Of a stretch of DNA of 64,000 nucleotides, positions 1 through 64,000 are shown one piece after another; position 1 is the stretch's first letter; each line of letters begins with the position of its first letter. The DNA comes from Muribaculaceae bacterium Isolate-037 (Harlan) (GTDB lineage: Bacteria; Bacteroidota; Bacteroidia; Bacteroidales; Muribaculaceae). The DNA is taken from assembly GCA_003762615.1 (NCBI GenBank), contig RIAZ01000008.1, positions 1-64,000 of the forward strand. Direction: 5' to 3'. The notes beneath the pieces are model-generated. The model was not told where the DNA came from. It did not search any database and saw only the letters and a list, made by a program, of their open reading frames with translations. A program made the translations under genes and the position numbers.

Positions 1-59
1 ACGATATACTCCAACTCCACTCTCTGTTTCTTTGTAAGGTTTACTTCTGTAATTCTCAT
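1..59 (-). CDS. Start of an unidentified gene, cut by the window edge
   Basis: An ATG at 59 on the minus strand opens a frame with no stop up to the window edge. The 19 visible residues begin MRITEVNLTKKQR and continue with a charged, helix-like stretch. This resembles the N-terminal helix-turn-helix start of IS630-type transposases, but the sequence is too short to assign. It lies downstream of operon A on the same strand, separated from it by two hairpins. Confidence 0.25.
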   Translation of the reverse strand, partial: MRITEVNLTKKQRVELEYI

Positions 60-165
60 AGTCGTTTACCTTACCATACTGCAAAAACCGTGCCAACATA
101 TGTACATTAATTTTTAGAAACTACTTATTGAATAACAGAATCTTATGATATGGCAAAAATAATAT

Positions 166-242
166 AAAGCTATCTGATAATCAGATAGCTTTAAACGGAT
201 TCCGACTGCATGGATATTCAAAAATATACATGCAGCCGGAAT
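166..242 (-). terminator. Double hairpin downstream of susCD operon A
   Basis: Two adjacent inverted repeats follow the stop codon at 250. The nearer one pairs 199-212 with 229-242 (one mismatch). The farther one pairs 166-177 with 181-192 perfectly around a 3-nt loop and is flanked by an A/T-rich stretch. Together they would end transcription of operon A before the partial gene at the window edge. Confidence 0.6.
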
Positions 243-249
243 CTAAATA

Positions 250-1107
250 TTATTCGTAAGGGACGAAATAGCTTGGGGTGTCATACGACACACAGCCCAT
301 ATCGCCTGCCATCCAGGCAATACGGAAGAATGCCGAACCATCATCTTTATAGAAACCGTTCTCATATCCCGTAACGTCTGTCACGAAACTTGCATTCCCT
401 TGCCAGTACCCGATATCCTGAACCCACAAATCGGGAGTGGTTCCATTTTGCAACTTAACCTTCCATGGAGTATGAGTAGCAGGAATGCGGAAAAGTGTGT
501 ACACGCCATCCTCATCTTGACCTTGCTTGTTGAGAAGCTGCATCTTCATGCTGTAGCCCTCGCCAAAAGCATCCTTGATTCGGTAAAGAGACGGATCCGT
601 TGTGCAAACCTCAAGAGCTGCTTCAGTGGATTTTGTCCCTATAAACGCCTGCTGAATATAGAACGTGCCGAGCTTCTTCTGCTCCCAGTCAAGACCAAGG
701 AAGGTGGCGCTTCCGAGCGTCTTGCCACCATTGCCGACCGCTACTGCACAGATAGTGTTGGCACCATGAATGTCGATCAGGTTGATCTCAACATTCTCCG
801 CTCCATTCACACTAATTTTCTGACCCGTGGATATCACCTTGTCGATGAATGCCGCCTCATTTTTCTCAACCTCCGCATCTACCTCTGTAGTCAGCTGATA
901 CATGTAGTAGACATCGGTAGTGGCACTGTTGGTTGCAAACCTTACAGTCACGTCATTATCCGGATTCAACGCCGGATCTGTCGGAGCGTAAGTATATACT
1001 GTCACCACCGGCTCCTTGTCCGTTCCGGGCATAGTGCCCTCATCCGCACTACATGCCCAGAGACCGAGCATCGGAAGGAAGGCTATGGCATAAATATATT
1101 TTTTCAT
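250..1107 (-). CDS. Surface lipoprotein of SusCD operon A (SusE/SGBP-like position)
   Basis: This 285-residue protein starts with a lipoprotein signal peptide ending LGLWAC (lipobox Cys19), followed by an acidic stretch that in Bacteroidales usually directs export to the cell surface. The rest is beta-rich with no motif I recognise. It is third in the operon, 27 bp after the SusD gene, the position where other systems encode SusE/SusF or surface glycan-binding proteins. The inferred role is ligand capture beside the SusC/SusD-A transporter. No enzyme accompanies it, so the ligand class cannot be read from context. A hairpin pair follows directly, making it the last gene. Function is inferred only from position and signal. 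Confidence 0.75.
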   Translation of the reverse strand: MKKYIYAIAFLPMLGLWACSADEGTMPGTDKEPVVTVYTYAPTDPALNPDNDVTVRFATNSATTDVYYMYQLTTEVDAEVEKNEAAFIDKVISTGQKISVNGAENVEINLIDIHGANTICAVAVGNGGKTLGSATFLGLDWEQKKLGTFYIQQAFIGTKSTEAALEVCTTDPSLYRIKDAFGEGYSMKMQLLNKQGQDEDGVYTLFRIPATHTPWKVKLQNGTTPDLWVQDIGYWQGNASFVTDVTGYENGFYKDDGSAFFRIAWMAGDMGCVSYDTPSYFVPYE

Positions 1108-1134
1108 TAGATTCTTAATGTTTAGATGTTAATA

Positions 1135-2811
1135 TTACCAGATATGCACAGGTGAGTCTGCTGTCGGTGCGATAGGCGTCGGGTTGTTGATGATGCCGCC
1201 GTTGTAGTTAGACTCGGTCTGGATGATACAGAATGTCATCCAATCCGCAGGCTTGTTGGTATTCCAGCGGTAGCCCTCCACGTGGTTTGTGCCTTCGTAA
1301 TTTCTGATGATACCCTTCTGCAGACGCTTGATATCGAATGTAGCGAAACCCTCGCCCCAGAACTCGACACGGCGCTGCCACCAGATCTCGTTGCGGAACG
1401 CAGGTGTAGAGGTATTGTTGTATGCCTCATTGTGTGTGCCATAGACATATTCCGGGTCGCGAGTCTTGGCAAAATCAGTAAGGATCTGAATGCCGCGTCC
1501 CTCACTCTGCATCCCGGCAGCCTCAGCCTCGATGAGCACCATCTCCTCTACGCGCATCATAGGAAGATCCACGCAATAACCCACCTGGTTGTTCTCATGG
1601 TTGCCGTTGGCAGAACGGAACTTCAACGGCATTCCCCCAAACTGATTCTGACACAGACCGGTGCCATAGACGTTTTCCGGCACATCTGAATATGCCGACA
1701 ATGCCTCGATTATGGCATCCTTATCAGCCTCCGGATCAAGCTCATCAAGAGCAAAATCCACATAGCATTTCTTTCTTGCATCTGTCGCCGGGATAGTCTC
1801 ATAGAGATGACGGTCAATCAGGTTGGCACCGCCATAACTATTGTAATAACCCAGTCCTGTAGAACCTGACGGGAACTCACATATCATCCAGGTTCCCCAA
1901 GAGGAGTCGCCGTCGTTATAAGTGATACACGGGTCATCACTCTTGAAGCCACAAGTCAACATCCATGAATTTGTGAAATTGGCGTCGTTGAAGCCATGCA
2001 CGCGGTCAGTATACTGCTCTGCCGTCATAATCGAATAACCCTGCTGCGCGAGCTTGGCATATTTCTCAGCATTAGCCCAATCCTCCATCAGAAGATAGGT
2101 GCGCGCTTTCAGACCATACACCACCGACACGTCGGGAGTGGTCTTGTCAGGACGCGTATAGTTGGCGAGCTGAGTCTCGGCAATGTCAAGATTCTCCAGA
2201 ATATATTTAAACATCACCTCGTTTGTCACGCGGGGATTGTTGGTAGCTTCCGAAAGGGGAAGGTTCTCCGGAATGATAGGCACTGTCAATGCCTCCTTGT
2301 TGGCTGCATACGTCTCCTGGGCATACATCTGCGCGAGCTCAAGATAGAACATTCCTCTCAAGCAATGGGCAATACCTGCACCGGCGATTTTCTGCTCATC
2401 GGGATTTTCACCCGCAAGTTTCAAGACAGTGTTGCAGGAATAGATCTCCGAGTAGTAGAACGTCCAGGGTTGCTGGCAATTGAGGTAGATAGGAGCCAGA
2501 CCTACACCACACTGATACCAGTTGTTGAACCAGTTATTGTTGACAGCCACGATATCCTGACCCATGACATCGCGGATCAGATAGAATCCTGTATAGCCGA
2601 AGTCATTAGGCTGCTGATAACTGGAACCGGTGAACGTGAATTTGCCGGATATTGCCGAAGTGATGGAAGCCACAAATTTTTCGTATGCTCCCGGGGCCTC
2701 GGCTGCCTGATTTGATGTGACGGATCCTCCTTGAGGCTCAAACTCCTGCATACAAGAGGTAGGAAGCACAAGAAGCGACAACCCCGTCATATATAATGCT
2801 ATTTTTTTCAT
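1135..2811 (-). CDS. SusD/RagB-family nutrient-binding lipoprotein A
   Basis: A 558-residue SusD-family lipoprotein: signal peptide with lipobox LPTSC near residues 16-20, an N-terminal TPR-like helical part (visible in AGAGIAHCLRGMFYLELAQ and the VYGLKARTYLLMEDWANAEKYA region) and the typical C-terminal RagB region containing RRVEFWGEGFATFDIKRL. SusD proteins form the lid on the SusC barrel and bind the substrate at the outer surface. The gene is 31 bp downstream of susC-A and clearly cotranscribed. Its expression would follow the state of the inverting promoter upstream of susC-A. The substrate is unknown. Confidence 0.93.
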   Translation of the reverse strand: MKKIALYMTGLSLLVLPTSCMQEFEPQGGSVTSNQAAEAPGAYEKFVASITSAISGKFTFTGSSYQQPNDFGYTGFYLIRDVMGQDIVAVNNNWFNNWYQCGVGLAPIYLNCQQPWTFYYSEIYSCNTVLKLAGENPDEQKIAGAGIAHCLRGMFYLELAQMYAQETYAANKEALTVPIIPENLPLSEATNNPRVTNEVMFKYILENLDIAETQLANYTRPDKTTPDVSVVYGLKARTYLLMEDWANAEKYAKLAQQGYSIMTAEQYTDRVHGFNDANFTNSWMLTCGFKSDDPCITYNDGDSSWGTWMICEFPSGSTGLGYYNSYGGANLIDRHLYETIPATDARKKCYVDFALDELDPEADKDAIIEALSAYSDVPENVYGTGLCQNQFGGMPLKFRSANGNHENNQVGYCVDLPMMRVEEMVLIEAEAAGMQSEGRGIQILTDFAKTRDPEYVYGTHNEAYNNTSTPAFRNEIWWQRRVEFWGEGFATFDIKRLQKGIIRNYEGTNHVEGYRWNTNKPADWMTFCIIQTESNYNGGIINNPTPIAPTADSPVHIW

Positions 2812-2842
2812 TGTAATTTGTTTCTAATTATAAAACCGTTTA

Positions 2843-5800
2843 TTAGAAAGTAACCTCAACACCACCCGAGATGGAACGCATCGGGGAGTATGTGCCGATA
2901 GATGTGTTGCCCGAGAAGGAATAACGCGGATCAAGACCCTTGCGAGCCGACCAGAAACAGAGGTTCTCACCGGCGCAGTAGATGCGCAGCTTCTCTATCT
3001 CATTCCAGAATTTCGGGAAAGTGAATCCTACAGTGAATGATTGGAAGTTGAGATAACCGGCATTGGTGAGATATCTGTCGCATGCCTGGTTGCCGTTGGT
3101 ATCGCCCACCTGCCAGCGCGGTATGTTGGAGGAGGTGTTGTTCGGGCTCCACGACTTGATATAATCCTTGTGGATATTGCCGCCGGCGCCTGTGCCGTCA
3201 AGGCTCGTGTTCGGGCCCATAAGAGAAGCGTAGCGGGAATCATATACCTTGCCACCGATCTGATAATCGAATGTAGCGGTGATGTCAAACCATTTTACGC
3301 GTACTGTTGTGCTGAAACCACCATATACCGTAGGCAGAGTCGATCCGCAAAGATAACGTGAAGCCTCACCGGAATTAGTGGTCACATAATCCATAGATTT
3401 CACAGTGCCCGGTTTTGACGTTGTCATCTGTCCGCCCTCCTGGATAAGGTTCGGATCATAGTAATAGAGGGATTCGCCCTGCTCGTTAAGTCCGGCAAAT
3501 GCAAGAGTCATATACTCATACATGTTGCCACCCTCGGTATACCAGTAAGGCGACTCATAGAAACCGCCGTTGACTTTCGTCTTATCAGCCGGGAGACTTA
3601 CGATCTTGGATTTGTTGTGAGAAAGGTTGGCAGAGAGCAACCATTCGTAATCCGCAGTCTTGATCGGGGAGCCTGACAGCGTCAGTTCCACGCCGGTGTT
3701 GCGTATCGTGCCCATGTTGCCGTAATAGCCGCGTGCGCCCGTAGATTCCGGCACTGAGAGCCAGAAGAGAAGGTTGCTCGTGCTCTTGTTGTAGAAGTCG
3801 ATTGATCCGTTCAAACGGTTATCAAAGAGTCCGAACTCAAGACCCACGTTGAGGTTGGTCGTTGTCTCCCAGGTCAGATCAGGATTTCCGAATCCTTTGT
3901 TGAACACCGGCGACATCTGTGTCGGGCTCGCGATCTGGAGATTATACATATCGATCCAGGCATAGCTGCTGCTGATGTTGTCGTTACCCTGCTGTCCGAT
4001 AGAGAATTTGAGCTTCAGATAATCAAGCCAGCTCTTGGTGGAGTCCATGAAGCTCTCCTTGTTGATCACCCAGGCTGCGCCGACGCTCCAGAAGTTACCC
4101 CAACGATGTGCTTTCGCGAAACGTGAGGAGGCATCGCGACGATATGATGCCGATGCATAATACTTCTCAAGGTAATTATACTGCAGGCTACCAAACCATC
4201 CCTCCACGTTGTAGCGGCTCTTGTTGGAGGTGGTGTTGATCTGACGGTTGGCAAAAGCGGCAAGCTCAAGGATCGTCGGAGAGAAACCGCCCTCGGCGTA
4301 ACCGTAGAGATACTGCTGGTCAGAACGGTAATACTCATGACCTGCAAGCACGTTGAGATAATGGTCGCCCATCTGCTTGTAGAATGTGAGGGTCTGGGTG
4401 TTGTTCGTGCGGATAGTATTGGTATTATCTTTGGCAAGTTTGCCCTTCACGTTGGAGTTCAGAGGGTTGTTCATGTTGCCGTAATAAGTATACTGGGTCA
4501 AGCCCCATGTCACATTGCTGACCACGTCGAGTTTCAGGTAATCCGTAAACTGGAATGTGGCGTTAAACGTAGCGTTCAGCTGATTACCTACGGTACGCGC
4601 CTGATCGAGTGCCTGCGCTCCGACTGCATTACCCGGGGCACTGAACGGACGGGATTTAGCATAATAGTTTGACACACCGAAATCGTAAGTGTTGTTGCCA
4701 AACTCATCCTTTATGATGTAAGGATTGCCGGCGTCGTCATAAGAACGCACGTAAAGAGGATATATCGGGGCAATGCTCGAAGTGAAATACAGGACGTTGC
4801 CTGCGCCAAGGTTTGAAGAGCTCAAATCAGAGTTGCCTACGGTGGCACTATGTGTATAGCCGATGTTGGCACCGACCTTCAACCACTTCTTCGCCTGATA
4901 ATCCGCACGGATACGTCCGGAAAAGCGGTCGAAGCTTGAAGGCTTCAGGATACCCTCATCACCCAGATAGTTGAGGCTCGCATAGAAGCTGGCGCGCTCT
5001 GTGCCGCCGTTGATGCTGAGGTTGTATTCCTGACGGAAACCTGTGCGGTAAGCCTCGTCGTTATAATTATCGGGAGTAAGGAAACGACGCTGACCGTTGA
5101 ACTCATACATACGGCCCAAGGTTGCCTTGGGATTCATCTTGCCGTCCATGCCGATAAGGGTTTCCCCCTCGGGAACGGTAAACACGTTATATACAAGATG
5201 GTTGAGCAACTGAGCGTTTGAAGCGGCATTTGCTTGAGCGGCGCTCATGCCCTGACGATAGAAGTTGTAGTTATACAACTCTGCGAAATATGCCTCATAA
5301 TATTCTCCCGGATCCGTGATATAGTCGTAATCCTGGACTGCACGCGTATTGCCACCCCATTTAGCATTGACATTGATCTCTGCTTCTCGGTTCGCGCCCT
5401 TCTTTGTTGTGATGATTATCACGCCTGATGCACCACGTGCTCCATAAAGAGCGGCAGATGCTGCATCCTTAAGCACAGATATGGATGCTATATCATTCTG
5501 TGATATGTTGCTGAGGTTGGCGCTGTAAGGAGCACCGTCGACAATCACGAGCGGCTCAGTTCCGGAATAGAGTGAGTTGATACCGCGGATCGACATGCTT
5601 CCCTGTGAGGAACCCGGAGCGCCAGTGGTGGAACGCATCTGCAGGCCGGGGACACTTCCGACAAGCGCATCAGCCACGTTGGTAGTGGTATGCTTCTGAA
5701 TATCTGACGCATTGACCACTGCTGCAGATCCTGTAAACGCCTCCTTGGTAGTTGTGCCGAATGCCACTACCATCAAATCATTAAGCGTGGATGCCGAAGT

Positions 5801-6082
5801 ATTCAGCTTTACAGTCATATTGTCGGTAAGAGGAACTGTGACAGCCTGATATCCGACGTATGATATGGTCACGTCATGCACTTTCAATGGAACCGTGATG
5901 TTAAACCTTCCATCAATGTCTGTAGCTGTGCCCTGACCTCCGCCAACAGGCATGACAGTGGCACCAATCAGAGGCTCGTTTGTCTCCGCATCAAGCACGG
6001 TGCCATGATACGTGCGAGTCTGTGCAGAAAGCCCTAAGCCCGCAAATATCACTGTCATCAAGATTAAAAACAATTTTCTCAT
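2843..6082 (-). CDS. SusC/RagA TonB-dependent outer-membrane transporter A
   Basis: A 1079-residue SusC-family transporter. It has a signal peptide (MRKLFLILMTVIFAGLGLSAQ), a carboxypeptidase-regulatory-like beta domain at about 23-105 (TYHGTVLDAETNEPLIGATV), a plug domain with SIRGINSLYSGTEPLVIVDG and VLKDAASAALYGARGASG at about 125-230, then the long beta-barrel ending in a terminal Phe (GGVEVTF). It imports a ligand handed over by SusD-A using TonB energy. The first codons and the leader are part of an 82-bp inverted repeat shared with susC-B, so transcription probably depends on DNA orientation. The Bacteroidales -7 box at 6273-6280 points at this gene, suggesting it is the expressed copy in this sequence. 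Confidence 0.96.
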   Translation of the reverse strand: MRKLFLILMTVIFAGLGLSAQTRTYHGTVLDAETNEPLIGATVMPVGGGQGTATDIDGRFNITVPLKVHDVTISYVGYQAVTVPLTDNMTVKLNTSASTLNDLMVVAFGTTTKEAFTGSAAVVNASDIQKHTTTNVADALVGSVPGLQMRSTTGAPGSSQGSMSIRGINSLYSGTEPLVIVDGAPYSANLSNISQNDIASISVLKDAASAALYGARGASGVIIITTKKGANREAEINVNAKWGGNTRAVQDYDYITDPGEYYEAYFAELYNYNFYRQGMSAAQANAASNAQLLNHLVYNVFTVPEGETLIGMDGKMNPKATLGRMYEFNGQRRFLTPDNYNDEAYRTGFRQEYNLSINGGTERASFYASLNYLGDEGILKPSSFDRFSGRIRADYQAKKWLKVGANIGYTHSATVGNSDLSSSNLGAGNVLYFTSSIAPIYPLYVRSYDDAGNPYIIKDEFGNNTYDFGVSNYYAKSRPFSAPGNAVGAQALDQARTVGNQLNATFNATFQFTDYLKLDVVSNVTWGLTQYTYYGNMNNPLNSNVKGKLAKDNTNTIRTNNTQTLTFYKQMGDHYLNVLAGHEYYRSDQQYLYGYAEGGFSPTILELAAFANRQINTTSNKSRYNVEGWFGSLQYNYLEKYYASASYRRDASSRFAKAHRWGNFWSVGAAWVINKESFMDSTKSWLDYLKLKFSIGQQGNDNISSSYAWIDMYNLQIASPTQMSPVFNKGFGNPDLTWETTTNLNVGLEFGLFDNRLNGSIDFYNKSTSNLLFWLSVPESTGARGYYGNMGTIRNTGVELTLSGSPIKTADYEWLLSANLSHNKSKIVSLPADKTKVNGGFYESPYWYTEGGNMYEYMTLAFAGLNEQGESLYYYDPNLIQEGGQMTTSKPGTVKSMDYVTTNSGEASRYLCGSTLPTVYGGFSTTVRVKWFDITATFDYQIGGKVYDSRYASLMGPNTSLDGTGAGGNIHKDYIKSWSPNNTSSNIPRWQVGDTNGNQACDRYLTNAGYLNFQSFTVGFTFPKFWNEIEKLRIYCAGENLCFWSARKGLDPRYSFSGNTSIGTYSPMRSISGGVEVTF

Positions 6083-6127
6083 ACGTAATAATTTTGAGAT
6101 GAAGTTATATGTTGTTTTGATGTATTC
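6046..6127. repeat. Inverted repeat IR-A at the 5' end of susC-A (predicted recombination site)
   Basis: 82 bp that match 9464-9545 in inverted orientation with a single mismatch. The repeat covers 45 bp of untranslated leader, the ATG and the first 12 codons of susC. Identity stops abruptly on both sides even though the encoded proteins stay similar, so protein conservation alone does not explain it. Part of it (55 bp) recurs at 15050-15104. Predicted crossover substrate for the tyrosine recombinase at 8101-9348. Confidence 0.85.
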
Positions 6128-6272
6128 AATAGGTGAAATATTCTTACCGTGTCTCTGCTCTTATTTTGTCGACAGGTAGATGGTAGGTAATCAGCATGAA
6201 TGTTTAATCCTGTTCGATTACAATTTCTCTCTTGAAAGTGGTGTATCGGGAATGAGATTTACATTCATTTTG

Positions 6273-6280
6273 CAAATTTA
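6273..6280 (-). promoter_or_regulatory. Predicted promoter inside the invertible segment, reading into susC-A
   Basis: On the minus strand TAAATTTG matches the Bacteroidales -7 consensus TAnnTTTG. A TTTA lies 22 bp upstream, weaker than the consensus TTTG. The surrounding A/T-rich block resembles the promoter of susC-C at 14806-14839 (same 22-bp spacing and an AAAAATTTTG stretch before the box). It gives a leader of about 180-190 nt. Because it lies between IR-A and IR-B, inversion would turn it toward susC-B. Confidence 0.55.
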
Positions 6281-6433
6281 GACAAAATTTTTAATTATAT
6301 ATTAAAAATGTTTAAAAAAATTGCAATAATCGCATTTTTTTCAGATTAATGATTTAGTGTCATAATTACACTAATTGCTTGCAATAACCTTTGAGGTGTC
6401 CACGCAGACGTCAAGTTTATTTCATTTTGATAT

Positions 6434-6556
6434 CTATATGTCGATGATTTGTATAAAAACATAGGGACGACCAATCACTTTGTAAAATAAGCTATACTTG
6501 GGATTGATGATTACTCCATCTTCGGGCTTCCGTATTTCATTCAAAATCTTAGACAT
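6434..6556 (-). CDS. Possible 40-residue small protein within the invertible segment
   Basis: A small frame begins MSKILNEIRKPEDGVIIN and ends in a hydrophobic stretch before TAG. It has a mixed amphipathic composition and no homologue I recognise. No clear ribosome binding site is visible, as is common in Bacteroidales. It lies upstream of the susC-A promoter on the same strand. It may be a real small regulator of the switch, the remnant of a gene broken by the IS110 insertion, or chance. Confidence 0.25.
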   Translation of the reverse strand: MSKILNEIRKPEDGVIINPKYSLFYKVIGRPYVFIQIIDI

Positions 6557-6788
6557 TTTATAGTATAGTTTTAATATGGTCGGTTACTTGTCAGATAAGA
6601 ATTATTCTCAATATGGTGAGAATTTGACGCTTGTATTGCGTTAATCATTGCAATCCCGTAGTTTTTTTGACCTGTCGCTGTCACGAAGTACTCTTTAAGT
6701 ACGAACTATATTAAAATCCAAATAAAATGAGGCAAAAATTACATCCACCTTAGATTATTTGAGAATAGTCATGCCTCCGTCCGCTCTT

Positions 6789-6827
6789 GGGGGCGGTTTA
6801 GGCCGCCCCCGCCGCTGGGGCATCCCC
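6789..6827. terminator. GC-rich hairpins after the IS110 transposase gene
   Basis: An 8-bp perfect stem (6789-6796 with 6803-6810, GGGGGCGG/CCGCCCCC) is followed by a shorter GGGG-CAT-CCCC hairpin at 6817-6827. Their G+C content stands out sharply from the A/T-rich surroundings. They may end transposase transcription or mark the element's right-end structure; no U-tract follows on the minus strand. Confidence 0.4.
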
Positions 6828-6851
6828 TCGCCAGAAGGAGAGAGGAAGTGT

Positions 6852-7829
6852 TCAGACGGTGGTATCAGGTTTCGTAGAGACGAAACCGTCGATATATGAA
6901 TTATTGGATGTCACAACAGCAAAAGCCTGTCTGACGAGTTTGTTTGCTACGGCAATCATGGCAACCTTGCCGGATTTTCCATTGCCTCGTAATCGTTGGT
7001 AGCATTCCTTGCACGCCTTGTTGTGCTGACTTGCTGACCATGCCGCCACATAAAGCATTGAACGCAGAGTCTCATCACCGTTACGGTTGATATGTCCCCG
7101 GATGTTTATGCTCGTGCCGGACTGCTCTATTGTTGGACAGATACCGATAAAGCGGGACAACTGCTTGGCATTGTCGAAGTAGGTAAAGCCTCCGGTGGCT
7201 ATAATCAGCGCTGTGGCAAGTGTGACCCCGATACCCTTTATTGAGGTAAGGAGTTTCAGCTGCCTGTCAAACACCTCGGTCACGACCGCCTCCATTTCCT
7301 GCTGCATGTACTTGATCTGCTTCTCAAGGAACGTTATGGTCTGTTTAAGAGAATTGACACACTTCTTGTCCTTAACCGGCAGAGGTTCAAGCGATGAGAG
7401 TAGATTCTTTGTCGCTGTCAGTTGCTTCTGGAGCTGACGCAGGACTGTTTTCTTCTGCTTCAGAATCATTATCTGTTCTGATGGGAACTTATAGGGTTCA
7501 GGCTTGAACCTCTCCCCGAAATCGGCAATGAGACAAGCGTCTTTGGAATCCGTCTTGGTTACGGACATCATCACGCGGGCATAGTTCTTAATCTTCTTCG
7601 GATTGATGAGGCTTGCCCGGATGCCCGACTTGTCAAGAAGATAAAGAAGGAGGAAACAGTAGTTGCCTGTCGCCTCCATCACGCAGTGGTGGATGGCAGG
7701 GTCAAGCTTCGAGATGAACCTGCGGATGCCTTTAGCATCATTTGGGAAGGTCTCGGTACGGTAGCTTTTCCCGTGAAGGAAGGCTGCTACAAAAGTCGCT
7801 TTGCTGATGTCGATGCCTATGTATGTCAT
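6852..7829 (-). CDS. IS110-family transposase (DEDD RuvC-like plus serine domain)
   Basis: The 325-residue protein has the two IS110 domains. The N-terminal RuvC-like DEDD domain shows Asp7 in YIGIDISK, Glu52 in CVMEATGNY and Asp94/Asp97 in TKTDSKDACLIADF. A coiled-coil linker spans about 120-185. The C-terminal transposase domain contains the helix-hairpin-helix-like SIKGIGVTLATALI (196-209) and the SGTSINIRGHINRNG motif with the conserved Ser at about 238-240. IS110 transposases are RNA-guided recombinases that work with a bridge RNA encoded in the element, and a suitable structured leader lies just upstream. Length is normal and the frame intact, so the element may be active. Confidence 0.93.
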   Translation of the reverse strand: MTYIGIDISKATFVAAFLHGKSYRTETFPNDAKGIRRFISKLDPAIHHCVMEATGNYCFLLLYLLDKSGIRASLINPKKIKNYARVMMSVTKTDSKDACLIADFGERFKPEPYKFPSEQIMILKQKKTVLRQLQKQLTATKNLLSSLEPLPVKDKKCVNSLKQTITFLEKQIKYMQQEMEAVVTEVFDRQLKLLTSIKGIGVTLATALIIATGGFTYFDNAKQLSRFIGICPTIEQSGTSINIRGHINRNGDETLRSMLYVAAWSASQHNKACKECYQRLRGNGKSGKVAMIAVANKLVRQAFAVVTSNNSYIDGFVSTKPDTTV

Positions 7830-7849
7830 ATTATCAAATCTTTTGTCAG

Positions 7850-8000
7850 GAACTACATCTTTTGCACTCTCGTCGCAAACACGGGGTCGGTTTCACCGCC
7901 CCAACGAACTATCCAGTCTTTAGATGTAAAAGCATGGGGACCTATCGTACTTAATGGAGTCAACCAACATGACATCTGCCTTATTCCATGCTTGAATATC
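7850..8000 (-). ncRNA. Candidate IS110 bridge RNA
   Basis: The leader of the transposase gene, read on the minus strand, can fold into two large stem-loops in tandem. The first pairs 7986-7993 with 7930-7937 (8 bp) around a 48-nt loop. The second pairs 7922-7928 with 7854-7860 (7 bp) around a 61-nt loop that contains an inner GC hairpin (7883-7890 with 7896-7902, one bulge) and a further short stem. Two looped modules upstream of the recombinase gene are the hallmark of IS110-type bridge RNAs, whose loops pair with target and donor DNA. Folding was done by eye; loop-to-flank complementarity was not established. Confidence 0.45.
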
Positions 8001-8038
8001 CTGAAATTTGAAGTTGAAATTATTCAAAAACATTTAAC

Positions 8039-8052
8039 CGTACAAATGTACG
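8039..8052. promoter_or_regulatory. Palindrome just upstream of the recombinase gene
   Basis: CGTACAAATGTACG is a 5-bp-arm palindrome 49 bp before the recombinase start. Similar GTAC-arm palindromes occur at 6688-6702 and 9396-9410, so one lies on each side of the recombinase gene. It is a candidate operator or recombinase-binding site. Confidence 0.3.
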
Positions 8053-8100
8053 ACATTTCAGTTGTAGACGGTAAATAATCTAAAAAAATTTCAATTATCT

Positions 8101-9348
8101 ATGACAGTATTACAGCGAAGAACAAAACAAAATCCCAAGCTCTGTCTTTTACAATTGAAAGATGGCAGGGCAAGTCTATATCTGGAATATTACCTCGGAC
8201 GTTCCGAGACGGCAGTCCTTGATGAAGACGGAAGGCAGGTGGTATATGCCACCGGGGTCATGAAAGGGAAACCGAAATTCCATATAAAGCATATAAGAAG
8301 AAAGGAGAGGCTCAACCTGTACATACGCACTCATCCGCGCAGCTCTCAGGATAGGATGCATAATAAGGATACGCTTGCACTTGCCGAAAAGATACGCTTT
8401 GAACGCGAGCAGCAATTCCTGGAAGATAGGGAGGGATACCGGCTGAAAAGGGATAAGGAAACTAATTTCATATCTTATTTCAAGGGTAAATGTGAGTCGG
8501 AACGATTCTCTTATAATGTACGCAAGTCTGTGACCCAGACCTATAACCGTTTCATCCGTTTTCTCAAAGAGTCTCCGCGCTACAATATGTATGATGAATA
8601 TTTGCCAATGGAGACACTGACTTCTCACCTTGTACTCGGATTCTCAGAGTTTCTGCGTGCCAACGGTAAAGGGGGCGGTCCCAACAAGATGTATCATCAT
8701 TTCAAGCGTATTGTGCTTGATGCGATGGAGGATAATCTATTGCGTTCAAATCCTTGCAGGGGTATAGCCATCAGATACGACAGCAGGCAACTCATGAAGG
8801 AGATACTGTCTCCCGAAGAGATAAGGTGCCTCATTGCCACCCGATATGAGGGGGAGCATCGTGAGGTGCAACGCGCATTTGTGTTCAGTCTGTTCACGGG
8901 AGTCAGATGGTGTGACGTCAAACTCATGTCATACGGTAATGTTGACTTTACGACGCGCACATTACGCTTCAATCAGAAGAAAGTGGAGGGACGAAGCGCA
9001 CATAGCGCAGTGGTTTTCCCTCTCAGTGATGACCTCATCTCGCTTATCGGCACTCCGTCACTACCTGACAATCCGGATGAATTGATTTTCAATCTGCCAA
9101 ACTATTCCACTTGCAACAAGCATCTCAAACGATGGATTAGCAAAGCCGGCATCCACAAATTAATCTCATGGCATTGTGCCCGACATTCTTTTGCCGTCAA
9201 CGTGCTCGACAAAGGCGCGAATATCAAGACGGTCTCTACCCTTATGGGACATTGCAGCATCTCCACAACCGAGAAGTATCTTCATGTGCTCGATAAGCAG
9301 AAAATAGAGGCTGTCGGCAGTCTTGGGCCAATCGGTTTTGCGATGTAG
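8101..9348 (+). CDS. Tyrosine site-specific recombinase, predicted SusC/SusD invertase
   Basis: A 415-residue Bacteroidales-type tyrosine recombinase. Residues 1-115 are an arm-binding-like N-terminal domain, about 125-225 the SAM-like core-binding domain, and 235-400 the catalytic domain. All active-site residues are visible: Arg269 in TGVRWCDVKLM, Lys293/294 in the beta-hairpin, His358 and Arg361 in HCARHSFA, His384 in LMGHC and the nucleophile Tyr393 in EKYLHV. It cuts and religates DNA through a 3'-phosphotyrosine. The gene lies between two divergent susC genes whose starts are inverted repeats, with the nearer repeat only 115 bp downstream. Recombinases of this class flip SusC/SusD promoters in Bacteroides. 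No conjugation or phage genes accompany it, so an element integrase is less likely. Confidence 0.93.
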   Translation: MTVLQRRTKQNPKLCLLQLKDGRASLYLEYYLGRSETAVLDEDGRQVVYATGVMKGKPKFHIKHIRRKERLNLYIRTHPRSSQDRMHNKDTLALAEKIRFEREQQFLEDREGYRLKRDKETNFISYFKGKCESERFSYNVRKSVTQTYNRFIRFLKESPRYNMYDEYLPMETLTSHLVLGFSEFLRANGKGGGPNKMYHHFKRIVLDAMEDNLLRSNPCRGIAIRYDSRQLMKEILSPEEIRCLIATRYEGEHREVQRAFVFSLFTGVRWCDVKLMSYGNVDFTTRTLRFNQKKVEGRSAHSAVVFPLSDDLISLIGTPSLPDNPDELIFNLPNYSTCNKHLKRWISKAGIHKLISWHCARHSFAVNVLDKGANIKTVSTLMGHCSISTTEKYLHVLDKQKIEAVGSLGPIGFAM

Positions 9349-9395
9349 ACTTGACCGTCTCGTGTAATTGCCATACCGCTTTCCATGCATACATC

Positions 9396-9410
9396 GTACT
9401 CATTTAGTAC
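9396..9410. promoter_or_regulatory. Palindrome between recombinase gene and IR-B
   Basis: GTACT and AGTAC arms flank a 5-nt centre. A palindrome of the same length with identical arms is at 6688-6702, near the other end of the invertible segment. It may bind a protein that organises the two crossover sites, or may be chance. Confidence 0.3.
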
Positions 9411-9463
9411 ACATCTCGCTTATCTGGCGCATACTATATGTTTGATTATAAGATAAATCTGAA

Positions 9464-9545
9464 GAATACATCAAAACAACATATAACTTCATCTCAAAAT
9501 TATTACGTATGAGAAAATTGTTTTTAATCCTGATGACAGTGATAT
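9464..9545. repeat. Inverted repeat IR-B at the 5' end of susC-B (predicted recombination site)
   Basis: Partner of 6046-6127 with one mismatch, in opposite orientation 3.4 kb away. It covers the last 45 bp of leader, the ATG at 9509 and the first 12 codons. The upstream 115 bp have no convincing promoter: TATGTTTG at 9437-9444 fits the -7 consensus, but no TTTG lies at the right distance. Susc-B is therefore predicted silent in this orientation. Confidence 0.85.
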
Positions 9546-12500
9546 CATGCAGCCTGAGCCTTCTGGCGCAGACCCGCACGTATCACGGAACAGTGCTTGA
9601 CGCGGCCAATAACGAACCGCTGATCGGAGCAACAATCTCACCAATCGGCGGAGGACAAGGCACTGCCGCAGACATTGATGGGAAATTTGTCCTGACCGTA
9701 CCTTCAAAAGTGACCCAAGCAAAAATCACTTATGTCGGCTACAAGGATCAAGTTGTCACCCTTCAAAACAACATGACGATTTACCTTACATCCTCATCGG
9801 CGGATCTCGATGACCTTGTGGTGGTGGCATACGGCACTGCCAACAAGGAATCTCTGACCGGATCTGTTGCCGTTGTCGGCTCAAAAGAGATTGAAGATCG
9901 CCCCGTCACTTCTGTCACCTCTGCCCTTGAAGGAAATGCTCCCGGCGTACAGGTGACAAGTGCGACAACCCAACCCGGTCAGGCACCGTCTATCCGCGTG
10001 CGTGGATTCTCTTCTGTAAACGGCAACAATGATGCCCTAATTGTTGTTGATGGGTCTGAATATGTAGGTGATATCGCGGCTATCAATCCTCAGGACATTG
10101 AATCAATGTCTGTCCTTAAAGACGCCGCCTCCTGTGCCCTGTACGGCAACCGTGGAGCAAACGGCGTGGTCCTTATAACCACCAAGAAAGCAAAGAATTT
10201 AGGAAAAGTCGATGTGACTCTTCAAGTGCGTCAGGGCATGTATGAGAGGGCTCTCCCGATGTATGACCGAATGGATGCTAACGAATGGATGGAAACCACA
10301 TTCAATGCTCAGGTGAATGGAAAAATCACAAATGAGAAAGTGAGCCGACAGGATGCAATCAACTTCTGGAGAGACAACTTCATCCCGACGTATGCAAAGC
10401 TCAATATTTATGATGCCGACGAGAAGAGCGTGTTTGACGCCAACGGAAAACTCGCGGCCTCCATCCTACCAGGATATACCGGCGAGGATATGGATTGGTG
10501 GAAAGGGGTGTCGCGCACCGGCTACCGTCAGGAATATTCCGTAAGCATGGCGGGCGCAACAGAGAAATTCAACGCTTTCGCATCTGCCGGATACCTGAAA
10601 GAGAACGGCTATGTGCTCCTCACTGACTACGAACGCTTCAGTGGTCGTGTAAACCTCAACGCCAACCCGGTAAAATTCCTCAAACTCGGTCTTAACCTGA
10701 GCGCAGCACAGCAGGAGATGCAGAGAAGTCCGGTGGATCCCGATGGACTCGGCTACACCAACAACCCCTTCTCCATGACTCAGAACAAGGCTCCGATTTA
10801 TCCTTATTATCTGCATGATGAAAAAGGCAATGTGATGTATGACCCCGAGACCGGACTCCCAATCTGGAACCAGGAAAATTACAACACTGACGGCAACATT
10901 GTATGGAATATACGCGAAGACCGCAGAAACTACAGCGTCACCCAGCTTGACGCGTCAATGTTCGGCACAATCGTGCTCCCTTACGGATTTGACATAACCG
11001 TAAAGGGGACAATGTTCCGCGACAAGACAAATGAGATGCAATACAACAACAACAAGATCGGTTCGCAAGCCAACATCGGCTCCCTAAGCCATGGATTCTA
11101 CCGCACGAAGACACACATGTTCCAGCAGATGCTGAACTGGTCGCATGATTACGGCGCACACCATGTCGACGTGCTCCTTGACCATGAGAACTATGCTTAT
11201 TCCTACGAGCAGAACTATATCCGCAAAAGCGGTCAGCAGCTTGATGGACTTATCCACATGGGTAACTTTGCCGAAATGAAGGATATGACGGCCTACTACA
11301 CCGAATATAAACTTGAGTCTTATCTCGGTCGCGCCCGCTACAACTACGAACAGAAATACTTCATCGAGGCCTCCATCAGACGAGACGGAACTTCTCGCTT
11401 TGATAAGGATAACCGTTGGGGCTCTTTCTGGAGCACAGGCGCAAGCTGGGCAATCTCCAAAGAGAAGTTTATGCAAGACATAAATTGGATCAATTTCTTG
11501 AAACTACGCGCTGCATACGGCTCGGTAGGCAACGACGCCTCTGCCGGTCATTACGCTTCATGGGGTATCTATAACTTCGGTTGGGCGATCGGCGGCTCAA
11601 TCAACAACCTTGTGCCCGCACAGCTCCCACCATCAAACCTCAGATGGGAATCCACAAAGACGTTTGACCTTGCCCTTGAAGGCTCTCTCTTCGACGACCG
11701 TTTCAACTTCTCTATCGGCTACTACAACAAACGCAATACCGACCTTCTCTTCTGGCGTTCTTCCGCTCCATCTTCAGGCAACCTGGGCAACACCGCCACA
11801 ACACCGACGACTCTCCAGAATATCGGCACGATGCAGAACATCGGCTGGGAGCTTGCTTTTGGCGTGGACATAATACGCAATCAGAATATCAAATGGACAT
11901 TCAACGTCGATGCCTCATTCCTGAAAAACAAAATCATCAAGCTTCCCGACAATCAGGATATACCGGGCGACGCCCTATTCATTGGGAAGAGCCTGTATGA
12001 ACAGTACACATACGAATGGGCCGGCATCGACCGCACAAACGGACGTTCGCTATACGTGATTGACCCTGAATCTCCCGATTTCTACTCCTATAATGACCAG
12101 AACCAGAAAATATACAATGGCAGTGAATACGCATCTCGTGTTCAGAACGCGGCTGCAAATGGAGCACTTGTGGAAATCGACGGGAAATATTATACGTACA
12201 ACACCGCATACGCATCACGCAAGATCATCGGCACGTCTCTTCCGACCGTATATGGCTCATTCGGCACAAATGTGGCATGGAAAGGCATCAGCCTCGGAAT
12301 GCTCTTCTCCTACAGCCTTGGCGGAAAGACTTACGACGGCAACTATGCGGGATTGACAGGCGTGGGATCCTCCGGAGCATCTGCCCTGCATAAGGATCTT
12401 CTGAATGCATGGAGCCAAAAACCCGATGGCATAGCCGACCACACTGTCGGAAGTTCCAACCTGACATACATCGGTGCCGACGGTCAGCCTGTTTCCACAT

Positions 12501-12841
12501 CTGTTGAAAAGGTATTCATCGGAGCCGGCAATATAATTGACCCGAACGGCATACCGCAACTCAACACATCCTACAACTCTTACAGCAATAGTGCCAGCAG
12601 CAGATACATCGTCAACAATAACTACCTGATATTCAAAAATCTCAACCTCTCATACGATCTTCCCGACTCATGGGTAAGGACAATGAAGCTTCAGAATCTG
12701 AATATCGGAGTCTCTGTCGACAACGTATTTATCGCCACAAAACGAAAAGGTATAAATCCCCAGTATAACTTCTCCGGAGGTCAGGGACAATACTTCGTGC
12801 CTTCAAGAGTATATTCATTCCAGCTCACAGCTAAATTCTAA
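9509..12841 (+). CDS. SusC/RagA TonB-dependent outer-membrane transporter B
   Basis: A 1110-residue SusC homologue with signal peptide, carboxypeptidase-regulatory-like domain (TYHGTVLDAANNEPLIGATI), plug with SIRVRGFSSVNGNNDALIVV and VLKDAASCALYGNRGANG, and a barrel ending in AKF. The start lies within the IR-B repeat, so its first 12 codons match susC-A almost perfectly at DNA level, after which synonymous positions diverge. The barrel differs strongly from A and C, so the ligand is probably different. It is followed 21 bp later by susD-B, and there is no third lipoprotein gene. Transcription probably needs inversion of the promoter segment, or read-through from the recombinase gene. Confidence 0.95.
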   Translation: MRKLFLILMTVISCSLSLLAQTRTYHGTVLDAANNEPLIGATISPIGGGQGTAADIDGKFVLTVPSKVTQAKITYVGYKDQVVTLQNNMTIYLTSSSADLDDLVVVAYGTANKESLTGSVAVVGSKEIEDRPVTSVTSALEGNAPGVQVTSATTQPGQAPSIRVRGFSSVNGNNDALIVVDGSEYVGDIAAINPQDIESMSVLKDAASCALYGNRGANGVVLITTKKAKNLGKVDVTLQVRQGMYERALPMYDRMDANEWMETTFNAQVNGKITNEKVSRQDAINFWRDNFIPTYAKLNIYDADEKSVFDANGKLAASILPGYTGEDMDWWKGVSRTGYRQEYSVSMAGATEKFNAFASAGYLKENGYVLLTDYERFSGRVNLNANPVKFLKLGLNLSAAQQEMQRSPVDPDGLGYTNNPFSMTQNKAPIYPYYLHDEKGNVMYDPETGLPIWNQENYNTDGNIVWNIREDRRNYSVTQLDASMFGTIVLPYGFDITVKGTMFRDKTNEMQYNNNKIGSQANIGSLSHGFYRTKTHMFQQMLNWSHDYGAHHVDVLLDHENYAYSYEQNYIRKSGQQLDGLIHMGNFAEMKDMTAYYTEYKLESYLGRARYNYEQKYFIEASIRRDGTSRFDKDNRWGSFWSTGASWAISKEKFMQDINWINFLKLRAAYGSVGNDASAGHYASWGIYNFGWAIGGSINNLVPAQLPPSNLRWESTKTFDLALEGSLFDDRFNFSIGYYNKRNTDLLFWRSSAPSSGNLGNTATTPTTLQNIGTMQNIGWELAFGVDIIRNQNIKWTFNVDASFLKNKIIKLPDNQDIPGDALFIGKSLYEQYTYEWAGIDRTNGRSLYVIDPESPDFYSYNDQNQKIYNGSEYASRVQNAAANGALVEIDGKYYTYNTAYASRKIIGTSLPTVYGSFGTNVAWKGISLGMLFSYSLGGKTYDGNYAGLTGVGSSGASALHKDLLNAWSQKPDGIADHTVGSSNLTYIGADGQPVSTSVEKVFIGAGNIIDPNGIPQLNTSYNSYSNSASSRYIVNNNYLIFKNLNLSYDLPDSWVRTMKLQNLNIGVSVDNVFIATKRKGINPQYNFSGGQGQYFVPSRVYSFQLTAKF

Positions 12842-12862
12842 AAACGACAAAACATTACTGTT

Positions 12863-14575
12863 ATGAACAGCAAATTTTATAAAGGGTTGGCGGCAGTTGC
12901 CATTGCAGCGGGATTCGCATCCTGTTCTGACGACTATCTGCAGACAGAACCCATCACAAGCATCTCCGACGCAACAGCCGTAGCCACAACGGAAGCTGCA
13001 CAGATGACTGTATATGGCATCTCCCGTATCATGAACACCCAAAACGATCAGGGACGTTCGCACACCGGCGAGAACTCTTGCCTGCAATGGATCGGCGAAG
13101 GATTGGGTCCGGATAATGTATCCTTCATGAACATGAATGAGATGGGACGCTCGTGGAGCCGCTGGGAATCCCTAAATCTTCCGAGTTCATCCCTTTGCAA
13201 GACTATGTGGGGATACTGCTACATGATAATATCACGCGCAAACACGGTTCTTGCCACAATAGACGCCGCCGACGGCACTCAGGCGGAAAAAGACTGGATC
13301 AAGGCACAATGTCTCACGTTCAGGGCCCACGGCTATCTGCATGCGCTGCAGTGGTTCGGACCGCGTTGGGTTGACAGCAACAACGGCAATGCATACGCGG
13401 TGGTGCTCCGCACAGAGCCGGGTACAGGTCCCGCTCCCACCGGCACTATGAATGAAGTGCTGGACCTGATTTATTCCGACCTCGACGAGGCCCTGAAGCT
13501 ATTCCAAAGCTCCGGAAAATCGCGCAAATACTGGTTTGAACCGGATATGGACATCGCTTACGGCACGTATGCCCGGGCTGCCCTCCTGAAAAACGACTGG
13601 AACAAGGCAAAAGAGATGGCTCACAATGCTCGTAAGGATTACCCTGTCATGACGAATGACGAGTATATGTCAGGACTGATCAATCCGACAAGCGACTATA
13701 TGTGGACAAATCCCGACAACGATATCTATTATAGTGCTTTCGGATGCTGGTTCTCCTGCAACGGGTCATATCCGGCAAACTGGTCGCAGGGTCTTGCCAT
13801 CAATATGGACCTGTATCGTCTCCTTGATGAGAGAGACATCCGCAGAAAATGTTTCTTCACGCCTGACAAAGCTGCCGAAATTGCCAAAATGGATGGATAC
13901 GGGGATGTGGCTTCCCTTACTGAAGCCGATTTCTGGAATCCCAACAATGTGGTTGCCGGCACAATGGACTGTGCGGCAGGAGGTCTTGGCAACCTGGCGA
14001 AGGGATTCGTATGGTATGCCATGGCAAACAATCCGGTGAGCAACATCGTCACCAGCTATCCTTTCTGCCGTGTCATTGAAGGCGTAGCACAGACCACTCC
14101 CTCCGTGATGCAGCTCGGTGCTGCCGTCAAGATGTGGAGCATCGGTGTGAACGGCACTTACGGTGACTCTTATTTCCCTTGGATGCGTGCCACCGAGATG
14201 CTTCTCACCGAAGCCGAGGCAGCATATATGGCAGGTGATGAACCCACTGCAAAATCTGTAATCGAAGAATTGAACTCAATCCGTATACCCGGATATGAGG
14301 CTCCATCGGGTGATGCCCTTCTTGAAGATATCCGTCTGTCTCGACGTATAGAACTCTGGGGCGAGGGCCATTGCTGGACTGATTTCAAACGTTGGAATCT
14401 TCCGATGGAACGCCGGGTTTGGAAAGAGAACGACGTGACATCAGGAAACACGCCTGCCAACTTTGCAATCCGCCAGGAAACATCCGCATACAACGGATGG
14501 CGCCTCATGATCCCGCGTTCAGAATCCGATTTCAATCCTGCATTTGACAGGAGCCTCCTGAACTACAAGGATTAA
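12863..14575 (+). CDS. SusD/RagB-family nutrient-binding lipoprotein B
   Basis: A 570-residue SusD-family lipoprotein with lipobox AGFASC and the acidic SDD export signal after Cys21. The helical TPR-like part includes IAYGTYARAALLKNDWNKAKEMA, and the C-terminal RagB motif SRRIELWGEGHCWTDFKRW is intact. It pairs with SusC-B to form the lidded importer. It is the last gene of operon B, followed by a strong hairpin at 14645-14675. Its sequence differs greatly from SusD-A and SusD-C, which suggests a different ligand. No enzyme gene reveals the substrate. Confidence 0.93.
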   Translation: MNSKFYKGLAAVAIAAGFASCSDDYLQTEPITSISDATAVATTEAAQMTVYGISRIMNTQNDQGRSHTGENSCLQWIGEGLGPDNVSFMNMNEMGRSWSRWESLNLPSSSLCKTMWGYCYMIISRANTVLATIDAADGTQAEKDWIKAQCLTFRAHGYLHALQWFGPRWVDSNNGNAYAVVLRTEPGTGPAPTGTMNEVLDLIYSDLDEALKLFQSSGKSRKYWFEPDMDIAYGTYARAALLKNDWNKAKEMAHNARKDYPVMTNDEYMSGLINPTSDYMWTNPDNDIYYSAFGCWFSCNGSYPANWSQGLAINMDLYRLLDERDIRRKCFFTPDKAAEIAKMDGYGDVASLTEADFWNPNNVVAGTMDCAAGGLGNLAKGFVWYAMANNPVSNIVTSYPFCRVIEGVAQTTPSVMQLGAAVKMWSIGVNGTYGDSYFPWMRATEMLLTEAEAAYMAGDEPTAKSVIEELNSIRIPGYEAPSGDALLEDIRLSRRIELWGEGHCWTDFKRWNLPMERRVWKENDVTSGNTPANFAIRQETSAYNGWRLMIPRSESDFNPAFDRSLLNYKD

Positions 14576-14644
14576 TCAATTAAGCGACAACAAATTAACC
14601 ATTACGTCACTTTATACGGAAAAACATAACTTCACCGTATAACC

Positions 14645-14675
14645 GTATGCCGTGTCTGATACCGACACGGCATAC
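14645..14675 (+). terminator. Terminator of operon B
   Basis: A perfect 12-bp stem (14645-14656 with 14664-14675), a 7-nt loop and a following TTTT form an intrinsic terminator 70 bp after the susD-B stop. It separates operon B from the promoter of operon C. Confidence 0.75.
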
Positions 14676-15049
14676 TTTTCAATATAGATAAACCCTCACC
14701 CCAATCATCCCATTTTTATTCGCCCTGTTATATTTTGCATAAAAATCGGCTGTTCTTTTAATAATATTATGCAATTTTGTTAAAAATTTAATTTTTTTAA
14801 TGCATTTTGCCTTAAAATAAAAAATTTTGTTTAACTTTGCAATCCGTTTTCCAACCTCTCCTCCTGATGGAAATCCGGCGGACACTTTACCGTTCACTTC
14901 AACCAGACAAAACGAAATTATATAAACATACCTTAATATCTCTCCATGAATGACATTATGACGGCAATAACCCCATTTTGTCATTCATAATTTTTTTACG
15001 GACAGACAAACAAAACAATGTATCATTAGACTACATACACCAAACAATA
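14676..15049. other. A/T-rich promoter and leader region of operon C
   Basis: No gene is recognisable here. The region contains long A and T runs, the predicted operon C promoter at 14806-14839 and a leader of about 230 nt. The last bases before 15050 only partly resemble the upstream part of IR-A/IR-B. Confidence 0.5.
14806..14839 (+). promoter_or_regulatory. Predicted promoter of susCD operon C
   Basis: TTTG at 14806-14809 and TAACTTTG at 14832-14839 are separated by 22 bp, close to the Bacteroidales -33/-7 arrangement. The flanking A/T block resembles the susC-A promoter, consistent with promoter segments having been exchanged between these loci. Confidence 0.6.
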
Positions 15050-15104
15050 ATAACTTCATCTCAAAATTATTACGTATGAGAAAATTGTTTTTAATCTTGA
15101 TGAC
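15050..15104. repeat. Third copy of the susC start repeat (direct to IR-B, inverted to IR-A)
   Basis: 55 bp identical to part of IR-A, covering 26 bp of leader, the ATG and nine and a half codons of susC-C. It is in the same orientation as IR-B, 5.6 kb away. Recombination with IR-A would invert about 9 kb. Recombination with IR-B would delete operon B as a circle. Confidence 0.75.
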
Positions 15105-18087
15105 GCTGATGGCGTGCACCTGGTCTCTCTCGGCCCAGACCCGCACCTATCACGGCACAGTGATTGACGCTACCACCAATGAGCCACTCATCGGTGCCAC
15201 GGTAATGCCCGTAGGCGGAGGTAGAGGAACCGCCACTGACATAGACGGAAAATTCACGATCACTCTTCCGCAGGATGTGAATAAAATCCAGGTGTCATAC
15301 GTCGGTATGAAAACCGAGACCGTAACCGTAACCGACGGAATGGTCATAAAACTTACAACCGTTGACACAAGTCTTGATGATGTGGTTGTCATGGGCTATG
15401 GATCAAGTAAAAAACTCGGTTCCGTAGTCGGTTCTGTCGCAGTAGTAGGTGAAAAAGCGCTTGACAATCTTCCTACCGCTACTTTCGTAGATGGTCTGCA
15501 AGGACAGGTTTCCGGTCTTAACATCTTCTCCGGATCAGGCGACCCCTCATCTACTGACAATGCTATCCGCATACGTGGCGTTAATTCACTTAATGCAGGC
15601 AACACCCCTCTTTTTATTCTTGACGGTGCTCCTGTAACTCAATCTGTATTCACCACTCTTAACCCGAACGACATACAGAACATCACAGTGTTGAAAGACG
15701 CAGCATCTGTTGCCATTTATGGTTCACGTGCTGCTAATGGTGTCATTGTAATAACCTCAAAGAGAGGTGCATTCGGCGGCAAGCCGAAACTTTCTATCCG
15801 TGCGAACTACGGATGGTCACAGATGGTGGAAGACAATGTTGACATGATGAACTCTCAACAATATATTGAATTCCGCGATAAAATCGGATCTCCGGTATCA
15901 GACGAAGTGCGTCAGATTGTTGACAAATACGGAATCTCGACCAATTGGCGCGATCAAGTATTCAACAACAGCGCACCGACATATTCCGTAGATGCATCAC
16001 TAAGTGGTGGTGGCGAGAATATCAACTACTACATCTCTCTCAACCATTATGATGCAGAAGGTATCATCACAGAATCCGACATGCGTCGTGAGACCTTACG
16101 TGCCAATATCAATAGCAAAGTCAATGACTGGTTAAGAATCGGTCTTCAGACCAATCTTGGCTACACCAAATATTCACAGAATGCCAATGTAACTTCAGAG
16201 GGCGTGTATCTCGCCAACCCAATGGTATTCGCCCGTATGGCATTCCCGTATGATTCCCCCTATTATTATACCTTTGATGACAATGGCAACATTCAATGGG
16301 GCGATCAGGCAAAATATCTTCATTACTGCGGTTTCAACACTCCCGATTTCTACTCCGGCAACAAATCGACATATAGCACTAAGGTCACTGCCAACGTCAA
16401 CCTCTACGAACAGATAAACCCGATACCCGGACTTATCCTAAAGGCTCAACAATCTGTCGATGCCATTGACTATCGTCTTGACAATAAAAACCTTCCATAC
16501 GAGTCGTATATCACTCCTATGGGCGATAAAGTAGGCTCTGCTGCTGTGGGAGCAATCAACACCGGTTCAAACCAGCAGCGTTTTGAAAGATACACTTCGT
16601 TTACTTACACTCATACCGCAGAATATCAATTCAATCTCCGCGACCTGCACAATTTCACGGTTCTTGCCGGTGAAGAATCAATCATCACCCGCGACAATGA
16701 TTTCTATGCACTCACCACCGGACAAAGCGACCGCCGAATGATGCTGCTCCAGCAAGGCACCTCTGCCCTTCCCAAGGAGCAAGTGCAGAATCTCGACAAT
16801 TCCACATTCAACTCGATATTCTTCAAGTTTAACTACGATTTCAACAACCGTTATTTCTTTGAGGCCTCTTACCGTCGTGACGGTAGCTCAAAGTTTGCAC
16901 CCAAACATCGTTGGGCCAATTTCTACTCTGTAGGCGCAATGTGGAATGCCAAAAACGAATTGTTCCTTAACGATGTAGAATGGCTTAACGAACTTCAGGC
17001 CCGCATCAGCTACGGCACCACCGGTAACTCCAGCATCGACAACTACATGTATTTCGGCACTGTCGGTTCAGGCAACAACTATGGTCCCGGTGATAACATA
17101 TCCTCTTCGACTCTTACGGGTGCAAGCAACAATGACCTCACATGGGAGACTGTTGAATCATTTGACGTAGGCGTGCGCTTCAAAGCTCTCAACATCTTCA
17201 CTGCCGACATTGATTTCTATAAGAAAACCACTAAGGATATGCTCATGAAAATTCCTTGGAGCTTCACCACTGGATATGAGTCAGGATATGGAAATATCGG
17301 ATCAATGACCAATACGGGTGTTGATGTTAATGTGATAGCCGACATCATTCACACTAAAGACTGGAACTGGTCTGTACGTTGCAATTTCAACTACAACAAG
17401 AATGAAATCACCGAACTCTTCAACGGACGTGACAGCTACGTAATTCCCAACACCGGACTGCGTTATGAGGTAGGGCACTCTGCCGGTGAGTTCTATTCCG
17501 TGCGTTACATCGGAGTCGATCCTCGCGACGGCAAACAGATGTGGCTTGACAAAAACGACAACATCACGAAAGTCTACAATGAAGAGGAGAACTCCGTGAT
17601 GACAGGCAAGAGCCAGTATGCTCCATGGACCGGCGGATTCGGCACAAACTTGCGATACAAGGGATTCGGTCTTTCCGTTGACTTCAACTGGGCGGCAAAA
17701 AAATACATGACAAACAACGACAACTATTTCATGTATAATGCAGCACAGGGCAACGGTCAGAACCAGGCTGTAGGCATGCTCGATGTGTGGACAAAACCAG
17801 GAGACGTAACAATTTATCCTAACGCTACAGAACAGATACAATTCGATACCCGTCTTATTGAAGATGCATCTTTCCTTCGCCTGAAGAATGTCACGTTGAC
17901 CTACGCGCTCCCTCAGGTTGCACTTGATGCCATGAGGCTTAACAATGTAGTATTCCACTTCACCGGTAGAAATCTATTGACATTCACAGATTTTACCGGT
18001 TTTGATCCGGAACCTCAGACAAATGTATTCCTTTTCAAATATCCGAATACCCGTCAGTATGAGTTGGGTGTTGAGGTTTCATTCTAA
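15076..18087 (+). CDS. SusC/RagA TonB-dependent outer-membrane transporter C
   Basis: A 1003-residue SusC homologue: signal peptide (MRKLFLILMTLMACTWSLSA), carboxypeptidase-regulatory-like domain (TYHGTVIDATTNEPLIGATV), plug with IRIRGVNSLNAGNTPLFILDG and VLKDAASVAIYGSRAANG, and a barrel ending GVEVSF. The N-terminal 60 residues are close to A and B, while the barrel differs. The start overlaps the third repeat copy. Unlike B it has a good promoter of its own upstream. It is followed 20 bp later by susD-C and forms a three- or four-gene operon with a Calx-beta-like lipoprotein. The substrate is unknown. Confidence 0.96.
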   Translation: MRKLFLILMTLMACTWSLSAQTRTYHGTVIDATTNEPLIGATVMPVGGGRGTATDIDGKFTITLPQDVNKIQVSYVGMKTETVTVTDGMVIKLTTVDTSLDDVVVMGYGSSKKLGSVVGSVAVVGEKALDNLPTATFVDGLQGQVSGLNIFSGSGDPSSTDNAIRIRGVNSLNAGNTPLFILDGAPVTQSVFTTLNPNDIQNITVLKDAASVAIYGSRAANGVIVITSKRGAFGGKPKLSIRANYGWSQMVEDNVDMMNSQQYIEFRDKIGSPVSDEVRQIVDKYGISTNWRDQVFNNSAPTYSVDASLSGGGENINYYISLNHYDAEGIITESDMRRETLRANINSKVNDWLRIGLQTNLGYTKYSQNANVTSEGVYLANPMVFARMAFPYDSPYYYTFDDNGNIQWGDQAKYLHYCGFNTPDFYSGNKSTYSTKVTANVNLYEQINPIPGLILKAQQSVDAIDYRLDNKNLPYESYITPMGDKVGSAAVGAINTGSNQQRFERYTSFTYTHTAEYQFNLRDLHNFTVLAGEESIITRDNDFYALTTGQSDRRMMLLQQGTSALPKEQVQNLDNSTFNSIFFKFNYDFNNRYFFEASYRRDGSSKFAPKHRWANFYSVGAMWNAKNELFLNDVEWLNELQARISYGTTGNSSIDNYMYFGTVGSGNNYGPGDNISSSTLTGASNNDLTWETVESFDVGVRFKALNIFTADIDFYKKTTKDMLMKIPWSFTTGYESGYGNIGSMTNTGVDVNVIADIIHTKDWNWSVRCNFNYNKNEITELFNGRDSYVIPNTGLRYEVGHSAGEFYSVRYIGVDPRDGKQMWLDKNDNITKVYNEEENSVMTGKSQYAPWTGGFGTNLRYKGFGLSVDFNWAAKKYMTNNDNYFMYNAAQGNGQNQAVGMLDVWTKPGDVTIYPNATEQIQFDTRLIEDASFLRLKNVTLTYALPQVALDAMRLNNVVFHFTGRNLLTFTDFTGFDPEPQTNVFLFKYPNTRQYELGVEVSF

Positions 18088-18107
18088 TTTCCATTGACAT
18101 TAATTTT

Positions 18108-19646
18108 ATGAAAAAGTTAATATATAGTTTTATTCTTACTGGAACGCTTTTCACTTCATGCAGCATGAATGAAGAGCCTGCCGGAAAACTGAATGATGAG
18201 ACCGCCATTCAGACCACGGCAGATGCCACAAAATTCCGCAATGGCATCTACAGCAACATCCGTTCGGTGTCAAACGGCACATTCATCTATAGTCAGGAGA
18301 TGCAGGCCGACATGTTCGTTGGCACTCAGATCAATGGTAATCGTCTCGGTCCGTTCAGCATCAGTTCTTTTACCTCTTCTGATAATGATCTGGAAGATTT
18401 ATGGGAATACCCTTATAAGTATATCGCCAACGTAAATTATTTTCTTCCAAAACTGGAGGTTCTTATCAACAGGGAGGGAATTGATGCAAACACCAAACTG
18501 CTACTCGAGCGCTACCGCGGTGAGGCAAAATGGGCGCGTGCATACTATTATTATTACCTGACAGACACATTCTGTCAGTCATACACAAACGTAGAGCCCA
18601 CCACTCCGGCTTCAGGAATGCCTTTGGAGACAGTCTATCATCCGTCCAGCGAATACTCTACATATCCCGGTCGTTCATCTTTGGCAGAGACTTTTAATCT
18701 CATTGAAAAAGACCTTGCCGATGCCTACAACGATCTGGAGGCTTATGAGAAATCTTCCGCCAAGGATGCACAGGCAAACCTAAGTGCCAATGCCCCTTAT
18801 TTGAGTACATTTACTGTCCTTGCTCTTCAGGCCCGTATTGCCTTGCTGAAAGGTGATAACGCCACAGCCATTGCAAAGGCTGAGAAAGTCATCAATGAAG
18901 GTAGCTATACACTCACTGACCGAGATCTTTATCCAGCGATATGGACAAATGATGAAGGATCTGAACTTATCTTTGTACCTTATGGTGACCAAGCCCAATC
19001 TTCTGCAGTAGCTGCTATCGGTGAGGCTTGGATCAACTCATCCACTGATAAGGCAGACTATGTTGCTACTCAGAATGCTCTCGGAATGTATGATTCTGAA
19101 AAAGACATACGTTATGAGTCGTTCTTTGAACCTCGCGCACTCTCTGTAAACGGTGCAAGCGTTGTAGCTCCCTGTTTTGTGAAATATCCGGGTAACCCTC
19201 TTCTCAATACAGGTTCTACAAATGCATTGAAGAATCTGCCCAAGCCATTCCGTCTTAGCGAAATGTATCTTATCATAGCTGAGGCTTCAGCTTCTACTGA
19301 TGCAAATAAGGCAAACACTGCACTCAACACACTGCGAGCTGCCCGTATCGCAGATTATGAGGAGCAGACTTATTCCGGACAGAACCTCGTGAACCAAGTG
19401 CGTGAAGAGCGCACCAAGGAACTCATCGGCGAAGGCTTCCGTATAAGCGACCTGCGCCGCTGGAATCTCGGTTTCAGCCGTTCTACCGCTTATGAGGATA
19501 TTTATGAGGACGTGCCCTCAATACTTATCCCCGCAAGCATGAACGTGACTTACGAACCCGGTTACTATCGTCTGATTCTTCCAATTCCCACAGGTGAGAT
19601 GGAGACCAATCCCCAGCTCGAAGGTCAGCAGAATCCGGGCTACTAA
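18108..19646 (+). CDS. SusD/RagB-family nutrient-binding lipoprotein C
   Basis: A 512-residue SusD-family lipoprotein with lipobox TLFTSC at about residues 13-18. The helical core contains RYRGEAKWARAYYYYYLTDTF, an SRLA/TPR-type segment (TVLALQARIALLKGDNATAIAKAEK) and the C-terminal RagB part VREERTKELIGEGFRISDLRRWN. It is the binding partner of SusC-C. It belongs to a shorter subgroup than SusD-A and SusD-B, so the three pairs were probably recruited separately and only their susC starts were made alike. Confidence 0.93.
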   Translation: MKKLIYSFILTGTLFTSCSMNEEPAGKLNDETAIQTTADATKFRNGIYSNIRSVSNGTFIYSQEMQADMFVGTQINGNRLGPFSISSFTSSDNDLEDLWEYPYKYIANVNYFLPKLEVLINREGIDANTKLLLERYRGEAKWARAYYYYYLTDTFCQSYTNVEPTTPASGMPLETVYHPSSEYSTYPGRSSLAETFNLIEKDLADAYNDLEAYEKSSAKDAQANLSANAPYLSTFTVLALQARIALLKGDNATAIAKAEKVINEGSYTLTDRDLYPAIWTNDEGSELIFVPYGDQAQSSAVAAIGEAWINSSTDKADYVATQNALGMYDSEKDIRYESFFEPRALSVNGASVVAPCFVKYPGNPLLNTGSTNALKNLPKPFRLSEMYLIIAEASASTDANKANTALNTLRAARIADYEEQTYSGQNLVNQVREERTKELIGEGFRISDLRRWNLGFSRSTAYEDIYEDVPSILIPASMNVTYEPGYYRLILPIPTGEMETNPQLEGQQNPGY

Positions 19647-19684
19647 TCATTATTAATCAATAACAGACAAGACAGCTTATATAT

Positions 19685-20578
19685 ATGAAATATGTAAAGT
19701 TATTTGCTTTGGCAGCCGGAGCATTCATGCTGACAGCATGTTCTGACGATAATGATTTCAACAGTGCGTCAGACGTGACTGTAGAGATGGCAAAGAGCGA
19801 GATTACGGTGAAGGAGAATGCCGGCACATTCAATGTCCCCGTAAAAGTGACCGGAGACCCTAACGGTCCGGTAAAAGTGAAAATTGTGGTTGAAGCTTCC
19901 GCATCTAACCCCGCCCTTCCCTTTGAGGAGAAGGAGGGCAAATGGAGCGGCAACTATATCATCACTTCTGAGACAATCAATATCCCGGCAGATGAGAAAA
20001 CCGCAAACGTGGAAATAAGCACGGTTGATGACCTTGAAGAGAATCCAGATCGGTCTTTCACCATCAGGATTGAATCGGCTGAAGGCGCGACAATCGGAAG
20101 CGCCGCCACCACTGTCGTAATCCTGAAAGATAATGATTCCGTGCCTTACGAGAAAGTCCAAGGCACTTGGAACTTTAGCTTCAATGATTTTGATGGCAAT
20201 CCTGCTTCATGGACAATGACGATAGGCGGGTATGATGAAGGATCCAAGGAATATGGCAATGAGCTTTATCTGAGCGGACTGCTTGGCTATCAGAATGAAC
20301 TGTCTCTGAAATTCCATAACGATGAAGCAACCGGCGAATGCTATATAGAGATGGAACTTCCCGAACCGTTCATGTGGTATAACGAATCATACCTAATCTA
20401 TGCGTTGAACGGAATGTCCACCGCCCCCGGTGCGATCAGGGGTACATTCAGTGAAGATCTGAAGACCATCACCTTTGATCCGGAAGCAACAATTGTTTAT
20501 TATGTAGCAGCTCAGGATATTTCCGATGCTCTTGGAGTATATGACCTCTCATCAAATATGAGTATGACCCGTCAGTGA
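19685..20578 (+). CDS. Calx-beta-like surface lipoprotein of operon C
   Basis: A 297-residue lipoprotein with signal peptide ending MLTACSDDND (Cys20 and acidic export signal). Residues about 30-155 look like a Calx-beta domain: SDVTVEMAKSEITVKE, then a beta sandwich ending in VVILKDND. The remainder (about 160-297) is beta-rich with tryptophans and no family I can name. It lies 38 bp after susD-C and just before a terminator, the usual place for an accessory surface ligand-binding protein. Calx-beta domains often bind calcium or act as spacers. The binding role is inferred. Confidence 0.75.
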   Translation: MKYVKLFALAAGAFMLTACSDDNDFNSASDVTVEMAKSEITVKENAGTFNVPVKVTGDPNGPVKVKIVVEASASNPALPFEEKEGKWSGNYIITSETINIPADEKTANVEISTVDDLEENPDRSFTIRIESAEGATIGSAATTVVILKDNDSVPYEKVQGTWNFSFNDFDGNPASWTMTIGGYDEGSKEYGNELYLSGLLGYQNELSLKFHNDEATGECYIEMELPEPFMWYNESYLIYALNGMSTAPGAIRGTFSEDLKTITFDPEATIVYYVAAQDISDALGVYDLSSNMSMTRQ

Positions 20579-20606
20579 ATTTCTGATTGTTGAATGACAT
20601 AATCTT

Positions 20607-20645
20607 GGATGTATCAGAGAAATTTCTCTGATACATCCTTTTTTA
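20607..20645 (+). terminator. Terminator of operon C
   Basis: A perfect 14-bp stem (20607-20620 with 20625-20638), a 4-nt AATT loop and a run of Ts follow the Calx-beta lipoprotein stop by 28 bp. It ends operon C ahead of the protease gene. Confidence 0.85.
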
Positions 20646-20665
20646 TTAAAGATAATAGTATATTT

Positions 20666-20696
20666 TTTGAAAAGACAGATAATTTATGTAGTTTTG
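20666..20696 (+). promoter_or_regulatory. Promoter of the C10 protease gene
   Basis: TTTG (20666-20669) and TAGTTTTG (20689-20696) with a 19-bp spacer are a full match to the Bacteroidales consensus. The start site would be near 20703, leaving a leader of only about 13 nt. The protease gene is therefore expressed independently of operon C. Confidence 0.75.
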
Positions 20697-20715
20697 TAAA
20701 AAATACCTGACACTT

Positions 20716-23268
20716 ATGAATAAATACTTACTCTCATTGTTATCTGCGTTATCGGTTGCCGGACTTATCTCGGCAGAAACCCTTACGCCGGAACAAGCCC
20801 TTAAACGAGCCGGGCTTTCCAAAATTACACCTACAAGAAGCATGAATACGCTCCCCGTATTCACATCTCTTACAAAATCCGGAGAACCCACAGTATATAT
20901 TTTTGACAATCTGCATACCGATGGATACATAATGATCAGTGCCGATGATGTTGCGGCACCGATACTGGGTTATTCTGACAACTCTTCTTTCAATTCTGAG
21001 GAAATGCCACCTCAAATGAAATGGTGGATTGAGGAGTGCGGACGACAGATTGAATACGCGAGGAATAGTGGGTATGCTCAATATTCATCCACCTCAAGAA
21101 GTGGGAAAACAGAAATATCACCTTTATTGTCAACAATTTGGAATCAGGGCACTCCATTCAATAATGATTGCCCCAAGGTGAACGGCACCAAAACACCTAC
21201 CGGCTGTGTCGCCACAGCGATGGCTCAAGTGATGAACTATTGGAAATATCCGGAAGTTGGAACAGGCGCCGGCATAATAAAATTACCTGACACTGGTAAG
21301 CAGGACGTGCTTCAGTTCAGACAGAAAAAATTCGACTGGGGAAACATGATCGACTCCTATAACGGAAGCTATACCGACGAGCAGGCAGCTGCCGTGGCTT
21401 ATCTAATGAAGGCTTGTGGATATTCATGCGACATGGCATATACCCCCAACAGTTCAGGAGCTCTATCAATCAACGCAGCGAAAGCATTATTTGAGAATTT
21501 CAAATATAACCCCAACCTACAATATCTAAACCGAGACTATCTGTCGGCTACAGAATGGGAGAATATAATCTATGCGGAACTTGCAGCCAAACGTCCGGTA
21601 TTATATGGTGGCCGCTCATCTTCTGTGGGACATGAATTCGTTTGCGATGGGTATGACGGCAATGGTTATTTCCATTTCAATTGGGGATGGGGTGGTATGT
21701 CTGACGGCTATTTTCTACTTGACGCATTAAATCCCGGGGCTGTCGGCACCGGTGGCGGTACCGGTGGTGGTTTTAACTTCGGACAGGACATTGTTGTAGG
21801 TATACAGCCGGAGGCTACACCCGTACAAAACCCTCGTCTTGTGCAAGGCGGATGGCTGACAGCAACTGTTACCGGGAACAAAATGTCGCTTAAGCTTAAA
21901 TACAACAATTCCATAGGAAAGTGGATGAATATGGGAGTGCAAGCAGTAAAGGCTTCAATAGGCGTAAGCATTACGTCTATTGAAGAGAAATCTTCTGATC
22001 CTGTTTATCTGACAATCAAATCTGAAAGTGTAGGTGCGCCAACTATCACAAATATAGGCGACGGAAGTTATAATCTGCAATTCCAAGGAATTTCAGGGAA
22101 TGTCTCATTCACAATTCCCTCTTCTTTATCCAACGGAAAATATCGTGCTACCGTCTGCTGCAAAGCTGAAGGGACTGATGACGACTCTTATCTTCCCGTT
22201 CTGACCTCTGACGATGCCTACAACTACATATTATTTACCAAATCCGGAAATTCTATATCAGTTGAAGAATTGGAGACACCTTATATTTCAATCACTGAAT
22301 CAGAACTACTGACCCCCCTTTACTATGGTAATGCATCTCGATTTAGCATATCTGTAAGAAATCATTCAGAGAAGGAGGTGACAAGGAGTTTCTATCCTGT
22401 ACTTTATTCAAAAAATAAAATGCAGATGCTTGCAGAAGGTATCACATTGACTATCCCTGCCAACGACTCAATCACCCAGGAATTCTCCTCCAACTTTGAA
22501 GTAGTGGATGATGCATCCGCTCCATCTTCCAGACAGATATACACGTTAATGTGGTATGACCCCAATACTGAAACACTATATGATTGGAAGGAACAAGTGA
22601 CAATGAATATCAATCTTGCGAATACAAGCATCGCTGTGACTGATTTCTCAATTCCTGATTCTGAATATCAAATGATAGAACTGACAGATGGATCCCAAAC
22701 AAGACTATATCAAGTAGCTGATAAATCGGACATTCCTTTCAATTGCTCTCTATATAATGAGAAAGGCTATTTCGGTAAGCCTATATATATCGCCACATTC
22801 CTTAATGGGGGTGGAAATCCGCTTACAATTACACCGTTTGATCAGATACCTACACTCTCTGCTAATGAGGAATGTACAATCTCTCAATCCTTGAATTTCT
22901 ATGTGGGCGAACCGGATAAATTATATTATGCAAGTCTTCTGACAATAAATAATAATGCTTACACAATAATTGAAGATGTGTTGCCGATATTCTTCACGTT
23001 TAAGAGTTCATCTGTAGATACTCTGACGGAGGATAATGACGGGATGAGCATTCTCTTTGATTCCGCTCTCCGCTCTGTCGCTGCATCTTCTGCCAATGGA
23101 ATCGTCTCCTTGACCATCTATTCTCTCGACGGCAGGATTGTCAGCAGCATCGAAGGGGAAGGGAAAGAAAGCGTGTCGATTGATCTTTCTGACATTCCGG
23201 CAGGCGTATATATCGTAACTGCCACTGATGCCAAAGGCGTCCGCAAACAGATGAAGATTGCCCGCTAA
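20716..23268 (+). CDS. Secreted C10-family (streptopain-like) cysteine protease with sorting domain
   Basis: An 850-residue exported protease. Signal peptide 1-20, an inhibitory propeptide-like region at about 21-130 (YIMISADDVAAPILGYSDNS), then the C10 catalytic domain with Cys164 in TGCVATAMAQVMNYW and His306 in VGHEFVCDGYDGNGYFHFNW, plus the conserved Trp that follows. Beta-rich domains fill about 370-770. The C-terminal 75 residues (SLTIYSLDGRIVSSIEG and DIPAGVYIVTATD) fit a type IX secretion sorting domain, predicting surface anchoring or release. The protease could digest host or dietary proteins. It follows the switchable SusC/SusD cluster, which lacks glycan enzymes, so a peptide connection is possible but unproven. 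Confidence 0.88.
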   Translation: MNKYLLSLLSALSVAGLISAETLTPEQALKRAGLSKITPTRSMNTLPVFTSLTKSGEPTVYIFDNLHTDGYIMISADDVAAPILGYSDNSSFNSEEMPPQMKWWIEECGRQIEYARNSGYAQYSSTSRSGKTEISPLLSTIWNQGTPFNNDCPKVNGTKTPTGCVATAMAQVMNYWKYPEVGTGAGIIKLPDTGKQDVLQFRQKKFDWGNMIDSYNGSYTDEQAAAVAYLMKACGYSCDMAYTPNSSGALSINAAKALFENFKYNPNLQYLNRDYLSATEWENIIYAELAAKRPVLYGGRSSSVGHEFVCDGYDGNGYFHFNWGWGGMSDGYFLLDALNPGAVGTGGGTGGGFNFGQDIVVGIQPEATPVQNPRLVQGGWLTATVTGNKMSLKLKYNNSIGKWMNMGVQAVKASIGVSITSIEEKSSDPVYLTIKSESVGAPTITNIGDGSYNLQFQGISGNVSFTIPSSLSNGKYRATVCCKAEGTDDDSYLPVLTSDDAYNYILFTKSGNSISVEELETPYISITESELLTPLYYGNASRFSISVRNHSEKEVTRSFYPVLYSKNKMQMLAEGITLTIPANDSITQEFSSNFEVVDDASAPSSRQIYTLMWYDPNTETLYDWKEQVTMNINLANTSIAVTDFSIPDSEYQMIELTDGSQTRLYQVADKSDIPFNCSLYNEKGYFGKPIYIATFLNGGGNPLTITPFDQIPTLSANEECTISQSLNFYVGEPDKLYYASLLTINNNAYTIIEDVLPIFFTFKSSSVDTLTEDNDGMSILFDSALRSVAASSANGIVSLTIYSLDGRIVSSIEGEGKESVSIDLSDIPAGVYIVTATDAKGVRKQMKIAR

Positions 23269-23287
23269 TACCCCTAAATACACCCAC

Positions 23288-23324
23288 AAAAAAGGAGACT
23301 GCCCGCCGGACAGTCTCCTTTTTT
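23288..23324. terminator. Bidirectional terminator between protease and ATPase genes
   Basis: An 11-bp stem (23291-23301 with 23311-23321) is flanked by A runs on the left and T runs on the right, so it can work on both strands. It serves the protease gene from the left and the convergent ATPase-like gene from the right. Confidence 0.85.
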
Positions 23325-23370
23325 CATACTACCTTTGTATATTCGTATGTCAGACTTCGTAACTCCTCGC

Positions 23371-24516
23371 TTATCTCTGTGTGTTTAGAATTGGTAGCAG
23401 ATACCGCATGAAGCCGTCTGTCACTTCCTTATTCGGCAAACCTAACGTCACGAGGTCAAATTCCTTATCGTATTCCTTTATCGTAAGATAGCCGGTCTGA
23501 TAGACCAATGCAATCGGACTCGGTCTGTCAAGATCAAGTCCGATCAATGATTCCACACTACATTCTGTATTTAATAATGCCTTCAAGGATACGTCCATGC
23601 GCTTCAATTGCTCTACCAATAATGTAGGTTGACCTGACCTTATCCAATAATTTCGGAATTCCTTTGAATCCATCACGCATACTATTGAATATGGATTATA
23701 CATATCCTCTCCATAGCATGAGAAACGATAGCCATCATACCAGCTCTTCAGGTCTGACAGAATCTCTTCCCGGCTCTTACAATGTCGGGCAACAAGGGAA
23801 TTAATTCCTGCATCGAAATATTCCACCAATTCCGTTTCAGAGATGCCACATACAGCACTATACCTGTCGTCGAATGATACGTCTAATATATTGTTGAGTC
23901 CTGAAAACACCGACAGGTGCCCGAAACGGCTAACTCCAGTCATGAAAACGAGCCGCAGATAGTCAGCACTGCTCTTGAAATTAGAATAGAGGGCTGCGAG
24001 TTCATTACGGTAATAATCGAAATTCTCGGCATCATGCAACGACCCTACAAGCGGTTTGTCATATTCATCCACGAGTATGACAACTCTCTTTCCTGTGGTC
24101 TCGTATGCACCTCTTATGATATTGCTGAATCGTATTGATACGTTGTCGGATGTACGAGTAACGCCATACTCCTTTTCCCAGCGGTCAAGCATGTTCGACA
24201 CCACTGCTCGAAGATCAACCCGATCCTTATATTTCTCCACGTTAAGGTCCATATATAGAACCGGATATGGTTGCCAATCCCAGTCAATGGTATCTATATA
24301 TAATCCTTTGAACAGCTTCCTTTTCCCTTCAAAAAAACATTTGAGAGTGGAAAGAAACAGACTCTTCCCAAAGCGGCGCGGACGTCCGAGGAAGTAGTAT
24401 TGGCTACCTCTGATTATCGTCTCGATGTAACGGGTCTTATCGACGTATATGAATCCGTTGGATCTCATCACTTCAAACGACTGCTCACCTACTCCATATC
24501 TTACTCTCTCTTCCAT
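23371..24516 (-). CDS. AAA-ATPase-like protein, C-terminally truncated
   Basis: A 381-residue protein of the AAA-ATPase-like family abundant in Bacteroidales. The Walker A motif is GRPRRFGKS (44-52, Lys51) and the Walker B motif is VVILVDEYDKP (Asp150/Glu151). Full-length members continue with about 130-150 more residues forming a PD-(D/E)XK nuclease domain. Here the protein stops at LLPILNTQR, where that domain should begin. Just after the stop, another frame reads about 18 protein-like residues (TEISEELRSLTYEYTK) before a stop and the shared terminator, suggesting a frameshift and deletion. The family may be linked to mobile elements or defence, but its role is not established. This copy is likely degenerate. 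Confidence 0.75.
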   Translation of the reverse strand: MEERVRYGVGEQSFEVMRSNGFIYVDKTRYIETIIRGSQYYFLGRPRRFGKSLFLSTLKCFFEGKRKLFKGLYIDTIDWDWQPYPVLYMDLNVEKYKDRVDLRAVVSNMLDRWEKEYGVTRTSDNVSIRFSNIIRGAYETTGKRVVILVDEYDKPLVGSLHDAENFDYYRNELAALYSNFKSSADYLRLVFMTGVSRFGHLSVFSGLNNILDVSFDDRYSAVCGISETELVEYFDAGINSLVARHCKSREEILSDLKSWYDGYRFSCYGEDMYNPYSIVCVMDSKEFRNYWIRSGQPTLLVEQLKRMDVSLKALLNTECSVESLIGLDLDRPSPIALVYQTGYLTIKEYDKEFDLVTLGLPNKEVTDGFMRYLLPILNTQR

Positions 24517-24628
24517 ACTCGACCGTTTTTTAGATTTTGAAGTCAGACATACTCATCCTCCATCAGCAAAGTTACAACCTTCATCATACACTCGCAAATT
24601 TAATCTGACAAATCCGCTTCCTATTCCG

Positions 24629-24657
24629 TTTTTTTATTACTTTTGTAGGAATTATAT
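24629..24657 (+). repeat. 29-bp direct repeat, left copy, with promoter of the toxin-antitoxin pair
   Basis: Identical to 25516-25544. It contains TACTTTTG (24638-24645), a match to the Bacteroidales -7 box, about 115 bp before the antitoxin gene. No TTTG sits at the right distance upstream. The two copies bracket the toxin-antitoxin module. Confidence 0.7.
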
Positions 24658-24758
24658 ATTTATTTGCGTCAAAATTACGTTGTTATTTAAAAGAGATTTA
24701 ATCTTATTTATTAGAAAGAATCTCTAATTGTAAAATAACATCCTTAATATCATATATT

Positions 24759-24911
24759 ATGGCAAGACCGATAAAAGAGACTCCAATATTATTTGGATCT
24801 GATGCAAGAAGATTTGAACAACGTATGCAGAACCCTCCTAAAGTTTCTTCCGAGAAACGTAAACAAATTCGTATGTCGTATGAAACCGTCATCAAAATGA
24901 TGACTAATTAA
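24759..24911 (+). CDS. Small predicted antitoxin (50 residues)
   Basis: A 50-residue basic protein starting MARPIKETPILFGSDARRF and containing EKRKQIRMSYETV. It is followed by the GNAT gene after only 2 bp, a tight coupling typical of toxin-antitoxin pairs in which the antitoxin comes first. I do not recognise the family. Known partners of GNAT toxins such as TacA and AtaR are about 90 residues with an N-terminal ribbon-helix-helix DNA-binding part. This one is half that size and could be only the toxin-neutralising tail plus a short helix. A basic, helical character would allow DNA or toxin binding. The start codon is the only ATG in a sensible position. Confidence 0.7.
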   Translation: MARPIKETPILFGSDARRFEQRMQNPPKVSSEKRKQIRMSYETVIKMMTN

Positions 24912-24913
24912 TC

Positions 24914-25462
24914 ATGACCAGACAGGAATTCCAAGACAGATGCAGAGTTAGAAAACTTAGTATCGGAGAATCTATTGTTACGTTTGATTGTGGAGATGAT
25001 GACCTAAATGATTTTTTAATAAATGAAGCTAAAAATTTCAGGGATGCATTATTATCTGTAACATACGTAGTTGAAGACAAACAGACCTACGATATATTAG
25101 CATATTTCAGTCTCAGCAATGATAAAATATCCATCTCAGATTTCGAGAACAAAACAGAGTTCAATAGATTCAGGAAACATAAATTCGTTAATGAAAAAAG
25201 ATTGAGAAGTTATCCTGCAATCAAAATTGGACGTTTGGCAATTGCTACGAGTGCACAACACCAATCAATAGGAACCTATCTTCTTGAATTTATTGAAGAT
25301 TATTTCATTATTGACAATAAATCCGGATGCCGCTTTATCACTGTAGATGCATACATAAATGCCATTCCTTTCTATATCAAGAATAATTATCAGTTTTTAA
25401 ATAATGATGACGAAGATAAAAAAACAAGAGTCATGTATTTTGATTTAGCTTCTCTTCTTTAA
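24914..25462 (+). CDS. GNAT acetyltransferase, predicted toxin
   Basis: A 182-residue GCN5-related N-acetyltransferase. The fold is visible from the N-terminal FDCGDDDLNDFLINEAK, the central beta strand AIKIGRLAIATSAQ with the acetyl-CoA loop QHQSIGTYLLEFI (the first glycines of the usual Q-G-x-G-x-G loop are replaced by His/Ser), and the C-terminal FITVDAYINAIPFYIKNNYQF. This layout is that of TacT/AtaT-type toxins, which acetylate aminoacyl-tRNA and stop translation. Pairing with a small upstream gene 2 bp away supports a toxin role. Low G+C and the flanking direct repeats suggest the module was acquired. Confidence 0.82.
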   Translation: MTRQEFQDRCRVRKLSIGESIVTFDCGDDDLNDFLINEAKNFRDALLSVTYVVEDKQTYDILAYFSLSNDKISISDFENKTEFNRFRKHKFVNEKRLRSYPAIKIGRLAIATSAQHQSIGTYLLEFIEDYFIIDNKSGCRFITVDAYINAIPFYIKNNYQFLNNDDEDKKTRVMYFDLASLL

Positions 25463-25502
25463 GTAAACCTTCCGGGAGGAATAGGAATATGGTATAACTT
25501 GA

Positions 25503-25532
25503 TTTGAGATACATATTTTTTTATTACTTTTG
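25503..25532 (+). promoter_or_regulatory. Promoter of the SGNH hydrolase gene
   Basis: TTTG (25503-25506) and TACTTTTG (25525-25532) with an 18-bp spacer match the Bacteroidales consensus well. The -7 half lies in the 29-bp repeat shared with 24629-24657. Confidence 0.65.
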
Positions 25533-25544
25533 TAGGAATTATAT
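25516..25544 (+). repeat. 29-bp direct repeat, right copy
   Basis: Perfect copy of 24629-24657, 887 bp away in direct orientation, starting with seven Ts. Recombination between the copies would remove the toxin-antitoxin module and leave one promoter in front of the SGNH hydrolase gene. Confidence 0.75.
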
Positions 25545-25560
25545 CTATACTGTCTTTATT

Positions 25561-26265
25561 ATGAGAAAATGTATCTTGAAGGTTGCGGCTATCGTTATCG
25601 CCGCTTTATTTGCCGTGTCTCTACCATCTCAAGCCCAAAGCCGGAAGGGTGTCTCTATTCTCGGTGACTCTTACTCCACTTTTGAGAATATGGTGGAACC
25701 GGCGGGGAATGCTCTCTGGTATTTCAAGAAACCGGATCCTAAGCTGACTGACGTGAATGACGTGAAACAGACATGGTGGCATATCTTCATATCGGAGAAC
25801 GGCTATCGCCTCGTACAAAATAATTCTTTCTCAGGCTCCACAATCTGTAATACCGGTTACGATGGTGCCGACTATTCCGACCGTTCGTTTATAACACGTA
25901 TGGACAACATCGGTAGTCCGGATATTCTTTTCATATTCGGTGCGACAAACGACTCTTGGGCAAATGCACCCATCGGTGAGTTTGTATGGAGTGACTGGAC
26001 TCCGGAGCAACTGAAGTCATTCCGTCCGGCTCTCGCATATATGCTCTCTCACGTGAAGGACCGCTATCCCAACACGGATATAGTCTATCTCATCAACGAT
26101 GGTCTTAAACCGGAGATCACATCCTCAATCATCGAGGCATGCAACCGCTATTCCATCCCCTACATTGAATTGAAGGAGATTGACAAGACAGCCGGACACC
26201 CCAACCGACACGGCATGCGACAGATCGCCGACCAGATCAAAGCCAACCCCTACTTCCGCCATTAA
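25561..26265 (+). CDS. Exported SGNH/GDSL-family hydrolase
   Basis: A 234-residue protein starting at the ATG at 25561, which opens a clear signal peptide (MRKCILKVAAIVIAALFAVS, cleavage after QAQ). An in-frame start at 25504 would add 19 residues overlapping the promoter and is unlikely. SGNH blocks are present: GDSYS with the nucleophile Ser, FSGSTIC, FGATNDSW with the Asn, and the C-terminal HPNRHGMRQIAD. Such enzymes remove acyl or acetyl esters from lipids or glycans in the periplasm or at the surface. It lies next to the xyloglucan locus, so a role as an acetyl-xyloglucan esterase is possible but not shown by motif. Confidence 0.82.
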   Translation: MRKCILKVAAIVIAALFAVSLPSQAQSRKGVSILGDSYSTFENMVEPAGNALWYFKKPDPKLTDVNDVKQTWWHIFISENGYRLVQNNSFSGSTICNTGYDGADYSDRSFITRMDNIGSPDILFIFGATNDSWANAPIGEFVWSDWTPEQLKSFRPALAYMLSHVKDRYPNTDIVYLINDGLKPEITSSIIEACNRYSIPYIELKEIDKTAGHPNRHGMRQIADQIKANPYFRH

Positions 26266-26737
26266 CCCACGGAGATAAATTCACCACTAAGCACACGGCG
26301 GTTGAATCACCACTAAGCACACGGAGAGCACGGAGTTTTTTATTCTTTCATAAATTCTCCGCGCTCTCTGCGTTCTCCGCGGTTAATACACCACCAATGA
26401 CTCTGCGGTTAAAGCACCACTAAGCACACGGAGAGCACGGAGATTTTTATAATTTCTCCGTGCTCTCTGCGCTCTCTGCGGTTAAGCTACCACAAATGTC
26501 TCTGCGGTTGAAACACCACTAAGCACACGGAGAGCACGGAGGATTTTTTTAATTTCTCCGTGCTCTCTGCGCTCTCTGCGGTTAAGCCACCACAAATGTC
26601 TCTGCGGTTCAATCACCACTAAGTACACGGCGGTTGAAGCACCACTAAGCACACGGAGAGCACGGAGATTTTTTATAATTTCTCCGTGCTCTCCGCGCTC
26701 TCCGCGGTTGATATACCTGCGGTTAAATCGGTGATGG
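26266..26737. repeat. Array of four long hairpin repeats between convergent genes
   Basis: Four units of about 71-79 bp at 26308-26386, 26415-26485, 26514-26585 and 26640-26710, plus two left-arm fragments at 26282-26305 and 26613-26636. Each unit reads caccactaagcacacggaga, more C/G-rich arm, an A/T-rich spacer, then the complementary arm ending in gcggttaa, so every unit can form a long hairpin. The array sits between the stops of the SGNH hydrolase and GH3 genes and may act as a bidirectional terminator or a REP-like repeat. It is not CRISPR: units are imperfect and spacers are not unique sequence. Confidence 0.85.
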
Positions 26738-28990
26738 TTATTTATAGTCGAAGAGGATGCTGTGGCGGATGTCGGTGGAGGATGAGCCGACGTGCGCCTT
26801 AAACTTACCCGGTTCAACTACCCATGAATGTGACTTGTCGTCAAAATATTTCAATGCGTCAGGAGTAATCTCAAATTTCACAGTCCCCGTCTCCCCCGGT
26901 GCGAGCTTTATCTTAGAGAACCCTTTCAACTCTTTCACCGGACGCGGCAACGACGATTTAAGATCGGATATGTAAAGTTCAACTATCTCACTACCCTCTC
27001 GACCACCCTTGTTGGTCACAGGCACCTCCACCGTGATCTTACCATTTTCACTGATCGTATTCCCCGAAACAACCGGTTTGCCATACTCAAACTCCGTATA
27101 GCTCAACCCATGTCCGAACGGGAACAATGCCGGTATCTTCTTCGTATCGTGCCAACGATAACCTACAAGAATATCCTCCTTATACGTCTCCTTCGGATTC
27201 TTGCCACCCTCTATCACCGAGCCGGGTATGGCAACCACATCAACATCACCGCTCTCAATTCCCGGATACGCCTCCGCACCGAATGAGTTGGCTCCGCAAT
27301 CCTCTATCTTTACAGGTATGGAATAAGGCAGTTTGCCGGACGGATTGACCTTACCGGAAATCACGTCTGCCATAGTCGCACCACCCATAGTGCCGAGATA
27401 AGAGGTGTGGAGTATTGCCGGCACATCCTTCACCCAAGGCATGGCATAAGCATTGCCAGATATATTGGAGATGATGACGTTCTTATTCACCTTCAGCAGT
27501 TCGGAGATAAGTTCGTTCTGACCGAATGGCAACTCATACTCCCTGCGGTCTGTGCTCTCGCAATCCTGCCATGAGTTCTTGTTGAGCCCACCGATGTAAA
27601 TAACCACGTCGGCATCCTTAGCCATCTCCACAGCCTCATTTCGGAGTGAATCCTGCACCTCTGCCGGCACTATATCCTCAGCCTCATATAATGTGCGTCC
27701 GCATGAATAGCCGGGGGCATACTTCACCCGATCACCATATACTGCCTGCAACGCGGAGAGTGGCGACACGTAATCCTTCGGTTTCAGTTCGGAGGAACCG
27801 CCGCCATCCGTAAGACGACGCACGGCATTGTCGCCTACTACAAGAATCGTGCCCTTGAAATCGGGTGAAAGCGGCAAGATTCCGTTATTCTTCAGAAGCA
27901 CCACCGACTCATCACCTATAGCCTTCGCTGCTGCATAATGCTCCGGCGAACATATCGAGCCGAAAGGCTTGTCGGTGTTCATCGCGGTGCGGAAGATAAG
28001 GCGGAGTATATTGCGTGCCTTGTCATCAAGAGTAGACATCGGCACCTCACCCTTCCCAAGCATCTCACGATAGGGGCGGGCAAGATAATAATCATCATAG
28101 CCGAACGCACTCTCCGAGGTCAGACCGTTGGTGTAGGAACCCATCTCTATGTCAAGACCATTGAGGGCTGCCTCCTTAGTGTCGTGTGCGCCACCCCAGT
28201 CTGTGATAACCACGCCGTCGAAATCCCATTCCCCGCGCAATATATCCTGAAGCAGACGCTCGTTGTGGCAGCAATGCTGACCCCAAATCTTATTGTAGGC
28301 ACCCATTATCGACCATGCACCGCCATCCTCAACTGCCTTCTTGAACGCAGGAAGATAGATCTCATACAGGGCACGGTCACTAAGGTCCACATCGACTGTG
28401 CCGCGCCATTGCTCCTGATTGTTGAGCGCAAAGTGTTTCACGCATGCAGCCACGCCATTCTTCTGAAGCTCCTTAACGTAAGGCACAACCATCTCCCCTG
28501 CCAGATACGGATCCTCACCCATATACTCGAAGTTACGTCCGTTGAGAGGAGTGCGGTAGATATTCACGCCCGGACCGAGCAGCACATCCTTCTCGCGATA
28601 GCGTGCCTCCTCGCCGATAGCCTTGCCATATACCCCGGCAAGCTCCGGATTCCAAGTGGCGGCAAGTGCCGTCAATGCCGGAAACGCCGTGATTGAATCA
28701 TTGGTCCAGTCGGCATACGCCCATGAGTTCCATGAGATCTCCGCACGTACGCCGTGAGGACCGTCGCTCATCCATATCTCAGGTATGCCGAGACGCGGCA
28801 CGCCCGGCGATGAGAACTTGCTCTGTGCATGACACATAGCAACCTTCTCCTCCATTGTCATACGCTTCAATGCATCCTCCACACGATCCTCGATCGGTGC
28901 CTTCGGATCCAAATATACCGGGGTCGAAGCCCCTGCGGTCAGGATTCCTCCTGCTATAACCATAGTAGTCAAACGATTTTTTAAATTCAT
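26738..28990 (-). CDS. GH3 beta-glucosidase of the xyloglucan locus
   Basis: A 750-residue GH3 enzyme starting at the ATG at 28990, which opens the signal peptide MNLKNRLTTMVIAGGILTAGA; an in-frame start at 29068 would overlap the GH2 gene. The N-terminal barrel has the substrate motif VKHF (185-187) and the nucleophile Asp264 in VITDWGGAHD. The alpha/beta sandwich domain and a C-terminal fibronectin III-like domain follow. It removes beta-linked glucose from the non-reducing end of oligosaccharides. In this locus the natural step is trimming the glucan backbone after GH31 removes xylose. It is third in the GH31-GH2-GH3 operon, 55 bp after GH2, and probably periplasmic. Confidence 0.92.
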   Translation of the reverse strand: MNLKNRLTTMVIAGGILTAGASTPVYLDPKAPIEDRVEDALKRMTMEEKVAMCHAQSKFSSPGVPRLGIPEIWMSDGPHGVRAEISWNSWAYADWTNDSITAFPALTALAATWNPELAGVYGKAIGEEARYREKDVLLGPGVNIYRTPLNGRNFEYMGEDPYLAGEMVVPYVKELQKNGVAACVKHFALNNQEQWRGTVDVDLSDRALYEIYLPAFKKAVEDGGAWSIMGAYNKIWGQHCCHNERLLQDILRGEWDFDGVVITDWGGAHDTKEAALNGLDIEMGSYTNGLTSESAFGYDDYYLARPYREMLGKGEVPMSTLDDKARNILRLIFRTAMNTDKPFGSICSPEHYAAAKAIGDESVVLLKNNGILPLSPDFKGTILVVGDNAVRRLTDGGGSSELKPKDYVSPLSALQAVYGDRVKYAPGYSCGRTLYEAEDIVPAEVQDSLRNEAVEMAKDADVVIYIGGLNKNSWQDCESTDRREYELPFGQNELISELLKVNKNVIISNISGNAYAMPWVKDVPAILHTSYLGTMGGATMADVISGKVNPSGKLPYSIPVKIEDCGANSFGAEAYPGIESGDVDVVAIPGSVIEGGKNPKETYKEDILVGYRWHDTKKIPALFPFGHGLSYTEFEYGKPVVSGNTISENGKITVEVPVTNKGGREGSEIVELYISDLKSSLPRPVKELKGFSKIKLAPGETGTVKFEITPDALKYFDDKSHSWVVEPGKFKAHVGSSSTDIRHSILFDYK

Positions 28991-29045
28991 TATTCCGATT
29001 GAATTTTTATAGTCAGTTCCTTTTGAAGTATTCATACTTCCAGTC

Positions 29046-31568
29046 TCATCTTGCGGCGACAGTGACATCTCCAGACTTCAACCCGGCAGATTTCGCCGTC
29101 ACCTTTATATCGCCCCTCTTACCCGTGTTCTGCACAATAAGCAAAGCCTTTCCGTTGAATGCCTTGCGCTTATCTGACTTGAACGGTTCGAGCGACACGG
29201 GGCTACCGTTGTCGACGCCCACATTCTTTCCGGCTCCCTCTACAGAAAACTCAATCTCGTTATCTGCAACGGGACAGACATTACCTTTATTGTCTACAAT
29301 CTCCGCCGTGATGTAGCAAAGATCCTCACCGTCGGCATTTATCTCGCTGCGGTCTGCTGTCAGTCTCACGGCATACGGTTCGGATGCAGTACGCACCACG
29401 TCGCGCTTCACCTCGCGCCCGGACTTTCGGCTCACTGCCTCCAGCTCTCCCGGCACGAACGGCACTCGCCAGCTGACGTGGTAGCTACCCTCCTCCGGAC
29501 GTTTCGCGCCAAGCGACTCCCCATTGAGATAGAGTTCCACCTCATCGGCATTGTTGAAATATGCCCACACATCGATCTCCTGACCCTCTTTCCAGTTCCA
29601 ATGCGGGAAGAGATGGAGCACGTCGAGATCCGGACGCCAGCGGCTCTGATACATATAATATGAATCCTTCGGGAATCCGGCAAGATCCACTATGCCGAAA
29701 TAGGAGCTTCTTGCAGGCCATCCGTAAGGGGTCGGCTCGCCGAGATAGTCGAAGCCTGTCCATACGAACTGACCCATGATGAAATCATTATCCTCCACAT
29801 GGCGCATTGTCCCCTCATGGGTGTTACCCCACGGCACGTGGCAATTGTCGTATGATGAGCAGGCAAACGATTCGTCGTAGAAAGGCTTGTCCCAGCGTTC
29901 AGGCCATACGTACATGCTGTCGGAGGGCATACGGTAGTAACCTCGCGTCTGGAGTGCCGACACGCTCTCCGTGATGATAAACGGCTTGCCCGGGAAATTC
30001 TTGGGCACATCCTTAAACCAGTCGTCATGATAATTGAAGCCTATTATGTCGAGTGCTCCCGAACGGAAGAGATGATTCCCGGGATCCGGCTCATTACATC
30101 CCGCAGTCACAGGGCGCGTGGGGTCAAGCTCTCGCGTCATGTCGGCAAGTTTCTTCGTCAGGAGCGAATTGACCGACATCGGGGCTTCCTTATCGGCAAG
30201 CATATCCTTCCCATGACCGAAATTCAGTATGAGATTCGCTTCGGCAAGCGAAAGGGTATCAGCCTGCGCGTCGCTCCACTGCTCAAGCACCTCATTGCCG
30301 ATGCTCCACATTATAATGGAGGGATGATTGCGGTCGCGAACCACAAGATCAGTCAGATCGCGTTCGTGCCATTCCGGGAAATATCGTGCATAGTCGTGCG
30401 ACGTCTTTTTCTTACGCCACATGTCAAACGTCTCATCCATCACCATCATACCCATCGAATCGCAAAGTTCAAGGAGTTCGGGAGCCGGAGGATTGTGGGA
30501 TGAACGCACGGCATTCGCCCCCATCTCCTTCAGTATCCTCAGCTGGCGTGCGATTGCGGCACGGTTGACCACCGCACCGAGTGCCCCCGCATCATGATGC
30601 AGGCAGACGCCATTGATCTTCAGCCTCTCACCATTGAGTGAAAAACCTTTCTCTGCGTCAAACTCAAGGCTGCGGAATCCGGTCTTTGTCTCATAGCGGT
30701 CAACTGTCACGCCATCCACGTTCACCTCGCTCACCACAGTGTAAAGATAAGGCGTCTTTACCGACCATAACGACGGGGAAACCACGTCAAGAGGCTGCGC
30801 CACCTCCACCTTGCATTTCGGGGATAGTTCAACAGGCGACGCAACCGAAGCCACGACCTTCCCGTCGGCATCGACCACACTTGTGGTGAGTTCTGCCTTT
30901 ACATCCTTATCACCCGTATTCTCCACATTCGTAAGCACCGTCAGCCGGGCATTATCCGGAGTGACGCTATCCTGACGCACAAACGTGCCCCATTGTGCCA
31001 CGTGAACAGGGTCAAGTGCCCGAAGCCACACATGGCGGTAGATTCCGCATCCGCTGTACCATCTTGAATTCGGCTGCTCGGCATTGTCCACCCTTACAGC
31101 TATCACATTCTCTCCCGGCTTCAGCCACGGAGTGAGATCATAGCTGAACGAGGCATAACCATACGGACGCGTGCCGAGGTCATGACCGTTGATATAGACC
31201 GTGGCATTCATGTATGCCCCGTCGAAATCCACGTATATACATTTCCCCTTCATTGAGGCGGGGAGAGTGAACGTCTTGCGATACCACCCCACTCCGCCGG
31301 GGAGTGCGCCACCACCGGTGCCCGACGGGTTATCCTCACTGAAACTACCCTCTATCGCCCAATCATGCGGGAGGTCGAGGTCACGCCATGAAGAGTCGTC
31401 AAAATCGGGTGAGGAAAAACTTGTGGAGTCGCCAGGCTGGGTGGATAAGGTGAATTTCCACCCCTTGTCGAACGACACCGATCTGCTGTCAGCCCCGGTG
31501 CGGGAACATCCCCCGCACCAGAGCAGACACAGGCAAATCAAAATGAGACCTGATAATATATTTCTCAT
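29046..31568 (-). CDS. GH2 beta-galactosidase of the xyloglucan locus
   Basis: An 840-residue GH2 enzyme with a lipoprotein-like signal (LLWCGGC, Cys18 or Cys21). A sugar-binding domain at about 30-195 is followed by an immunoglobulin-like domain and the TIM barrel with acid/base Glu426 in WSIGNEVLEQW and nucleophile Glu534 in IITESVSALQ; beta-rich C-terminal domains complete it. In this setting it would remove galactose from xyloglucan side chains, as GH2 enzymes do in characterised Bacteroides xyloglucan loci. The start ATG overlaps the GH31 stop by 4 bp, so the genes are translationally coupled. Another beta-linked sugar specificity cannot be excluded from sequence. Confidence 0.92.
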   Translation of the reverse strand: MRNILSGLILICLCLLWCGGCSRTGADSRSVSFDKGWKFTLSTQPGDSTSFSSPDFDDSSWRDLDLPHDWAIEGSFSEDNPSGTGGGALPGGVGWYRKTFTLPASMKGKCIYVDFDGAYMNATVYINGHDLGTRPYGYASFSYDLTPWLKPGENVIAVRVDNAEQPNSRWYSGCGIYRHVWLRALDPVHVAQWGTFVRQDSVTPDNARLTVLTNVENTGDKDVKAELTTSVVDADGKVVASVASPVELSPKCKVEVAQPLDVVSPSLWSVKTPYLYTVVSEVNVDGVTVDRYETKTGFRSLEFDAEKGFSLNGERLKINGVCLHHDAGALGAVVNRAAIARQLRILKEMGANAVRSSHNPPAPELLELCDSMGMMVMDETFDMWRKKKTSHDYARYFPEWHERDLTDLVVRDRNHPSIIMWSIGNEVLEQWSDAQADTLSLAEANLILNFGHGKDMLADKEAPMSVNSLLTKKLADMTRELDPTRPVTAGCNEPDPGNHLFRSGALDIIGFNYHDDWFKDVPKNFPGKPFIITESVSALQTRGYYRMPSDSMYVWPERWDKPFYDESFACSSYDNCHVPWGNTHEGTMRHVEDNDFIMGQFVWTGFDYLGEPTPYGWPARSSYFGIVDLAGFPKDSYYMYQSRWRPDLDVLHLFPHWNWKEGQEIDVWAYFNNADEVELYLNGESLGAKRPEEGSYHVSWRVPFVPGELEAVSRKSGREVKRDVVRTASEPYAVRLTADRSEINADGEDLCYITAEIVDNKGNVCPVADNEIEFSVEGAGKNVGVDNGSPVSLEPFKSDKRKAFNGKALLIVQNTGKRGDIKVTAKSAGLKSGDVTVAAR

Positions 31569-34447
31569 AACCTGATCTCGGTCTTTGAACCTGAATACTT
31601 AACTTCTTTACCTTTTACATCGCGTGAATATCCTACCGGAGTCTCAGGCGACACTTTCACCACGTTGAAGGTGCGCTCCTTCAGCATTCCGGGGAACTCA
31701 CCCTTGCGGTCACCGATAGTAAGCGTCTGCGTTGCATTGTCGAATGAGAACGGAATCATGCTGTAGCTGCCCTTCTCATAGTTATAGTTGACGTTCTCAT
31801 CCTCATATAGAGTGAACTCTCCGTTCTCCCCTGTGTAGACATAGAGATTGATCACGTCTGCCGCTTTCTCATCAGCATACTGCATTGCCGGACCGAACGG
31901 CACAATCGCGCCGGAACGCACATAGAGCGGCATACGCCCGTAGGGTGCCGGAGCCACCTTTGTCTCTCCGCCGGCTGAGACCTCTTTACCTGTATAGAAA
32001 TCATACCAAAGGGAACCTTTCGGGAAATAGACCTCACGGTCGCGAGCCCCATACTCATACACCGGTGCCACAAGAAACGCATTACCAAACATATATTGGT
32101 CGCCAATGCCGCGTGTGGCAAGGTCTGACGTGAAGTCCATCACCATCGGACGCATCACCGTGTAGTCATTGAAGTGGGTCATACCCGCCATTGAATATAT
32201 GTAGGGCATCATGTCGTAGCGAAGATTCGTGTAATACACCACCGACTCGTAGGCGGGATGATTCTCCGGCGCGATATTGAATATCTCGCGGTAGGGCCAC
32301 TGTCCGTGCGCACGGAAGAGCGGAGAGAATGCACCAAACTGATACCAGCGGGTGTTGAGCTCACGCCATTCCTTGAGGTCGGCATTCTCCTTCCCTGTCT
32401 GATAGAACTCCTGCTGACCCTTCACGTAGCGGTCTTCCACGCAGAATCCGCCTATGTCCATTGTCCACCAGGGCACGCCGCTCATCGAGAAGTTAAGACC
32501 GGCAGATATCTGAGCCTTCATATCCTCCCAACGTGTGGCGATGTCGCCGCTCCACGTAGCCGTGGAATAACGCTGCTGTCCGGCAAATCCGGAACGGGTC
32601 AAAAGGAACACTCGCTTGTCGGGATCCACGCCACGCTGACCGTTGTAGATGGCATCGGCATTCATCAGCGCGTAGGCATTGAAATATTTTGTAGAGGGTC
32701 CCAACGCTGTCGGGGTGATAAGATCCTTGCGATACTGGATATCGGTGCAGTCGCGGATATTCGGTTCGGAAGCATCCATCCACCATGCGTCGATTCCGAG
32801 AGGCATGTAGTGGTCGTTGATCTGATTCCAGAAGAGTTTGCGGGCATCCGCATCGTATGCGTCATAGAATGAGCTGAGATAGCCGGGACCAACCCAGTCG
32901 CGTATGCTGTCCTGAACGGGGAGCTTATACATCCAGCCATTCTTGTCAAATTCCTTATAATGCTCTGTGGTCACGTAGAACTTGGGCCATACCGAGATCA
33001 TCACCCTTGCATTCATGTCGTGGATAGTGTCAACCATCCCCTTGGGGTCGGGGAAACGTGCGCGGTCAAACTCATGGCTTCCCCATGAATCCTCCTTCCA
33101 GTGAAGCCAGTCGATGACGATATTGTCGATAGGTATGCCGCGTTTGCGGAACTCTGCAAGCGTAGAGAGTACCTCCTGCTGGGTGTTGTATTTCTCACGG
33201 CTCTGCCAATAGCCCATCGCCCATTTCGGCATCACAGGAGCCTTACCGGTCAGTGTGCGGTAGCCGGAGATGACGTCATCCATGTCGTCGCCATAGATGA
33301 AATAATAGTCAATGCCGTTCTGCATCTCACCCCACCAGCTCATGTTCATCTGCTCCTTCGGATCGCGTGGGTCATACACGCGAAGTCCGCAGTAAGCCAC
33401 AGATCCGTTAGGTTCCCACTCTATCTTGATGGGCACCCGTTTACCCCCCTCAAGATTCACAGAGAATTTATAGCTGTTGGGATTCCATGCCGTGCGCCAA
33501 CGCTCCGGCACCACCTCCTTATTGTCGACATACACTTTCTGATAGCCGGAATAATAGAGTATGAACTTATATTCACCGCTCTTCTCCGCCTCTATTGCGC
33601 CCTCGTAGGTGACATGGCTACCGGCGAAATTGAAATTCTGCGGAAGATTGACCACGTGGGCAAGATCCCCTCTCTTCAGATGCTCGAAATAGATGGAATC
33701 CTCACGCTGCACGAGTGTGGTCTCCGACGGGTTTGCCGGAACGTAAGTGCCTGTCAAGGCACCCTCCTTACCATCCTTGTCAAACAGCTTGAATACTCCG
33801 CCGAGCTGCTTGTAGCCGTCGGGATTACCCCAGCGGCAAAGTGAGTAGCTGTCCCAAAGTATGCCATAGTTATCGGTAGAGACCACGAATGGCACCGACA
33901 CCTTCGTGTTGTACTGGAACAGTTCCTCGTTCTTACCTTTATAGTTGAATTCATCGCTCTGATGCTGTCCGAGTCCGTAGATGCCCTCCTCTTCGGAAAG
34001 CGACTCAAATTCCTGACGCACCGTGTAGCCTTTCGTACCCTCCACCTCTATCGGGGAGAACTCTCTGCCACCGTCAGCTTCCGACACCACCAGACGACCC
34101 GAAAGATCGTAGAATTTCACATCGCCCGTGGCTAATGAGACGGTGGCACGCACCGCAGAAGTCACCAACGAGACTGTGCTGTCGGTCTCCTCGACCTCAA
34201 ACTTTGTGGAACTCTCCGGTTTTAACACCACGAGGCTCTCATCTTCGGCAAATTTACTGTCGGGGGTTGCCGAGACACGTATGATTTTGTCGCCCCACAC
34301 CTGAAGACGCACTTTCCGCACGTCGTTCTCATTCTGCCGGTCAAGATTGACGGTTATCCCCATGCTGTCCTTCTCAATCTTTGAAGAACCACACGAAGCA
34401 ACTATTGCTGACGCAAGCAGTGCACATGTAAAGAAGGGTAATCTCAT
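31565..34447 (-). CDS. GH31 alpha-xylosidase with PA14 insertion
   Basis: A 960-residue GH31 lipoprotein. The chosen start at 34447 opens a lipobox signal (LASAIVASC, Cys19); an upstream in-frame ATG at 34495 adds 16 residues with no signal character. An N-terminal beta domain is followed by a PA14-like insertion at about 225-365 (TYEGAIEAEKSGEYKFILYYS), then the barrel with nucleophile Asp558 in AWWMDASEP and acid/base Asp635 in TWSGDIATRW. The PA14 insertion is typical of alpha-xylosidases that attack xyloglucan oligosaccharides, removing xylose from the non-reducing end. First gene of the minus-strand enzyme operon, preceded by a consensus promoter. Confidence 0.93.
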   Translation of the reverse strand: MRLPFFTCALLASAIVASCGSSKIEKDSMGITVNLDRQNENDVRKVRLQVWGDKIIRVSATPDSKFAEDESLVVLKPESSTKFEVEETDSTVSLVTSAVRATVSLATGDVKFYDLSGRLVVSEADGGREFSPIEVEGTKGYTVRQEFESLSEEEGIYGLGQHQSDEFNYKGKNEELFQYNTKVSVPFVVSTDNYGILWDSYSLCRWGNPDGYKQLGGVFKLFDKDGKEGALTGTYVPANPSETTLVQREDSIYFEHLKRGDLAHVVNLPQNFNFAGSHVTYEGAIEAEKSGEYKFILYYSGYQKVYVDNKEVVPERWRTAWNPNSYKFSVNLEGGKRVPIKIEWEPNGSVAYCGLRVYDPRDPKEQMNMSWWGEMQNGIDYYFIYGDDMDDVISGYRTLTGKAPVMPKWAMGYWQSREKYNTQQEVLSTLAEFRKRGIPIDNIVIDWLHWKEDSWGSHEFDRARFPDPKGMVDTIHDMNARVMISVWPKFYVTTEHYKEFDKNGWMYKLPVQDSIRDWVGPGYLSSFYDAYDADARKLFWNQINDHYMPLGIDAWWMDASEPNIRDCTDIQYRKDLITPTALGPSTKYFNAYALMNADAIYNGQRGVDPDKRVFLLTRSGFAGQQRYSTATWSGDIATRWEDMKAQISAGLNFSMSGVPWWTMDIGGFCVEDRYVKGQQEFYQTGKENADLKEWRELNTRWYQFGAFSPLFRAHGQWPYREIFNIAPENHPAYESVVYYTNLRYDMMPYIYSMAGMTHFNDYTVMRPMVMDFTSDLATRGIGDQYMFGNAFLVAPVYEYGARDREVYFPKGSLWYDFYTGKEVSAGGETKVAPAPYGRMPLYVRSGAIVPFGPAMQYADEKAADVINLYVYTGENGEFTLYEDENVNYNYEKGSYSMIPFSFDNATQTLTIGDRKGEFPGMLKERTFNVVKVSPETPVGYSRDVKGKEVKYSGSKTEIRL

Positions 34448-34569
34448 AATTATTAGGTAATGGTTAATTTCAAGGTTTGCATATCCGCTTTCCAACGCCG
34501 ATACCGCACATTATATATCATGCGATTATTGCGCGGCGGGAGGGAGCGGCAACTACAATATCGTATATG

Positions 34570-34599
34570 CAAAATTACCCATAACTACGCAATCACAAC
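34570..34599 (-). promoter_or_regulatory. Promoter of the GH31-GH2-GH3 operon
   Basis: On the minus strand TAATTTTG (34577-34570) matches the -7 box and GTTG lies 18 bp upstream (34599-34596). The TAATTTTGCA core also occurs at the SusC promoter of this locus (38987-38996), fitting joint control by the hybrid regulator. The leader would be about 115 nt. Confidence 0.6.
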
Positions 34600-34658
34600 A
34601 TCATCATACGTGTTTTAAAGGGTGCAGTTAGGATGAGTGAGGGGCATGAATTGTTAAA

Positions 34659-37600
34659 TTAGACGGTATAATTTGTTTCCGACCCCTCTTTATCCTGGTA
34701 AACGGAGGGTAAAATGCCAAATTCCTCCTTGAAATACTTGCTGAACATCTTCGGGCTGTTGAATCCCGTGCGGTAGGCTATTTCCGACACGTTGAGCTGG
34801 CTCTCCCTCAAAAGCTGGGCGGCACGTTTCAGGCGGATAACACGTATGAACTCTATCGGTGTCTTACCCGTGATCTGCTTTATCTTCTTATACAGGCGCA
34901 CCCTGCTCATGCCAAGCACCTCGCTCAATTCCTCCACGGAAAGCTCCGAACTGTCGATATTATCCGACACATATTTGACCGCCTTTTCTATAAACTGCTC
35001 ATCAAGCGGCGTTATCTTTATCGCCTCCGGCTCCGGATCCACAAGACTGCGACGCGCACCCTTGGCAGTCAGTTCCACAAGTCGTTTCATGCGAAGTTTC
35101 AACACATTGAAGTTAAACGGCTTTGTAATATAGTCGTCGGCACCCAACGTCAATCCTTCAAGTTTTACGCCCAGATCATGCTTGGCGGTCAGTATTATAA
35201 TCGGTATCGCCACAGTCGCCTTATTCCCCTTCAGACGGCGGCACAACTCTATGCCGTCCATGCCGGGCATCATCAAGTCGGTCAATATTATGGCAGGCGT
35301 TACGTTTTCTATCACCTTCAACGCCTCATTGCCGTCGGAAGCGGTTATCACCTCGAAATCATCCTCCAATTCAAATTTAAGCATCTCGGTCATGTCCGGG
35401 TTATCATCAACCACGAGTGCCAACGGACGGGAATCCACGGCATTACCCTCTCCGCTGCTTCCCTCCACACTATTGGCATCCGCTGCTTCCGCAACATTCT
35501 CCGGCCTCACTGACACATTTTCCTGACGAACCGGCTTCGGCTCACGGCATACATCACCCTTCGACTTCCGATCGATATGACGTATCGGTATGTCGATGAT
35601 GAAGACGCTTCCATGATCCACATTGTCGGTGACGCGCACCGTTCCATCATGCAGCTTGACGTACTCATAAACCATGCTAAGTCCGATACCGCTACCCATG
35701 TGAGGATGCGACTCACCATCATCATCCACCTGATAGAACCGTTCGAAAATATGCTCCTTGTCCTTATCCTTTATCCCCACGCCCGTATCGGCTATCTTTA
35801 TGCGCAGCACAGGATTCTCCTCACCCACCTGCTCCAGAGAGACATCTACACGTCCGCCTGCCGGAGTGAATTTGAAGGCGTTACCAAGCAGATTCATGAA
35901 TATCTTCTCTAATTTATCTTCATCAAACATAAGGCTGATGCTCTCCCTGTCGGAATAGAACGTAAGGTTGATGTTCTTGCGCTCGGAAAGGTTTACAAAG
36001 GAATTACAAACGTTCTGGCTGAATGCCACCACATCCCCCTCCGTCGGGTTGAGCTGCAATCCCGCCACCTCATTCTTGCGGAAGTCAAGAAGCTGGTTGA
36101 CAAGCGTCAGCAGACGCATCGCGTTGGAACGCATCAGAGTGAGCCGGCGGGTCTGCCGCTCGTCGGTAGATTCCTTTATCATCTCCTCTAAAGGCGACAC
36201 TATCAGCGACAACGGCGTGCGCAGATCATGACTGACATTGGTGAAGAATTTGAATTTCAACTGGTTTATCTCCTCCTGCTTGCGCATAGCCTCCTCGTGC
36301 ATGTCGCGTTCAAACTTGCGGCGTTCCATCTCACTGACAATCTTCACAATACCCCATATCGCCACCATACCCAACAGGATGTAAATCACTATTGCACAGG
36401 TAGTCGTCCAGAACGGAGGATAAACCCGTATGAACAACTCTCCCGGCTCCTCGCTCTCATATCCGTCGCCATTGACAGCCCTCACAAGAAGACGATACTT
36501 ACCCGGCGAAAGATTGGTGTAAGTCACGTGGTTAACACCCGGCGCACAGAAGGTCCATTCATCATTATACCCCTCAAGACGATACTCATACATGGTTTTC
36601 TCCGGCAGAGCATAATCATCGGTGGAGAAATATATTGAAAATTCCTTGGGATTATGCGAAAACTCTATCTCCGCACCATCGGCAAGACCGTTTTTCATCA
36701 CCACTCGCCCATCAACCTCCTCTCCGGGACGTACAAGCCGACTTCCCATATATAGGTCGGTGAACACCACTCGCGGATGAATCATGTTGAATTTCATCTC
36801 CGAAGGGGAGAAACGGTTCAATCCGTACAATCCGCCTACAACAATCTCCCCGTCGGGAAGCTTGCCAAACGAACGCTGGTTGAAATCACATTCCATAAGT
36901 CCGTCACGGTTGTCGTAGGCATGGGTGACAACGTTGAGATTACCGGTCTTCTCATCATAACCCACCTTTATATTTATAAGCATCGCTCCCTCGCTCACCC
37001 ACATTGAACCGCCGTTATCCTGCGTGATGCCAAGCACATAGCGTTGTTTTCCGTCATCGTTAAGTTTGATTTCCTGCACCTTGCCATGAACCCTGTCTAT
37101 CACCTTCAATCCATTGGAAGTGCCCACCCAAAGCAATCCCCTTGAATCCTCATAAATCTGCGACACTTTCCAGCGATAGGTATCTATTCCCGGAAACAGG
37201 TCTCTGAATCTCTTCAACTTGCCACTCTTGGGGTCATACACGCTTATGCCGTATGACGTGCCTATATAGACCCTTTTGTCGCGTGACAACACCACCGACA
37301 TTACATAATTCGACAGAAGTTCCGTAGTTCCGTTTTTATAACTCACCACTTCCCCCGTCGAAGGGTCATACATAAACAGTCCGCCTCCGAGTGTGCCGCA
37401 CCATAGCCTACCATCCGAATCAAACTCAGATGCCCAGACATAACTGTCGTCCAATGCTGACGAAGTGGTTATCTTCCTGAAATTCTTCCCATCGTATAGC
37501 CGCAATCCTTTTGAGAATGAACCGATATATAAATTACTGTTGCCATCGGGGGTAAGGCTTGTTATCGCAGGCTCTGACTCACCGAACGACGGGTCGGACA

Positions 37601-38747
37601 ATCTACGGCGTGCCCCGGTCTTTGTGTCCCATATCCATAAGCCGGAACTGTCGGTTCCCACCCACATATCGTTGCCGGATGCCGGCGTCACGCAATTTAC
37701 GTCGGGAAACTCCTCAAGTGTGAATTTCCTGACGCTCTCGTTATGCGACAGCAATCCCCTCTTATACGTGCCCATCCATATCGTTCCGGCGGAATCCTCC
37801 ATAAAGCACGTGATGGTATTATTCCTTGTAGCCATTCCCGGAGGATCTGCCGGCACGAAATGAAGCCCTTCATCAGTTGTCAGGATTCTCTCAAGCCCGT
37901 GATGATCCCGTGCAATCCACAACCGTCCCGACGAGTCCTGAAATATCTTTTTCATTATCCCTATTTTGCCGTGGTTAGGGATACGGTCGTTGAGCCATTT
38001 ACCGTTTCTCCTGTCATAGACATAAAGCAATTCCATCTGATAGATCCACACGCGATCATCCCCATCCACATACATCTCATAAAGATGGTTACCATTCATT
38101 ATAGGGTCAGGAGCAACAGTGGAGACTACCTTCATCCCTTCAATATCCATAAACAGGAGTGCTCCTCTCTTATCCACTGCCGTCAATTCACCATCCTTAA
38201 TAACCATATCAGTTATTTCGGCAAAGGTGGATGGAATCCCTTTCACTTTCTCAACTTTATCATCCACACATCTTATCCGATACAACCCCTTACCCGACAA
38301 AGCCAACCATATATCGCCATTTGCATCAGTGGTGAGATTTGATATGAAACCCTCCAGACCGAATTTCTGCACTATGCTTTCCGAGTCCGGAATGTCAAGT
38401 CTGTCCATGACCGGATCATATACCCCGTATCTATCGCTGCTATGAAGCCACAACTTACCCCGGCAATCCTCATGGATGTTAAGGATATGATCGTTGAGTA
38501 TCGTGGTGGAATCCGTGATCCCTCCATTCACCTGCTTGACATTGTAACCGTCATAACGGCATAATCCAGATGATGTACCGAACCACAACATTCCACCACT
38601 ATGCTTATGAAGCGCGGTGATAAGATTGTTGTATGACCCGGGCATCGCATCAAGATGACGAAGTTCAAGATGAGAATCAGACGAATAGCAGGATATTCTT
38701 GCGAAAAGAATCACCAGAAGTGAAAGTATAATTGTTTTACGTGGCAT
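34659..38747 (-). CDS. Hybrid two-component system (HTCS) regulator of the xyloglucan locus
   Basis: A 1362-residue one-protein sensor-regulator in the inner membrane. After a signal peptide come periplasmic beta-propeller repeats (for example NHLYEMYVDGDDRVWIYQ and IYEDSRGLLWVGTSNGL) and a Y_Y_Y domain, a transmembrane helix at about 783-803, a histidine kinase with His840 in FFTNVSHDLRTPLS and an ATPase with Asn956 in NLLGNAFKFTP, a receiver domain with phospho-acceptor Asp1157 (ILTDLMMPGMDG) and a C-terminal AraC-type DNA-binding domain at about 1264-1352. Such proteins bind oligosaccharides released from their target glycan and switch on the adjacent locus. It faces SusC head to head and would sense xyloglucan fragments. 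Confidence 0.95.
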   Translation of the reverse strand: MPRKTIILSLLVILFARISCYSSDSHLELRHLDAMPGSYNNLITALHKHSGGMLWFGTSSGLCRYDGYNVKQVNGGITDSTTILNDHILNIHEDCRGKLWLHSSDRYGVYDPVMDRLDIPDSESIVQKFGLEGFISNLTTDANGDIWLALSGKGLYRIRCVDDKVEKVKGIPSTFAEITDMVIKDGELTAVDKRGALLFMDIEGMKVVSTVAPDPIMNGNHLYEMYVDGDDRVWIYQMELLYVYDRRNGKWLNDRIPNHGKIGIMKKIFQDSSGRLWIARDHHGLERILTTDEGLHFVPADPPGMATRNNTITCFMEDSAGTIWMGTYKRGLLSHNESVRKFTLEEFPDVNCVTPASGNDMWVGTDSSGLWIWDTKTGARRRLSDPSFGESEPAITSLTPDGNSNLYIGSFSKGLRLYDGKNFRKITTSSALDDSYVWASEFDSDGRLWCGTLGGGLFMYDPSTGEVVSYKNGTTELLSNYVMSVVLSRDKRVYIGTSYGISVYDPKSGKLKRFRDLFPGIDTYRWKVSQIYEDSRGLLWVGTSNGLKVIDRVHGKVQEIKLNDDGKQRYVLGITQDNGGSMWVSEGAMLINIKVGYDEKTGNLNVVTHAYDNRDGLMECDFNQRSFGKLPDGEIVVGGLYGLNRFSPSEMKFNMIHPRVVFTDLYMGSRLVRPGEEVDGRVVMKNGLADGAEIEFSHNPKEFSIYFSTDDYALPEKTMYEYRLEGYNDEWTFCAPGVNHVTYTNLSPGKYRLLVRAVNGDGYESEEPGELFIRVYPPFWTTTCAIVIYILLGMVAIWGIVKIVSEMERRKFERDMHEEAMRKQEEINQLKFKFFTNVSHDLRTPLSLIVSPLEEMIKESTDERQTRRLTLMRSNAMRLLTLVNQLLDFRKNEVAGLQLNPTEGDVVAFSQNVCNSFVNLSERKNINLTFYSDRESISLMFDEDKLEKIFMNLLGNAFKFTPAGGRVDVSLEQVGEENPVLRIKIADTGVGIKDKDKEHIFERFYQVDDDGESHPHMGSGIGLSMVYEYVKLHDGTVRVTDNVDHGSVFIIDIPIRHIDRKSKGDVCREPKPVRQENVSVRPENVAEAADANSVEGSSGEGNAVDSRPLALVVDDNPDMTEMLKFELEDDFEVITASDGNEALKVIENVTPAIILTDLMMPGMDGIELCRRLKGNKATVAIPIIILTAKHDLGVKLEGLTLGADDYITKPFNFNVLKLRMKRLVELTAKGARRSLVDPEPEAIKITPLDEQFIEKAVKYVSDNIDSSELSVEELSEVLGMSRVRLYKKIKQITGKTPIEFIRVIRLKRAAQLLRESQLNVSEIAYRTGFNSPKMFSKYFKEEFGILPSVYQDKEGSETNYTV

Positions 38748-39146
38748 AAAAGTGTTTTAAGGAGTATTTTAAGGATTGTTTTACAAAATAAACTAATATT
38801 AAGCAATTATCCAAAAAATATAATATCACCACATCTTTAATATTCCACATAAATATTTAATAAACAATATTTTATATCTAACAATGTAACATTTTGATAT
38901 ATCTTTGTTAACATTTAAGACCCTCCCGAAACGATTTTAATACCTAAAGGTAAAACCATAAGCCCCACTTACCGGATTTCTGTTTGTAATTTTGCACTCG
39001 TCAAAACGATGCTGCCAGATGCATCAATGGATTTGGCAGACAAATCGGTTCTACCCGGAGTTCAACAATGATTTTTCGGGTTCCCAACTTAACCTAACCA
39101 AAATCTAAACTATAACCTATATATTTACCTGTTAAACCTAAAATCA
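38748..39146. other. Divergent regulatory region between HTCS and SusC genes
   Basis: A 399-bp A/T-rich region with no gene. It contains the SusC promoter (38987-38994) with a long leader of about 145 nt. On the minus side only a partial -7-like TATTTTG lies near the HTCS start. The regulator's own binding site should be here, but I cannot define it by eye. Confidence 0.55.
38987..38994 (+). promoter_or_regulatory. Predicted -7 box of the xyloglucan SusC operon
   Basis: TAATTTTG matches TAnnTTTG and is followed by CA, as in the GH31 operon promoter. No TTTG lies at the normal distance, which is usual for promoters that need an activator such as the HTCS protein. Confidence 0.5.
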
Positions 39147-42100
39147 ATGGAAAGAAACTTTATTTACCATTGCAAGTCACGAGCCATCCGGCTTCTGTCT
39201 GTAGTTCTCTGTCTTTTGGCGGGAATGGGGATAGCAAGTGCGGAGGTTATCACCGTAAAGGGAAATGTGACTTCTGCCTCTGACGGCGAACCTCTAATCG
39301 GTGCAACCGTCCAAGTGAAAGGCACAACTACCGGAACATCTACCGACATCGACGGCAACTACTCAATCAATGCCGAGAAAGGGGCAACCCTCACTTTCTC
39401 ATACGTCGGTATGAAAACGCAGAGCATCAAGGTATCTTCCTCCTCTCTCGATGTTGCCCTTCTGGAGGACGACAGCGTGCTTGACGAACTTGTGGTTGTC
39501 GGCTATGGCGTACAGAAAAAGAAACTCGTCACCGGCGCAACCTCTCAGATTGAAGGTGCGGAAATCGCAAAGATGAACACCACCTCACCCCTTCAGGCTA
39601 TGCAGGGACAGATGGCGGGCGTAAATATCGCCTCCGAATCAGGTCAGCCCGGTTCGGGTATGAAAGTGACCATCCGCGGTCTCGGCACAATAGGCAACGG
39701 ATCCCCTCTTTATCTTATAGATGGCGTAGGTGGCGACATTTCCACTCTTAACCCCGCAGATATCGAGAGCATCGACGTGCTGAAGGATGCCGCATCAGCT
39801 GCGATATATGGTGCGCAGGCTGCCAATGGCGTTGTCCTTATCACTACCAAACAGGGTCGTGAAGGTAAGGCAAAAGTCACTTTCGACGGTTATTTCGGAT
39901 GGCAGACTGCTCCAAGAAAAATGCAGATGCTCAACTCACGTGAATACATGACAATCATGGATGAGCAGCAGGTGAACAGCGGTCTCGCCCCTTACGACTG
40001 GGCTTCCATGAAAAGCATATATCATAATGATGCACAAGGCAACCCGGTGCTTAATGATACAGACTGGATCGACACCATGTTTAAGGATAATGCCAAGACA
40101 CAGAGCTACACCATAGGAATCACCGGAGGTAGCAAGGCATCCACTTATGCAATGTCGCTCGGATATCTGAATCAGGAGGGCATAGTGGGCGGCAAGGATG
40201 CCAGCAACTATTCTCGCTATAACTTCCGTATCAACTCCGACCATAAGCTCTTCGGCGACATCATAACCATAGGCGAGCAGGCAAGCTTCGTTTATGTAAA
40301 GTCCACAGGAGTCTCTGTCGGCAACCAGTATAGCAACACACTGCGTGGTGCTTTCGGCTCATCCCCTCTTGCGCCTGTATATAATGCGGATGGTGAGTTC
40401 AACTCCACAATGAACTCCGACTGGTATAAGGGCGACGGCAACCCATACGGGGCAATGATGATAGGCGACAATATCTCTAAGAACGCTACATTCTCTGCAA
40501 ATGCATACGCCCAGATAGAACCGATCAAGAACCTTCGTTTACGCACAGTATTCGGCGTAGTGTACGGAGCTTCCGAATGGCGTCGGTTTGAGCCAATATA
40601 TCAGTTTACTGACACTGACACATCTCACAGCTATACAAAAGTAGACCAGAACAAGAACAACAGCCTGGGAATGACATGGACCAATACACTATCCTACGAC
40701 TGGAATATAAAGGATCATGAGTTTAATGCCCTCTTAGGTATGGAATCCTACAGATATGAGGGTTCTTATCTCGGTGCATCCCAAGGGCATCTGAAAGAGG
40801 GATTCGACAACTGGGATCATGCATGGATAAGCAACGGCACCGCAGCAAGCACCGCTGACGGACTGACTGCTTCCGGATATCCTCACGATGAAGCACGATC
40901 CGTATCCTACTTCGGTCGTCTCGGTTGGAACTGGCAGGAGAAATATATGATTAACGCAACCGTACGTTGCGACGGGTCTTCTCGATTTGCAAGCGGACAC
41001 AGATTCGGATGGTTCCCGTCAGTATCTGCCGGTTGGAATATCTCAAATGAGAGCTTTATGGAATCTGCCGCCGGTTGGCTCAATTTCCTCAAACTACGTG
41101 TCAGCTGGGGTCGTGTCGGCAATCAGAACATCGAAAACTATCAGTATCTGTCGCCTATCAAGAATCAGTATGCCAATTATTTCTTTGGGCAATACCTCGG
41201 TCCTAACGGTGTATATAACGGAGAATATAACCAAACATGGTCAAACAACTGGGGAGCATATCCCTCACGCCTCGGCAATCTCGACATAACATGGGAAACC
41301 TCAGAGCAGACCAACGTCGGATTCGATGCCCGTTTCCTCGGAAGCCGACTCTCCGCCACATTTGATTTCTACATCAAGACCAACAAGGACTGGCTCGTAG
41401 TAGCACCTATCCTCGCGACTGCCGGAACGGATGCACCTTTCATCAACGGTGGAAACGTGAAAAATACAGGTGTTGAGCTTTCTCTCAACTGGAATGACGT
41501 CATCGGAAACGATTTCTCCTACTCTGTCGGAGTAAACGGATCATACAACAAAAACAAGGTTGGCGCAATACCTAATGAAGATGGTATTATCCACGGCGAG
41601 ACTAATCAGCTATATAATAATACACCTGAATTTTATCGTGCACAAGACGGAATGCCTATCGGATATTTCTGGGGATTCAAGACTGCCGGTATATTCCAGA
41701 ATGAAGCGGAAATTGAAGAGTGGAGACAAGCCGGCAACGGAATCCTTCAGGAGAATGTGAAACCCGGAGATGTAAGATTTGTCGATATCAACCATGATGG
41801 ATTTATAAATGACAATGACAAGACCAATCTCGGCAACGGTATGCCTAAGTTTACGTATGGATTCAACATCAATCTATATTACAAGAACTTTGATTTCGGA
41901 CTCGTGGCTACCGGTGCTGCCGGATTCGATATCGTGCAAAGTTATCGCGGATGGGACAATCAGAAAGCCAACTATACTACACGTATACTTGACCGCTGGA
42001 CCGGTGAAGGCACATCCAACACCATACCTCGCGTCACAAACACCAACATCAACTGGCAATTCAGCGACCTATTCATCCAGAAGGGAGATTACCTGCGCCT

Positions 42101-42323
42101 GTCTAACCTAACGATCGGTTATAACTTCGCCCCTATCATTAATCAAAGCTGGTGCTCGCAGTGCCGCCTTTACTTCCAGGTGCAGAACCTTGCCACATTC
42201 ACGAAATATGATGGCATGGATCCTGAAATTGGCTACGGCACTCAAGCATGGGTATCAGGTGTGGACCTCGGATACTATCCACGTCCCCGCACCTTTATTG
42301 TAGGAGTGAATCTCGGATTCTAA
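39147..42323 (+). CDS. SusC-type TonB-dependent xyloglucan-oligosaccharide transporter
   Basis: A 1058-residue SusC homologue with signal peptide ending GIASA, a carboxypeptidase-regulatory-like domain (TVKGNVTSASDGEPLIGATV), plug motifs (VTIRGLGTIGNGSPLYLIDG and VLKDAASAAIYGAQAANG) and a barrel ending GVNLGF. Its start shares none of the repeat found at the three susC genes of region 1. By context it imports xyloglucan oligosaccharides made at the surface by the GH5 enzyme. It heads the SusC-SusD-SGBP-GH5 operon, divergent from its HTCS regulator. Confidence 0.95.
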   Translation: MERNFIYHCKSRAIRLLSVVLCLLAGMGIASAEVITVKGNVTSASDGEPLIGATVQVKGTTTGTSTDIDGNYSINAEKGATLTFSYVGMKTQSIKVSSSSLDVALLEDDSVLDELVVVGYGVQKKKLVTGATSQIEGAEIAKMNTTSPLQAMQGQMAGVNIASESGQPGSGMKVTIRGLGTIGNGSPLYLIDGVGGDISTLNPADIESIDVLKDAASAAIYGAQAANGVVLITTKQGREGKAKVTFDGYFGWQTAPRKMQMLNSREYMTIMDEQQVNSGLAPYDWASMKSIYHNDAQGNPVLNDTDWIDTMFKDNAKTQSYTIGITGGSKASTYAMSLGYLNQEGIVGGKDASNYSRYNFRINSDHKLFGDIITIGEQASFVYVKSTGVSVGNQYSNTLRGAFGSSPLAPVYNADGEFNSTMNSDWYKGDGNPYGAMMIGDNISKNATFSANAYAQIEPIKNLRLRTVFGVVYGASEWRRFEPIYQFTDTDTSHSYTKVDQNKNNSLGMTWTNTLSYDWNIKDHEFNALLGMESYRYEGSYLGASQGHLKEGFDNWDHAWISNGTAASTADGLTASGYPHDEARSVSYFGRLGWNWQEKYMINATVRCDGSSRFASGHRFGWFPSVSAGWNISNESFMESAAGWLNFLKLRVSWGRVGNQNIENYQYLSPIKNQYANYFFGQYLGPNGVYNGEYNQTWSNNWGAYPSRLGNLDITWETSEQTNVGFDARFLGSRLSATFDFYIKTNKDWLVVAPILATAGTDAPFINGGNVKNTGVELSLNWNDVIGNDFSYSVGVNGSYNKNKVGAIPNEDGIIHGETNQLYNNTPEFYRAQDGMPIGYFWGFKTAGIFQNEAEIEEWRQAGNGILQENVKPGDVRFVDINHDGFINDNDKTNLGNGMPKFTYGFNINLYYKNFDFGLVATGAAGFDIVQSYRGWDNQKANYTTRILDRWTGEGTSNTIPRVTNTNINWQFSDLFIQKGDYLRLSNLTIGYNFAPIINQSWCSQCRLYFQVQNLATFTKYDGMDPEIGYGTQAWVSGVDLGYYPRPRTFIVGVNLGF

Positions 42324-42418
42324 GAAGGATGTCATACATACAGGATAATCTCCGTAAAACAATTGCAGAAACAGGCATCTATAAAAACAGCCTTAGTAAT
42401 CTCTAAACAATATCAAAA

Positions 42419-44134
42419 ATGAATAATTTCAAAATCAATATATTTTCACTTGGAATTGCTGCTCTCGCCACTGCAGCAATGACTACAGGATGCTCCAACA
42501 GCTTCCTTGATGTCGAGTCAAAAGTGGATTCCAATACTCAGAACTTCTATAAGTCAGAGGCGGATGCATGGCGTGCTCTTATCGGATGTTATAACGGATG
42601 GCGTCAGACCTCCAGCTACGGTGGCATCAGCTTCTATATCGCATCCACCATAATGTCTGACGAGACCTATAGCGGCACCGGCAACAGCGATGGAAAAAAC
42701 TATATGGTCATTGACCGTTTTGACACCGGAATGTCGCCTGCCGACCAACAGATTTATTCCACCGACTGGGCAATATACTACAAGGGGGTGTATCGATGCA
42801 ATGAGCTCATCACCCGCGCCGATGGAATAAACTGGAATGAGAACTCCTCCAAACGCGGACTATACATAGGTGAGGCTCGTGCCCTTCGTGCTTTATTATA
42901 TTTCGACATGGTGAGACTTTGGGGAAACATACCCCTCTTCCTTGAACCCGTCAATGAAAACCGCGAACAGGCTGATCCGGCGGAAGTATACGCCAATATA
43001 TTTGAAGACCTCAAATATGCGATCGCCAATATTCCTGACGATGCCAATCTCGGTGTGGACAATTTCGGACGTGTCTCAAAATATGCCGCCGAAGCGGTTG
43101 CAGCAAGAGCCTATCTGTTCTATACCGGATATTACGGGAAAGAGCCTGGCTTCACCGACGCTGAGGGAAAAACAATCGGCACATTCTCCAAATCGGACGC
43201 ACTCGCTGCCGTAGAAGACGTGATCTCAAGCGGACAATATGAACTCCTGGAGAATTATAAGGATTTCTGGCCGGCATCCTCACTCGTGGCAAATACCGAT
43301 GCTCCCGGTTGGAACAATACTTTGTCAACCTATGCAGGCGATGCCAACAAAGAGGCTGTCCTAAGCATGAACTTCACTCCAATGGCTTCCTATGCAACAG
43401 ATGCATCCGCCGACGGCAACAGATGGCAGGTGATGATCGGCATGCGTAGCCCGCTGAGCGTGCTGCCTTATTACTGCGGATGGGGCGCGTGCACCGTCAA
43501 CACCCCCTTCATGAATAATATATATGAGGCAAATGACCAGCGTCTGAAAGCCGGCGTGATTGATATTGTCGGCGAAGGAGTGAACTCCAGCAGCAATTTC
43601 AGTCCGTCATATTCTGATTGGCGCGAATATACGGGATACTCAATAAAGAAATATTCACCTATTGCTTTCTTGCAGTATCAGGGTGACGAGCTTGTCATAA
43701 AAAATGCTAATATGTCGACAGGAGCTGGCGATATGCAGATCAACAACTGCCAGCCATACAATATTGTACGCTATTCCGATGTTCTACTTATGGCAGCCGA
43801 ACTCGGATCGCCAAATGCCGACAACTACATGCACATGGTGCGCAGTCGTGCCGGGCTACCCGACATTGCTGTCAACCAGGAGAACATCATGAAGGAACGT
43901 GCCCGCGAACTCGCCTTTGAGGGAATACGATATTGGGACCTTCTGCGTCAAGGTGTCGAAGTGATGGCGGATGCTGTCGTCGCAACTGCCGGTCCGGTAC
44001 ACAATGGCGGCACTCCTGCCAACGTGGAATACAATCGTGCAAAGATTGTGGCGACAAAAGGTCTGTCGCAGATTCCTAACGACCAGATCGTGCTCTCCAA
44101 CGGCGTGCTCAAGCAGAACGAAGGTTGGAAATAA
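42419..44134 (+). CDS. SusD-type xyloglucan-binding lipoprotein
   Basis: A 571-residue SusD-family lipoprotein with lipobox TGCSNSF (Cys25), helical repeats (KYAAEAVAARAYLFYTGYYG) and the C-terminal motif KERARELAFEGIRYWDLLRQG. In characterised xyloglucan loci the SusD protein (SGBP-A) binds the polysaccharide and is needed for growth. The gap of 95 bp to susC is larger than in the other three pairs here but contains no terminator. Confidence 0.93.
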   Translation: MNNFKINIFSLGIAALATAAMTTGCSNSFLDVESKVDSNTQNFYKSEADAWRALIGCYNGWRQTSSYGGISFYIASTIMSDETYSGTGNSDGKNYMVIDRFDTGMSPADQQIYSTDWAIYYKGVYRCNELITRADGINWNENSSKRGLYIGEARALRALLYFDMVRLWGNIPLFLEPVNENREQADPAEVYANIFEDLKYAIANIPDDANLGVDNFGRVSKYAAEAVAARAYLFYTGYYGKEPGFTDAEGKTIGTFSKSDALAAVEDVISSGQYELLENYKDFWPASSLVANTDAPGWNNTLSTYAGDANKEAVLSMNFTPMASYATDASADGNRWQVMIGMRSPLSVLPYYCGWGACTVNTPFMNNIYEANDQRLKAGVIDIVGEGVNSSSNFSPSYSDWREYTGYSIKKYSPIAFLQYQGDELVIKNANMSTGAGDMQINNCQPYNIVRYSDVLLMAAELGSPNADNYMHMVRSRAGLPDIAVNQENIMKERARELAFEGIRYWDLLRQGVEVMADAVVATAGPVHNGGTPANVEYNRAKIVATKGLSQIPNDQIVLSNGVLKQNEGWK

Positions 44135-44185
44135 CCATAACTTTACATATTTTTTAACTCTCTCAATTTCATTAAACCAACAACA

Positions 44186-46024
44186 ATGAAATCATTATTC
44201 AAACAATCAATTGCCGGAATGGCAGTCCTCTCATTAGTGGCTGCTTGTTCGCCCGACGACCATACCCTATCGGCTCCGGCGCTTTCTCCGGAAGATCTCG
44301 TGGAGGGAATAGCATTCTCCATCACCCACGATTCGTCTAACCCGAATATCGTGCATCTCACCAGCCTGCTCCCCGACAGCTACCAGATTGCCTGGATGAC
44401 GCCTCAAGGACGCTCGCTCGGTAAGGAAAGAACACTCAAGATTGCTTTTGATGGCGAATATGAAGTGCAGATGGGTGTCAGCACACGTGGCGGATACGTA
44501 TGGAGCAACCCCACTTCATTCTCTATCAACGACTTCTGCGCCGACTTCGTTTCCGGAGAATTATGGGAGTATCTTGCAGGGGGTGCCGGGGGTTCTAAGA
44601 CCTGGGTGCCCGACAACGGCAACTATGGCATGAAGCAAGGATTCTATTCATGCTTTGACCCCTCTGCCGTACACGCTGACATGCTGCTCAAAGATGGCAC
44701 GATCGGCAACTGGTATGCCGATGGCAAGACTTGGTGGGAACCCGCCAATGGCGACGTGGGCATTACAGAGGATGACCTGAAGGGGGAAATGACATTCTCT
44801 CTTGCAGGTAATGCCGGATATAGCGTCACCTTTACAAATGGAATCTCGCCTGACCAACAAACAGGTATCTTCAATTTCGACCCCGACAATATGACAATGT
44901 CACTCGATGGCGCTGAGATATTCCATGCTCTTTGGGCTGACGACAAGTCGGAAGACTGGAGCAAGGATCTTCAGGTGCTCGTGCTTACAGAGAACCAGCT
45001 CATGATTGCCAACTACCGTAGCGAAGCCCTGTCCGGTGAAGATCGTTGCATCTACTGCTGGAACTTCGTCTCTAAGGAATATGCCGACAGCTACGTGCCG
45101 GGCGACGTGCCTGATCCGGAGCCTGTCCTGCCCGACGGATGGAAAGACGACATCTCACAGACTGTCATAACTTCCGTGAAATGGGTGCTCTCCGACCAGA
45201 ACCCGCTCGACTGGTGCCAGCTTGACGGCACTCTGATGAACGGCTGGAACTCCCCCGCTGATTATCCCGACTGGCTCGGCACTCCCGACACATCTGTCTA
45301 TGGCGACTTCTCAATGACTCTCGACAGCAAGGATAATTCCGCAGTATTCGCATATCCTGACGGAACCTCTGTCAGCACAACTTACGAACTTGATGATAAG
45401 GGTATATACACGTTTGCCGACAATGTGCCTGCTACATCCGTAATCGGCTGGGCTTCATTTGAACTGGATGCCAACAACGGTCTGCGTATAATGCGTATAG
45501 AGAAGGATCCATTCGGCGACGTCTCCGGAATGTGGCTCGGTAAACGCGATCCTGAAAAACCGGAATATCTTGCCTACCACTTCGTGCCGACTGCCGGAAG
45601 CAACGGCGGTGAAACCAACAAGGGTTATGTCGCAACTCTCAACTTCAATAATACCAGTGATTGGACAATGGTCACCGGTCCGCAGGTGATCGTTAAGGAT
45701 GAAGGCACCTACACCGCAAGCATTGACGTGACTTGGACAGCAGGCGACCCGATGCTCTGGCTTGACGTGAATCCGTTGTTGAAAGATCATCCAAACGCAG
45801 ATGTCATCCTCAAGGATATCAAGATTGATGGCTCATCCATAAGCTTTGACGACAGCGCAGTGTCGCGTTGCATCGGAGATGATCCGACAATCTATCGCCG
45901 CTACATCTGCAATCCGTGGGGTCTCGCCTCATGTTTCCCATCATTCGACGTGTTCCATCCGCAATCAAATGCCGAAGTGACATTCGAAGTAGTATATGAC
46001 ACCGGAGCCTCTACAATAGAATAA
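44186..46024 (+). CDS. Surface glycan-binding lipoprotein (SGBP-B position)
   Basis: A 612-residue lipoprotein with lipobox LVAAC (Cys21) and the acidic PDD export signal. After a short Ig-like domain, two similar halves seem to follow (SGELWEYLAGGAGGSKTWV and TSVKWVLSDQNPLDWCQL), both rich in Trp and Tyr as expected for glycan binding. It lies 51 bp after susD and before the GH5 gene. The place and architecture match SGBP-B of known xyloglucan loci, although sequence kinship to it could not be checked. Inferred to display xyloglucan at the surface. Confidence 0.78.
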   Translation: MKSLFKQSIAGMAVLSLVAACSPDDHTLSAPALSPEDLVEGIAFSITHDSSNPNIVHLTSLLPDSYQIAWMTPQGRSLGKERTLKIAFDGEYEVQMGVSTRGGYVWSNPTSFSINDFCADFVSGELWEYLAGGAGGSKTWVPDNGNYGMKQGFYSCFDPSAVHADMLLKDGTIGNWYADGKTWWEPANGDVGITEDDLKGEMTFSLAGNAGYSVTFTNGISPDQQTGIFNFDPDNMTMSLDGAEIFHALWADDKSEDWSKDLQVLVLTENQLMIANYRSEALSGEDRCIYCWNFVSKEYADSYVPGDVPDPEPVLPDGWKDDISQTVITSVKWVLSDQNPLDWCQLDGTLMNGWNSPADYPDWLGTPDTSVYGDFSMTLDSKDNSAVFAYPDGTSVSTTYELDDKGIYTFADNVPATSVIGWASFELDANNGLRIMRIEKDPFGDVSGMWLGKRDPEKPEYLAYHFVPTAGSNGGETNKGYVATLNFNNTSDWTMVTGPQVIVKDEGTYTASIDVTWTAGDPMLWLDVNPLLKDHPNADVILKDIKIDGSSISFDDSAVSRCIGDDPTIYRRYICNPWGLASCFPSFDVFHPQSNAEVTFEVVYDTGASTIE

Positions 46025-46095
46025 TAAAACAATTCTTGATAAAGGGGAGGGTTAAGGCTCTCCCCTTTTCTACAAGACAACCTAATGACTCTCTA

Positions 46096-47856
46096 ATGAT
46101 GAAGAAAATCTTTTATCTATTCTCTTTACTTACCATTTTTTGCGGTCTCGCCTCTTGCAGCGACAGCAAGGATGATCCGGCACCGGGCATAACCGGCGAG
46201 TTTACATGCAACACCGAATCCCTCTCATTCCCGATGCAGGGGGGCGACAATCTTATTACCGTTCTTGCATCCGTAAAACCGGAAGTGACCCTCTCCGACC
46301 AATGGCTCTCGGTAGCCAATACGGAAGTGACAGGCACAAATAAAAATATCTATAAAATCACAATTTCTGCCACTGCGAATCCTGACGGCAACGAACGTAC
46401 CGCCACAGCCACTGTAAAAGCCGGCTCCAACTCAAAGGAGATCAAAATCACACAGTCTCAGAAACCGATGGTTGATCTTGATGCTGCATCTGTAGCTGAA
46501 GCGGAGAAACCGTTCCCTGCCGACGGAGGCAACGGCACTCTTAAAATCACGTATAATCTTGAATATAAAGTAGAGGCTTCCTCGGCATGGATCACAATTG
46601 ACCAAACAAGAGCATTACAGGAGGGTACTATCGCCTTCACCGTGGCTCCCAACAATACGTCGTCTGAACGCAAAGCCTCAATAATCGTATCCCCTGTAGG
46701 TGCGTCCGATCTGAATCCTGCCACTGTGACCATTACGCAGGAAGCCGGTAATGCGCAGGATCCAACCGGGATGAATGCCCGTCAGATTGCCGCCGACATA
46801 CGCGCAGGATGGAACATCGGTAATACGCTCGAAGCATATTCCAATGGCAAACCGTCGGAAACAGCATGGGGCAACCCGAAAGTGACCGAGAAATTTGTAT
46901 TGGGTCTGAAAGCCGCAGGATTCAACGCAATACGTATCCCCTGCGCTTGGGACGGCTACATAATCGATCAGGAGAATTATACTGTTGATCCCGCTTGGTT
47001 CGACCGTGTGAATGAGGTGGTGGGTTACTGCGTCAACAATGATATGTATGCAATAATCAATATCCATTGGGATGGCGGTTGGCTTGAAGAGAATGTCAAT
47101 GAGGAGAGTAAGGATAAGGTGCTTCCAAAGCAGAAGGCTCTCTGGACCCAGATTGCAAACCGTCTCGGCGGATATAACGAGCGTCTTCTCTTTGCCGGCA
47201 CTAATGAGCCTTATCAGAGTAAACAGGGCGACTTCACTGCCTCCAACATGAGTGTGCTCCTTGAGTACGAACAGGCATTTATCGATGCAGTCCGTGCCAC
47301 AGGCGGCAATAATCTGAACCGCACTCTTATCGTACAGGGTCCTGCCACTAATATCGACCTGACAAACTCTCTCATGACAACAATGCCTACCGACGTGGTG
47401 GAAGACCGTCTGATGGCTGAGATCCATTTCTACGATCCATGGAATTTCTGCGGAATGGATAAGGATGAGAGCTGGGGAAGAATGGCGTTTTTCTGGGGCG
47501 AACAGAACTTTATTCCGGGTTCGGACCGCAATTCCACCTGGGGTGATGAGAACTATATGAAGGCTCAATTTGACAAGATGAAGACACAGTTTGTCGACAA
47601 AGGGATTCCGGTGGTTATCGGTGAATATGGCGCGATCGTAAATCCGAAAGGTCTGACCGGAAAAGAGAAAGAGGCAAATCTTGCATCAAGAGCTTATTTC
47701 GACAAATGTGTGTCGCAGTTCGGCAAAGAGCGTGGACTCATCCCCTTCCTTTGGGATACGGGTGAACTCATCGACCGCAATACAGGTGAGGTGAAAGTGC
47801 CTGAAATCATCAATGCGATTATGGAAGGCTCCGATGCCGCCCAATACCCCTACTGA
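46096..47856 (+). CDS. GH5 endo-xyloglucanase with two BACON domains
   Basis: A 586-residue surface lipoprotein; the start at 46096 (or the adjacent ATG at 46099) opens a signal with lipobox GLASC (Cys21), while the upstream in-frame ATG at 46036 gives no signal. Two BACON domains span about 33-120 (LSDQWLSVANTEVTG) and 125-218 (ASSAWITIDQT). The GH5 barrel has acid/base Glu371 in AGTNEPYQ and nucleophile Glu510 in VVIGEYGA; RAGWNIGNTLEAY is typical of subfamily 4. It would cut the xyloglucan backbone at unbranched glucose at the cell surface. Characterised Bacteroides xyloglucanases have one BACON domain; two is an elongation. Last gene of the SusC operon, followed by a terminator. Confidence 0.93.
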   Translation: MMKKIFYLFSLLTIFCGLASCSDSKDDPAPGITGEFTCNTESLSFPMQGGDNLITVLASVKPEVTLSDQWLSVANTEVTGTNKNIYKITISATANPDGNERTATATVKAGSNSKEIKITQSQKPMVDLDAASVAEAEKPFPADGGNGTLKITYNLEYKVEASSAWITIDQTRALQEGTIAFTVAPNNTSSERKASIIVSPVGASDLNPATVTITQEAGNAQDPTGMNARQIAADIRAGWNIGNTLEAYSNGKPSETAWGNPKVTEKFVLGLKAAGFNAIRIPCAWDGYIIDQENYTVDPAWFDRVNEVVGYCVNNDMYAIINIHWDGGWLEENVNEESKDKVLPKQKALWTQIANRLGGYNERLLFAGTNEPYQSKQGDFTASNMSVLLEYEQAFIDAVRATGGNNLNRTLIVQGPATNIDLTNSLMTTMPTDVVEDRLMAEIHFYDPWNFCGMDKDESWGRMAFFWGEQNFIPGSDRNSTWGDENYMKAQFDKMKTQFVDKGIPVVIGEYGAIVNPKGLTGKEKEANLASRAYFDKCVSQFGKERGLIPFLWDTGELIDRNTGEVKVPEIINAIMEGSDAAQYPY

Positions 47857-47886
47857 GACACCATCTCTTAACCTTACTACTAACCA

Positions 47887-47921
47887 AAAGGGTGTGCCGT
47901 CAGCGCGACAGCACACCCTTT
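47887..47921 (+). terminator. Terminator of the SusC-SusD-SGBP-GH5 operon
   Basis: An 11-bp stem (47887-47897 with 47911-47921) with a 13-nt loop lies 30 bp after the GH5 stop. It is flanked by an A run and TTTCG, so it could work in either direction. Confidence 0.7.
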
Positions 47922-48019
47922 CGTCATTCAATTATCCTTGATTCATCAAAAGATATGGCATTATCTCATCTTTTTGGCATTTTAAGCCCTGTGGAATTGC
48001 GTATTCAGATGATACGTAT

Positions 48020-48027
48020 TATTTTTG
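48020..48027 (+). promoter_or_regulatory. Predicted promoter of the GH95 gene
   Basis: TATTTTTG matches the -7 consensus, about 77 bp before the GH95 start. No good TTTG is found upstream. The fucosidase gene thus probably forms its own transcription unit. Confidence 0.45.
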
Positions 48028-48103
48028 TGGAGAAGTTTTGACAACTTCTCTAATCGTAAAAAATTTTTACGAGTTTTATTATTCAATACATAACCTTGTA
48101 TTC

Positions 48104-50506
48104 ATGAAAAAATTTATTTTACCCGTAATTTTTCTCGCTGCCTCGGTCAACACATCGTTTGCCAACGACCTGACGCTGAAATTCGACCGTCAGGCGGATT
48201 TCTTTGAGGAATCTTTCGTAATTGGCAACGGAACCCAAGGTGCGATAATATACGGCAATCCATCCCGTGAACGAATCTCTCTGAACGACATCACATTCTG
48301 GACCGGCGAACCTGAGAAGAGCGTATACTCTCCCGGTGCATACAAAGCTATTCCGGGCATACGTGAAGCCCTTGCAAAAGGCGACTTCGCAAAAGCGGAA
48401 CAGCTACAGAAAGAGGTGCAGGGACACTACACGCAGAACTATCAGCCTATCGGAAACCTTTTCATCGATTTCGCCGACAAGTCAGCACTTACCACCTACA
48501 ACCGTACTCTTGACCTGAAAACCGCCAAGGCTAACGTGACATACTCAAAAGGTGGAAATGAAATAACCACCGAGTATTTCGCATCGGCTCCCGACAGCCT
48601 GATAGCCGTCAGGATAAAGGCTGAACGACCGATCGACCTGTCACTCTATTTCGACTCTCCGGTGGAATATAATGCCACCTCCAACGGCTCGCGCATTTCT
48701 GCCGACGGACATGCCGCCTACACCTCTATGCCATCTTACGTCAACGGCAACCTCCATAATAATTTAAAATATTACCCCAACCGAGGCATATCTTTCCGCA
48801 CAAACATATCGGCATACTCACCCAACGGCTCAATCACACCTACTCCCGACGGGAAATTAGACGTGAAGGGCACTACTGACCTTACCATTTACGTAACAAT
48901 GGCAACCAATTTCGCCGGAGTGTCGGTAAATCCGTCAGAAAGTGGCATCGACTATAAGGGGAATGCCAACAGATTAGCTGATAAAGCTCTCCGGAAAGGA
49001 TGGGATGCAATATCTGCCGATCAGTATGCCGATTATTCCAAATTCTTCTCCCGGGCATCGATAGATCTCGGTGATTCCTCCGATGAGCTGAACGCTATGC
49101 CTACCGACATACGTCTGAAGAATTATTGCGATAACAATGCCGTAGATCCCGACCTGGAGGAACTCTATTTCCAATACGGACGCTATCTTCTTATTAGTTG
49201 CTCCCGCACTCCGGGTGTACCGGCAAATCTTCAGGGATTATGGAATGAATACCTTCTGCCGCCGTGGAGTTCAAACTACACGACAAACATCAACTTAGAG
49301 GAGAATTATTGGCCTGCGGAAGTAACCAATCTGAGTGAACTGCATCTCCCGATGCTGTCATTCATAAAGCAGCTCCCCACTACCGGACGCGAGACGGCAA
49401 AGGAATATTATGGCGTGGATCGCGGATGGTGTCTCGGACATAACTCCGATATATGGGGTATGACAAACCCCGTGGGTCTTCACGGCGGCGATCCCTCATG
49501 GGCAAACTGGAATATGGGTGGCGCGTGGGTAGCCTCCCATATCTGGGAACACTATCTCTTCACCAAAGACCGTGATTTCCTGAAGGAGTATTATCCGGTG
49601 CTGAAAGGTGCCGCCGAGTTCTGTATTGATTGGATGACGGAAGACAACAATGGCAAACTGATAACTTCCCCCTCCACATCTCCTGAAAATAAATTCATGG
49701 CTCCCGATGGGAATGCGTATGCCACAAGCAACGGCAACTATGCCGACATCGCCATGATTCGCCAATGTATCTCTGACGCACGTGATGCAGCACGCGAACT
49801 ATCGACAGATGCTGACTTCATCAAAGAGGCGGACTCAACTTTGGCTAATATCCGACCTTACGAGGTGGGGGCTAACGGTCAGTTGATGGAATGGACAACG
49901 GATTTCCCGGAACAGGATCCGCAACACCGTCATCAGAGCCATCTTTACGGTCTTTACCCCGGACATCACATCTCTGTAGCCGGCACCCCTGACCTCGCAA
50001 AGGCTGCCGCAAGATCGCTGGAGATAAAGGGTGAGAACACCACAGGATGGAGCACCGGATGGAGAGTGAACCTCCTTGCACGTCTTGCCGAACCGGAGAA
50101 GGCTTATTCCATGTATCGTCGTCTCCTCAAATACGTCAGCCCCGACAACTATCAGGGTCCCGACAAACGACACGGTGGCGGCACGTATCCCAATCTTCTT
50201 GATGCACATGCACCTTTCCAGATTGACGGAAACTTCGGCGGCACTGCCGGAGTGGCTGAGATGCTTATCCAATCCACTCCCGACATGATCACGCTCCTCC
50301 CTACCCTCCCGAAGGAATGGAAGACCGGCAGTTTCAATGGTCTGCGTGCACGTGGGGTCTTCTCTCTCGACACGAAATGGGAAAACGGAAAGGTGAAGCA
50401 ATTCACAATATCTTCCGAAAAGGGTGGAAAGACCACGGTGAAGGCGAACGGTAAGAAAATAAAGGTATCTCTCAAACCGGGTGAGTCAAAGACTATCCGG
50501 CCTTGA
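48104..50506 (+). CDS. GH95 alpha-L-fucosidase of the xyloglucan locus
   Basis: An 800-residue exported enzyme; the ATG at 48104 opens the signal peptide MKKFILPVIFLAASVNTSFA, and an in-frame start at 48038 is less likely. GH95 features include the N-terminal domain (FEESFVIGNGTQGAIIYG), the barrel motif LPPWSSNYTTNINLEENYW, HQSHLYGLYPGHHIS and AHAPFQIDGNFGG with the catalytic Asp. GH95 enzymes remove alpha-1,2-linked fucose from galactose, exactly the linkage in fucogalactoxyloglucan. Its presence means the locus handles fucosylated side chains. The 3' end overlaps the convergent channel gene by 14 bp. An alpha-L-galactosidase specificity, also known in GH95, is possible. Confidence 0.92.
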   Translation: MKKFILPVIFLAASVNTSFANDLTLKFDRQADFFEESFVIGNGTQGAIIYGNPSRERISLNDITFWTGEPEKSVYSPGAYKAIPGIREALAKGDFAKAEQLQKEVQGHYTQNYQPIGNLFIDFADKSALTTYNRTLDLKTAKANVTYSKGGNEITTEYFASAPDSLIAVRIKAERPIDLSLYFDSPVEYNATSNGSRISADGHAAYTSMPSYVNGNLHNNLKYYPNRGISFRTNISAYSPNGSITPTPDGKLDVKGTTDLTIYVTMATNFAGVSVNPSESGIDYKGNANRLADKALRKGWDAISADQYADYSKFFSRASIDLGDSSDELNAMPTDIRLKNYCDNNAVDPDLEELYFQYGRYLLISCSRTPGVPANLQGLWNEYLLPPWSSNYTTNINLEENYWPAEVTNLSELHLPMLSFIKQLPTTGRETAKEYYGVDRGWCLGHNSDIWGMTNPVGLHGGDPSWANWNMGGAWVASHIWEHYLFTKDRDFLKEYYPVLKGAAEFCIDWMTEDNNGKLITSPSTSPENKFMAPDGNAYATSNGNYADIAMIRQCISDARDAARELSTDADFIKEADSTLANIRPYEVGANGQLMEWTTDFPEQDPQHRHQSHLYGLYPGHHISVAGTPDLAKAAARSLEIKGENTTGWSTGWRVNLLARLAEPEKAYSMYRRLLKYVSPDNYQGPDKRHGGGTYPNLLDAHAPFQIDGNFGGTAGVAEMLIQSTPDMITLLPTLPKEWKTGSFNGLRARGVFSLDTKWENGKVKQFTISSEKGGKTTVKANGKKIKVSLKPGESKTIRP

Positions 50507-51371
50507 CAAGACTCGTCAACTCCTCTTCAAGATGCATGGCTATGTCGGCATTCTCTTTTATGAAATGGTAGAGTTCCCCGACATCCTCCGGTACATGGTC
50601 AGAGGAGATGTTTCCAAAAGAGTCAACGGCTGAAAACATCTGCCAGTTGGCAACAAATGCAAAACAGTTATCAAGCAATCCCGACCATAAGGTGAGGTCA
50701 ACCCTCGCTTCAAGGGAATCAAGACAAAGGCTCGTGTGGGAGGCACTTTTCATAAGTCGCTCCACCGCGGGTCTTTTCGACATATCAAAAGAGAGTCCGG
50801 TGGGCAACGCCATATCTTTCATGTCGTCTAATGAGAATTGCGGATTATAGTCAGGAGTGTCACCCTGCCGTTTTGACAACGGTGTGGTCACGGCATAGCA
50901 ATATGCAAGGAAAGTCTTTATATTCCTCATGACACCGGGGATACTCTTCATAAGTTTCTCCTTCTCCACGGCATAATGCACCCTACGCTGCTTTTCAAGT
51001 TCCGCCTCCACATCTATCTCCGATTTCATCGACCCGACAGCGTTCAGAAAGAAGCCAAGCGTCAGCATTCCGCACATCACCTCTACGGCTGTGACAGTCT
51101 GAGCCAACCCATGTGCCGGTGTATAATCACCGAATCCAAGCGTCGTTATGGTCACGATGCTGTAGTAAAGCCATGCCCCATAATCCCTGTCGGCTCCATC
51201 CGGCGCACGAAACTGACAATCCGGAAGCTGTGAATAGAAGTATGCAAATATCGGTATCAACGACACGTAGAGGGCTATCCACACTATCGGACGTATATTG
51301 GATATAATATGAAAAAAATGTCTTAGTCTTACTGATAAGGCATGTAATGTTTTTTGTAACGAGACTGACAT
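50493..51371 (-). CDS. Two-transmembrane potassium channel
   Basis: A 292-residue ion-channel protein. The first membrane helix is at about 28-46, the pore loop ends in the selectivity filter TLGFGD (77-82, a variant of TVGYGD), and the second helix is at 91-113. A cytosolic C-terminal region of about 175 residues is mostly helical and is not an obvious RCK domain, so the gating signal is unknown. It conducts potassium across the inner membrane. The stop overlaps that of GH95 on the other strand. No operon partner; unrelated to xyloglucan use. Confidence 0.9.
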   Translation of the reverse strand: MSVSLQKTLHALSVRLRHFFHIISNIRPIVWIALYVSLIPIFAYFYSQLPDCQFRAPDGADRDYGAWLYYSIVTITTLGFGDYTPAHGLAQTVTAVEVMCGMLTLGFFLNAVGSMKSEIDVEAELEKQRRVHYAVEKEKLMKSIPGVMRNIKTFLAYCYAVTTPLSKRQGDTPDYNPQFSLDDMKDMALPTGLSFDMSKRPAVERLMKSASHTSLCLDSLEARVDLTLWSGLLDNCFAFVANWQMFSAVDSFGNISSDHVPEDVGELYHFIKENADIAMHLEEELTSLVKAG

Positions 51372-51376
51372 AATAT

Positions 51377-51416
51377 AATAGCGTTTTTATGATTCTCCCA
51401 TCATAAAAACGCTATT
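51377..51416. terminator. Terminator downstream of the small lipoprotein gene
   Basis: A 16-bp perfect stem (51377-51392 with 51401-51416) around an 8-nt loop, 31 bp after the stop of the lipoprotein gene at 51448 (minus strand). It lies between two minus-strand genes, directly before the channel gene start. Confidence 0.8.
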
Positions 51417-51447
51417 TCCTTATCGTAAGTTTTGGTTAGCCCCAATC

Positions 51448-51957
51448 TTATTTCTTTTTCTGAATCTGCTCATTCATGCGTTCGATGGCTTCAACAGCAG
51501 AATAAGTGTTGCGTGGCTTCTTATCGAAACCTATTGCCACCTTTGTCTCACCCTTCTCAAAATTCAACACGTAGTCTGCGCTGTCAGGAACGATGGTGAC
51601 GGGAAGACCTTTAACATCGACCGAACGGTAGATACCGCTGTCGCCTTGCTCAAACGGTTTGCCGAGGATTACCTTATAGTCTATCTTCGTGCGGTTGCCA
51701 TTCTCATACACATAAAATGCCGACTGCTCGGGGCTGATGGTGAAGATCACACGACCGTCAAACTTACCCTTGCGGGCGTTCGGTCCTTGAATATCATAGC
51801 GGGTTGCATCATATATACCGCTTTCTACTGGTTGTGAAGCTGAAAATGCCTCTTCATTCACGACTGCGGAATCTGCATTGCTATCCTTCGTTGTTCCTCC
51901 ACAGGATACAAAAAGCAGCAATGCTGCAAAAAAACTGAAAACTGATGTCTTTTTCAT
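51448..51957 (-). CDS. Small lipoprotein of unknown function
   Basis: A 169-residue lipoprotein: signal with lipobox LLFVSCG (Cys19), an acidic low-complexity linker, then a beta-rich domain (RVIFTISPEQSAFYVYENGN and VTIVPDSADYVLNF) and a lysine-rich tail. No family recognised. It is a single gene ending at a strong terminator. The domain might resemble NlpE-type small beta barrels like the protein at 61809-62318, but no motif proves it. Confidence 0.75.
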   Translation of the reverse strand: MKKTSVFSFFAALLLFVSCGGTTKDSNADSAVVNEEAFSASQPVESGIYDATRYDIQGPNARKGKFDGRVIFTISPEQSAFYVYENGNRTKIDYKVILGKPFEQGDSGIYRSVDVKGLPVTIVPDSADYVLNFEKGETKVAIGFDKKPRNTYSAVEAIERMNEQIQKKK

Positions 51958-52139
51958 TATTGCTAATTTTAGTGGAAATAATATTATGGTTAATTTGAAA
52001 GTCCAAAAGTAATCATTATTCCTTTTATCTACAACTCATTCCGCTTTTTTTATGCAATTTACGACATAAATTTGCTTGATAAAATGATTTTACCTTATTT
52101 TGCATCTCATTAACCAACCTCATCAGTTGACAAAACAGT

Positions 52140-52622
52140 ATGAAAAAAATAGCAAGTTTTACAATCGATCATCTGCGACTGTTGCGCGGTGTATATGTAT
52201 CACGGCGTGACGTGACCCCTTCCGGCGATATAATAACCACTTTCGACATACGTCTGACGGAACCGAACCGCCAACCCGCCCTATCCCCGGAAGCATTACA
52301 CGCAATGGAGCATCTCGCCGCCACCTATCTGCGGAATAATCCTGAATGGAAAGACAAAATAGTATATTGGGGTCCGATGGGCTGCTGCACCGGCAATTAT
52401 CTCCTCATGCAGGGTAAGTTGACCCCCTCCGACATCATCCCCCTTCTGAAAGACACATTCTCTTTCATAGCCGACTTCGCAGGCGAGATACCAGGAGCCA
52501 CACCCAAAGACTGCGGCAATTACTCTTTCAACGACCTCCCCGCCGCAAAAAAAGCTGCTTCCGTTTTCCTCAACGAAGTCCTACTCAACATCCGTCCGGA
52601 AAACATGACCTATCCCGACTAA
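52140..52622 (+). CDS. luxS: S-ribosylhomocysteine lyase LuxS
   Basis: A 160-residue LuxS. The metal ligands are His54 and His58 in HAMEHLA and Cys125 in PKDCGNYSF; Glu57 and the active Cys82 in GPMGCCTGNY are in place. It splits S-ribosylhomocysteine into homocysteine and DPD, the precursor of autoinducer 2, as part of the methyl cycle. Length and start are normal for the family. The gene stands alone, with no pfs or methionine genes beside it. The 3' end lies 3 bp from that of the convergent transporter gene. Confidence 0.97.
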   Translation: MKKIASFTIDHLRLLRGVYVSRRDVTPSGDIITTFDIRLTEPNRQPALSPEALHAMEHLAATYLRNNPEWKDKIVYWGPMGCCTGNYLLMQGKLTPSDIIPLLKDTFSFIADFAGEIPGATPKDCGNYSFNDLPAAKKAASVFLNEVLLNIRPENMTYPD

Positions 52623-52625
52623 ACC

Positions 52626-53846
52626 TTAGCGGCGGCGGAGACAGAGGAGCAATGCCGCTAACGAGCAGGCTACGAGGAGAAGATTAGTTGACAGTATCAG
52701 ATCGCCTATACCGACCAAGGGTGAGACGAGTCCGCCGAATATAAAGCCTCCGGCTCCGAGCAGTGCAGAGGCGGCTCCAGCCGCCGAACGCCCTGCCTCC
52801 ATGCCGAGGGCGGAAACCGACGGAAAGATAAAGCCAAGACAAAACAGCATAAGGAAGGTCAACCCCTCATATACAAGGAACGAGTCAACCATAAAACCCA
52901 TCGCAAGAAGCATGATTGCAAACGTAGTCATGCCTCCCGTGCTGAATAAGGCGGCATTCTCCATTTTCCGGAATCGCATGGCGAGTCCCGAACCTATACC
53001 GATACCTGTGGCGTTGACCGCAAACGTGACAGAGAACTGAAGTTCGGAATAGCCGAAATGCTCCTGCACTATAAAGGAGGCAGACGAGATATATGCGAAT
53101 AATGCTCCGTAAGCAAACGAATATATCAACACGTAGCGACGGAAATCCGGAATCCTCAATATGCGGAGAAATCCTCCCGCTGTCTTCCACACCGGACACG
53201 TTGCCCGATCCTCCATCTTCAGCGACTCCCTGAATAATGAGCACATACCGAGCAACACCACTCCAATTGCAAATAATATCCAGAAGATACCCTGCCACCC
53301 TATCGACCGCGAGACAAGACCACCCGTGACGGGAGCCACGACAGGCGCAACGCCATTGATGGCACCAACTATGGCAAGAATCTTTGCAAGTTCCCTGCCT
53401 CTATAGCAATCCGTGGCTACTGAACGCGACATGACAATACTTCCCGATCCTCCCAATCCTTGCAGGAAACGGAACACGTTGAACACCTCTATCGTCGGCG
53501 ACCAGATACATCCCAACGTAGCCGCCACAAACAATATCAGCGACATTATCATGATATGCTTCCTGCCATATTTGTCGCTGATCGGACCAAAAAAGACCTG
53601 ACCGATTGCAATACCTACAAGGCTCGTGGTCAATCCAAGCTGAACCATCGACTCCGAAGTATTAAACACTGACGTCATTGATGGCAATGTCGGCAGATAG
53701 AAATCGGTGATAAACGGTCCGAAGGCTGAAAGTGCACCTAAAAATATTATCAGGAAAAGGAAGTAACGTTTCCCTATCTGATTACTCTCACTATCCATCT
53801 GAATCCTCTTACTGTCAGGAGTCATAATTCCTCTTTTTTCTGTCAT
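52626..53846 (-). CDS. Bcr/CflA-type MFS drug exporter
   Basis: A 406-residue major facilitator protein with twelve hydrophobic segments. The family signature SDKYGRKHIMI follows the second helix, FGPFITDFYLPTLPSM is typical of Bcr/CflA, and FRFLQGLGGSGSIVMSRSVATD lies in helix four. It would export drugs or small metabolites by proton antiport. An AGAGGA-like sequence just before the ATG at 53825 favours that start (399 residues) over the one given. The gene follows the Nudix gene by 15 bp on the same strand, so they may be cotranscribed. Confidence 0.92.
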   Translation of the reverse strand: MTEKRGIMTPDSKRIQMDSESNQIGKRYFLFLIIFLGALSAFGPFITDFYLPTLPSMTSVFNTSESMVQLGLTTSLVGIAIGQVFFGPISDKYGRKHIMIMSLILFVAATLGCIWSPTIEVFNVFRFLQGLGGSGSIVMSRSVATDCYRGRELAKILAIVGAINGVAPVVAPVTGGLVSRSIGWQGIFWILFAIGVVLLGMCSLFRESLKMEDRATCPVWKTAGGFLRILRIPDFRRYVLIYSFAYGALFAYISSASFIVQEHFGYSELQFSVTFAVNATGIGIGSGLAMRFRKMENAALFSTGGMTTFAIMLLAMGFMVDSFLVYEGLTFLMLFCLGFIFPSVSALGMEAGRSAAGAASALLGAGGFIFGGLVSPLVGIGDLILSTNLLLVACSLAALLLCLRRR

Positions 53847-53861
53847 TTCCCGGATAATAGA

Positions 53862-54371
53862 TCATTTTCCCGCTCCAAACAACGACATATATTCCTGTTC
53901 AAAATTTGGAGTGAACACCCCTTTCTCCATATTCTCCAGAATCTCCTCCCTGCTCCAGAACCGTCCTCCGTCAAGTTCATCCGACGGTATGGGAAGGTAG
54001 TCGATCTCCGTGCTGAATGAATTGACAAGCTCTCGTTCGCGAGAAGATTCAAACACGTATCTGCGCAACGCTGTCGGTTGGAAATCCATCAGACCAAGCT
54101 CCTCAGCCGCCTCTCGACGGAGGGCGGTCTCCACATCCTCACCATAATCCACGTGGCCGCCTACAGCAGTATCCCATTTACCTGGCTGGATATCCTTCCA
54201 ATCGGGACGACGCTGGAGATACAGTCTACCGTCCTTGTCAAAGACGTGGAGATGCACCACCGGATGCAATAGTTTCGAACCATCATGACATTCCTTTCTC
54301 GAAGCCTTACCGACCACGTTGCCCTCTTCATCAACTATCGGAAAAACCTCTTCCAAATTATCTTTCTTCAT
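53862..54371 (-). CDS. Nudix hydrolase (isopentenyl-diphosphate isomerase-like)
   Basis: A 169-residue Nudix protein. The Nudix box runs from Gly72 to Leu94 (GHVDYGEDVETALRREAAEE core) with Glu78, Arg86, Glu87, Glu90 and Glu91 in place. The N-terminal EVFPIVDEEGNVVGKASRKECH and HPVVHLHVFDKDGRLYLQRR place it in the YfcD/IDI-like branch, which cleaves nucleoside diphosphate-linked substrates of uncertain identity rather than acting as true isomerases. First gene of a likely two-gene unit with the MFS exporter. The physiological substrate is not predictable. Confidence 0.9.
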   Translation of the reverse strand: MKKDNLEEVFPIVDEEGNVVGKASRKECHDGSKLLHPVVHLHVFDKDGRLYLQRRPDWKDIQPGKWDTAVGGHVDYGEDVETALRREAAEELGLMDFQPTALRRYVFESSRERELVNSFSTEIDYLPIPSDELDGGRFWSREEILENMEKGVFTPNFEQEYMSLFGAGK

Positions 54372-54699
54372 AATTCAGAATCCTATATATTTTTTTATTA
54401 GTCTATATTTTTTATAAGATTGAGTATAAAACTCCAATCTGTGGAAATCGTGCAATGGAGTCTCAACAAATTAAAAATGTTGAATAATTTTTTGATACTT
54501 AAGAAACGTAACATATTAAGACAAATTTCATCCAAATACGTATTATTTTCTTTCATATTTGTAAAATTGACTTTTTAGCATTCCTTTATTTGCTTTTTTA
54601 TATATAAATTTGCATTGTGGAAAGAGTATTATTCCGTAACCTAAACAACCTAAACCAACCTTGGGATAATACAGTTTCCTATCTAAATGAACTGACATT
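54372..54699. other. A/T-rich region with promoter of the glucuronate operon
   Basis: No gene or RNA found. TAAATTTG at 54605-54612 fits the -7 box about 90 bp before the kinase gene; TTTG at 54589-54592 is too close to be the partner. Divergent Nudix transcription also starts here. Confidence 0.5.
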
Positions 54700-55722
54700 A
54701 TGAGCAAAATTATTACCTTAGGGGAGATCATGCTGCGCCTGTCTCCTTCCGCCAACGACAGATTCATTCAGTCTGACTCGTTCCGCGTAATCTGGGGAGG
54801 TGGCGAAGCCAACGTGGCTGTCAGCTGTGCCAACTATGGACACGAGGCTTTCTTCGTGTCAAAATTGCCTACACACGAAATCGGACAAGCCGCCGTCAAC
54901 GCCCTACGCCGATATGGTGTGAACACCGATTTCATCGCACGTGGCGGAAACCGCGTCGGAATCTACTACTGCGAGACCGGAGCGTCAATGCGTCCGTCAA
55001 AAGTGATATACGACAGAGCCGGATCTGCTATCGCTGAAGCCGACCCCGAAGATTTCGATTTCGATAAGATTATGGAGGGTGCCGACTGGTTCCATTGGAG
55101 CGGAATAACCCCCGCTATCAGCGACAAGGCGGCTGAATTGACACGTCTGGCGTGTGAGGCGGCAAAACGGCACGGAGTCACGGTCAGCGTCGACCTCAAT
55201 TTCCGCAAGAAATTATGGACAAAGGAGAAGGCTCAGTCTGTAATGCGTCCGCTGATGCAGTACGTGGATGTGTGCATCGGTAATGAGGAGGATGCGGAGC
55301 TTTGCCTTGGATTCAAACCGGATGCCGACGTAGAGGGTGGCGACACCAATGCCGAGGGCTATAAGAATATATTCCGTGAGATGGCAAAACAATTCGGGTT
55401 CAAGTATGTGGTATCCACTTTGCGCGAAAGTTTCTCCGCCACCCACAACGGTTGGAAAGGCATGATCTTCAATGGCGAGGAATTTTATGAATCAAAACGC
55501 TACGACATAAATCCCATCGTTGACCGCGTAGGCGGAGGCGACTCCTTCTCCGGAGGTCTTATCCACGGATTGCTCACAATGCCTACGCAGGGTGAGGCTC
55601 TTGAATTTGCCGTAGCCGCCTCTGCCCTAAAGCAGACAATTCCGGGCGACTTCAATCTCGTGACGGAAGATGAAGTGAAGGCTCTCGCCGGAGGTAGTGC
55701 CAACGGAAGAGTGCAACGCTGA
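54700..55722 (+). CDS. kdgK: 2-keto-3-deoxygluconate kinase (PfkB family)
   Basis: A 340-residue PfkB-type sugar kinase. The N-terminal GEIMLRLSP and WGGGEANVAVSCANYGH are typical of KDG kinases. The C-terminal signature VGGGDSFSGGLIHG holds the catalytic Asp and anion hole. It phosphorylates 2-keto-3-deoxygluconate to KDPG. First gene of a six-gene operon for glucuronate breakdown; the aldolase that uses its product follows 100 bp later. Specificity for KDG over other sugars is inferred mainly from the operon. Confidence 0.9.
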   Translation: MSKIITLGEIMLRLSPSANDRFIQSDSFRVIWGGGEANVAVSCANYGHEAFFVSKLPTHEIGQAAVNALRRYGVNTDFIARGGNRVGIYYCETGASMRPSKVIYDRAGSAIAEADPEDFDFDKIMEGADWFHWSGITPAISDKAAELTRLACEAAKRHGVTVSVDLNFRKKLWTKEKAQSVMRPLMQYVDVCIGNEEDAELCLGFKPDADVEGGDTNAEGYKNIFREMAKQFGFKYVVSTLRESFSATHNGWKGMIFNGEEFYESKRYDINPIVDRVGGGDSFSGGLIHGLLTMPTQGEALEFAVAASALKQTIPGDFNLVTEDEVKALAGGSANGRVQR

Positions 55723-55822
55723 TTATTCGGATTTCCCATCATTTGATTCCACTCATATTGATTCAACTATTGATTAAACGAATCACAAATCTTACTAAAC
55801 AAAGAATCAAAATTACCTGACA

Positions 55823-56482
55823 ATGGCAAGAAACAATAAACTCAGTGTACTCAATAAAATGGCAGCCGCACCGATGGTGCCTGTCTTCTATCATAAAGAT
55901 GCCGAAGTGGCAAAGGCTGTGGTGAAGGCATGCTACGACGGTGGTGTGCGCCTGTTTGAATTTACCAACCGTGGCGACTTCGCACATGAGGTATTTGCGG
56001 AAGTTTCCAAATTTGTAGCGGAGGAATGTCCGGAAATGGCTCTCGGCGTAGGCTCGATTGTTGAACCTGCCACCGCAGCTCTCTACATGCAGCTTGGTGC
56101 CGATTTCGTGGTGGGACCGCTTTTCAACCCCGAAGTGGCAAAGATATGCAACCGTCGCGGTGTGCCTTACGTGCCTGGATGCGGAAGCATCAGCGAGATC
56201 GGATTCGCGCAGGAGGCTGGGTGCGACGTGTGCAAGCTCTTCCCCGGCGATGTGCTCGGTCCGAAGATGGTGAAAGGTTTACTCGCCCCGATGCCTTGGT
56301 CAAAGATCATGGTGACAGGCGGTGTGGAACCTACCGAGGAGAATCTTTCATCCTGGTTTAAAGCCGGAGTTTTCGCCGTCGGAATGGGATCGAAGCTATT
56401 CCCGAAAGAGACTATAGCTGCCGCCAACTGGAATGTAATCACAGACAAATGCAAGGAAGCACTCTCCTTCTGCAAGAAATAA
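55823..56482 (+). CDS. eda: KDPG aldolase
   Basis: A 219-residue class I aldolase of the KDPG/KHG family. The Schiff-base Lys138 is in CKLFPGD and the conserved Glu46 in [33 protein letters not shown] is the usual central motif. It cleaves KDPG to pyruvate and glyceraldehyde 3-phosphate, the last step from glucuronate. It follows the KDG kinase and precedes the hexuronate transporter. Members may also cleave 4-hydroxy-2-oxoglutarate. Confidence 0.95.
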
Positions 56483-56545
56483 CCATTCATCCTCTTCCTC
56501 TCTCCGCTCCCCCTCTTCTCCCATACGCCCTCTCCGCTCCCTAAC

Positions 56546-58060
56546 ATGAAACAAAACTCTTTAAACATGGAAAACCCTTCATATCCCGGAAATGAAAAAA
56601 TGACCAACTATCGTTGGGTAATATGTGCCATGCTCTTTGTGGCTCTCGTGGTCAACTATCTCGACCGTCAGGTGCTGTCGCTGACATGGAAAAACTTTAT
56701 AGCTCCGGAATTTAATTGGACGGATGCCGACTACGGCAGGATTACCGGCATATTCTCAATTGTATATGCCGTGTCAATGCTCTTTGCCGGAAAATTCATC
56801 GACTATGTTGGCACAAAAAGAGGCTATCTATGGGCTATCGGGATATGGTCGGCAGGCGCATGTATGCACGCTTTCTGCGGAGTGCTGACCGACGGCATAG
56901 TCACCGGCGACTGGAATCCCTCCTTCCTCGCAGCTCGTGAGAATCTTCTTGCCGCACAGAAAGCTGCCGATGTGGGCGTGATGGTCACTACGGTCAGCGT
57001 ATGGCTTTTCATAGCCGCACGTGTGGTGCTATCAGTCGGTGAAGCGGGCAACTTCCCCTCCTCGATAAAGGCGGTGGCGGAATATTTCCCTAAGAAAGAC
57101 CGCGGTTTCGCCACAGGCATCTTCAATTCCGGAGCTCAGATCGGTGCCCTAATGGCTCCCTTCACCATCCCTCTCATTGCAAAATATTATGGTTGGGAAA
57201 TGGCATTCCTCGCAATCGGCATACTCGGATTCATCTGGATGGGATTCTGGGTGTTCATCTACAAAGAGCCTCGCAAGAATCCTCATGTAAATCAGGCAGA
57301 GCTTGCATATATCGAACAGGATCTTCATTCCGAAGCATCAATGGAGAGGGTGTCGGAGAAGAAAGAGGTGAAGATTCAGGAGGATTCCAAGGTGGGTCTG
57401 CTTCAGGCATTCACGTTCCGTCAGACATGGGCTGTGATCTTCGGACGTTTCCTCCCCGATTCCGTATGGTGGTTCCTGCTTTTCTGGGCACCGGCATTTA
57501 TCAGCGAAGTCTACGGCTACTCCACAGCCTCCACTGAGGGGATGTTTGCCATATTCACCATCTATCTGATCTCAATGCTCTCGCTTGCCGGAAGCTACCT
57601 CCCGACATTCTTCATCAACCGCAACCGACTCAATCCCTATTCCGGAAGAATGAAAGCAATGCTCATCTTTGCCATCTTCCCCCTGCTCGGCTGGGCGGTG
57701 ATGCCACTCGGCGGAATCTCGATGTGGTTTCCGGTTGCTATAATCGGCATAATGTGTGCCGCACATCAGAGCTGGAGTGCCAACGTCTACAACGTGGTTA
57801 GCGACATGTTCCCGAAATCAGTCGTCGCCACCGTGACTGGTGCCGCCGGACTCGCAAGCGGACTCGGCAGCTTCTGCTCCAACTATGGAGCAGGTCTCCT
57901 CTTCACCTACGCCGAAAACTCCGGTCTATCCTTCATGGGCTACGAAGGGAAACATGCCGGCTACATGATCGTATTCCTCATAGCCGGATCAGCCTATCTC
58001 TTCAGCTGGATCATGATGAAGCTCCTCGTCCCCAGATACAAGCTCGTAGTCCTCAAATAA
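56546..58060 (+). CDS. Hexuronate transporter (MFS, ExuT-like)
   Basis: A 504-residue major facilitator with twelve helices, of the anion:cation symporter group. RWVICAMLFVALVVNYLDRQ leads into the first helix; GKFIDYVGTKRGY and VLSVGEAGNFPSSIKAVAEYFPKKDRG are family signatures. An extra loop of about 45 residues between helices two and four (GVLTDGIVTGDWNPSFLAARENLLAAQK) is a Bacteroidales feature. The internal ATG at 56567 is an equally good start. In this operon it would carry glucuronate or related hexuronates through the inner membrane. Confidence 0.9.
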   Translation: MKQNSLNMENPSYPGNEKMTNYRWVICAMLFVALVVNYLDRQVLSLTWKNFIAPEFNWTDADYGRITGIFSIVYAVSMLFAGKFIDYVGTKRGYLWAIGIWSAGACMHAFCGVLTDGIVTGDWNPSFLAARENLLAAQKAADVGVMVTTVSVWLFIAARVVLSVGEAGNFPSSIKAVAEYFPKKDRGFATGIFNSGAQIGALMAPFTIPLIAKYYGWEMAFLAIGILGFIWMGFWVFIYKEPRKNPHVNQAELAYIEQDLHSEASMERVSEKKEVKIQEDSKVGLLQAFTFRQTWAVIFGRFLPDSVWWFLLFWAPAFISEVYGYSTASTEGMFAIFTIYLISMLSLAGSYLPTFFINRNRLNPYSGRMKAMLIFAIFPLLGWAVMPLGGISMWFPVAIIGIMCAAHQSWSANVYNVVSDMFPKSVVATVTGAAGLASGLGSFCSNYGAGLLFTYAENSGLSFMGYEGKHAGYMIVFLIAGSAYLFSWIMMKLLVPRYKLVVLK

Positions 58061-58204
58061 AAGAGCAGAGAGAAAAGAGCTTCAAATGTGATCATAAAAT
58101 ACATAGCAGTTTTGATCCAGGTGTGAGCGCGAAGCGCGAAAGCCAAGTCAAGCCCCAAAGCGAAAGCCCAGCCAAAAGCCCCAAAAATCATAAATAATAT
58201 CACA

Positions 58205-59605
58205 ATGCCTTTCATCAACGAAAACTTCCTCTTGGAGACAGAATCTGCCCGCCGACTATACCGCGAGCATGCCTCCAGCCTCCCTATAATCGACTATCAC
58301 TGCCACCTCTCCCCAAAGGAGATCGCAGATGATAAGCAATTCTCCTCCATCACCGAGCTATGGCTCGGCGGCGACCACTACAAATGGCGTGCCATGCGAG
58401 CAAACGGCACTGATGAGCGATACATCACCGGTGATGCCGATCCATGGGAGAAATTCCAGAAATGGGCGGAGACTCTTCCATATACCCTCCGCAATCCACT
58501 CTATCATTGGACCCACCTCGAACTGAAGACCGCCTTCGGTATCGACAAGGTGCTGAATCCATCCACTGCCCGCGAAATCTACGATGCCTGCAACGAACTG
58601 CTGAAGCAACCCGGTTTCTCCGCAAGAGGACTGATGGAGAGATATAACGTGGAGGCGGTATGCACCACTGACGACCCCGCCGACTCCCTCGAATATCACC
58701 GCCGGATACGCGAAAGCGGTTTCAAGGTGAAAGTGCTGCCAGCCTGGCGTCCAGACAAGGCTATGGCAGTGGATAACCCGATCGCCTACAATGAATATGT
58801 AGACCGTCTCGCGGAAGCCGCCGGAATGACAATAGCCTCCTATCCCGATCTGTTGGCAGCTCTCCGCAACCGTCATGACTTCTTCGCATCGCAAGGCTGT
58901 AACGTCGCTGACCATGGCGTCAGCTCATTCCCATGGGCGGAATGCACGGAGGAGGAAGCGACTACCCTCTTTGCCAAGGTAAGGGGCGGGATGGCTCTCT
59001 CGCAGGAAGAGATCACAAAGCTACAGACTGCAATTCTACTTGAAATCTGCCGAATGAATCATGAGAAGGGATGGGTGCAACAGTTCCATTTCGGACCATT
59101 GCGCAACGTCAACTCGCGCATGTTCCGCCGTCTCGGTCCCGACACCGGTTTCGACACTATCGGCGACTACAGCTGTGCCATACCGATTGCCCGGTTCCTT
59201 GATGCCCTTGACTCCGACAACCGCCTTGCAAAGACTATCCTCTACAATCTCAATCCCGCCGACAATACATGGGTAGCGGCTATGATTGCCAATTTCCAGG
59301 ATGGGTCTGTACCGGGAAAGATACAGATGGGCTCAGGTTGGTGGTTCAACGACCAGCTTTACGGAATGGAGGCTCAGATGAACGCCCTCTCTATGCAGGG
59401 ACTGCTGAGCCGTTTCGTAGGTATGTTGACAGATTCTCGCTCATTCCTATCCTATCCTCGCCATGAGTATTTCCGTCGCGTTCTGTGCAACCTGCTCGGC
59501 AACGACCTGGAGAAAGGTCTGATTCCGGAGGAGGAATACGAAAGAGTCGGGAAGATGGTGGAGGATATCTGCTACTACAACACTAAAAACTATTTCAAAT
59601 TCTAA
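58205..59605 (+). CDS. uxaC: Uronate isomerase
   Basis: A 466-residue uronate isomerase of the amidohydrolase superfamily. The metal ligands are in IIDYHCHLSPKEI (His32, His34), and VEAVCTTDDPADSLEYH and FGPLRNVNSRMFRRLGPDTGFD are typical UxaC segments. It converts D-glucuronate to D-fructuronate, and D-galacturonate to D-tagaturonate. No altronate enzymes are present here, so the glucuronate branch is served. It is separated by 144 bp from the transporter gene and only 4 bp from uxuA. Confidence 0.96.
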   Translation: MPFINENFLLETESARRLYREHASSLPIIDYHCHLSPKEIADDKQFSSITELWLGGDHYKWRAMRANGTDERYITGDADPWEKFQKWAETLPYTLRNPLYHWTHLELKTAFGIDKVLNPSTAREIYDACNELLKQPGFSARGLMERYNVEAVCTTDDPADSLEYHRRIRESGFKVKVLPAWRPDKAMAVDNPIAYNEYVDRLAEAAGMTIASYPDLLAALRNRHDFFASQGCNVADHGVSSFPWAECTEEEATTLFAKVRGGMALSQEEITKLQTAILLEICRMNHEKGWVQQFHFGPLRNVNSRMFRRLGPDTGFDTIGDYSCAIPIARFLDALDSDNRLAKTILYNLNPADNTWVAAMIANFQDGSVPGKIQMGSGWWFNDQLYGMEAQMNALSMQGLLSRFVGMLTDSRSFLSYPRHEYFRRVLCNLLGNDLEKGLIPEEEYERVGKMVEDICYYNTKNYFKF

Positions 59606-59609
59606 GATA

Positions 59610-60770
59610 ATGGAAAAGACCTGGAGATGGTTCGGTCCCAACGACCCGATCACGCTCGACATGCTCCGCCAGATTGGTGTGGAGGGTATCGTCACCGCGC
59701 TTCATCATATCCCCAACGGTGAGGTTTGGAGCATGGAAGAGGTGATGAAGATGAAGGATTATATCGAAGAGCACGGTCTGCGTTGGTCTGTCGTGGAGAG
59801 TCTTCCCGTAAGCGAGGAGATAAAATATGCCGGACCGAACCGTGACGCGCTTATCGAGAACTACAAGGTGAGCCTTGCCAATCTCGGTAAAGCGGGAGTG
59901 AAGACTATATGTTACAATTTCATGCCCGTGCTCGACTGGGCACGTACCGAGCTGGAGTACCCGAATTCCGACGGCACCTCCAATCTCTACTTCAACCGTG
60001 CGGAATTTGCATATTTCGACATCCACATCCTCAAGCGTGAGGGGGCGGAGAAGGACTATGACGAAGAGACTATCCGCAGAATGAATGAGGAGGTGAAGCC
60101 GCGCATGGATAAGGATGGAGAGAAACGCCTTGTCGATAATATCATAGTGAAGACCCAGGGATTTGTCAATGGCAACATCTCGGAGGGCGACCTTGATCCC
60201 GTCGGCAAATTCCGCGAACTCCTCGCTCTCTACAAAGGGATTGATGCCAATACACTTCGTGCCAACATGGCTTATTTCCTCAATGCCATAATGCCCGTAT
60301 GCGATGAGTATGGCATAGACATGTGCGTGCATCCGGACGACCCTCCATTGCAGATACTCGGTCTCCCGCGTATCGTCACCTGCGACGACGACATCCGCAA
60401 GTTTCTGGATGCCGTGCCGAATCCACACAACGGCTTGACATTCTGTGCCGGGTCGCTGAGTGCCGGAGCACATAACGATGTGGTGGCTCTCGCAAAGAAG
60501 TATGCCGACCGCACCCATTTCGTCCACGCCCGCATCTGTCGCGTGCTCCCCAACGGCGACTTCAAGGAATCGTCGCATCTTGATCCGCGCCTTATCGAGA
60601 TTGTGCGCACGTTTGAGAAAGCACGTCCCGGAGTCCCGATGCGCGTTGACCACGCCCCCCTAATGCTCGGCGACGAGAAGATGGGCTACAATGCCGGCTA
60701 CTCCTTCCACGGACGCATGCTCGCCCTCGGCGAGATCGCCGGAGTAATGGCAACAGTCGCAACAGAGTAA
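59610..60770 (+). CDS. uxuA: Mannonate dehydratase
   Basis: A 386-residue UxuA. The start MEKTWRWFGPNDPITLDMLRQ, the central ICYNFMPVLDWARTEL and the metal-binding MCVHPDDPP and FCAGSLSAGAHND match the family closely. It dehydrates D-mannonate to 2-keto-3-deoxygluconate, the substrate of the kinase at the head of the operon. It starts 4 bp after uxaC and is followed by a 9-bp-period repeat before the last gene. Length is normal. Confidence 0.96.
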   Translation: MEKTWRWFGPNDPITLDMLRQIGVEGIVTALHHIPNGEVWSMEEVMKMKDYIEEHGLRWSVVESLPVSEEIKYAGPNRDALIENYKVSLANLGKAGVKTICYNFMPVLDWARTELEYPNSDGTSNLYFNRAEFAYFDIHILKREGAEKDYDEETIRRMNEEVKPRMDKDGEKRLVDNIIVKTQGFVNGNISEGDLDPVGKFRELLALYKGIDANTLRANMAYFLNAIMPVCDEYGIDMCVHPDDPPLQILGLPRIVTCDDDIRKFLDAVPNPHNGLTFCAGSLSAGAHNDVVALAKKYADRTHFVHARICRVLPNGDFKESSHLDPRLIEIVRTFEKARPGVPMRVDHAPLMLGDEKMGYNAGYSFHGRMLALGEIAGVMATVATE

Positions 60771-60780
60771 AAATCATTAC

Positions 60781-60871
60781 TGTCAATTCTGACCTTAATG
60801 TCCTTAATGACCTTAATGTCAATATTGACAATATTGACATTATTGACCCAAAATGACCAAAATGACATCAA
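60781..60871. repeat. Ten-unit tandem repeat of 9-bp period between uxuA and the SDR gene
   Basis: Ten consecutive units each begin TGAC or TGTC and are 9 bp long (one is 10 bp): units start at 60781, 60790, 60799, 60808, 60817, 60826, 60835, 60844, 60854 and 60863. The five bases after each TGWC vary but are A/T-rich. The array fills nearly the whole gap between the two genes, ending 15 bp before the SDR start. Confidence 0.8.
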
Positions 60872-60886
60872 AACCCCAACCCCAAA

Positions 60887-61699
60887 ATGAACGAATTATT
60901 TTCAGTCAAAGATAAAGTGGTGGTAATCACCGGCGGCACCGGAGTGCTCGGAGCCTGCATAAGCGCATATCTCGCAAAAGAGGGTGCAAAAGTAGTAATA
61001 TTAGGACGCCGAAAGGATGAGGGCGAGAAGATTGTGAATGAGATCATCGAAGCCGGTGGTGAAGCGATGTTCCTCTCCACTGACGTGCTTAACGCGGAGA
61101 TGCTTCAGCAGAATTGCGATGAGATTATGGCTAAGTACGGTCGTATCGACGCGCTCCTCAACGCTGCCGGAGGGAATATGCCGGGTGCTACAATACCCCC
61201 CGGCAACACATTCTTTGACCTCGACATTGAGGCTTTCCAGAAAGTACTCAACGTCAACCTCACCGGAACAGTGCTACCCACGCAGATTTTCCTGCGCCCG
61301 ATGGTAGAGGTAGGAAAAGGGGCGATCGTCAATTTCTCATCTATGGCAGCTTTCCGCCCTATGACAAGAGTGATGGGATATTCAGCTGCAAAAGCCGGCA
61401 TAAGCAACTTCACAGAGTTCATGGCTAATGAGGTGGCTAAGAAATTCACTCCTGAGATTCGCGTCAATGCCATTGCCCCCGGGTTCTTCATCACCAATCA
61501 GAACCGTGCGCTCCTCACCAACGAAGACGGCTCTCTCACTGAGCGTGGTGCCGACGTGATACGTCAGACCCCGTTCAAGCGTTTCGGCAAACCGGAAGAG
61601 CTGTGCGGCACAATCCAATATCTCATCAGCGATGCCTCCTCATTCGTGACCGGCACCGTTGCCGTGGTTGACGGCGGTTTCAACGCCTTCGTGCTGTAA
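60887..61699 (+). CDS. SDR oxidoreductase, likely D-fructuronate reductase
   Basis: A 270-residue short-chain dehydrogenase. The cofactor motif is TGGTGVLG (15-22), NAAG is at 92-95, and the catalytic Ser151/152, Tyr165 and Lys169 (YSAAK) are intact. The only step missing from the operon is the reduction of D-fructuronate to D-mannonate. In enterobacteria UxuB, a long-chain polyol dehydrogenase, does this. Here an SDR in the same operon probably takes its place, as in other Bacteroidetes. Assignment rests on operon logic. Followed by a strong terminator. Confidence 0.85.
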   Translation: MNELFSVKDKVVVITGGTGVLGACISAYLAKEGAKVVILGRRKDEGEKIVNEIIEAGGEAMFLSTDVLNAEMLQQNCDEIMAKYGRIDALLNAAGGNMPGATIPPGNTFFDLDIEAFQKVLNVNLTGTVLPTQIFLRPMVEVGKGAIVNFSSMAAFRPMTRVMGYSAAKAGISNFTEFMANEVAKKFTPEIRVNAIAPGFFITNQNRALLTNEDGSLTERGADVIRQTPFKRFGKPEELCGTIQYLISDASSFVTGTVAVVDGGFNAFVL

Positions 61700-61716
61700 T
61701 ATACGCTGTAACATAT

Positions 61717-61761
61717 AATGACCGCGACCGAAATGATTAAATCATCTCGGTCGCGGTCATT
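61717..61761 (+). terminator. Terminator of the glucuronate operon
   Basis: A 15-bp perfect stem (61717-61731 with 61747-61761) around an A/T-rich loop, 18 bp after the SDR stop. It is also downstream of the convergent NlpE-like gene and can serve both. Confidence 0.85.
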
Positions 61762-61808
61762 CTTGGTTATTATCCCAACTATTATTTACGTAATTTTCTG
61801 ATTGTCTG

Positions 61809-62318
61809 TCACTTCACCAAAGTCAGTGTGTAGTTAAGACCAGGAGTCTCCGACGGCTGAAGCTGATCGTTGACCATAACCAGTGTAGAATCGGAATCCA
61901 CAAGGAAATAGAGCGGACCATCAACCGAACCTGCGGATGAATCTCGATTATCCTTCACTAATTTCAGATACTTCTTATTGCTGTCGGCACCCTGACCGGA
62001 GATAACCGTAAAATCACCCTCCGACTTGAAACTTGCTGCGTCACGGAAACCGGAAGCTTTCGTCGAATCATTCTGCACATACACTTCCACAAGATCATAA
62101 TCACCAGATGTATATCCGTGATCATCATCATAATCAAGGCGGAGTACATATCTCACCCCTGCTGCATCTGCTGCCGGAAGCAAACCGGTATACACTTTAT
62201 CGTTGTCATTTCCGCAAGCGGCACCGGTTGCACAATTCTTTCCATTCTGCGAACATGCGCCCATCAACAACGCCGAAAACATCGCTACATATAAGAATCC
62301 TTTTTTCATATCCATCAA
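61809..62318 (-). CDS. NlpE-like lipoprotein lacking the CxxC motif
   Basis: A 169-residue lipoprotein. Starts at 62318, 62315 and 62309 are in frame; that at 62309 gives the neatest signal (MKKGFLYVAMFSALLMGACS). The lipobox Cys is in LLMGAC and a CATGAAC stretch follows. The domain KVYTGLLPAADAAGVRYVLRLDYDDDHGY corresponds to the N-terminal NlpE domain, in which the usual CADCxG redox/metal motif has become AADAAG. NlpE proteins sense lipoprotein traffic and surface or copper stress; without the cysteines this one may be purely structural. Single gene, convergent with the glucuronate operon. Confidence 0.8.
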   Translation of the reverse strand: MMDMKKGFLYVAMFSALLMGACSQNGKNCATGAACGNDNDKVYTGLLPAADAAGVRYVLRLDYDDDHGYTSGDYDLVEVYVQNDSTKASGFRDAASFKSEGDFTVISGQGADSNKKYLKLVKDNRDSSAGSVDGPLYFLVDSDSTLVMVNDQLQPSETPGLNYTLTLVK

Positions 62319-62484
62319 TTTTAATTAAATACACAAGACGTTATCCGAAGTAATCCGAACTTGAATGAAATTGCTTAAATCTCAGCATATTCTATCCTAC
62401 CTCTTAATGACAAACATCAAAACGACTGTATTTGTTCGTAATGAATCTAACCTTTCGGAATAAGTTCAGACAACTTCAATACCC

Positions 62485-63162
62485 TCATTTACGGAATAAG
62501 TAGGTCACTTTAACGCTATACTGGCGTTCGATCCTACGCATATTCTCCATACCGGACCCACCGCTATAAGCGATATTGCTGAATGCCTGAGGCACGGCAT
62601 ATCCCGGAGAGGTCTCCTCCACTTTCAATACCGACAATCCTGACAACCCTTCATTCTCCGCGATAAATTCCGCCTTACTTCTTGCGGCATCAAGAGCTGC
62701 TTTCAGACCCTCCCTGTTGTATCTTGCCATGTCGCTGTTGTCAAGTTTCGTGATGCTGAAACTTGTCACACCATTCTCCGGCAGATTCTCCGCAATCTTA
62801 TCAAGCTGGGAAAAATCGGTCAGCACCGCCGACAATCGTTTCGCCATACGGAACTTATCTGAAAACCTCCTGTCGAAATAATTACCCACATCCGCCACCG
62901 TCACCTGCGAATCCATCACACCGGCATCCGTCAGCGTCCTCCTCACCATATCCTCAATCATGCGGAGACTCACCTTCACGCTATCCGCACCCTCCTGTCG
63001 GAAATACTCCTCGATTCCGATCTCCAGCGTAATCCGGTCAGGCACCACATTGATCGACGCAGTGCCACTCACCTCCACCTGTGGCGCCGTCTGCTGCGCA
63101 AATCCCGGCAGCACCCCCGCCGCCACCATCACCAAAACAACAAAATATCTGCTAATTACCAT
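62485..63162 (-). CDS. SIMPL-domain periplasmic protein
   Basis: A 225-residue exported protein with signal peptide to about residue 22 (GVLPGFAQ). The rest is one SIMPL (DUF541) domain: VEVSGTASINVVPDRITLEIGI at the start, then the mid region SVKVSLRMIEDMVRRTL and the C-terminal NREGLKAALDAARSKAEFIAENEG. SIMPL proteins form ring-like periplasmic oligomers; their role is poorly known, with links to oxidative stress and membrane integrity. Single gene. Confidence 0.88.
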   Translation of the reverse strand: MVISRYFVVLVMVAAGVLPGFAQQTAPQVEVSGTASINVVPDRITLEIGIEEYFRQEGADSVKVSLRMIEDMVRRTLTDAGVMDSQVTVADVGNYFDRRFSDKFRMAKRLSAVLTDFSQLDKIAENLPENGVTSFSITKLDNSDMARYNREGLKAALDAARSKAEFIAENEGLSGLSVLKVEETSPGYAVPQAFSNIAYSGGSGMENMRRIERQYSVKVTYLFRK

Positions 63163-63300
63163 AATAAATTTATATAAAGTGACATTTAAATCAATTAATT
63201 TGGGAGAAGGTAATAACTTTCGATTGAAATTATTGAAGTTGTCTAAACTTCATCTACTTAAATCTGTAAAATTAATTCTTTGCGGTGAAAAAAACAAAAT

Positions 63301-63324
63301 AATCGCCGCAAATTTGCGGCGATT
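63301..63324. terminator. Palindromic terminator of the DUF3108-like gene
   Basis: A perfect 24-nt palindrome (arms AATCGCCGCAAA/TTTGCGGCGATT) 25 bp after the stop of the DUF3108-like gene (minus strand), with A-rich DNA beyond it that reads as a T run on the minus strand. Confidence 0.7.
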
Positions 63325-63349
63325 ATGATGATTATGACGAGCATGCGAA

Positions 63350-64000
63350 TTATGGATTATAAATCATCTGGACGTGTCCGATAGGTAGGTTCGCGCTAAT
63401 AAGCAACGGGATACGGTCGTTGACTCCTATCTCGGCATTTATCTGATAACCGCTCATCACCCCACGGTAGCTGTATTCAAACTGGATGTTGTAGGAGGGA
63501 TAGGTCATCCCCTCTATCTTATATTGCGATTTCCCTTTGTAGGTGACCACTACCTTCTCCGGATTACTCCCTTCCACGGCTATAGGAATGGTCAATGTGC
63601 TTCCCGGTTTCATGCTCTCGAAATCTATCTCATGAGAATAATAGAACATCCCGAGCATATCCCCCATTATATGAATCGCCTCCATCGTGTTGGCACTCGC
63701 ATCAAGCTCTCCACCACCCTTGATATTCTTATAGTTCGCAGGATCTGACGGCACAAAATTTCCGGAACGATATTCCGTCACTTTCGGCTTCAGATACCAT
63801 CCGTTCTCGTAGGTCACTGTCTCCTTACTCAATCCCGAAGTGGGGCTCATTATGGTATGCAGCGTGTCGGAGATACAGAACACTCTCCCTTCCCACGGTA
63901 TGCTGTTGCCGTCAATTGTAGCATTAAACCGATTGTCGCGGCATTCCATAGTAACCACACCATGACCTATCATCACGTCTACCATTCCCCAATGGTAATG
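63350..64000 (-). CDS. DUF3108-like protein, 5' end outside the window
   Basis: The frame is open to the window edge, and the five codons before the first internal ATG (63985) read HYHWG, matching the usual DUF3108 start of the type YxVxWG followed by a Gly-rich hairpin. The gene therefore begins beyond 64000. The 216 visible residues include VTYENGWYLKPKVTEYRSG, the conserved MEAIHIMGDMLGMFYYSHEIDFESM segment and PSYNIQFEYSYRGVMSGYQ. DUF3108 proteins are periplasmic or outer-membrane-associated with lipoprotein-localisation-like folds; the function is unknown. A palindrome follows. Confidence 0.75.
   Translation of the reverse strand, partial: HYHWGMVDVMIGHGVVTMECRDNRFNATIDGNSIPWEGRVFCISDTLHTIMSPTSGLSKETVTYENGWYLKPKVTEYRSGNFVPSDPANYKNIKGGGELDASANTMEAIHIMGDMLGMFYYSHEIDFESMKPGSTLTIPIAVEGSNPEKVVVTYKGKSQYKIEGMTYPSYNIQFEYSYRGVMSGYQINAEIGVNDRIPLLISANLPIGHVQMIYNP

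Follow-up and report, generated by a model that had tools for sequence, protein, structure and literature searches.

Organization of the locus

We analyzed a 64,000-nt stretch from the genome of a gut bacterium of the Muribaculaceae (contig RIAZ01000008.1), which is referred to in its entirety as the window. The contig starts at window base 1, and three susC/susD pairs (A, B, and C), operons for nutrient transporters of the cell surface, are found in the window. The features are as follows:

250..1107 (-), ORF 3' of susD-A, without a Pfam match
1135..2811 (-), susD-A
2843..6082 (-), susC-A, TIGR04056 above cut-off
6046..6127 (-), repeat arm A, spanning the leader, ATG and first codons of susC-A
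6083..6113 (-), dyad position in arm A, matching the dyad site of relatives (arm-CATCTCA-arm immediately 5' of the ATG), 7/12
6258..6342 (-), predicted promoter block toward susC-A, -7 box TAAATTTG at 6280-6273
about 6695-8057 (-), IS110 family insertion sequence, ends set by BLASTN, transposase at 6852-7829 (-)
8101..9348 (+), tyrosine recombinase of 415 aa (PF00589, E 1.6e-16), related to mobile-element integrases
9464..9545 (+), repeat arm B, spanning the leader, ATG and first codons of susC-B
9478..9508 (+), dyad position in arm B, equivalent to that in arm A
9509..12841 (+), susC-B, TIGR04056 above cut-off
12863..14575 (+), susD-B
14790..14842 (+), promoter-like block 5' of susC-C, TAACTTTG at -244
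15035..15110 (+), third, more diverged repeat copy at the susC-C start, in direct orientation relative to arm B
15045..15075 (+), equivalent dyad position in the third copy, 8/12
15076..18087 (+), susC-C
18108..19646 (+), susD-C
20716..23268 (+), C10 family peptidase that carries an inhibitor domain and a secretion tail; lies downstream within the C cluster

An Rfam match to KCNQ1OT1_1 at 5901-6228 was dismissed, its 20.1 bits being below the gathering score of 70.

Inverted repeats over the susC start codons

BLASTN aligned 9464-9545 (+) with 6127-6046 (-) at 98.78% identity over 82 nt (81 of 82 bases), in agreement with the earlier note, which had described 82-bp inverted repeats with one mismatch at the starts of susC-A and susC-B. 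Both start codons lie within the arms, at 6082 (-) for susC-A and 9509 (+) for susC-B; as in SusC/SusD shufflons, inverted repeats thus overlap the start codons of at least two susC genes. A 52-nt part of the repeat had two occurrences in the 64-kb window, both exact, with up to three mismatches permitted (0 of 100 dinucleotide shuffles). Gap-free extension of the similarity covered 283 nt at 75% complementarity, so that beyond 82 bp the two sides are alike only as related gene starts are. The copy at susC-C (15035-15110), which the earlier note overlooked, was 93% identical over 72 nt by BLASTN, and a leader stretch of 26 nt was common to susC-C, A, and B.

Dyads were scored in 22 start-site copies, hand-picked for an extended leader. 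Perfect or 11/12 dyads with a 6–7 nt spacer were found at the ATG in the related genomes G022, G356, and G248. The 7/12 dyad of A and B in the window (p about 0.3) did not rise above shuffled sequence, and the same was true of most other copies. We infer that the crossover point would lie at this start-codon dyad position.

A predicted promoter block on one side of the segment

A promoter block was present inside the segment at its A end, and the B end was without such a block. The A-side block resembled the upstream regions of window copy C, G431_A, and G022_B (0 of 300 shuffles each) and that of G432_B (p 0.013). Promoter boxes and leader identity were compared in 23 hand-picked start-site copies with an extended leader. 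A TAnnTTTG box at -100 to -330 was present in none of the nine copies located directly after a recombinase 3' end and in 7 of the 14 others; the remaining seven, two of which lie close to contig ends, had no distal box either. By chance, this motif appears in 3–24% of shuffled upstream regions. It occurs at -72 of susC-B, and none was found upstream of the recombinase, on its strand, within the segment. Only one recombinase-side copy, G356_X, had some likeness to the promoter block (p 0.053). Among B-class operons, the distal box was found in two relatives and in neither the window nor four other relatives. The sequence evidence thus predicts a promoter inside the putative invertible segment that is aimed at one gene only. 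Since the block lies on the A side alone, the assembled orientation reads A on and B off, which would be the transcription states of the two operons.

The resident recombinase

The recombinase ORF is complete, as the earlier note had stated of the gene between the arms. Its Phage_integrase catalytic domain has the R, H-x-x-R, G-H, and Y residues of tyrosine recombinases: the ARH...GH...Y pattern is kept against IntI4 and XerA, and the first Arg position (VR) was assigned by eye. The protein has 72% identity and common domains with three integrase-like proteins (dN 0.19; dS not computable, i.e. saturated). None of the 30 loci examined for homologues of this enzyme was linked to susC, and seven of the 30 carried Mob_Pre-type genes, with relaxase genes beside some homologues. 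The 72% identity, the common domains, and motif halves at the IS110 edges relate the enzyme to integrases of Mob_Pre mobilizable elements from the same bacterial family. Unlike those elements, the window segment has no relaxase or replication gene and is placed between inverted susC starts; no relaxase or accessory genes, as a mobilizable element would have, were found next to the recombinase, and the segment contains only IS110 and the recombinase.

The core repeat was also considered as an attachment site of this integrase family. Ten integrase loci contained nothing that matched it significantly (best E 0.36), and the short integrase-side end repeats of five elements were unlike it. A further site on contig C80 (E 0.19), just after a BlaR1-like gene and without susC, was taken as chance.

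The insertion sequence within the segment, also overlooked in the earlier note, has the DEDD transposase with Transposase_20, the multiple copies and the fixed ends of the IS110 family. The genome has one full copy elsewhere that is 100% identical, together with nine end pieces, which makes the insertion into the segment recent. The recombinase gene is now split from its former upstream region by IS110, which lies 43 bp away on that side. At least six of the nine end pieces are at contig ends, which makes mis-assembly a real worry. We judged mis-assembly across IS110 unlikely, given that the motif found upstream of one of the 72%-identical integrases stands in two halves at the IS110 edges (a weak motif of about 13 nt, partly overlapping the IS end) and that the arrangement recurs in relatives: a B gene (-) faces an A-class gene (+) across start-site repeats also in G416, G432, and G272, in the last of these split over two contigs.

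Comparison with related genomes

The start-site repeat was present as inverted pairs on one contig in six relatives, divergent in G022, G217, G416, and G432 and convergent around two operons in G356 and G248. By class, the genes are similar across genomes (window susC-A 78% identical to G272 A, susC-B 84% to G432 B), and susC-A and susC-B of the window are 34% identical to each other. Leader likeness between paralogous operons had a within-genome mean of 0.88 (20 pairs) versus 0.78 between genomes (256 pairs); none of 5000 label shuffles, which ignore kinship between genomes, gave as large a difference. This test used 24 hand-picked start-site copies with an extended leader. G248_A and G248_X were omitted from the start-site set, as their upstream DNA is missing, and so were copies of G013, G010, G015, G299, G303, G338, G435, and G438, further G431 and G022 copies, and weaker genus hits.

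Plain gene duplication as the only origin of the repeat is therefore disfavored, because leader identity tracks the genome rather than the gene class. Alternatively, the repeats may reflect nothing but conservation at the 5' ends of duplicated susC genes, which selection or occasional homologous recombination keeps alike, with no programmed flip. This would agree with the signal-peptide DNA common to many susC genes of the genus and with the part of the leader present in some apparently single copies, but the way leader identity follows the genome, the recombinase in the slot of several genomes, the one-sided promoters, and the dyad sites of relatives make it highly improbable.

Most relatives with an assembled slot have a different tyrosine recombinase there, and G432 has a serine recombinase. 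Of the eight relatives' recombinase genes seen, seven end beside the repeat. The window recombinase occupies the same slot, in the same direction, as the relatives' enzyme. That enzyme type had no match in the window's own genome, in which 18 recombinase matches were found in total at E<=0.001. G248, whose contigs stop at the repeat, and G350 carry the repeat without a match to the relatives' enzyme, so that absence of this enzyme need not mean replacement; the serine recombinase of G432 indicates that the slot is open to newcomers. In the window, A and B have an identical leader of 45 nt, against 6–34 nt for pairs in genomes where the relatives' enzyme is present. Both genomes with a presumed newcomer enzyme have the longer identical leader, as though the site of recombination had shifted together with the enzyme.

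A predicted inversion switch

On balance, our results slightly favor a site-specific DNA-inversion switch at SusC/SusD start codons, set to A on and B off, with the resident recombinase as the likeliest enzyme. In such a switch, the segment between the arms would contain a single outward promoter at the A end and the recombinase gene at the B end; with the DNA oriented as assembled, operon A would be transcribed and operon B silent, and a flip would deliver the promoter to operon B. The proteins should stay intact after a flip, since the repeat covers the leader, the ATG, and the first codons. The copy at susC-C could allow a larger A–C inversion, or the loss of operon B through B–C recombination. 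Comparison between species supports a switch of the SusC/SusD shufflon kind, and inversion may still occur in the present-day strain.

The earlier note had proposed that the 3.4-kb segment flips to choose between A and B. A promoter-bearing segment between inverted repeats likely does flip, and the one-sided promoter and the inverted pairs of six relatives favor a choice of this kind; the third site at susC-C stands against a strict alternative, as more than a two-state switch is possible. The promoter-like block of susC-C itself also counts against the proposed switch, as do the weak A/B dyad, a recombinase cut off by IS110, and homologues unlinked to susC. The note had further assigned the inversion to the resident recombinase. 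Our results do not support this part in the form proposed, given the different slot enzyme of relatives, the absence of susC near its homologues (0 of 30), and IS110 at 43 bp upstream. We nevertheless regard the resident 415-aa protein as the likeliest invertase.

The switch may instead be real and the resident recombinase a passenger integrase, inversion being or having been the work of another enzyme. This could be an enzyme like that of the relatives, lost or missing from the assembly, or a recombinase encoded at another place in the genome and acting in trans. The different enzyme adjoining the repeat in relatives (7 of 8), the location of the window enzyme's homologues elsewhere (Mob_Pre-type genes at 7 of 30 loci), the 18 recombinase matches, and the repeats of G248 and G350 without the relatives' enzyme are consistent with this explanation. 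It is unlikely, however, considering that the recombinase is placed and oriented like the relatives' enzyme, that the slot accepts newcomers (G432), and that the 45-nt identical leader exceeds the range where the relatives' enzyme is present.

The switch could also be a relic, or locked, having worked before IS110 inserted 43 bp upstream of the recombinase gene and being now held at A on. This would fit the recent insertion between the gene and its former upstream region. Transcription could come from IS110, though, and with the recombinase ORF intact and the arms near identical we consider it improbable.

Relation to known systems and implications

The earlier note's statement that tyrosine recombinases switch SusC/SusD families in Bacteroides fragilis agrees with the literature, in which the tyrosine-type Tsr0667 is a site-specific invertase responsible for shufflon-type inversions of SusC/SusD genes (PMC4747536, PMC11852207). 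By description, the proposed enzyme is alike in being a site-specific invertase that would switch genes of this family. Tsr0667 acts on many distant regions, whereas the enzymes of the window and its relatives sit at the locus. In the intergenic shufflon of B. fragilis region EE, inverted repeats lie over the start codons of ragA/susC homologues with a promoter, and inversion places alternative SusC/SusD-type pairs under it (PMC5729914). The window shares with this account the repeats over susC start codons, the promoter, and the alternative pairs. Compared by description only, it differs in having both the promoter and a recombinase gene within one short segment that would flip, and in that the recombinase differs between species.

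Across the species of one genus, we tentatively propose, at somewhat less than even confidence, one ancestral SusC/SusD promoter-inversion switch with a replaceable invertase slot. Its occupants would be a tyrosine recombinase in which the usual first Arg is missing, in the window an integrase captured from a mobile element, and a serine recombinase. Turnover of the invertase within a conserved switch would be the apparent unusual feature of this proposal. Among the entries listed in our literature searches on Muribaculaceae or SusC inversion and on invertase replacement, there was no work of this kind.

Several relatives' clusters contain homologues of the C10 peptidase of the C cluster, a hint that the use of peptides or glycoproteins may be switched. 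The SusC/SusD switch design, known mainly from B. fragilis, is now placed in a genus that appears to be part of the Muribaculaceae; the comparison shows its start-codon site and suggests that a switch can outlive its enzyme. If this is true, knowing the invertase would reveal little about which loci a genome switches, and the locus would be a natural test of a new recombinase taking over an old site.

Inverted repeats and the segment between them

Near-perfect inverted repeats at two susC starts, with an intact recombinase gene between them, had been claimed in the earlier note, and both points were confirmed. Arm A (6046-6127, at susC-A) and arm B (9464-9545, at susC-B) are identical at 81 of 82 positions and each contains the susC start codon; on gap-free extension over 283 nt their similarity drops to 75%. 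A 52-nt part of the repeat occurred twice in the window and in 0 of 100 shuffles. In the assembly of this strain (4.9 Mb in 102 contigs, 97.9% complete), strong matches were limited to the two arms and copy C (15035-15110), upstream of susC-C; the next match (E 0.015) covered the coding start only. The elements of the segment are, from arm A to arm B:

130 nt, inward from arm A: leader, the first element
6258-6342 (-): promoter block facing susC-A, with the -7 box TAAATTTG at 6280-6273
about 0.35 kb: spacer between the promoter block and IS110
6695-8057: IS110, then 43 nt to the recombinase
8101-9348 (+): tyrosine recombinase, complete ORF (415 aa), then 115 nt to arm B

By arithmetic, the inner segment minus IS110 measures about 2.0 kb, versus 1.9 kb between the two start-site repeats of the relative G217 (L103).

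The own genome carries one further full copy of IS110, 100% identical, and nine pieces of 127-132 nt, so this element is a recent arrival. IS110, of which at least one more full copy exists and several end pieces lie at contig ends, is also a source of assembly breaks. Its left edge carries AGTAC and its right edge TCAGTTGT; the two adjoin in a motif that precedes one homologous integrase gene (L111), and two further loci (L112, L113) are slightly different. Since the halves of the L111 motif lie at the two IS110 edges, there is a hint that the window recombinase was in place before the insertion.

Start-site repeat in related genomes

When the species genomes were scanned for the repeat pattern, a scan from which the own genome may be excluded, 10 stretches contained it, titled as four Muribaculaceae MAGs, one Muribaculaceae isolate, four uncultured Porphyromonadaceae MAGs and one "Bacteroides sp." MAG. 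Genus-wide, 20 of 111 genomes matched at E<=1e-11, the own genome included, and in the relatives the repeat lies at susC starts. Divergent inverted pairs on a single contig, arranged as in the window, occur in G022, G217, G416 and G432; convergent pairs flanking two operons occur in G356 and G248. Many contigs terminate at the repeat (for example G022 C136; G248 C12 and C67; G257 C9 and C23; G272 C71; G438 C192 and C71), as assembly breaks at repeats would produce. The window's contig starts at window base 1, and positions 1-249 are all that it contains beyond the third gene of operon A.

In several relatives the locus adjoins RuvX-like or TRIC-like genes. The own-genome stretch between these genes (L142, C22, 1836-18134) holds other genes, with neither susC nor the repeat; in relatives the susC switch lies inside or borders the RuvX-TRIC stretch.

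Recombinases in the slot

At E<=1e-30, the tyrosine recombinase that adjoins the repeat in relatives (456-465 aa in alignment A2) was detected in seven of the 397 genomes of the family, in one of these as a partial gene. All six genomes with the full-length enzyme have the repeat, and G324, with the partial gene, lacks it; G437 is an additional genome with this enzyme. The 3' end of its gene adjoins the start-site repeat in seven of the eight genes seen (exception, G272). Arm-DNA-bind_5 was present in three of four scanned members, and one had an integrase PHROG match. The usual place of the first Arg is Ala (AFQGLAPVDL); IntDOT likewise lacks this Arg. The own genome gave no match to one member at E<=0.001 and no profile match at E<=1e-6, a search positive in six of 12 genomes and likewise negative in G248, G350, G299, G303 and G338. 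The window enzyme aligns weakly to the relatives' enzyme (26% over 94 aa, E 0.027).

The slot occupant in G432, the nearest relative of the window for operon B, is a serine recombinase of 209 aa (PF00239, E 8.3e-33). It lies between the start-site repeats (73 nt, 95%) of two divergent susC genes (L198, C24, 5413-6898), and the B operon beside it has 84% (susC) and 83% (susD) identity to the window's.

The closest homologues found for the window enzyme share 72% identity with it and come from three genomes that belong to other genera of the family (dN 0.19; dS not computable); among the 111 genus genomes, none beyond the own genome passed E 1e-165. Mob_Pre-type genes occur at seven of 30 homologue loci. 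The earlier proposal that the resident recombinase is the invertase was not supported as it stood: it occupies the slot and has the direction of the relatives' enzyme, but relatives carry another enzyme type there, and susC matches at E<=1e-8 were absent from all 30 homologue loci, many of which are cut by contig ends. The window enzyme is nevertheless predicted to be the likeliest invertase: the segment has no other site-specific recombinase, and this one shares slot and direction with the relatives' enzyme.

Promoter boxes and candidate recombination site

The TAnnTTTG consensus, as quoted in an excerpt of PMC4747536, was sought between -100 and -330 at 23 start-site copies (suffixed handles below). 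None of the nine copies directly behind a recombinase 3' end had it; window B, whose sole upstream box is TATGTTTG at -72, and G437_B, both behind a recombinase, had a nearer box. The distal box was present in seven of the 14 other copies (window A, window C, G022_B, G217_a, G416_A, G431_A, G432_B) and absent from seven (G022_2, G217_b, G356_A, G416_X, G437_X, G272_A, G248_1), among which G356_A and G272_A are near contig ends. Single boxes are weak evidence, because shuffled upstream DNA has one in 3-24% of cases. The window A block is clearly similar to DNA upstream of window C, of G022_B and of G431_A, with none of 300 shuffles as similar in any of the three, and more weakly to that of G432_B (p 0.013); G356_X, behind a recombinase, gave p 0.053. 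Of the B-class operons, those of G022 and G432 have the distal box and those of the window, G217, G356, G416 and G437 lack it; their susC identity to window susC-B spans 54 to 84%, so orthology is certain only for the nearest.

In the G022 leader a 12-nt arm is followed by CATCTCA and then by the arm's exact reverse complement, up to the ATG; the dyads of G356_X and G248_1 match at 11 of 12 positions with the spacer ATCCCC. Sites of such size are usual for tyrosine recombinases. Among 22 copies tested, the dyad gave p below 0.01 in five and p 0.027 in one, and did not stand out in 16, including window A and B (7/12) and C (8/12, p 0.065). Leader likeness was 0.88 within genomes versus 0.78 between them, a difference reached in 0 of 5000 shuffles. 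The identical leader measures 45 nt for window A and B and 43 nt in G432; window C shares 26 nt with A or B, and the 15 pairs from genomes with the relatives' enzyme share 6-34 nt.

Further loci

L040 (G014, C223) represents a second type of divergent susC arrangement, whose two genes enclose another tyrosine recombinase of 387 aa (features at 6342-9554 (-), 9841-11004 (-) and 11231-14476 (+)); its gene starts show about three differences by eye in the first ~107 aligned bases, then 78% over 2.6 kb. A possible other switch in the own genome (L043, C47, 8542-8827 and 9027-10067) has direct repeats of 56 nt (98%) and inverted repeats of 66 nt (83%) adjoining a tyrosine recombinase match. On another contig of this genome (L042, C80, 5465-6763), an ORF of 432 aa contains a tandem GSAPVIDN repeat. 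Downstream of the susC-C cluster, the window encodes a C10 family peptidase with both a Spi inhibitor domain and a Por secretion tail (20716-23268), homologues of which are present in clusters of several relatives. Window positions 26738-42323 (GH3, GH2, a hybrid two-component regulator and another TonB-dependent plug-domain protein) are likely a polysaccharide-use locus.

Relation to known switches

An excerpt of PMC10939037 reports, for other Bacteroidales, a link between gut inflammation and orientation changes close to SusC/SusD loci. By our analysis, the window switch would belong with the SusC/SusD inversions of Bacteroides fragilis, region EE and Tsr0667, described in excerpts of PMC5729914, PMC4747536 and PMC11852207. 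The difference from these systems is the enzyme: among the relatives studied here the slot is conserved and the recombinase in it is variable.
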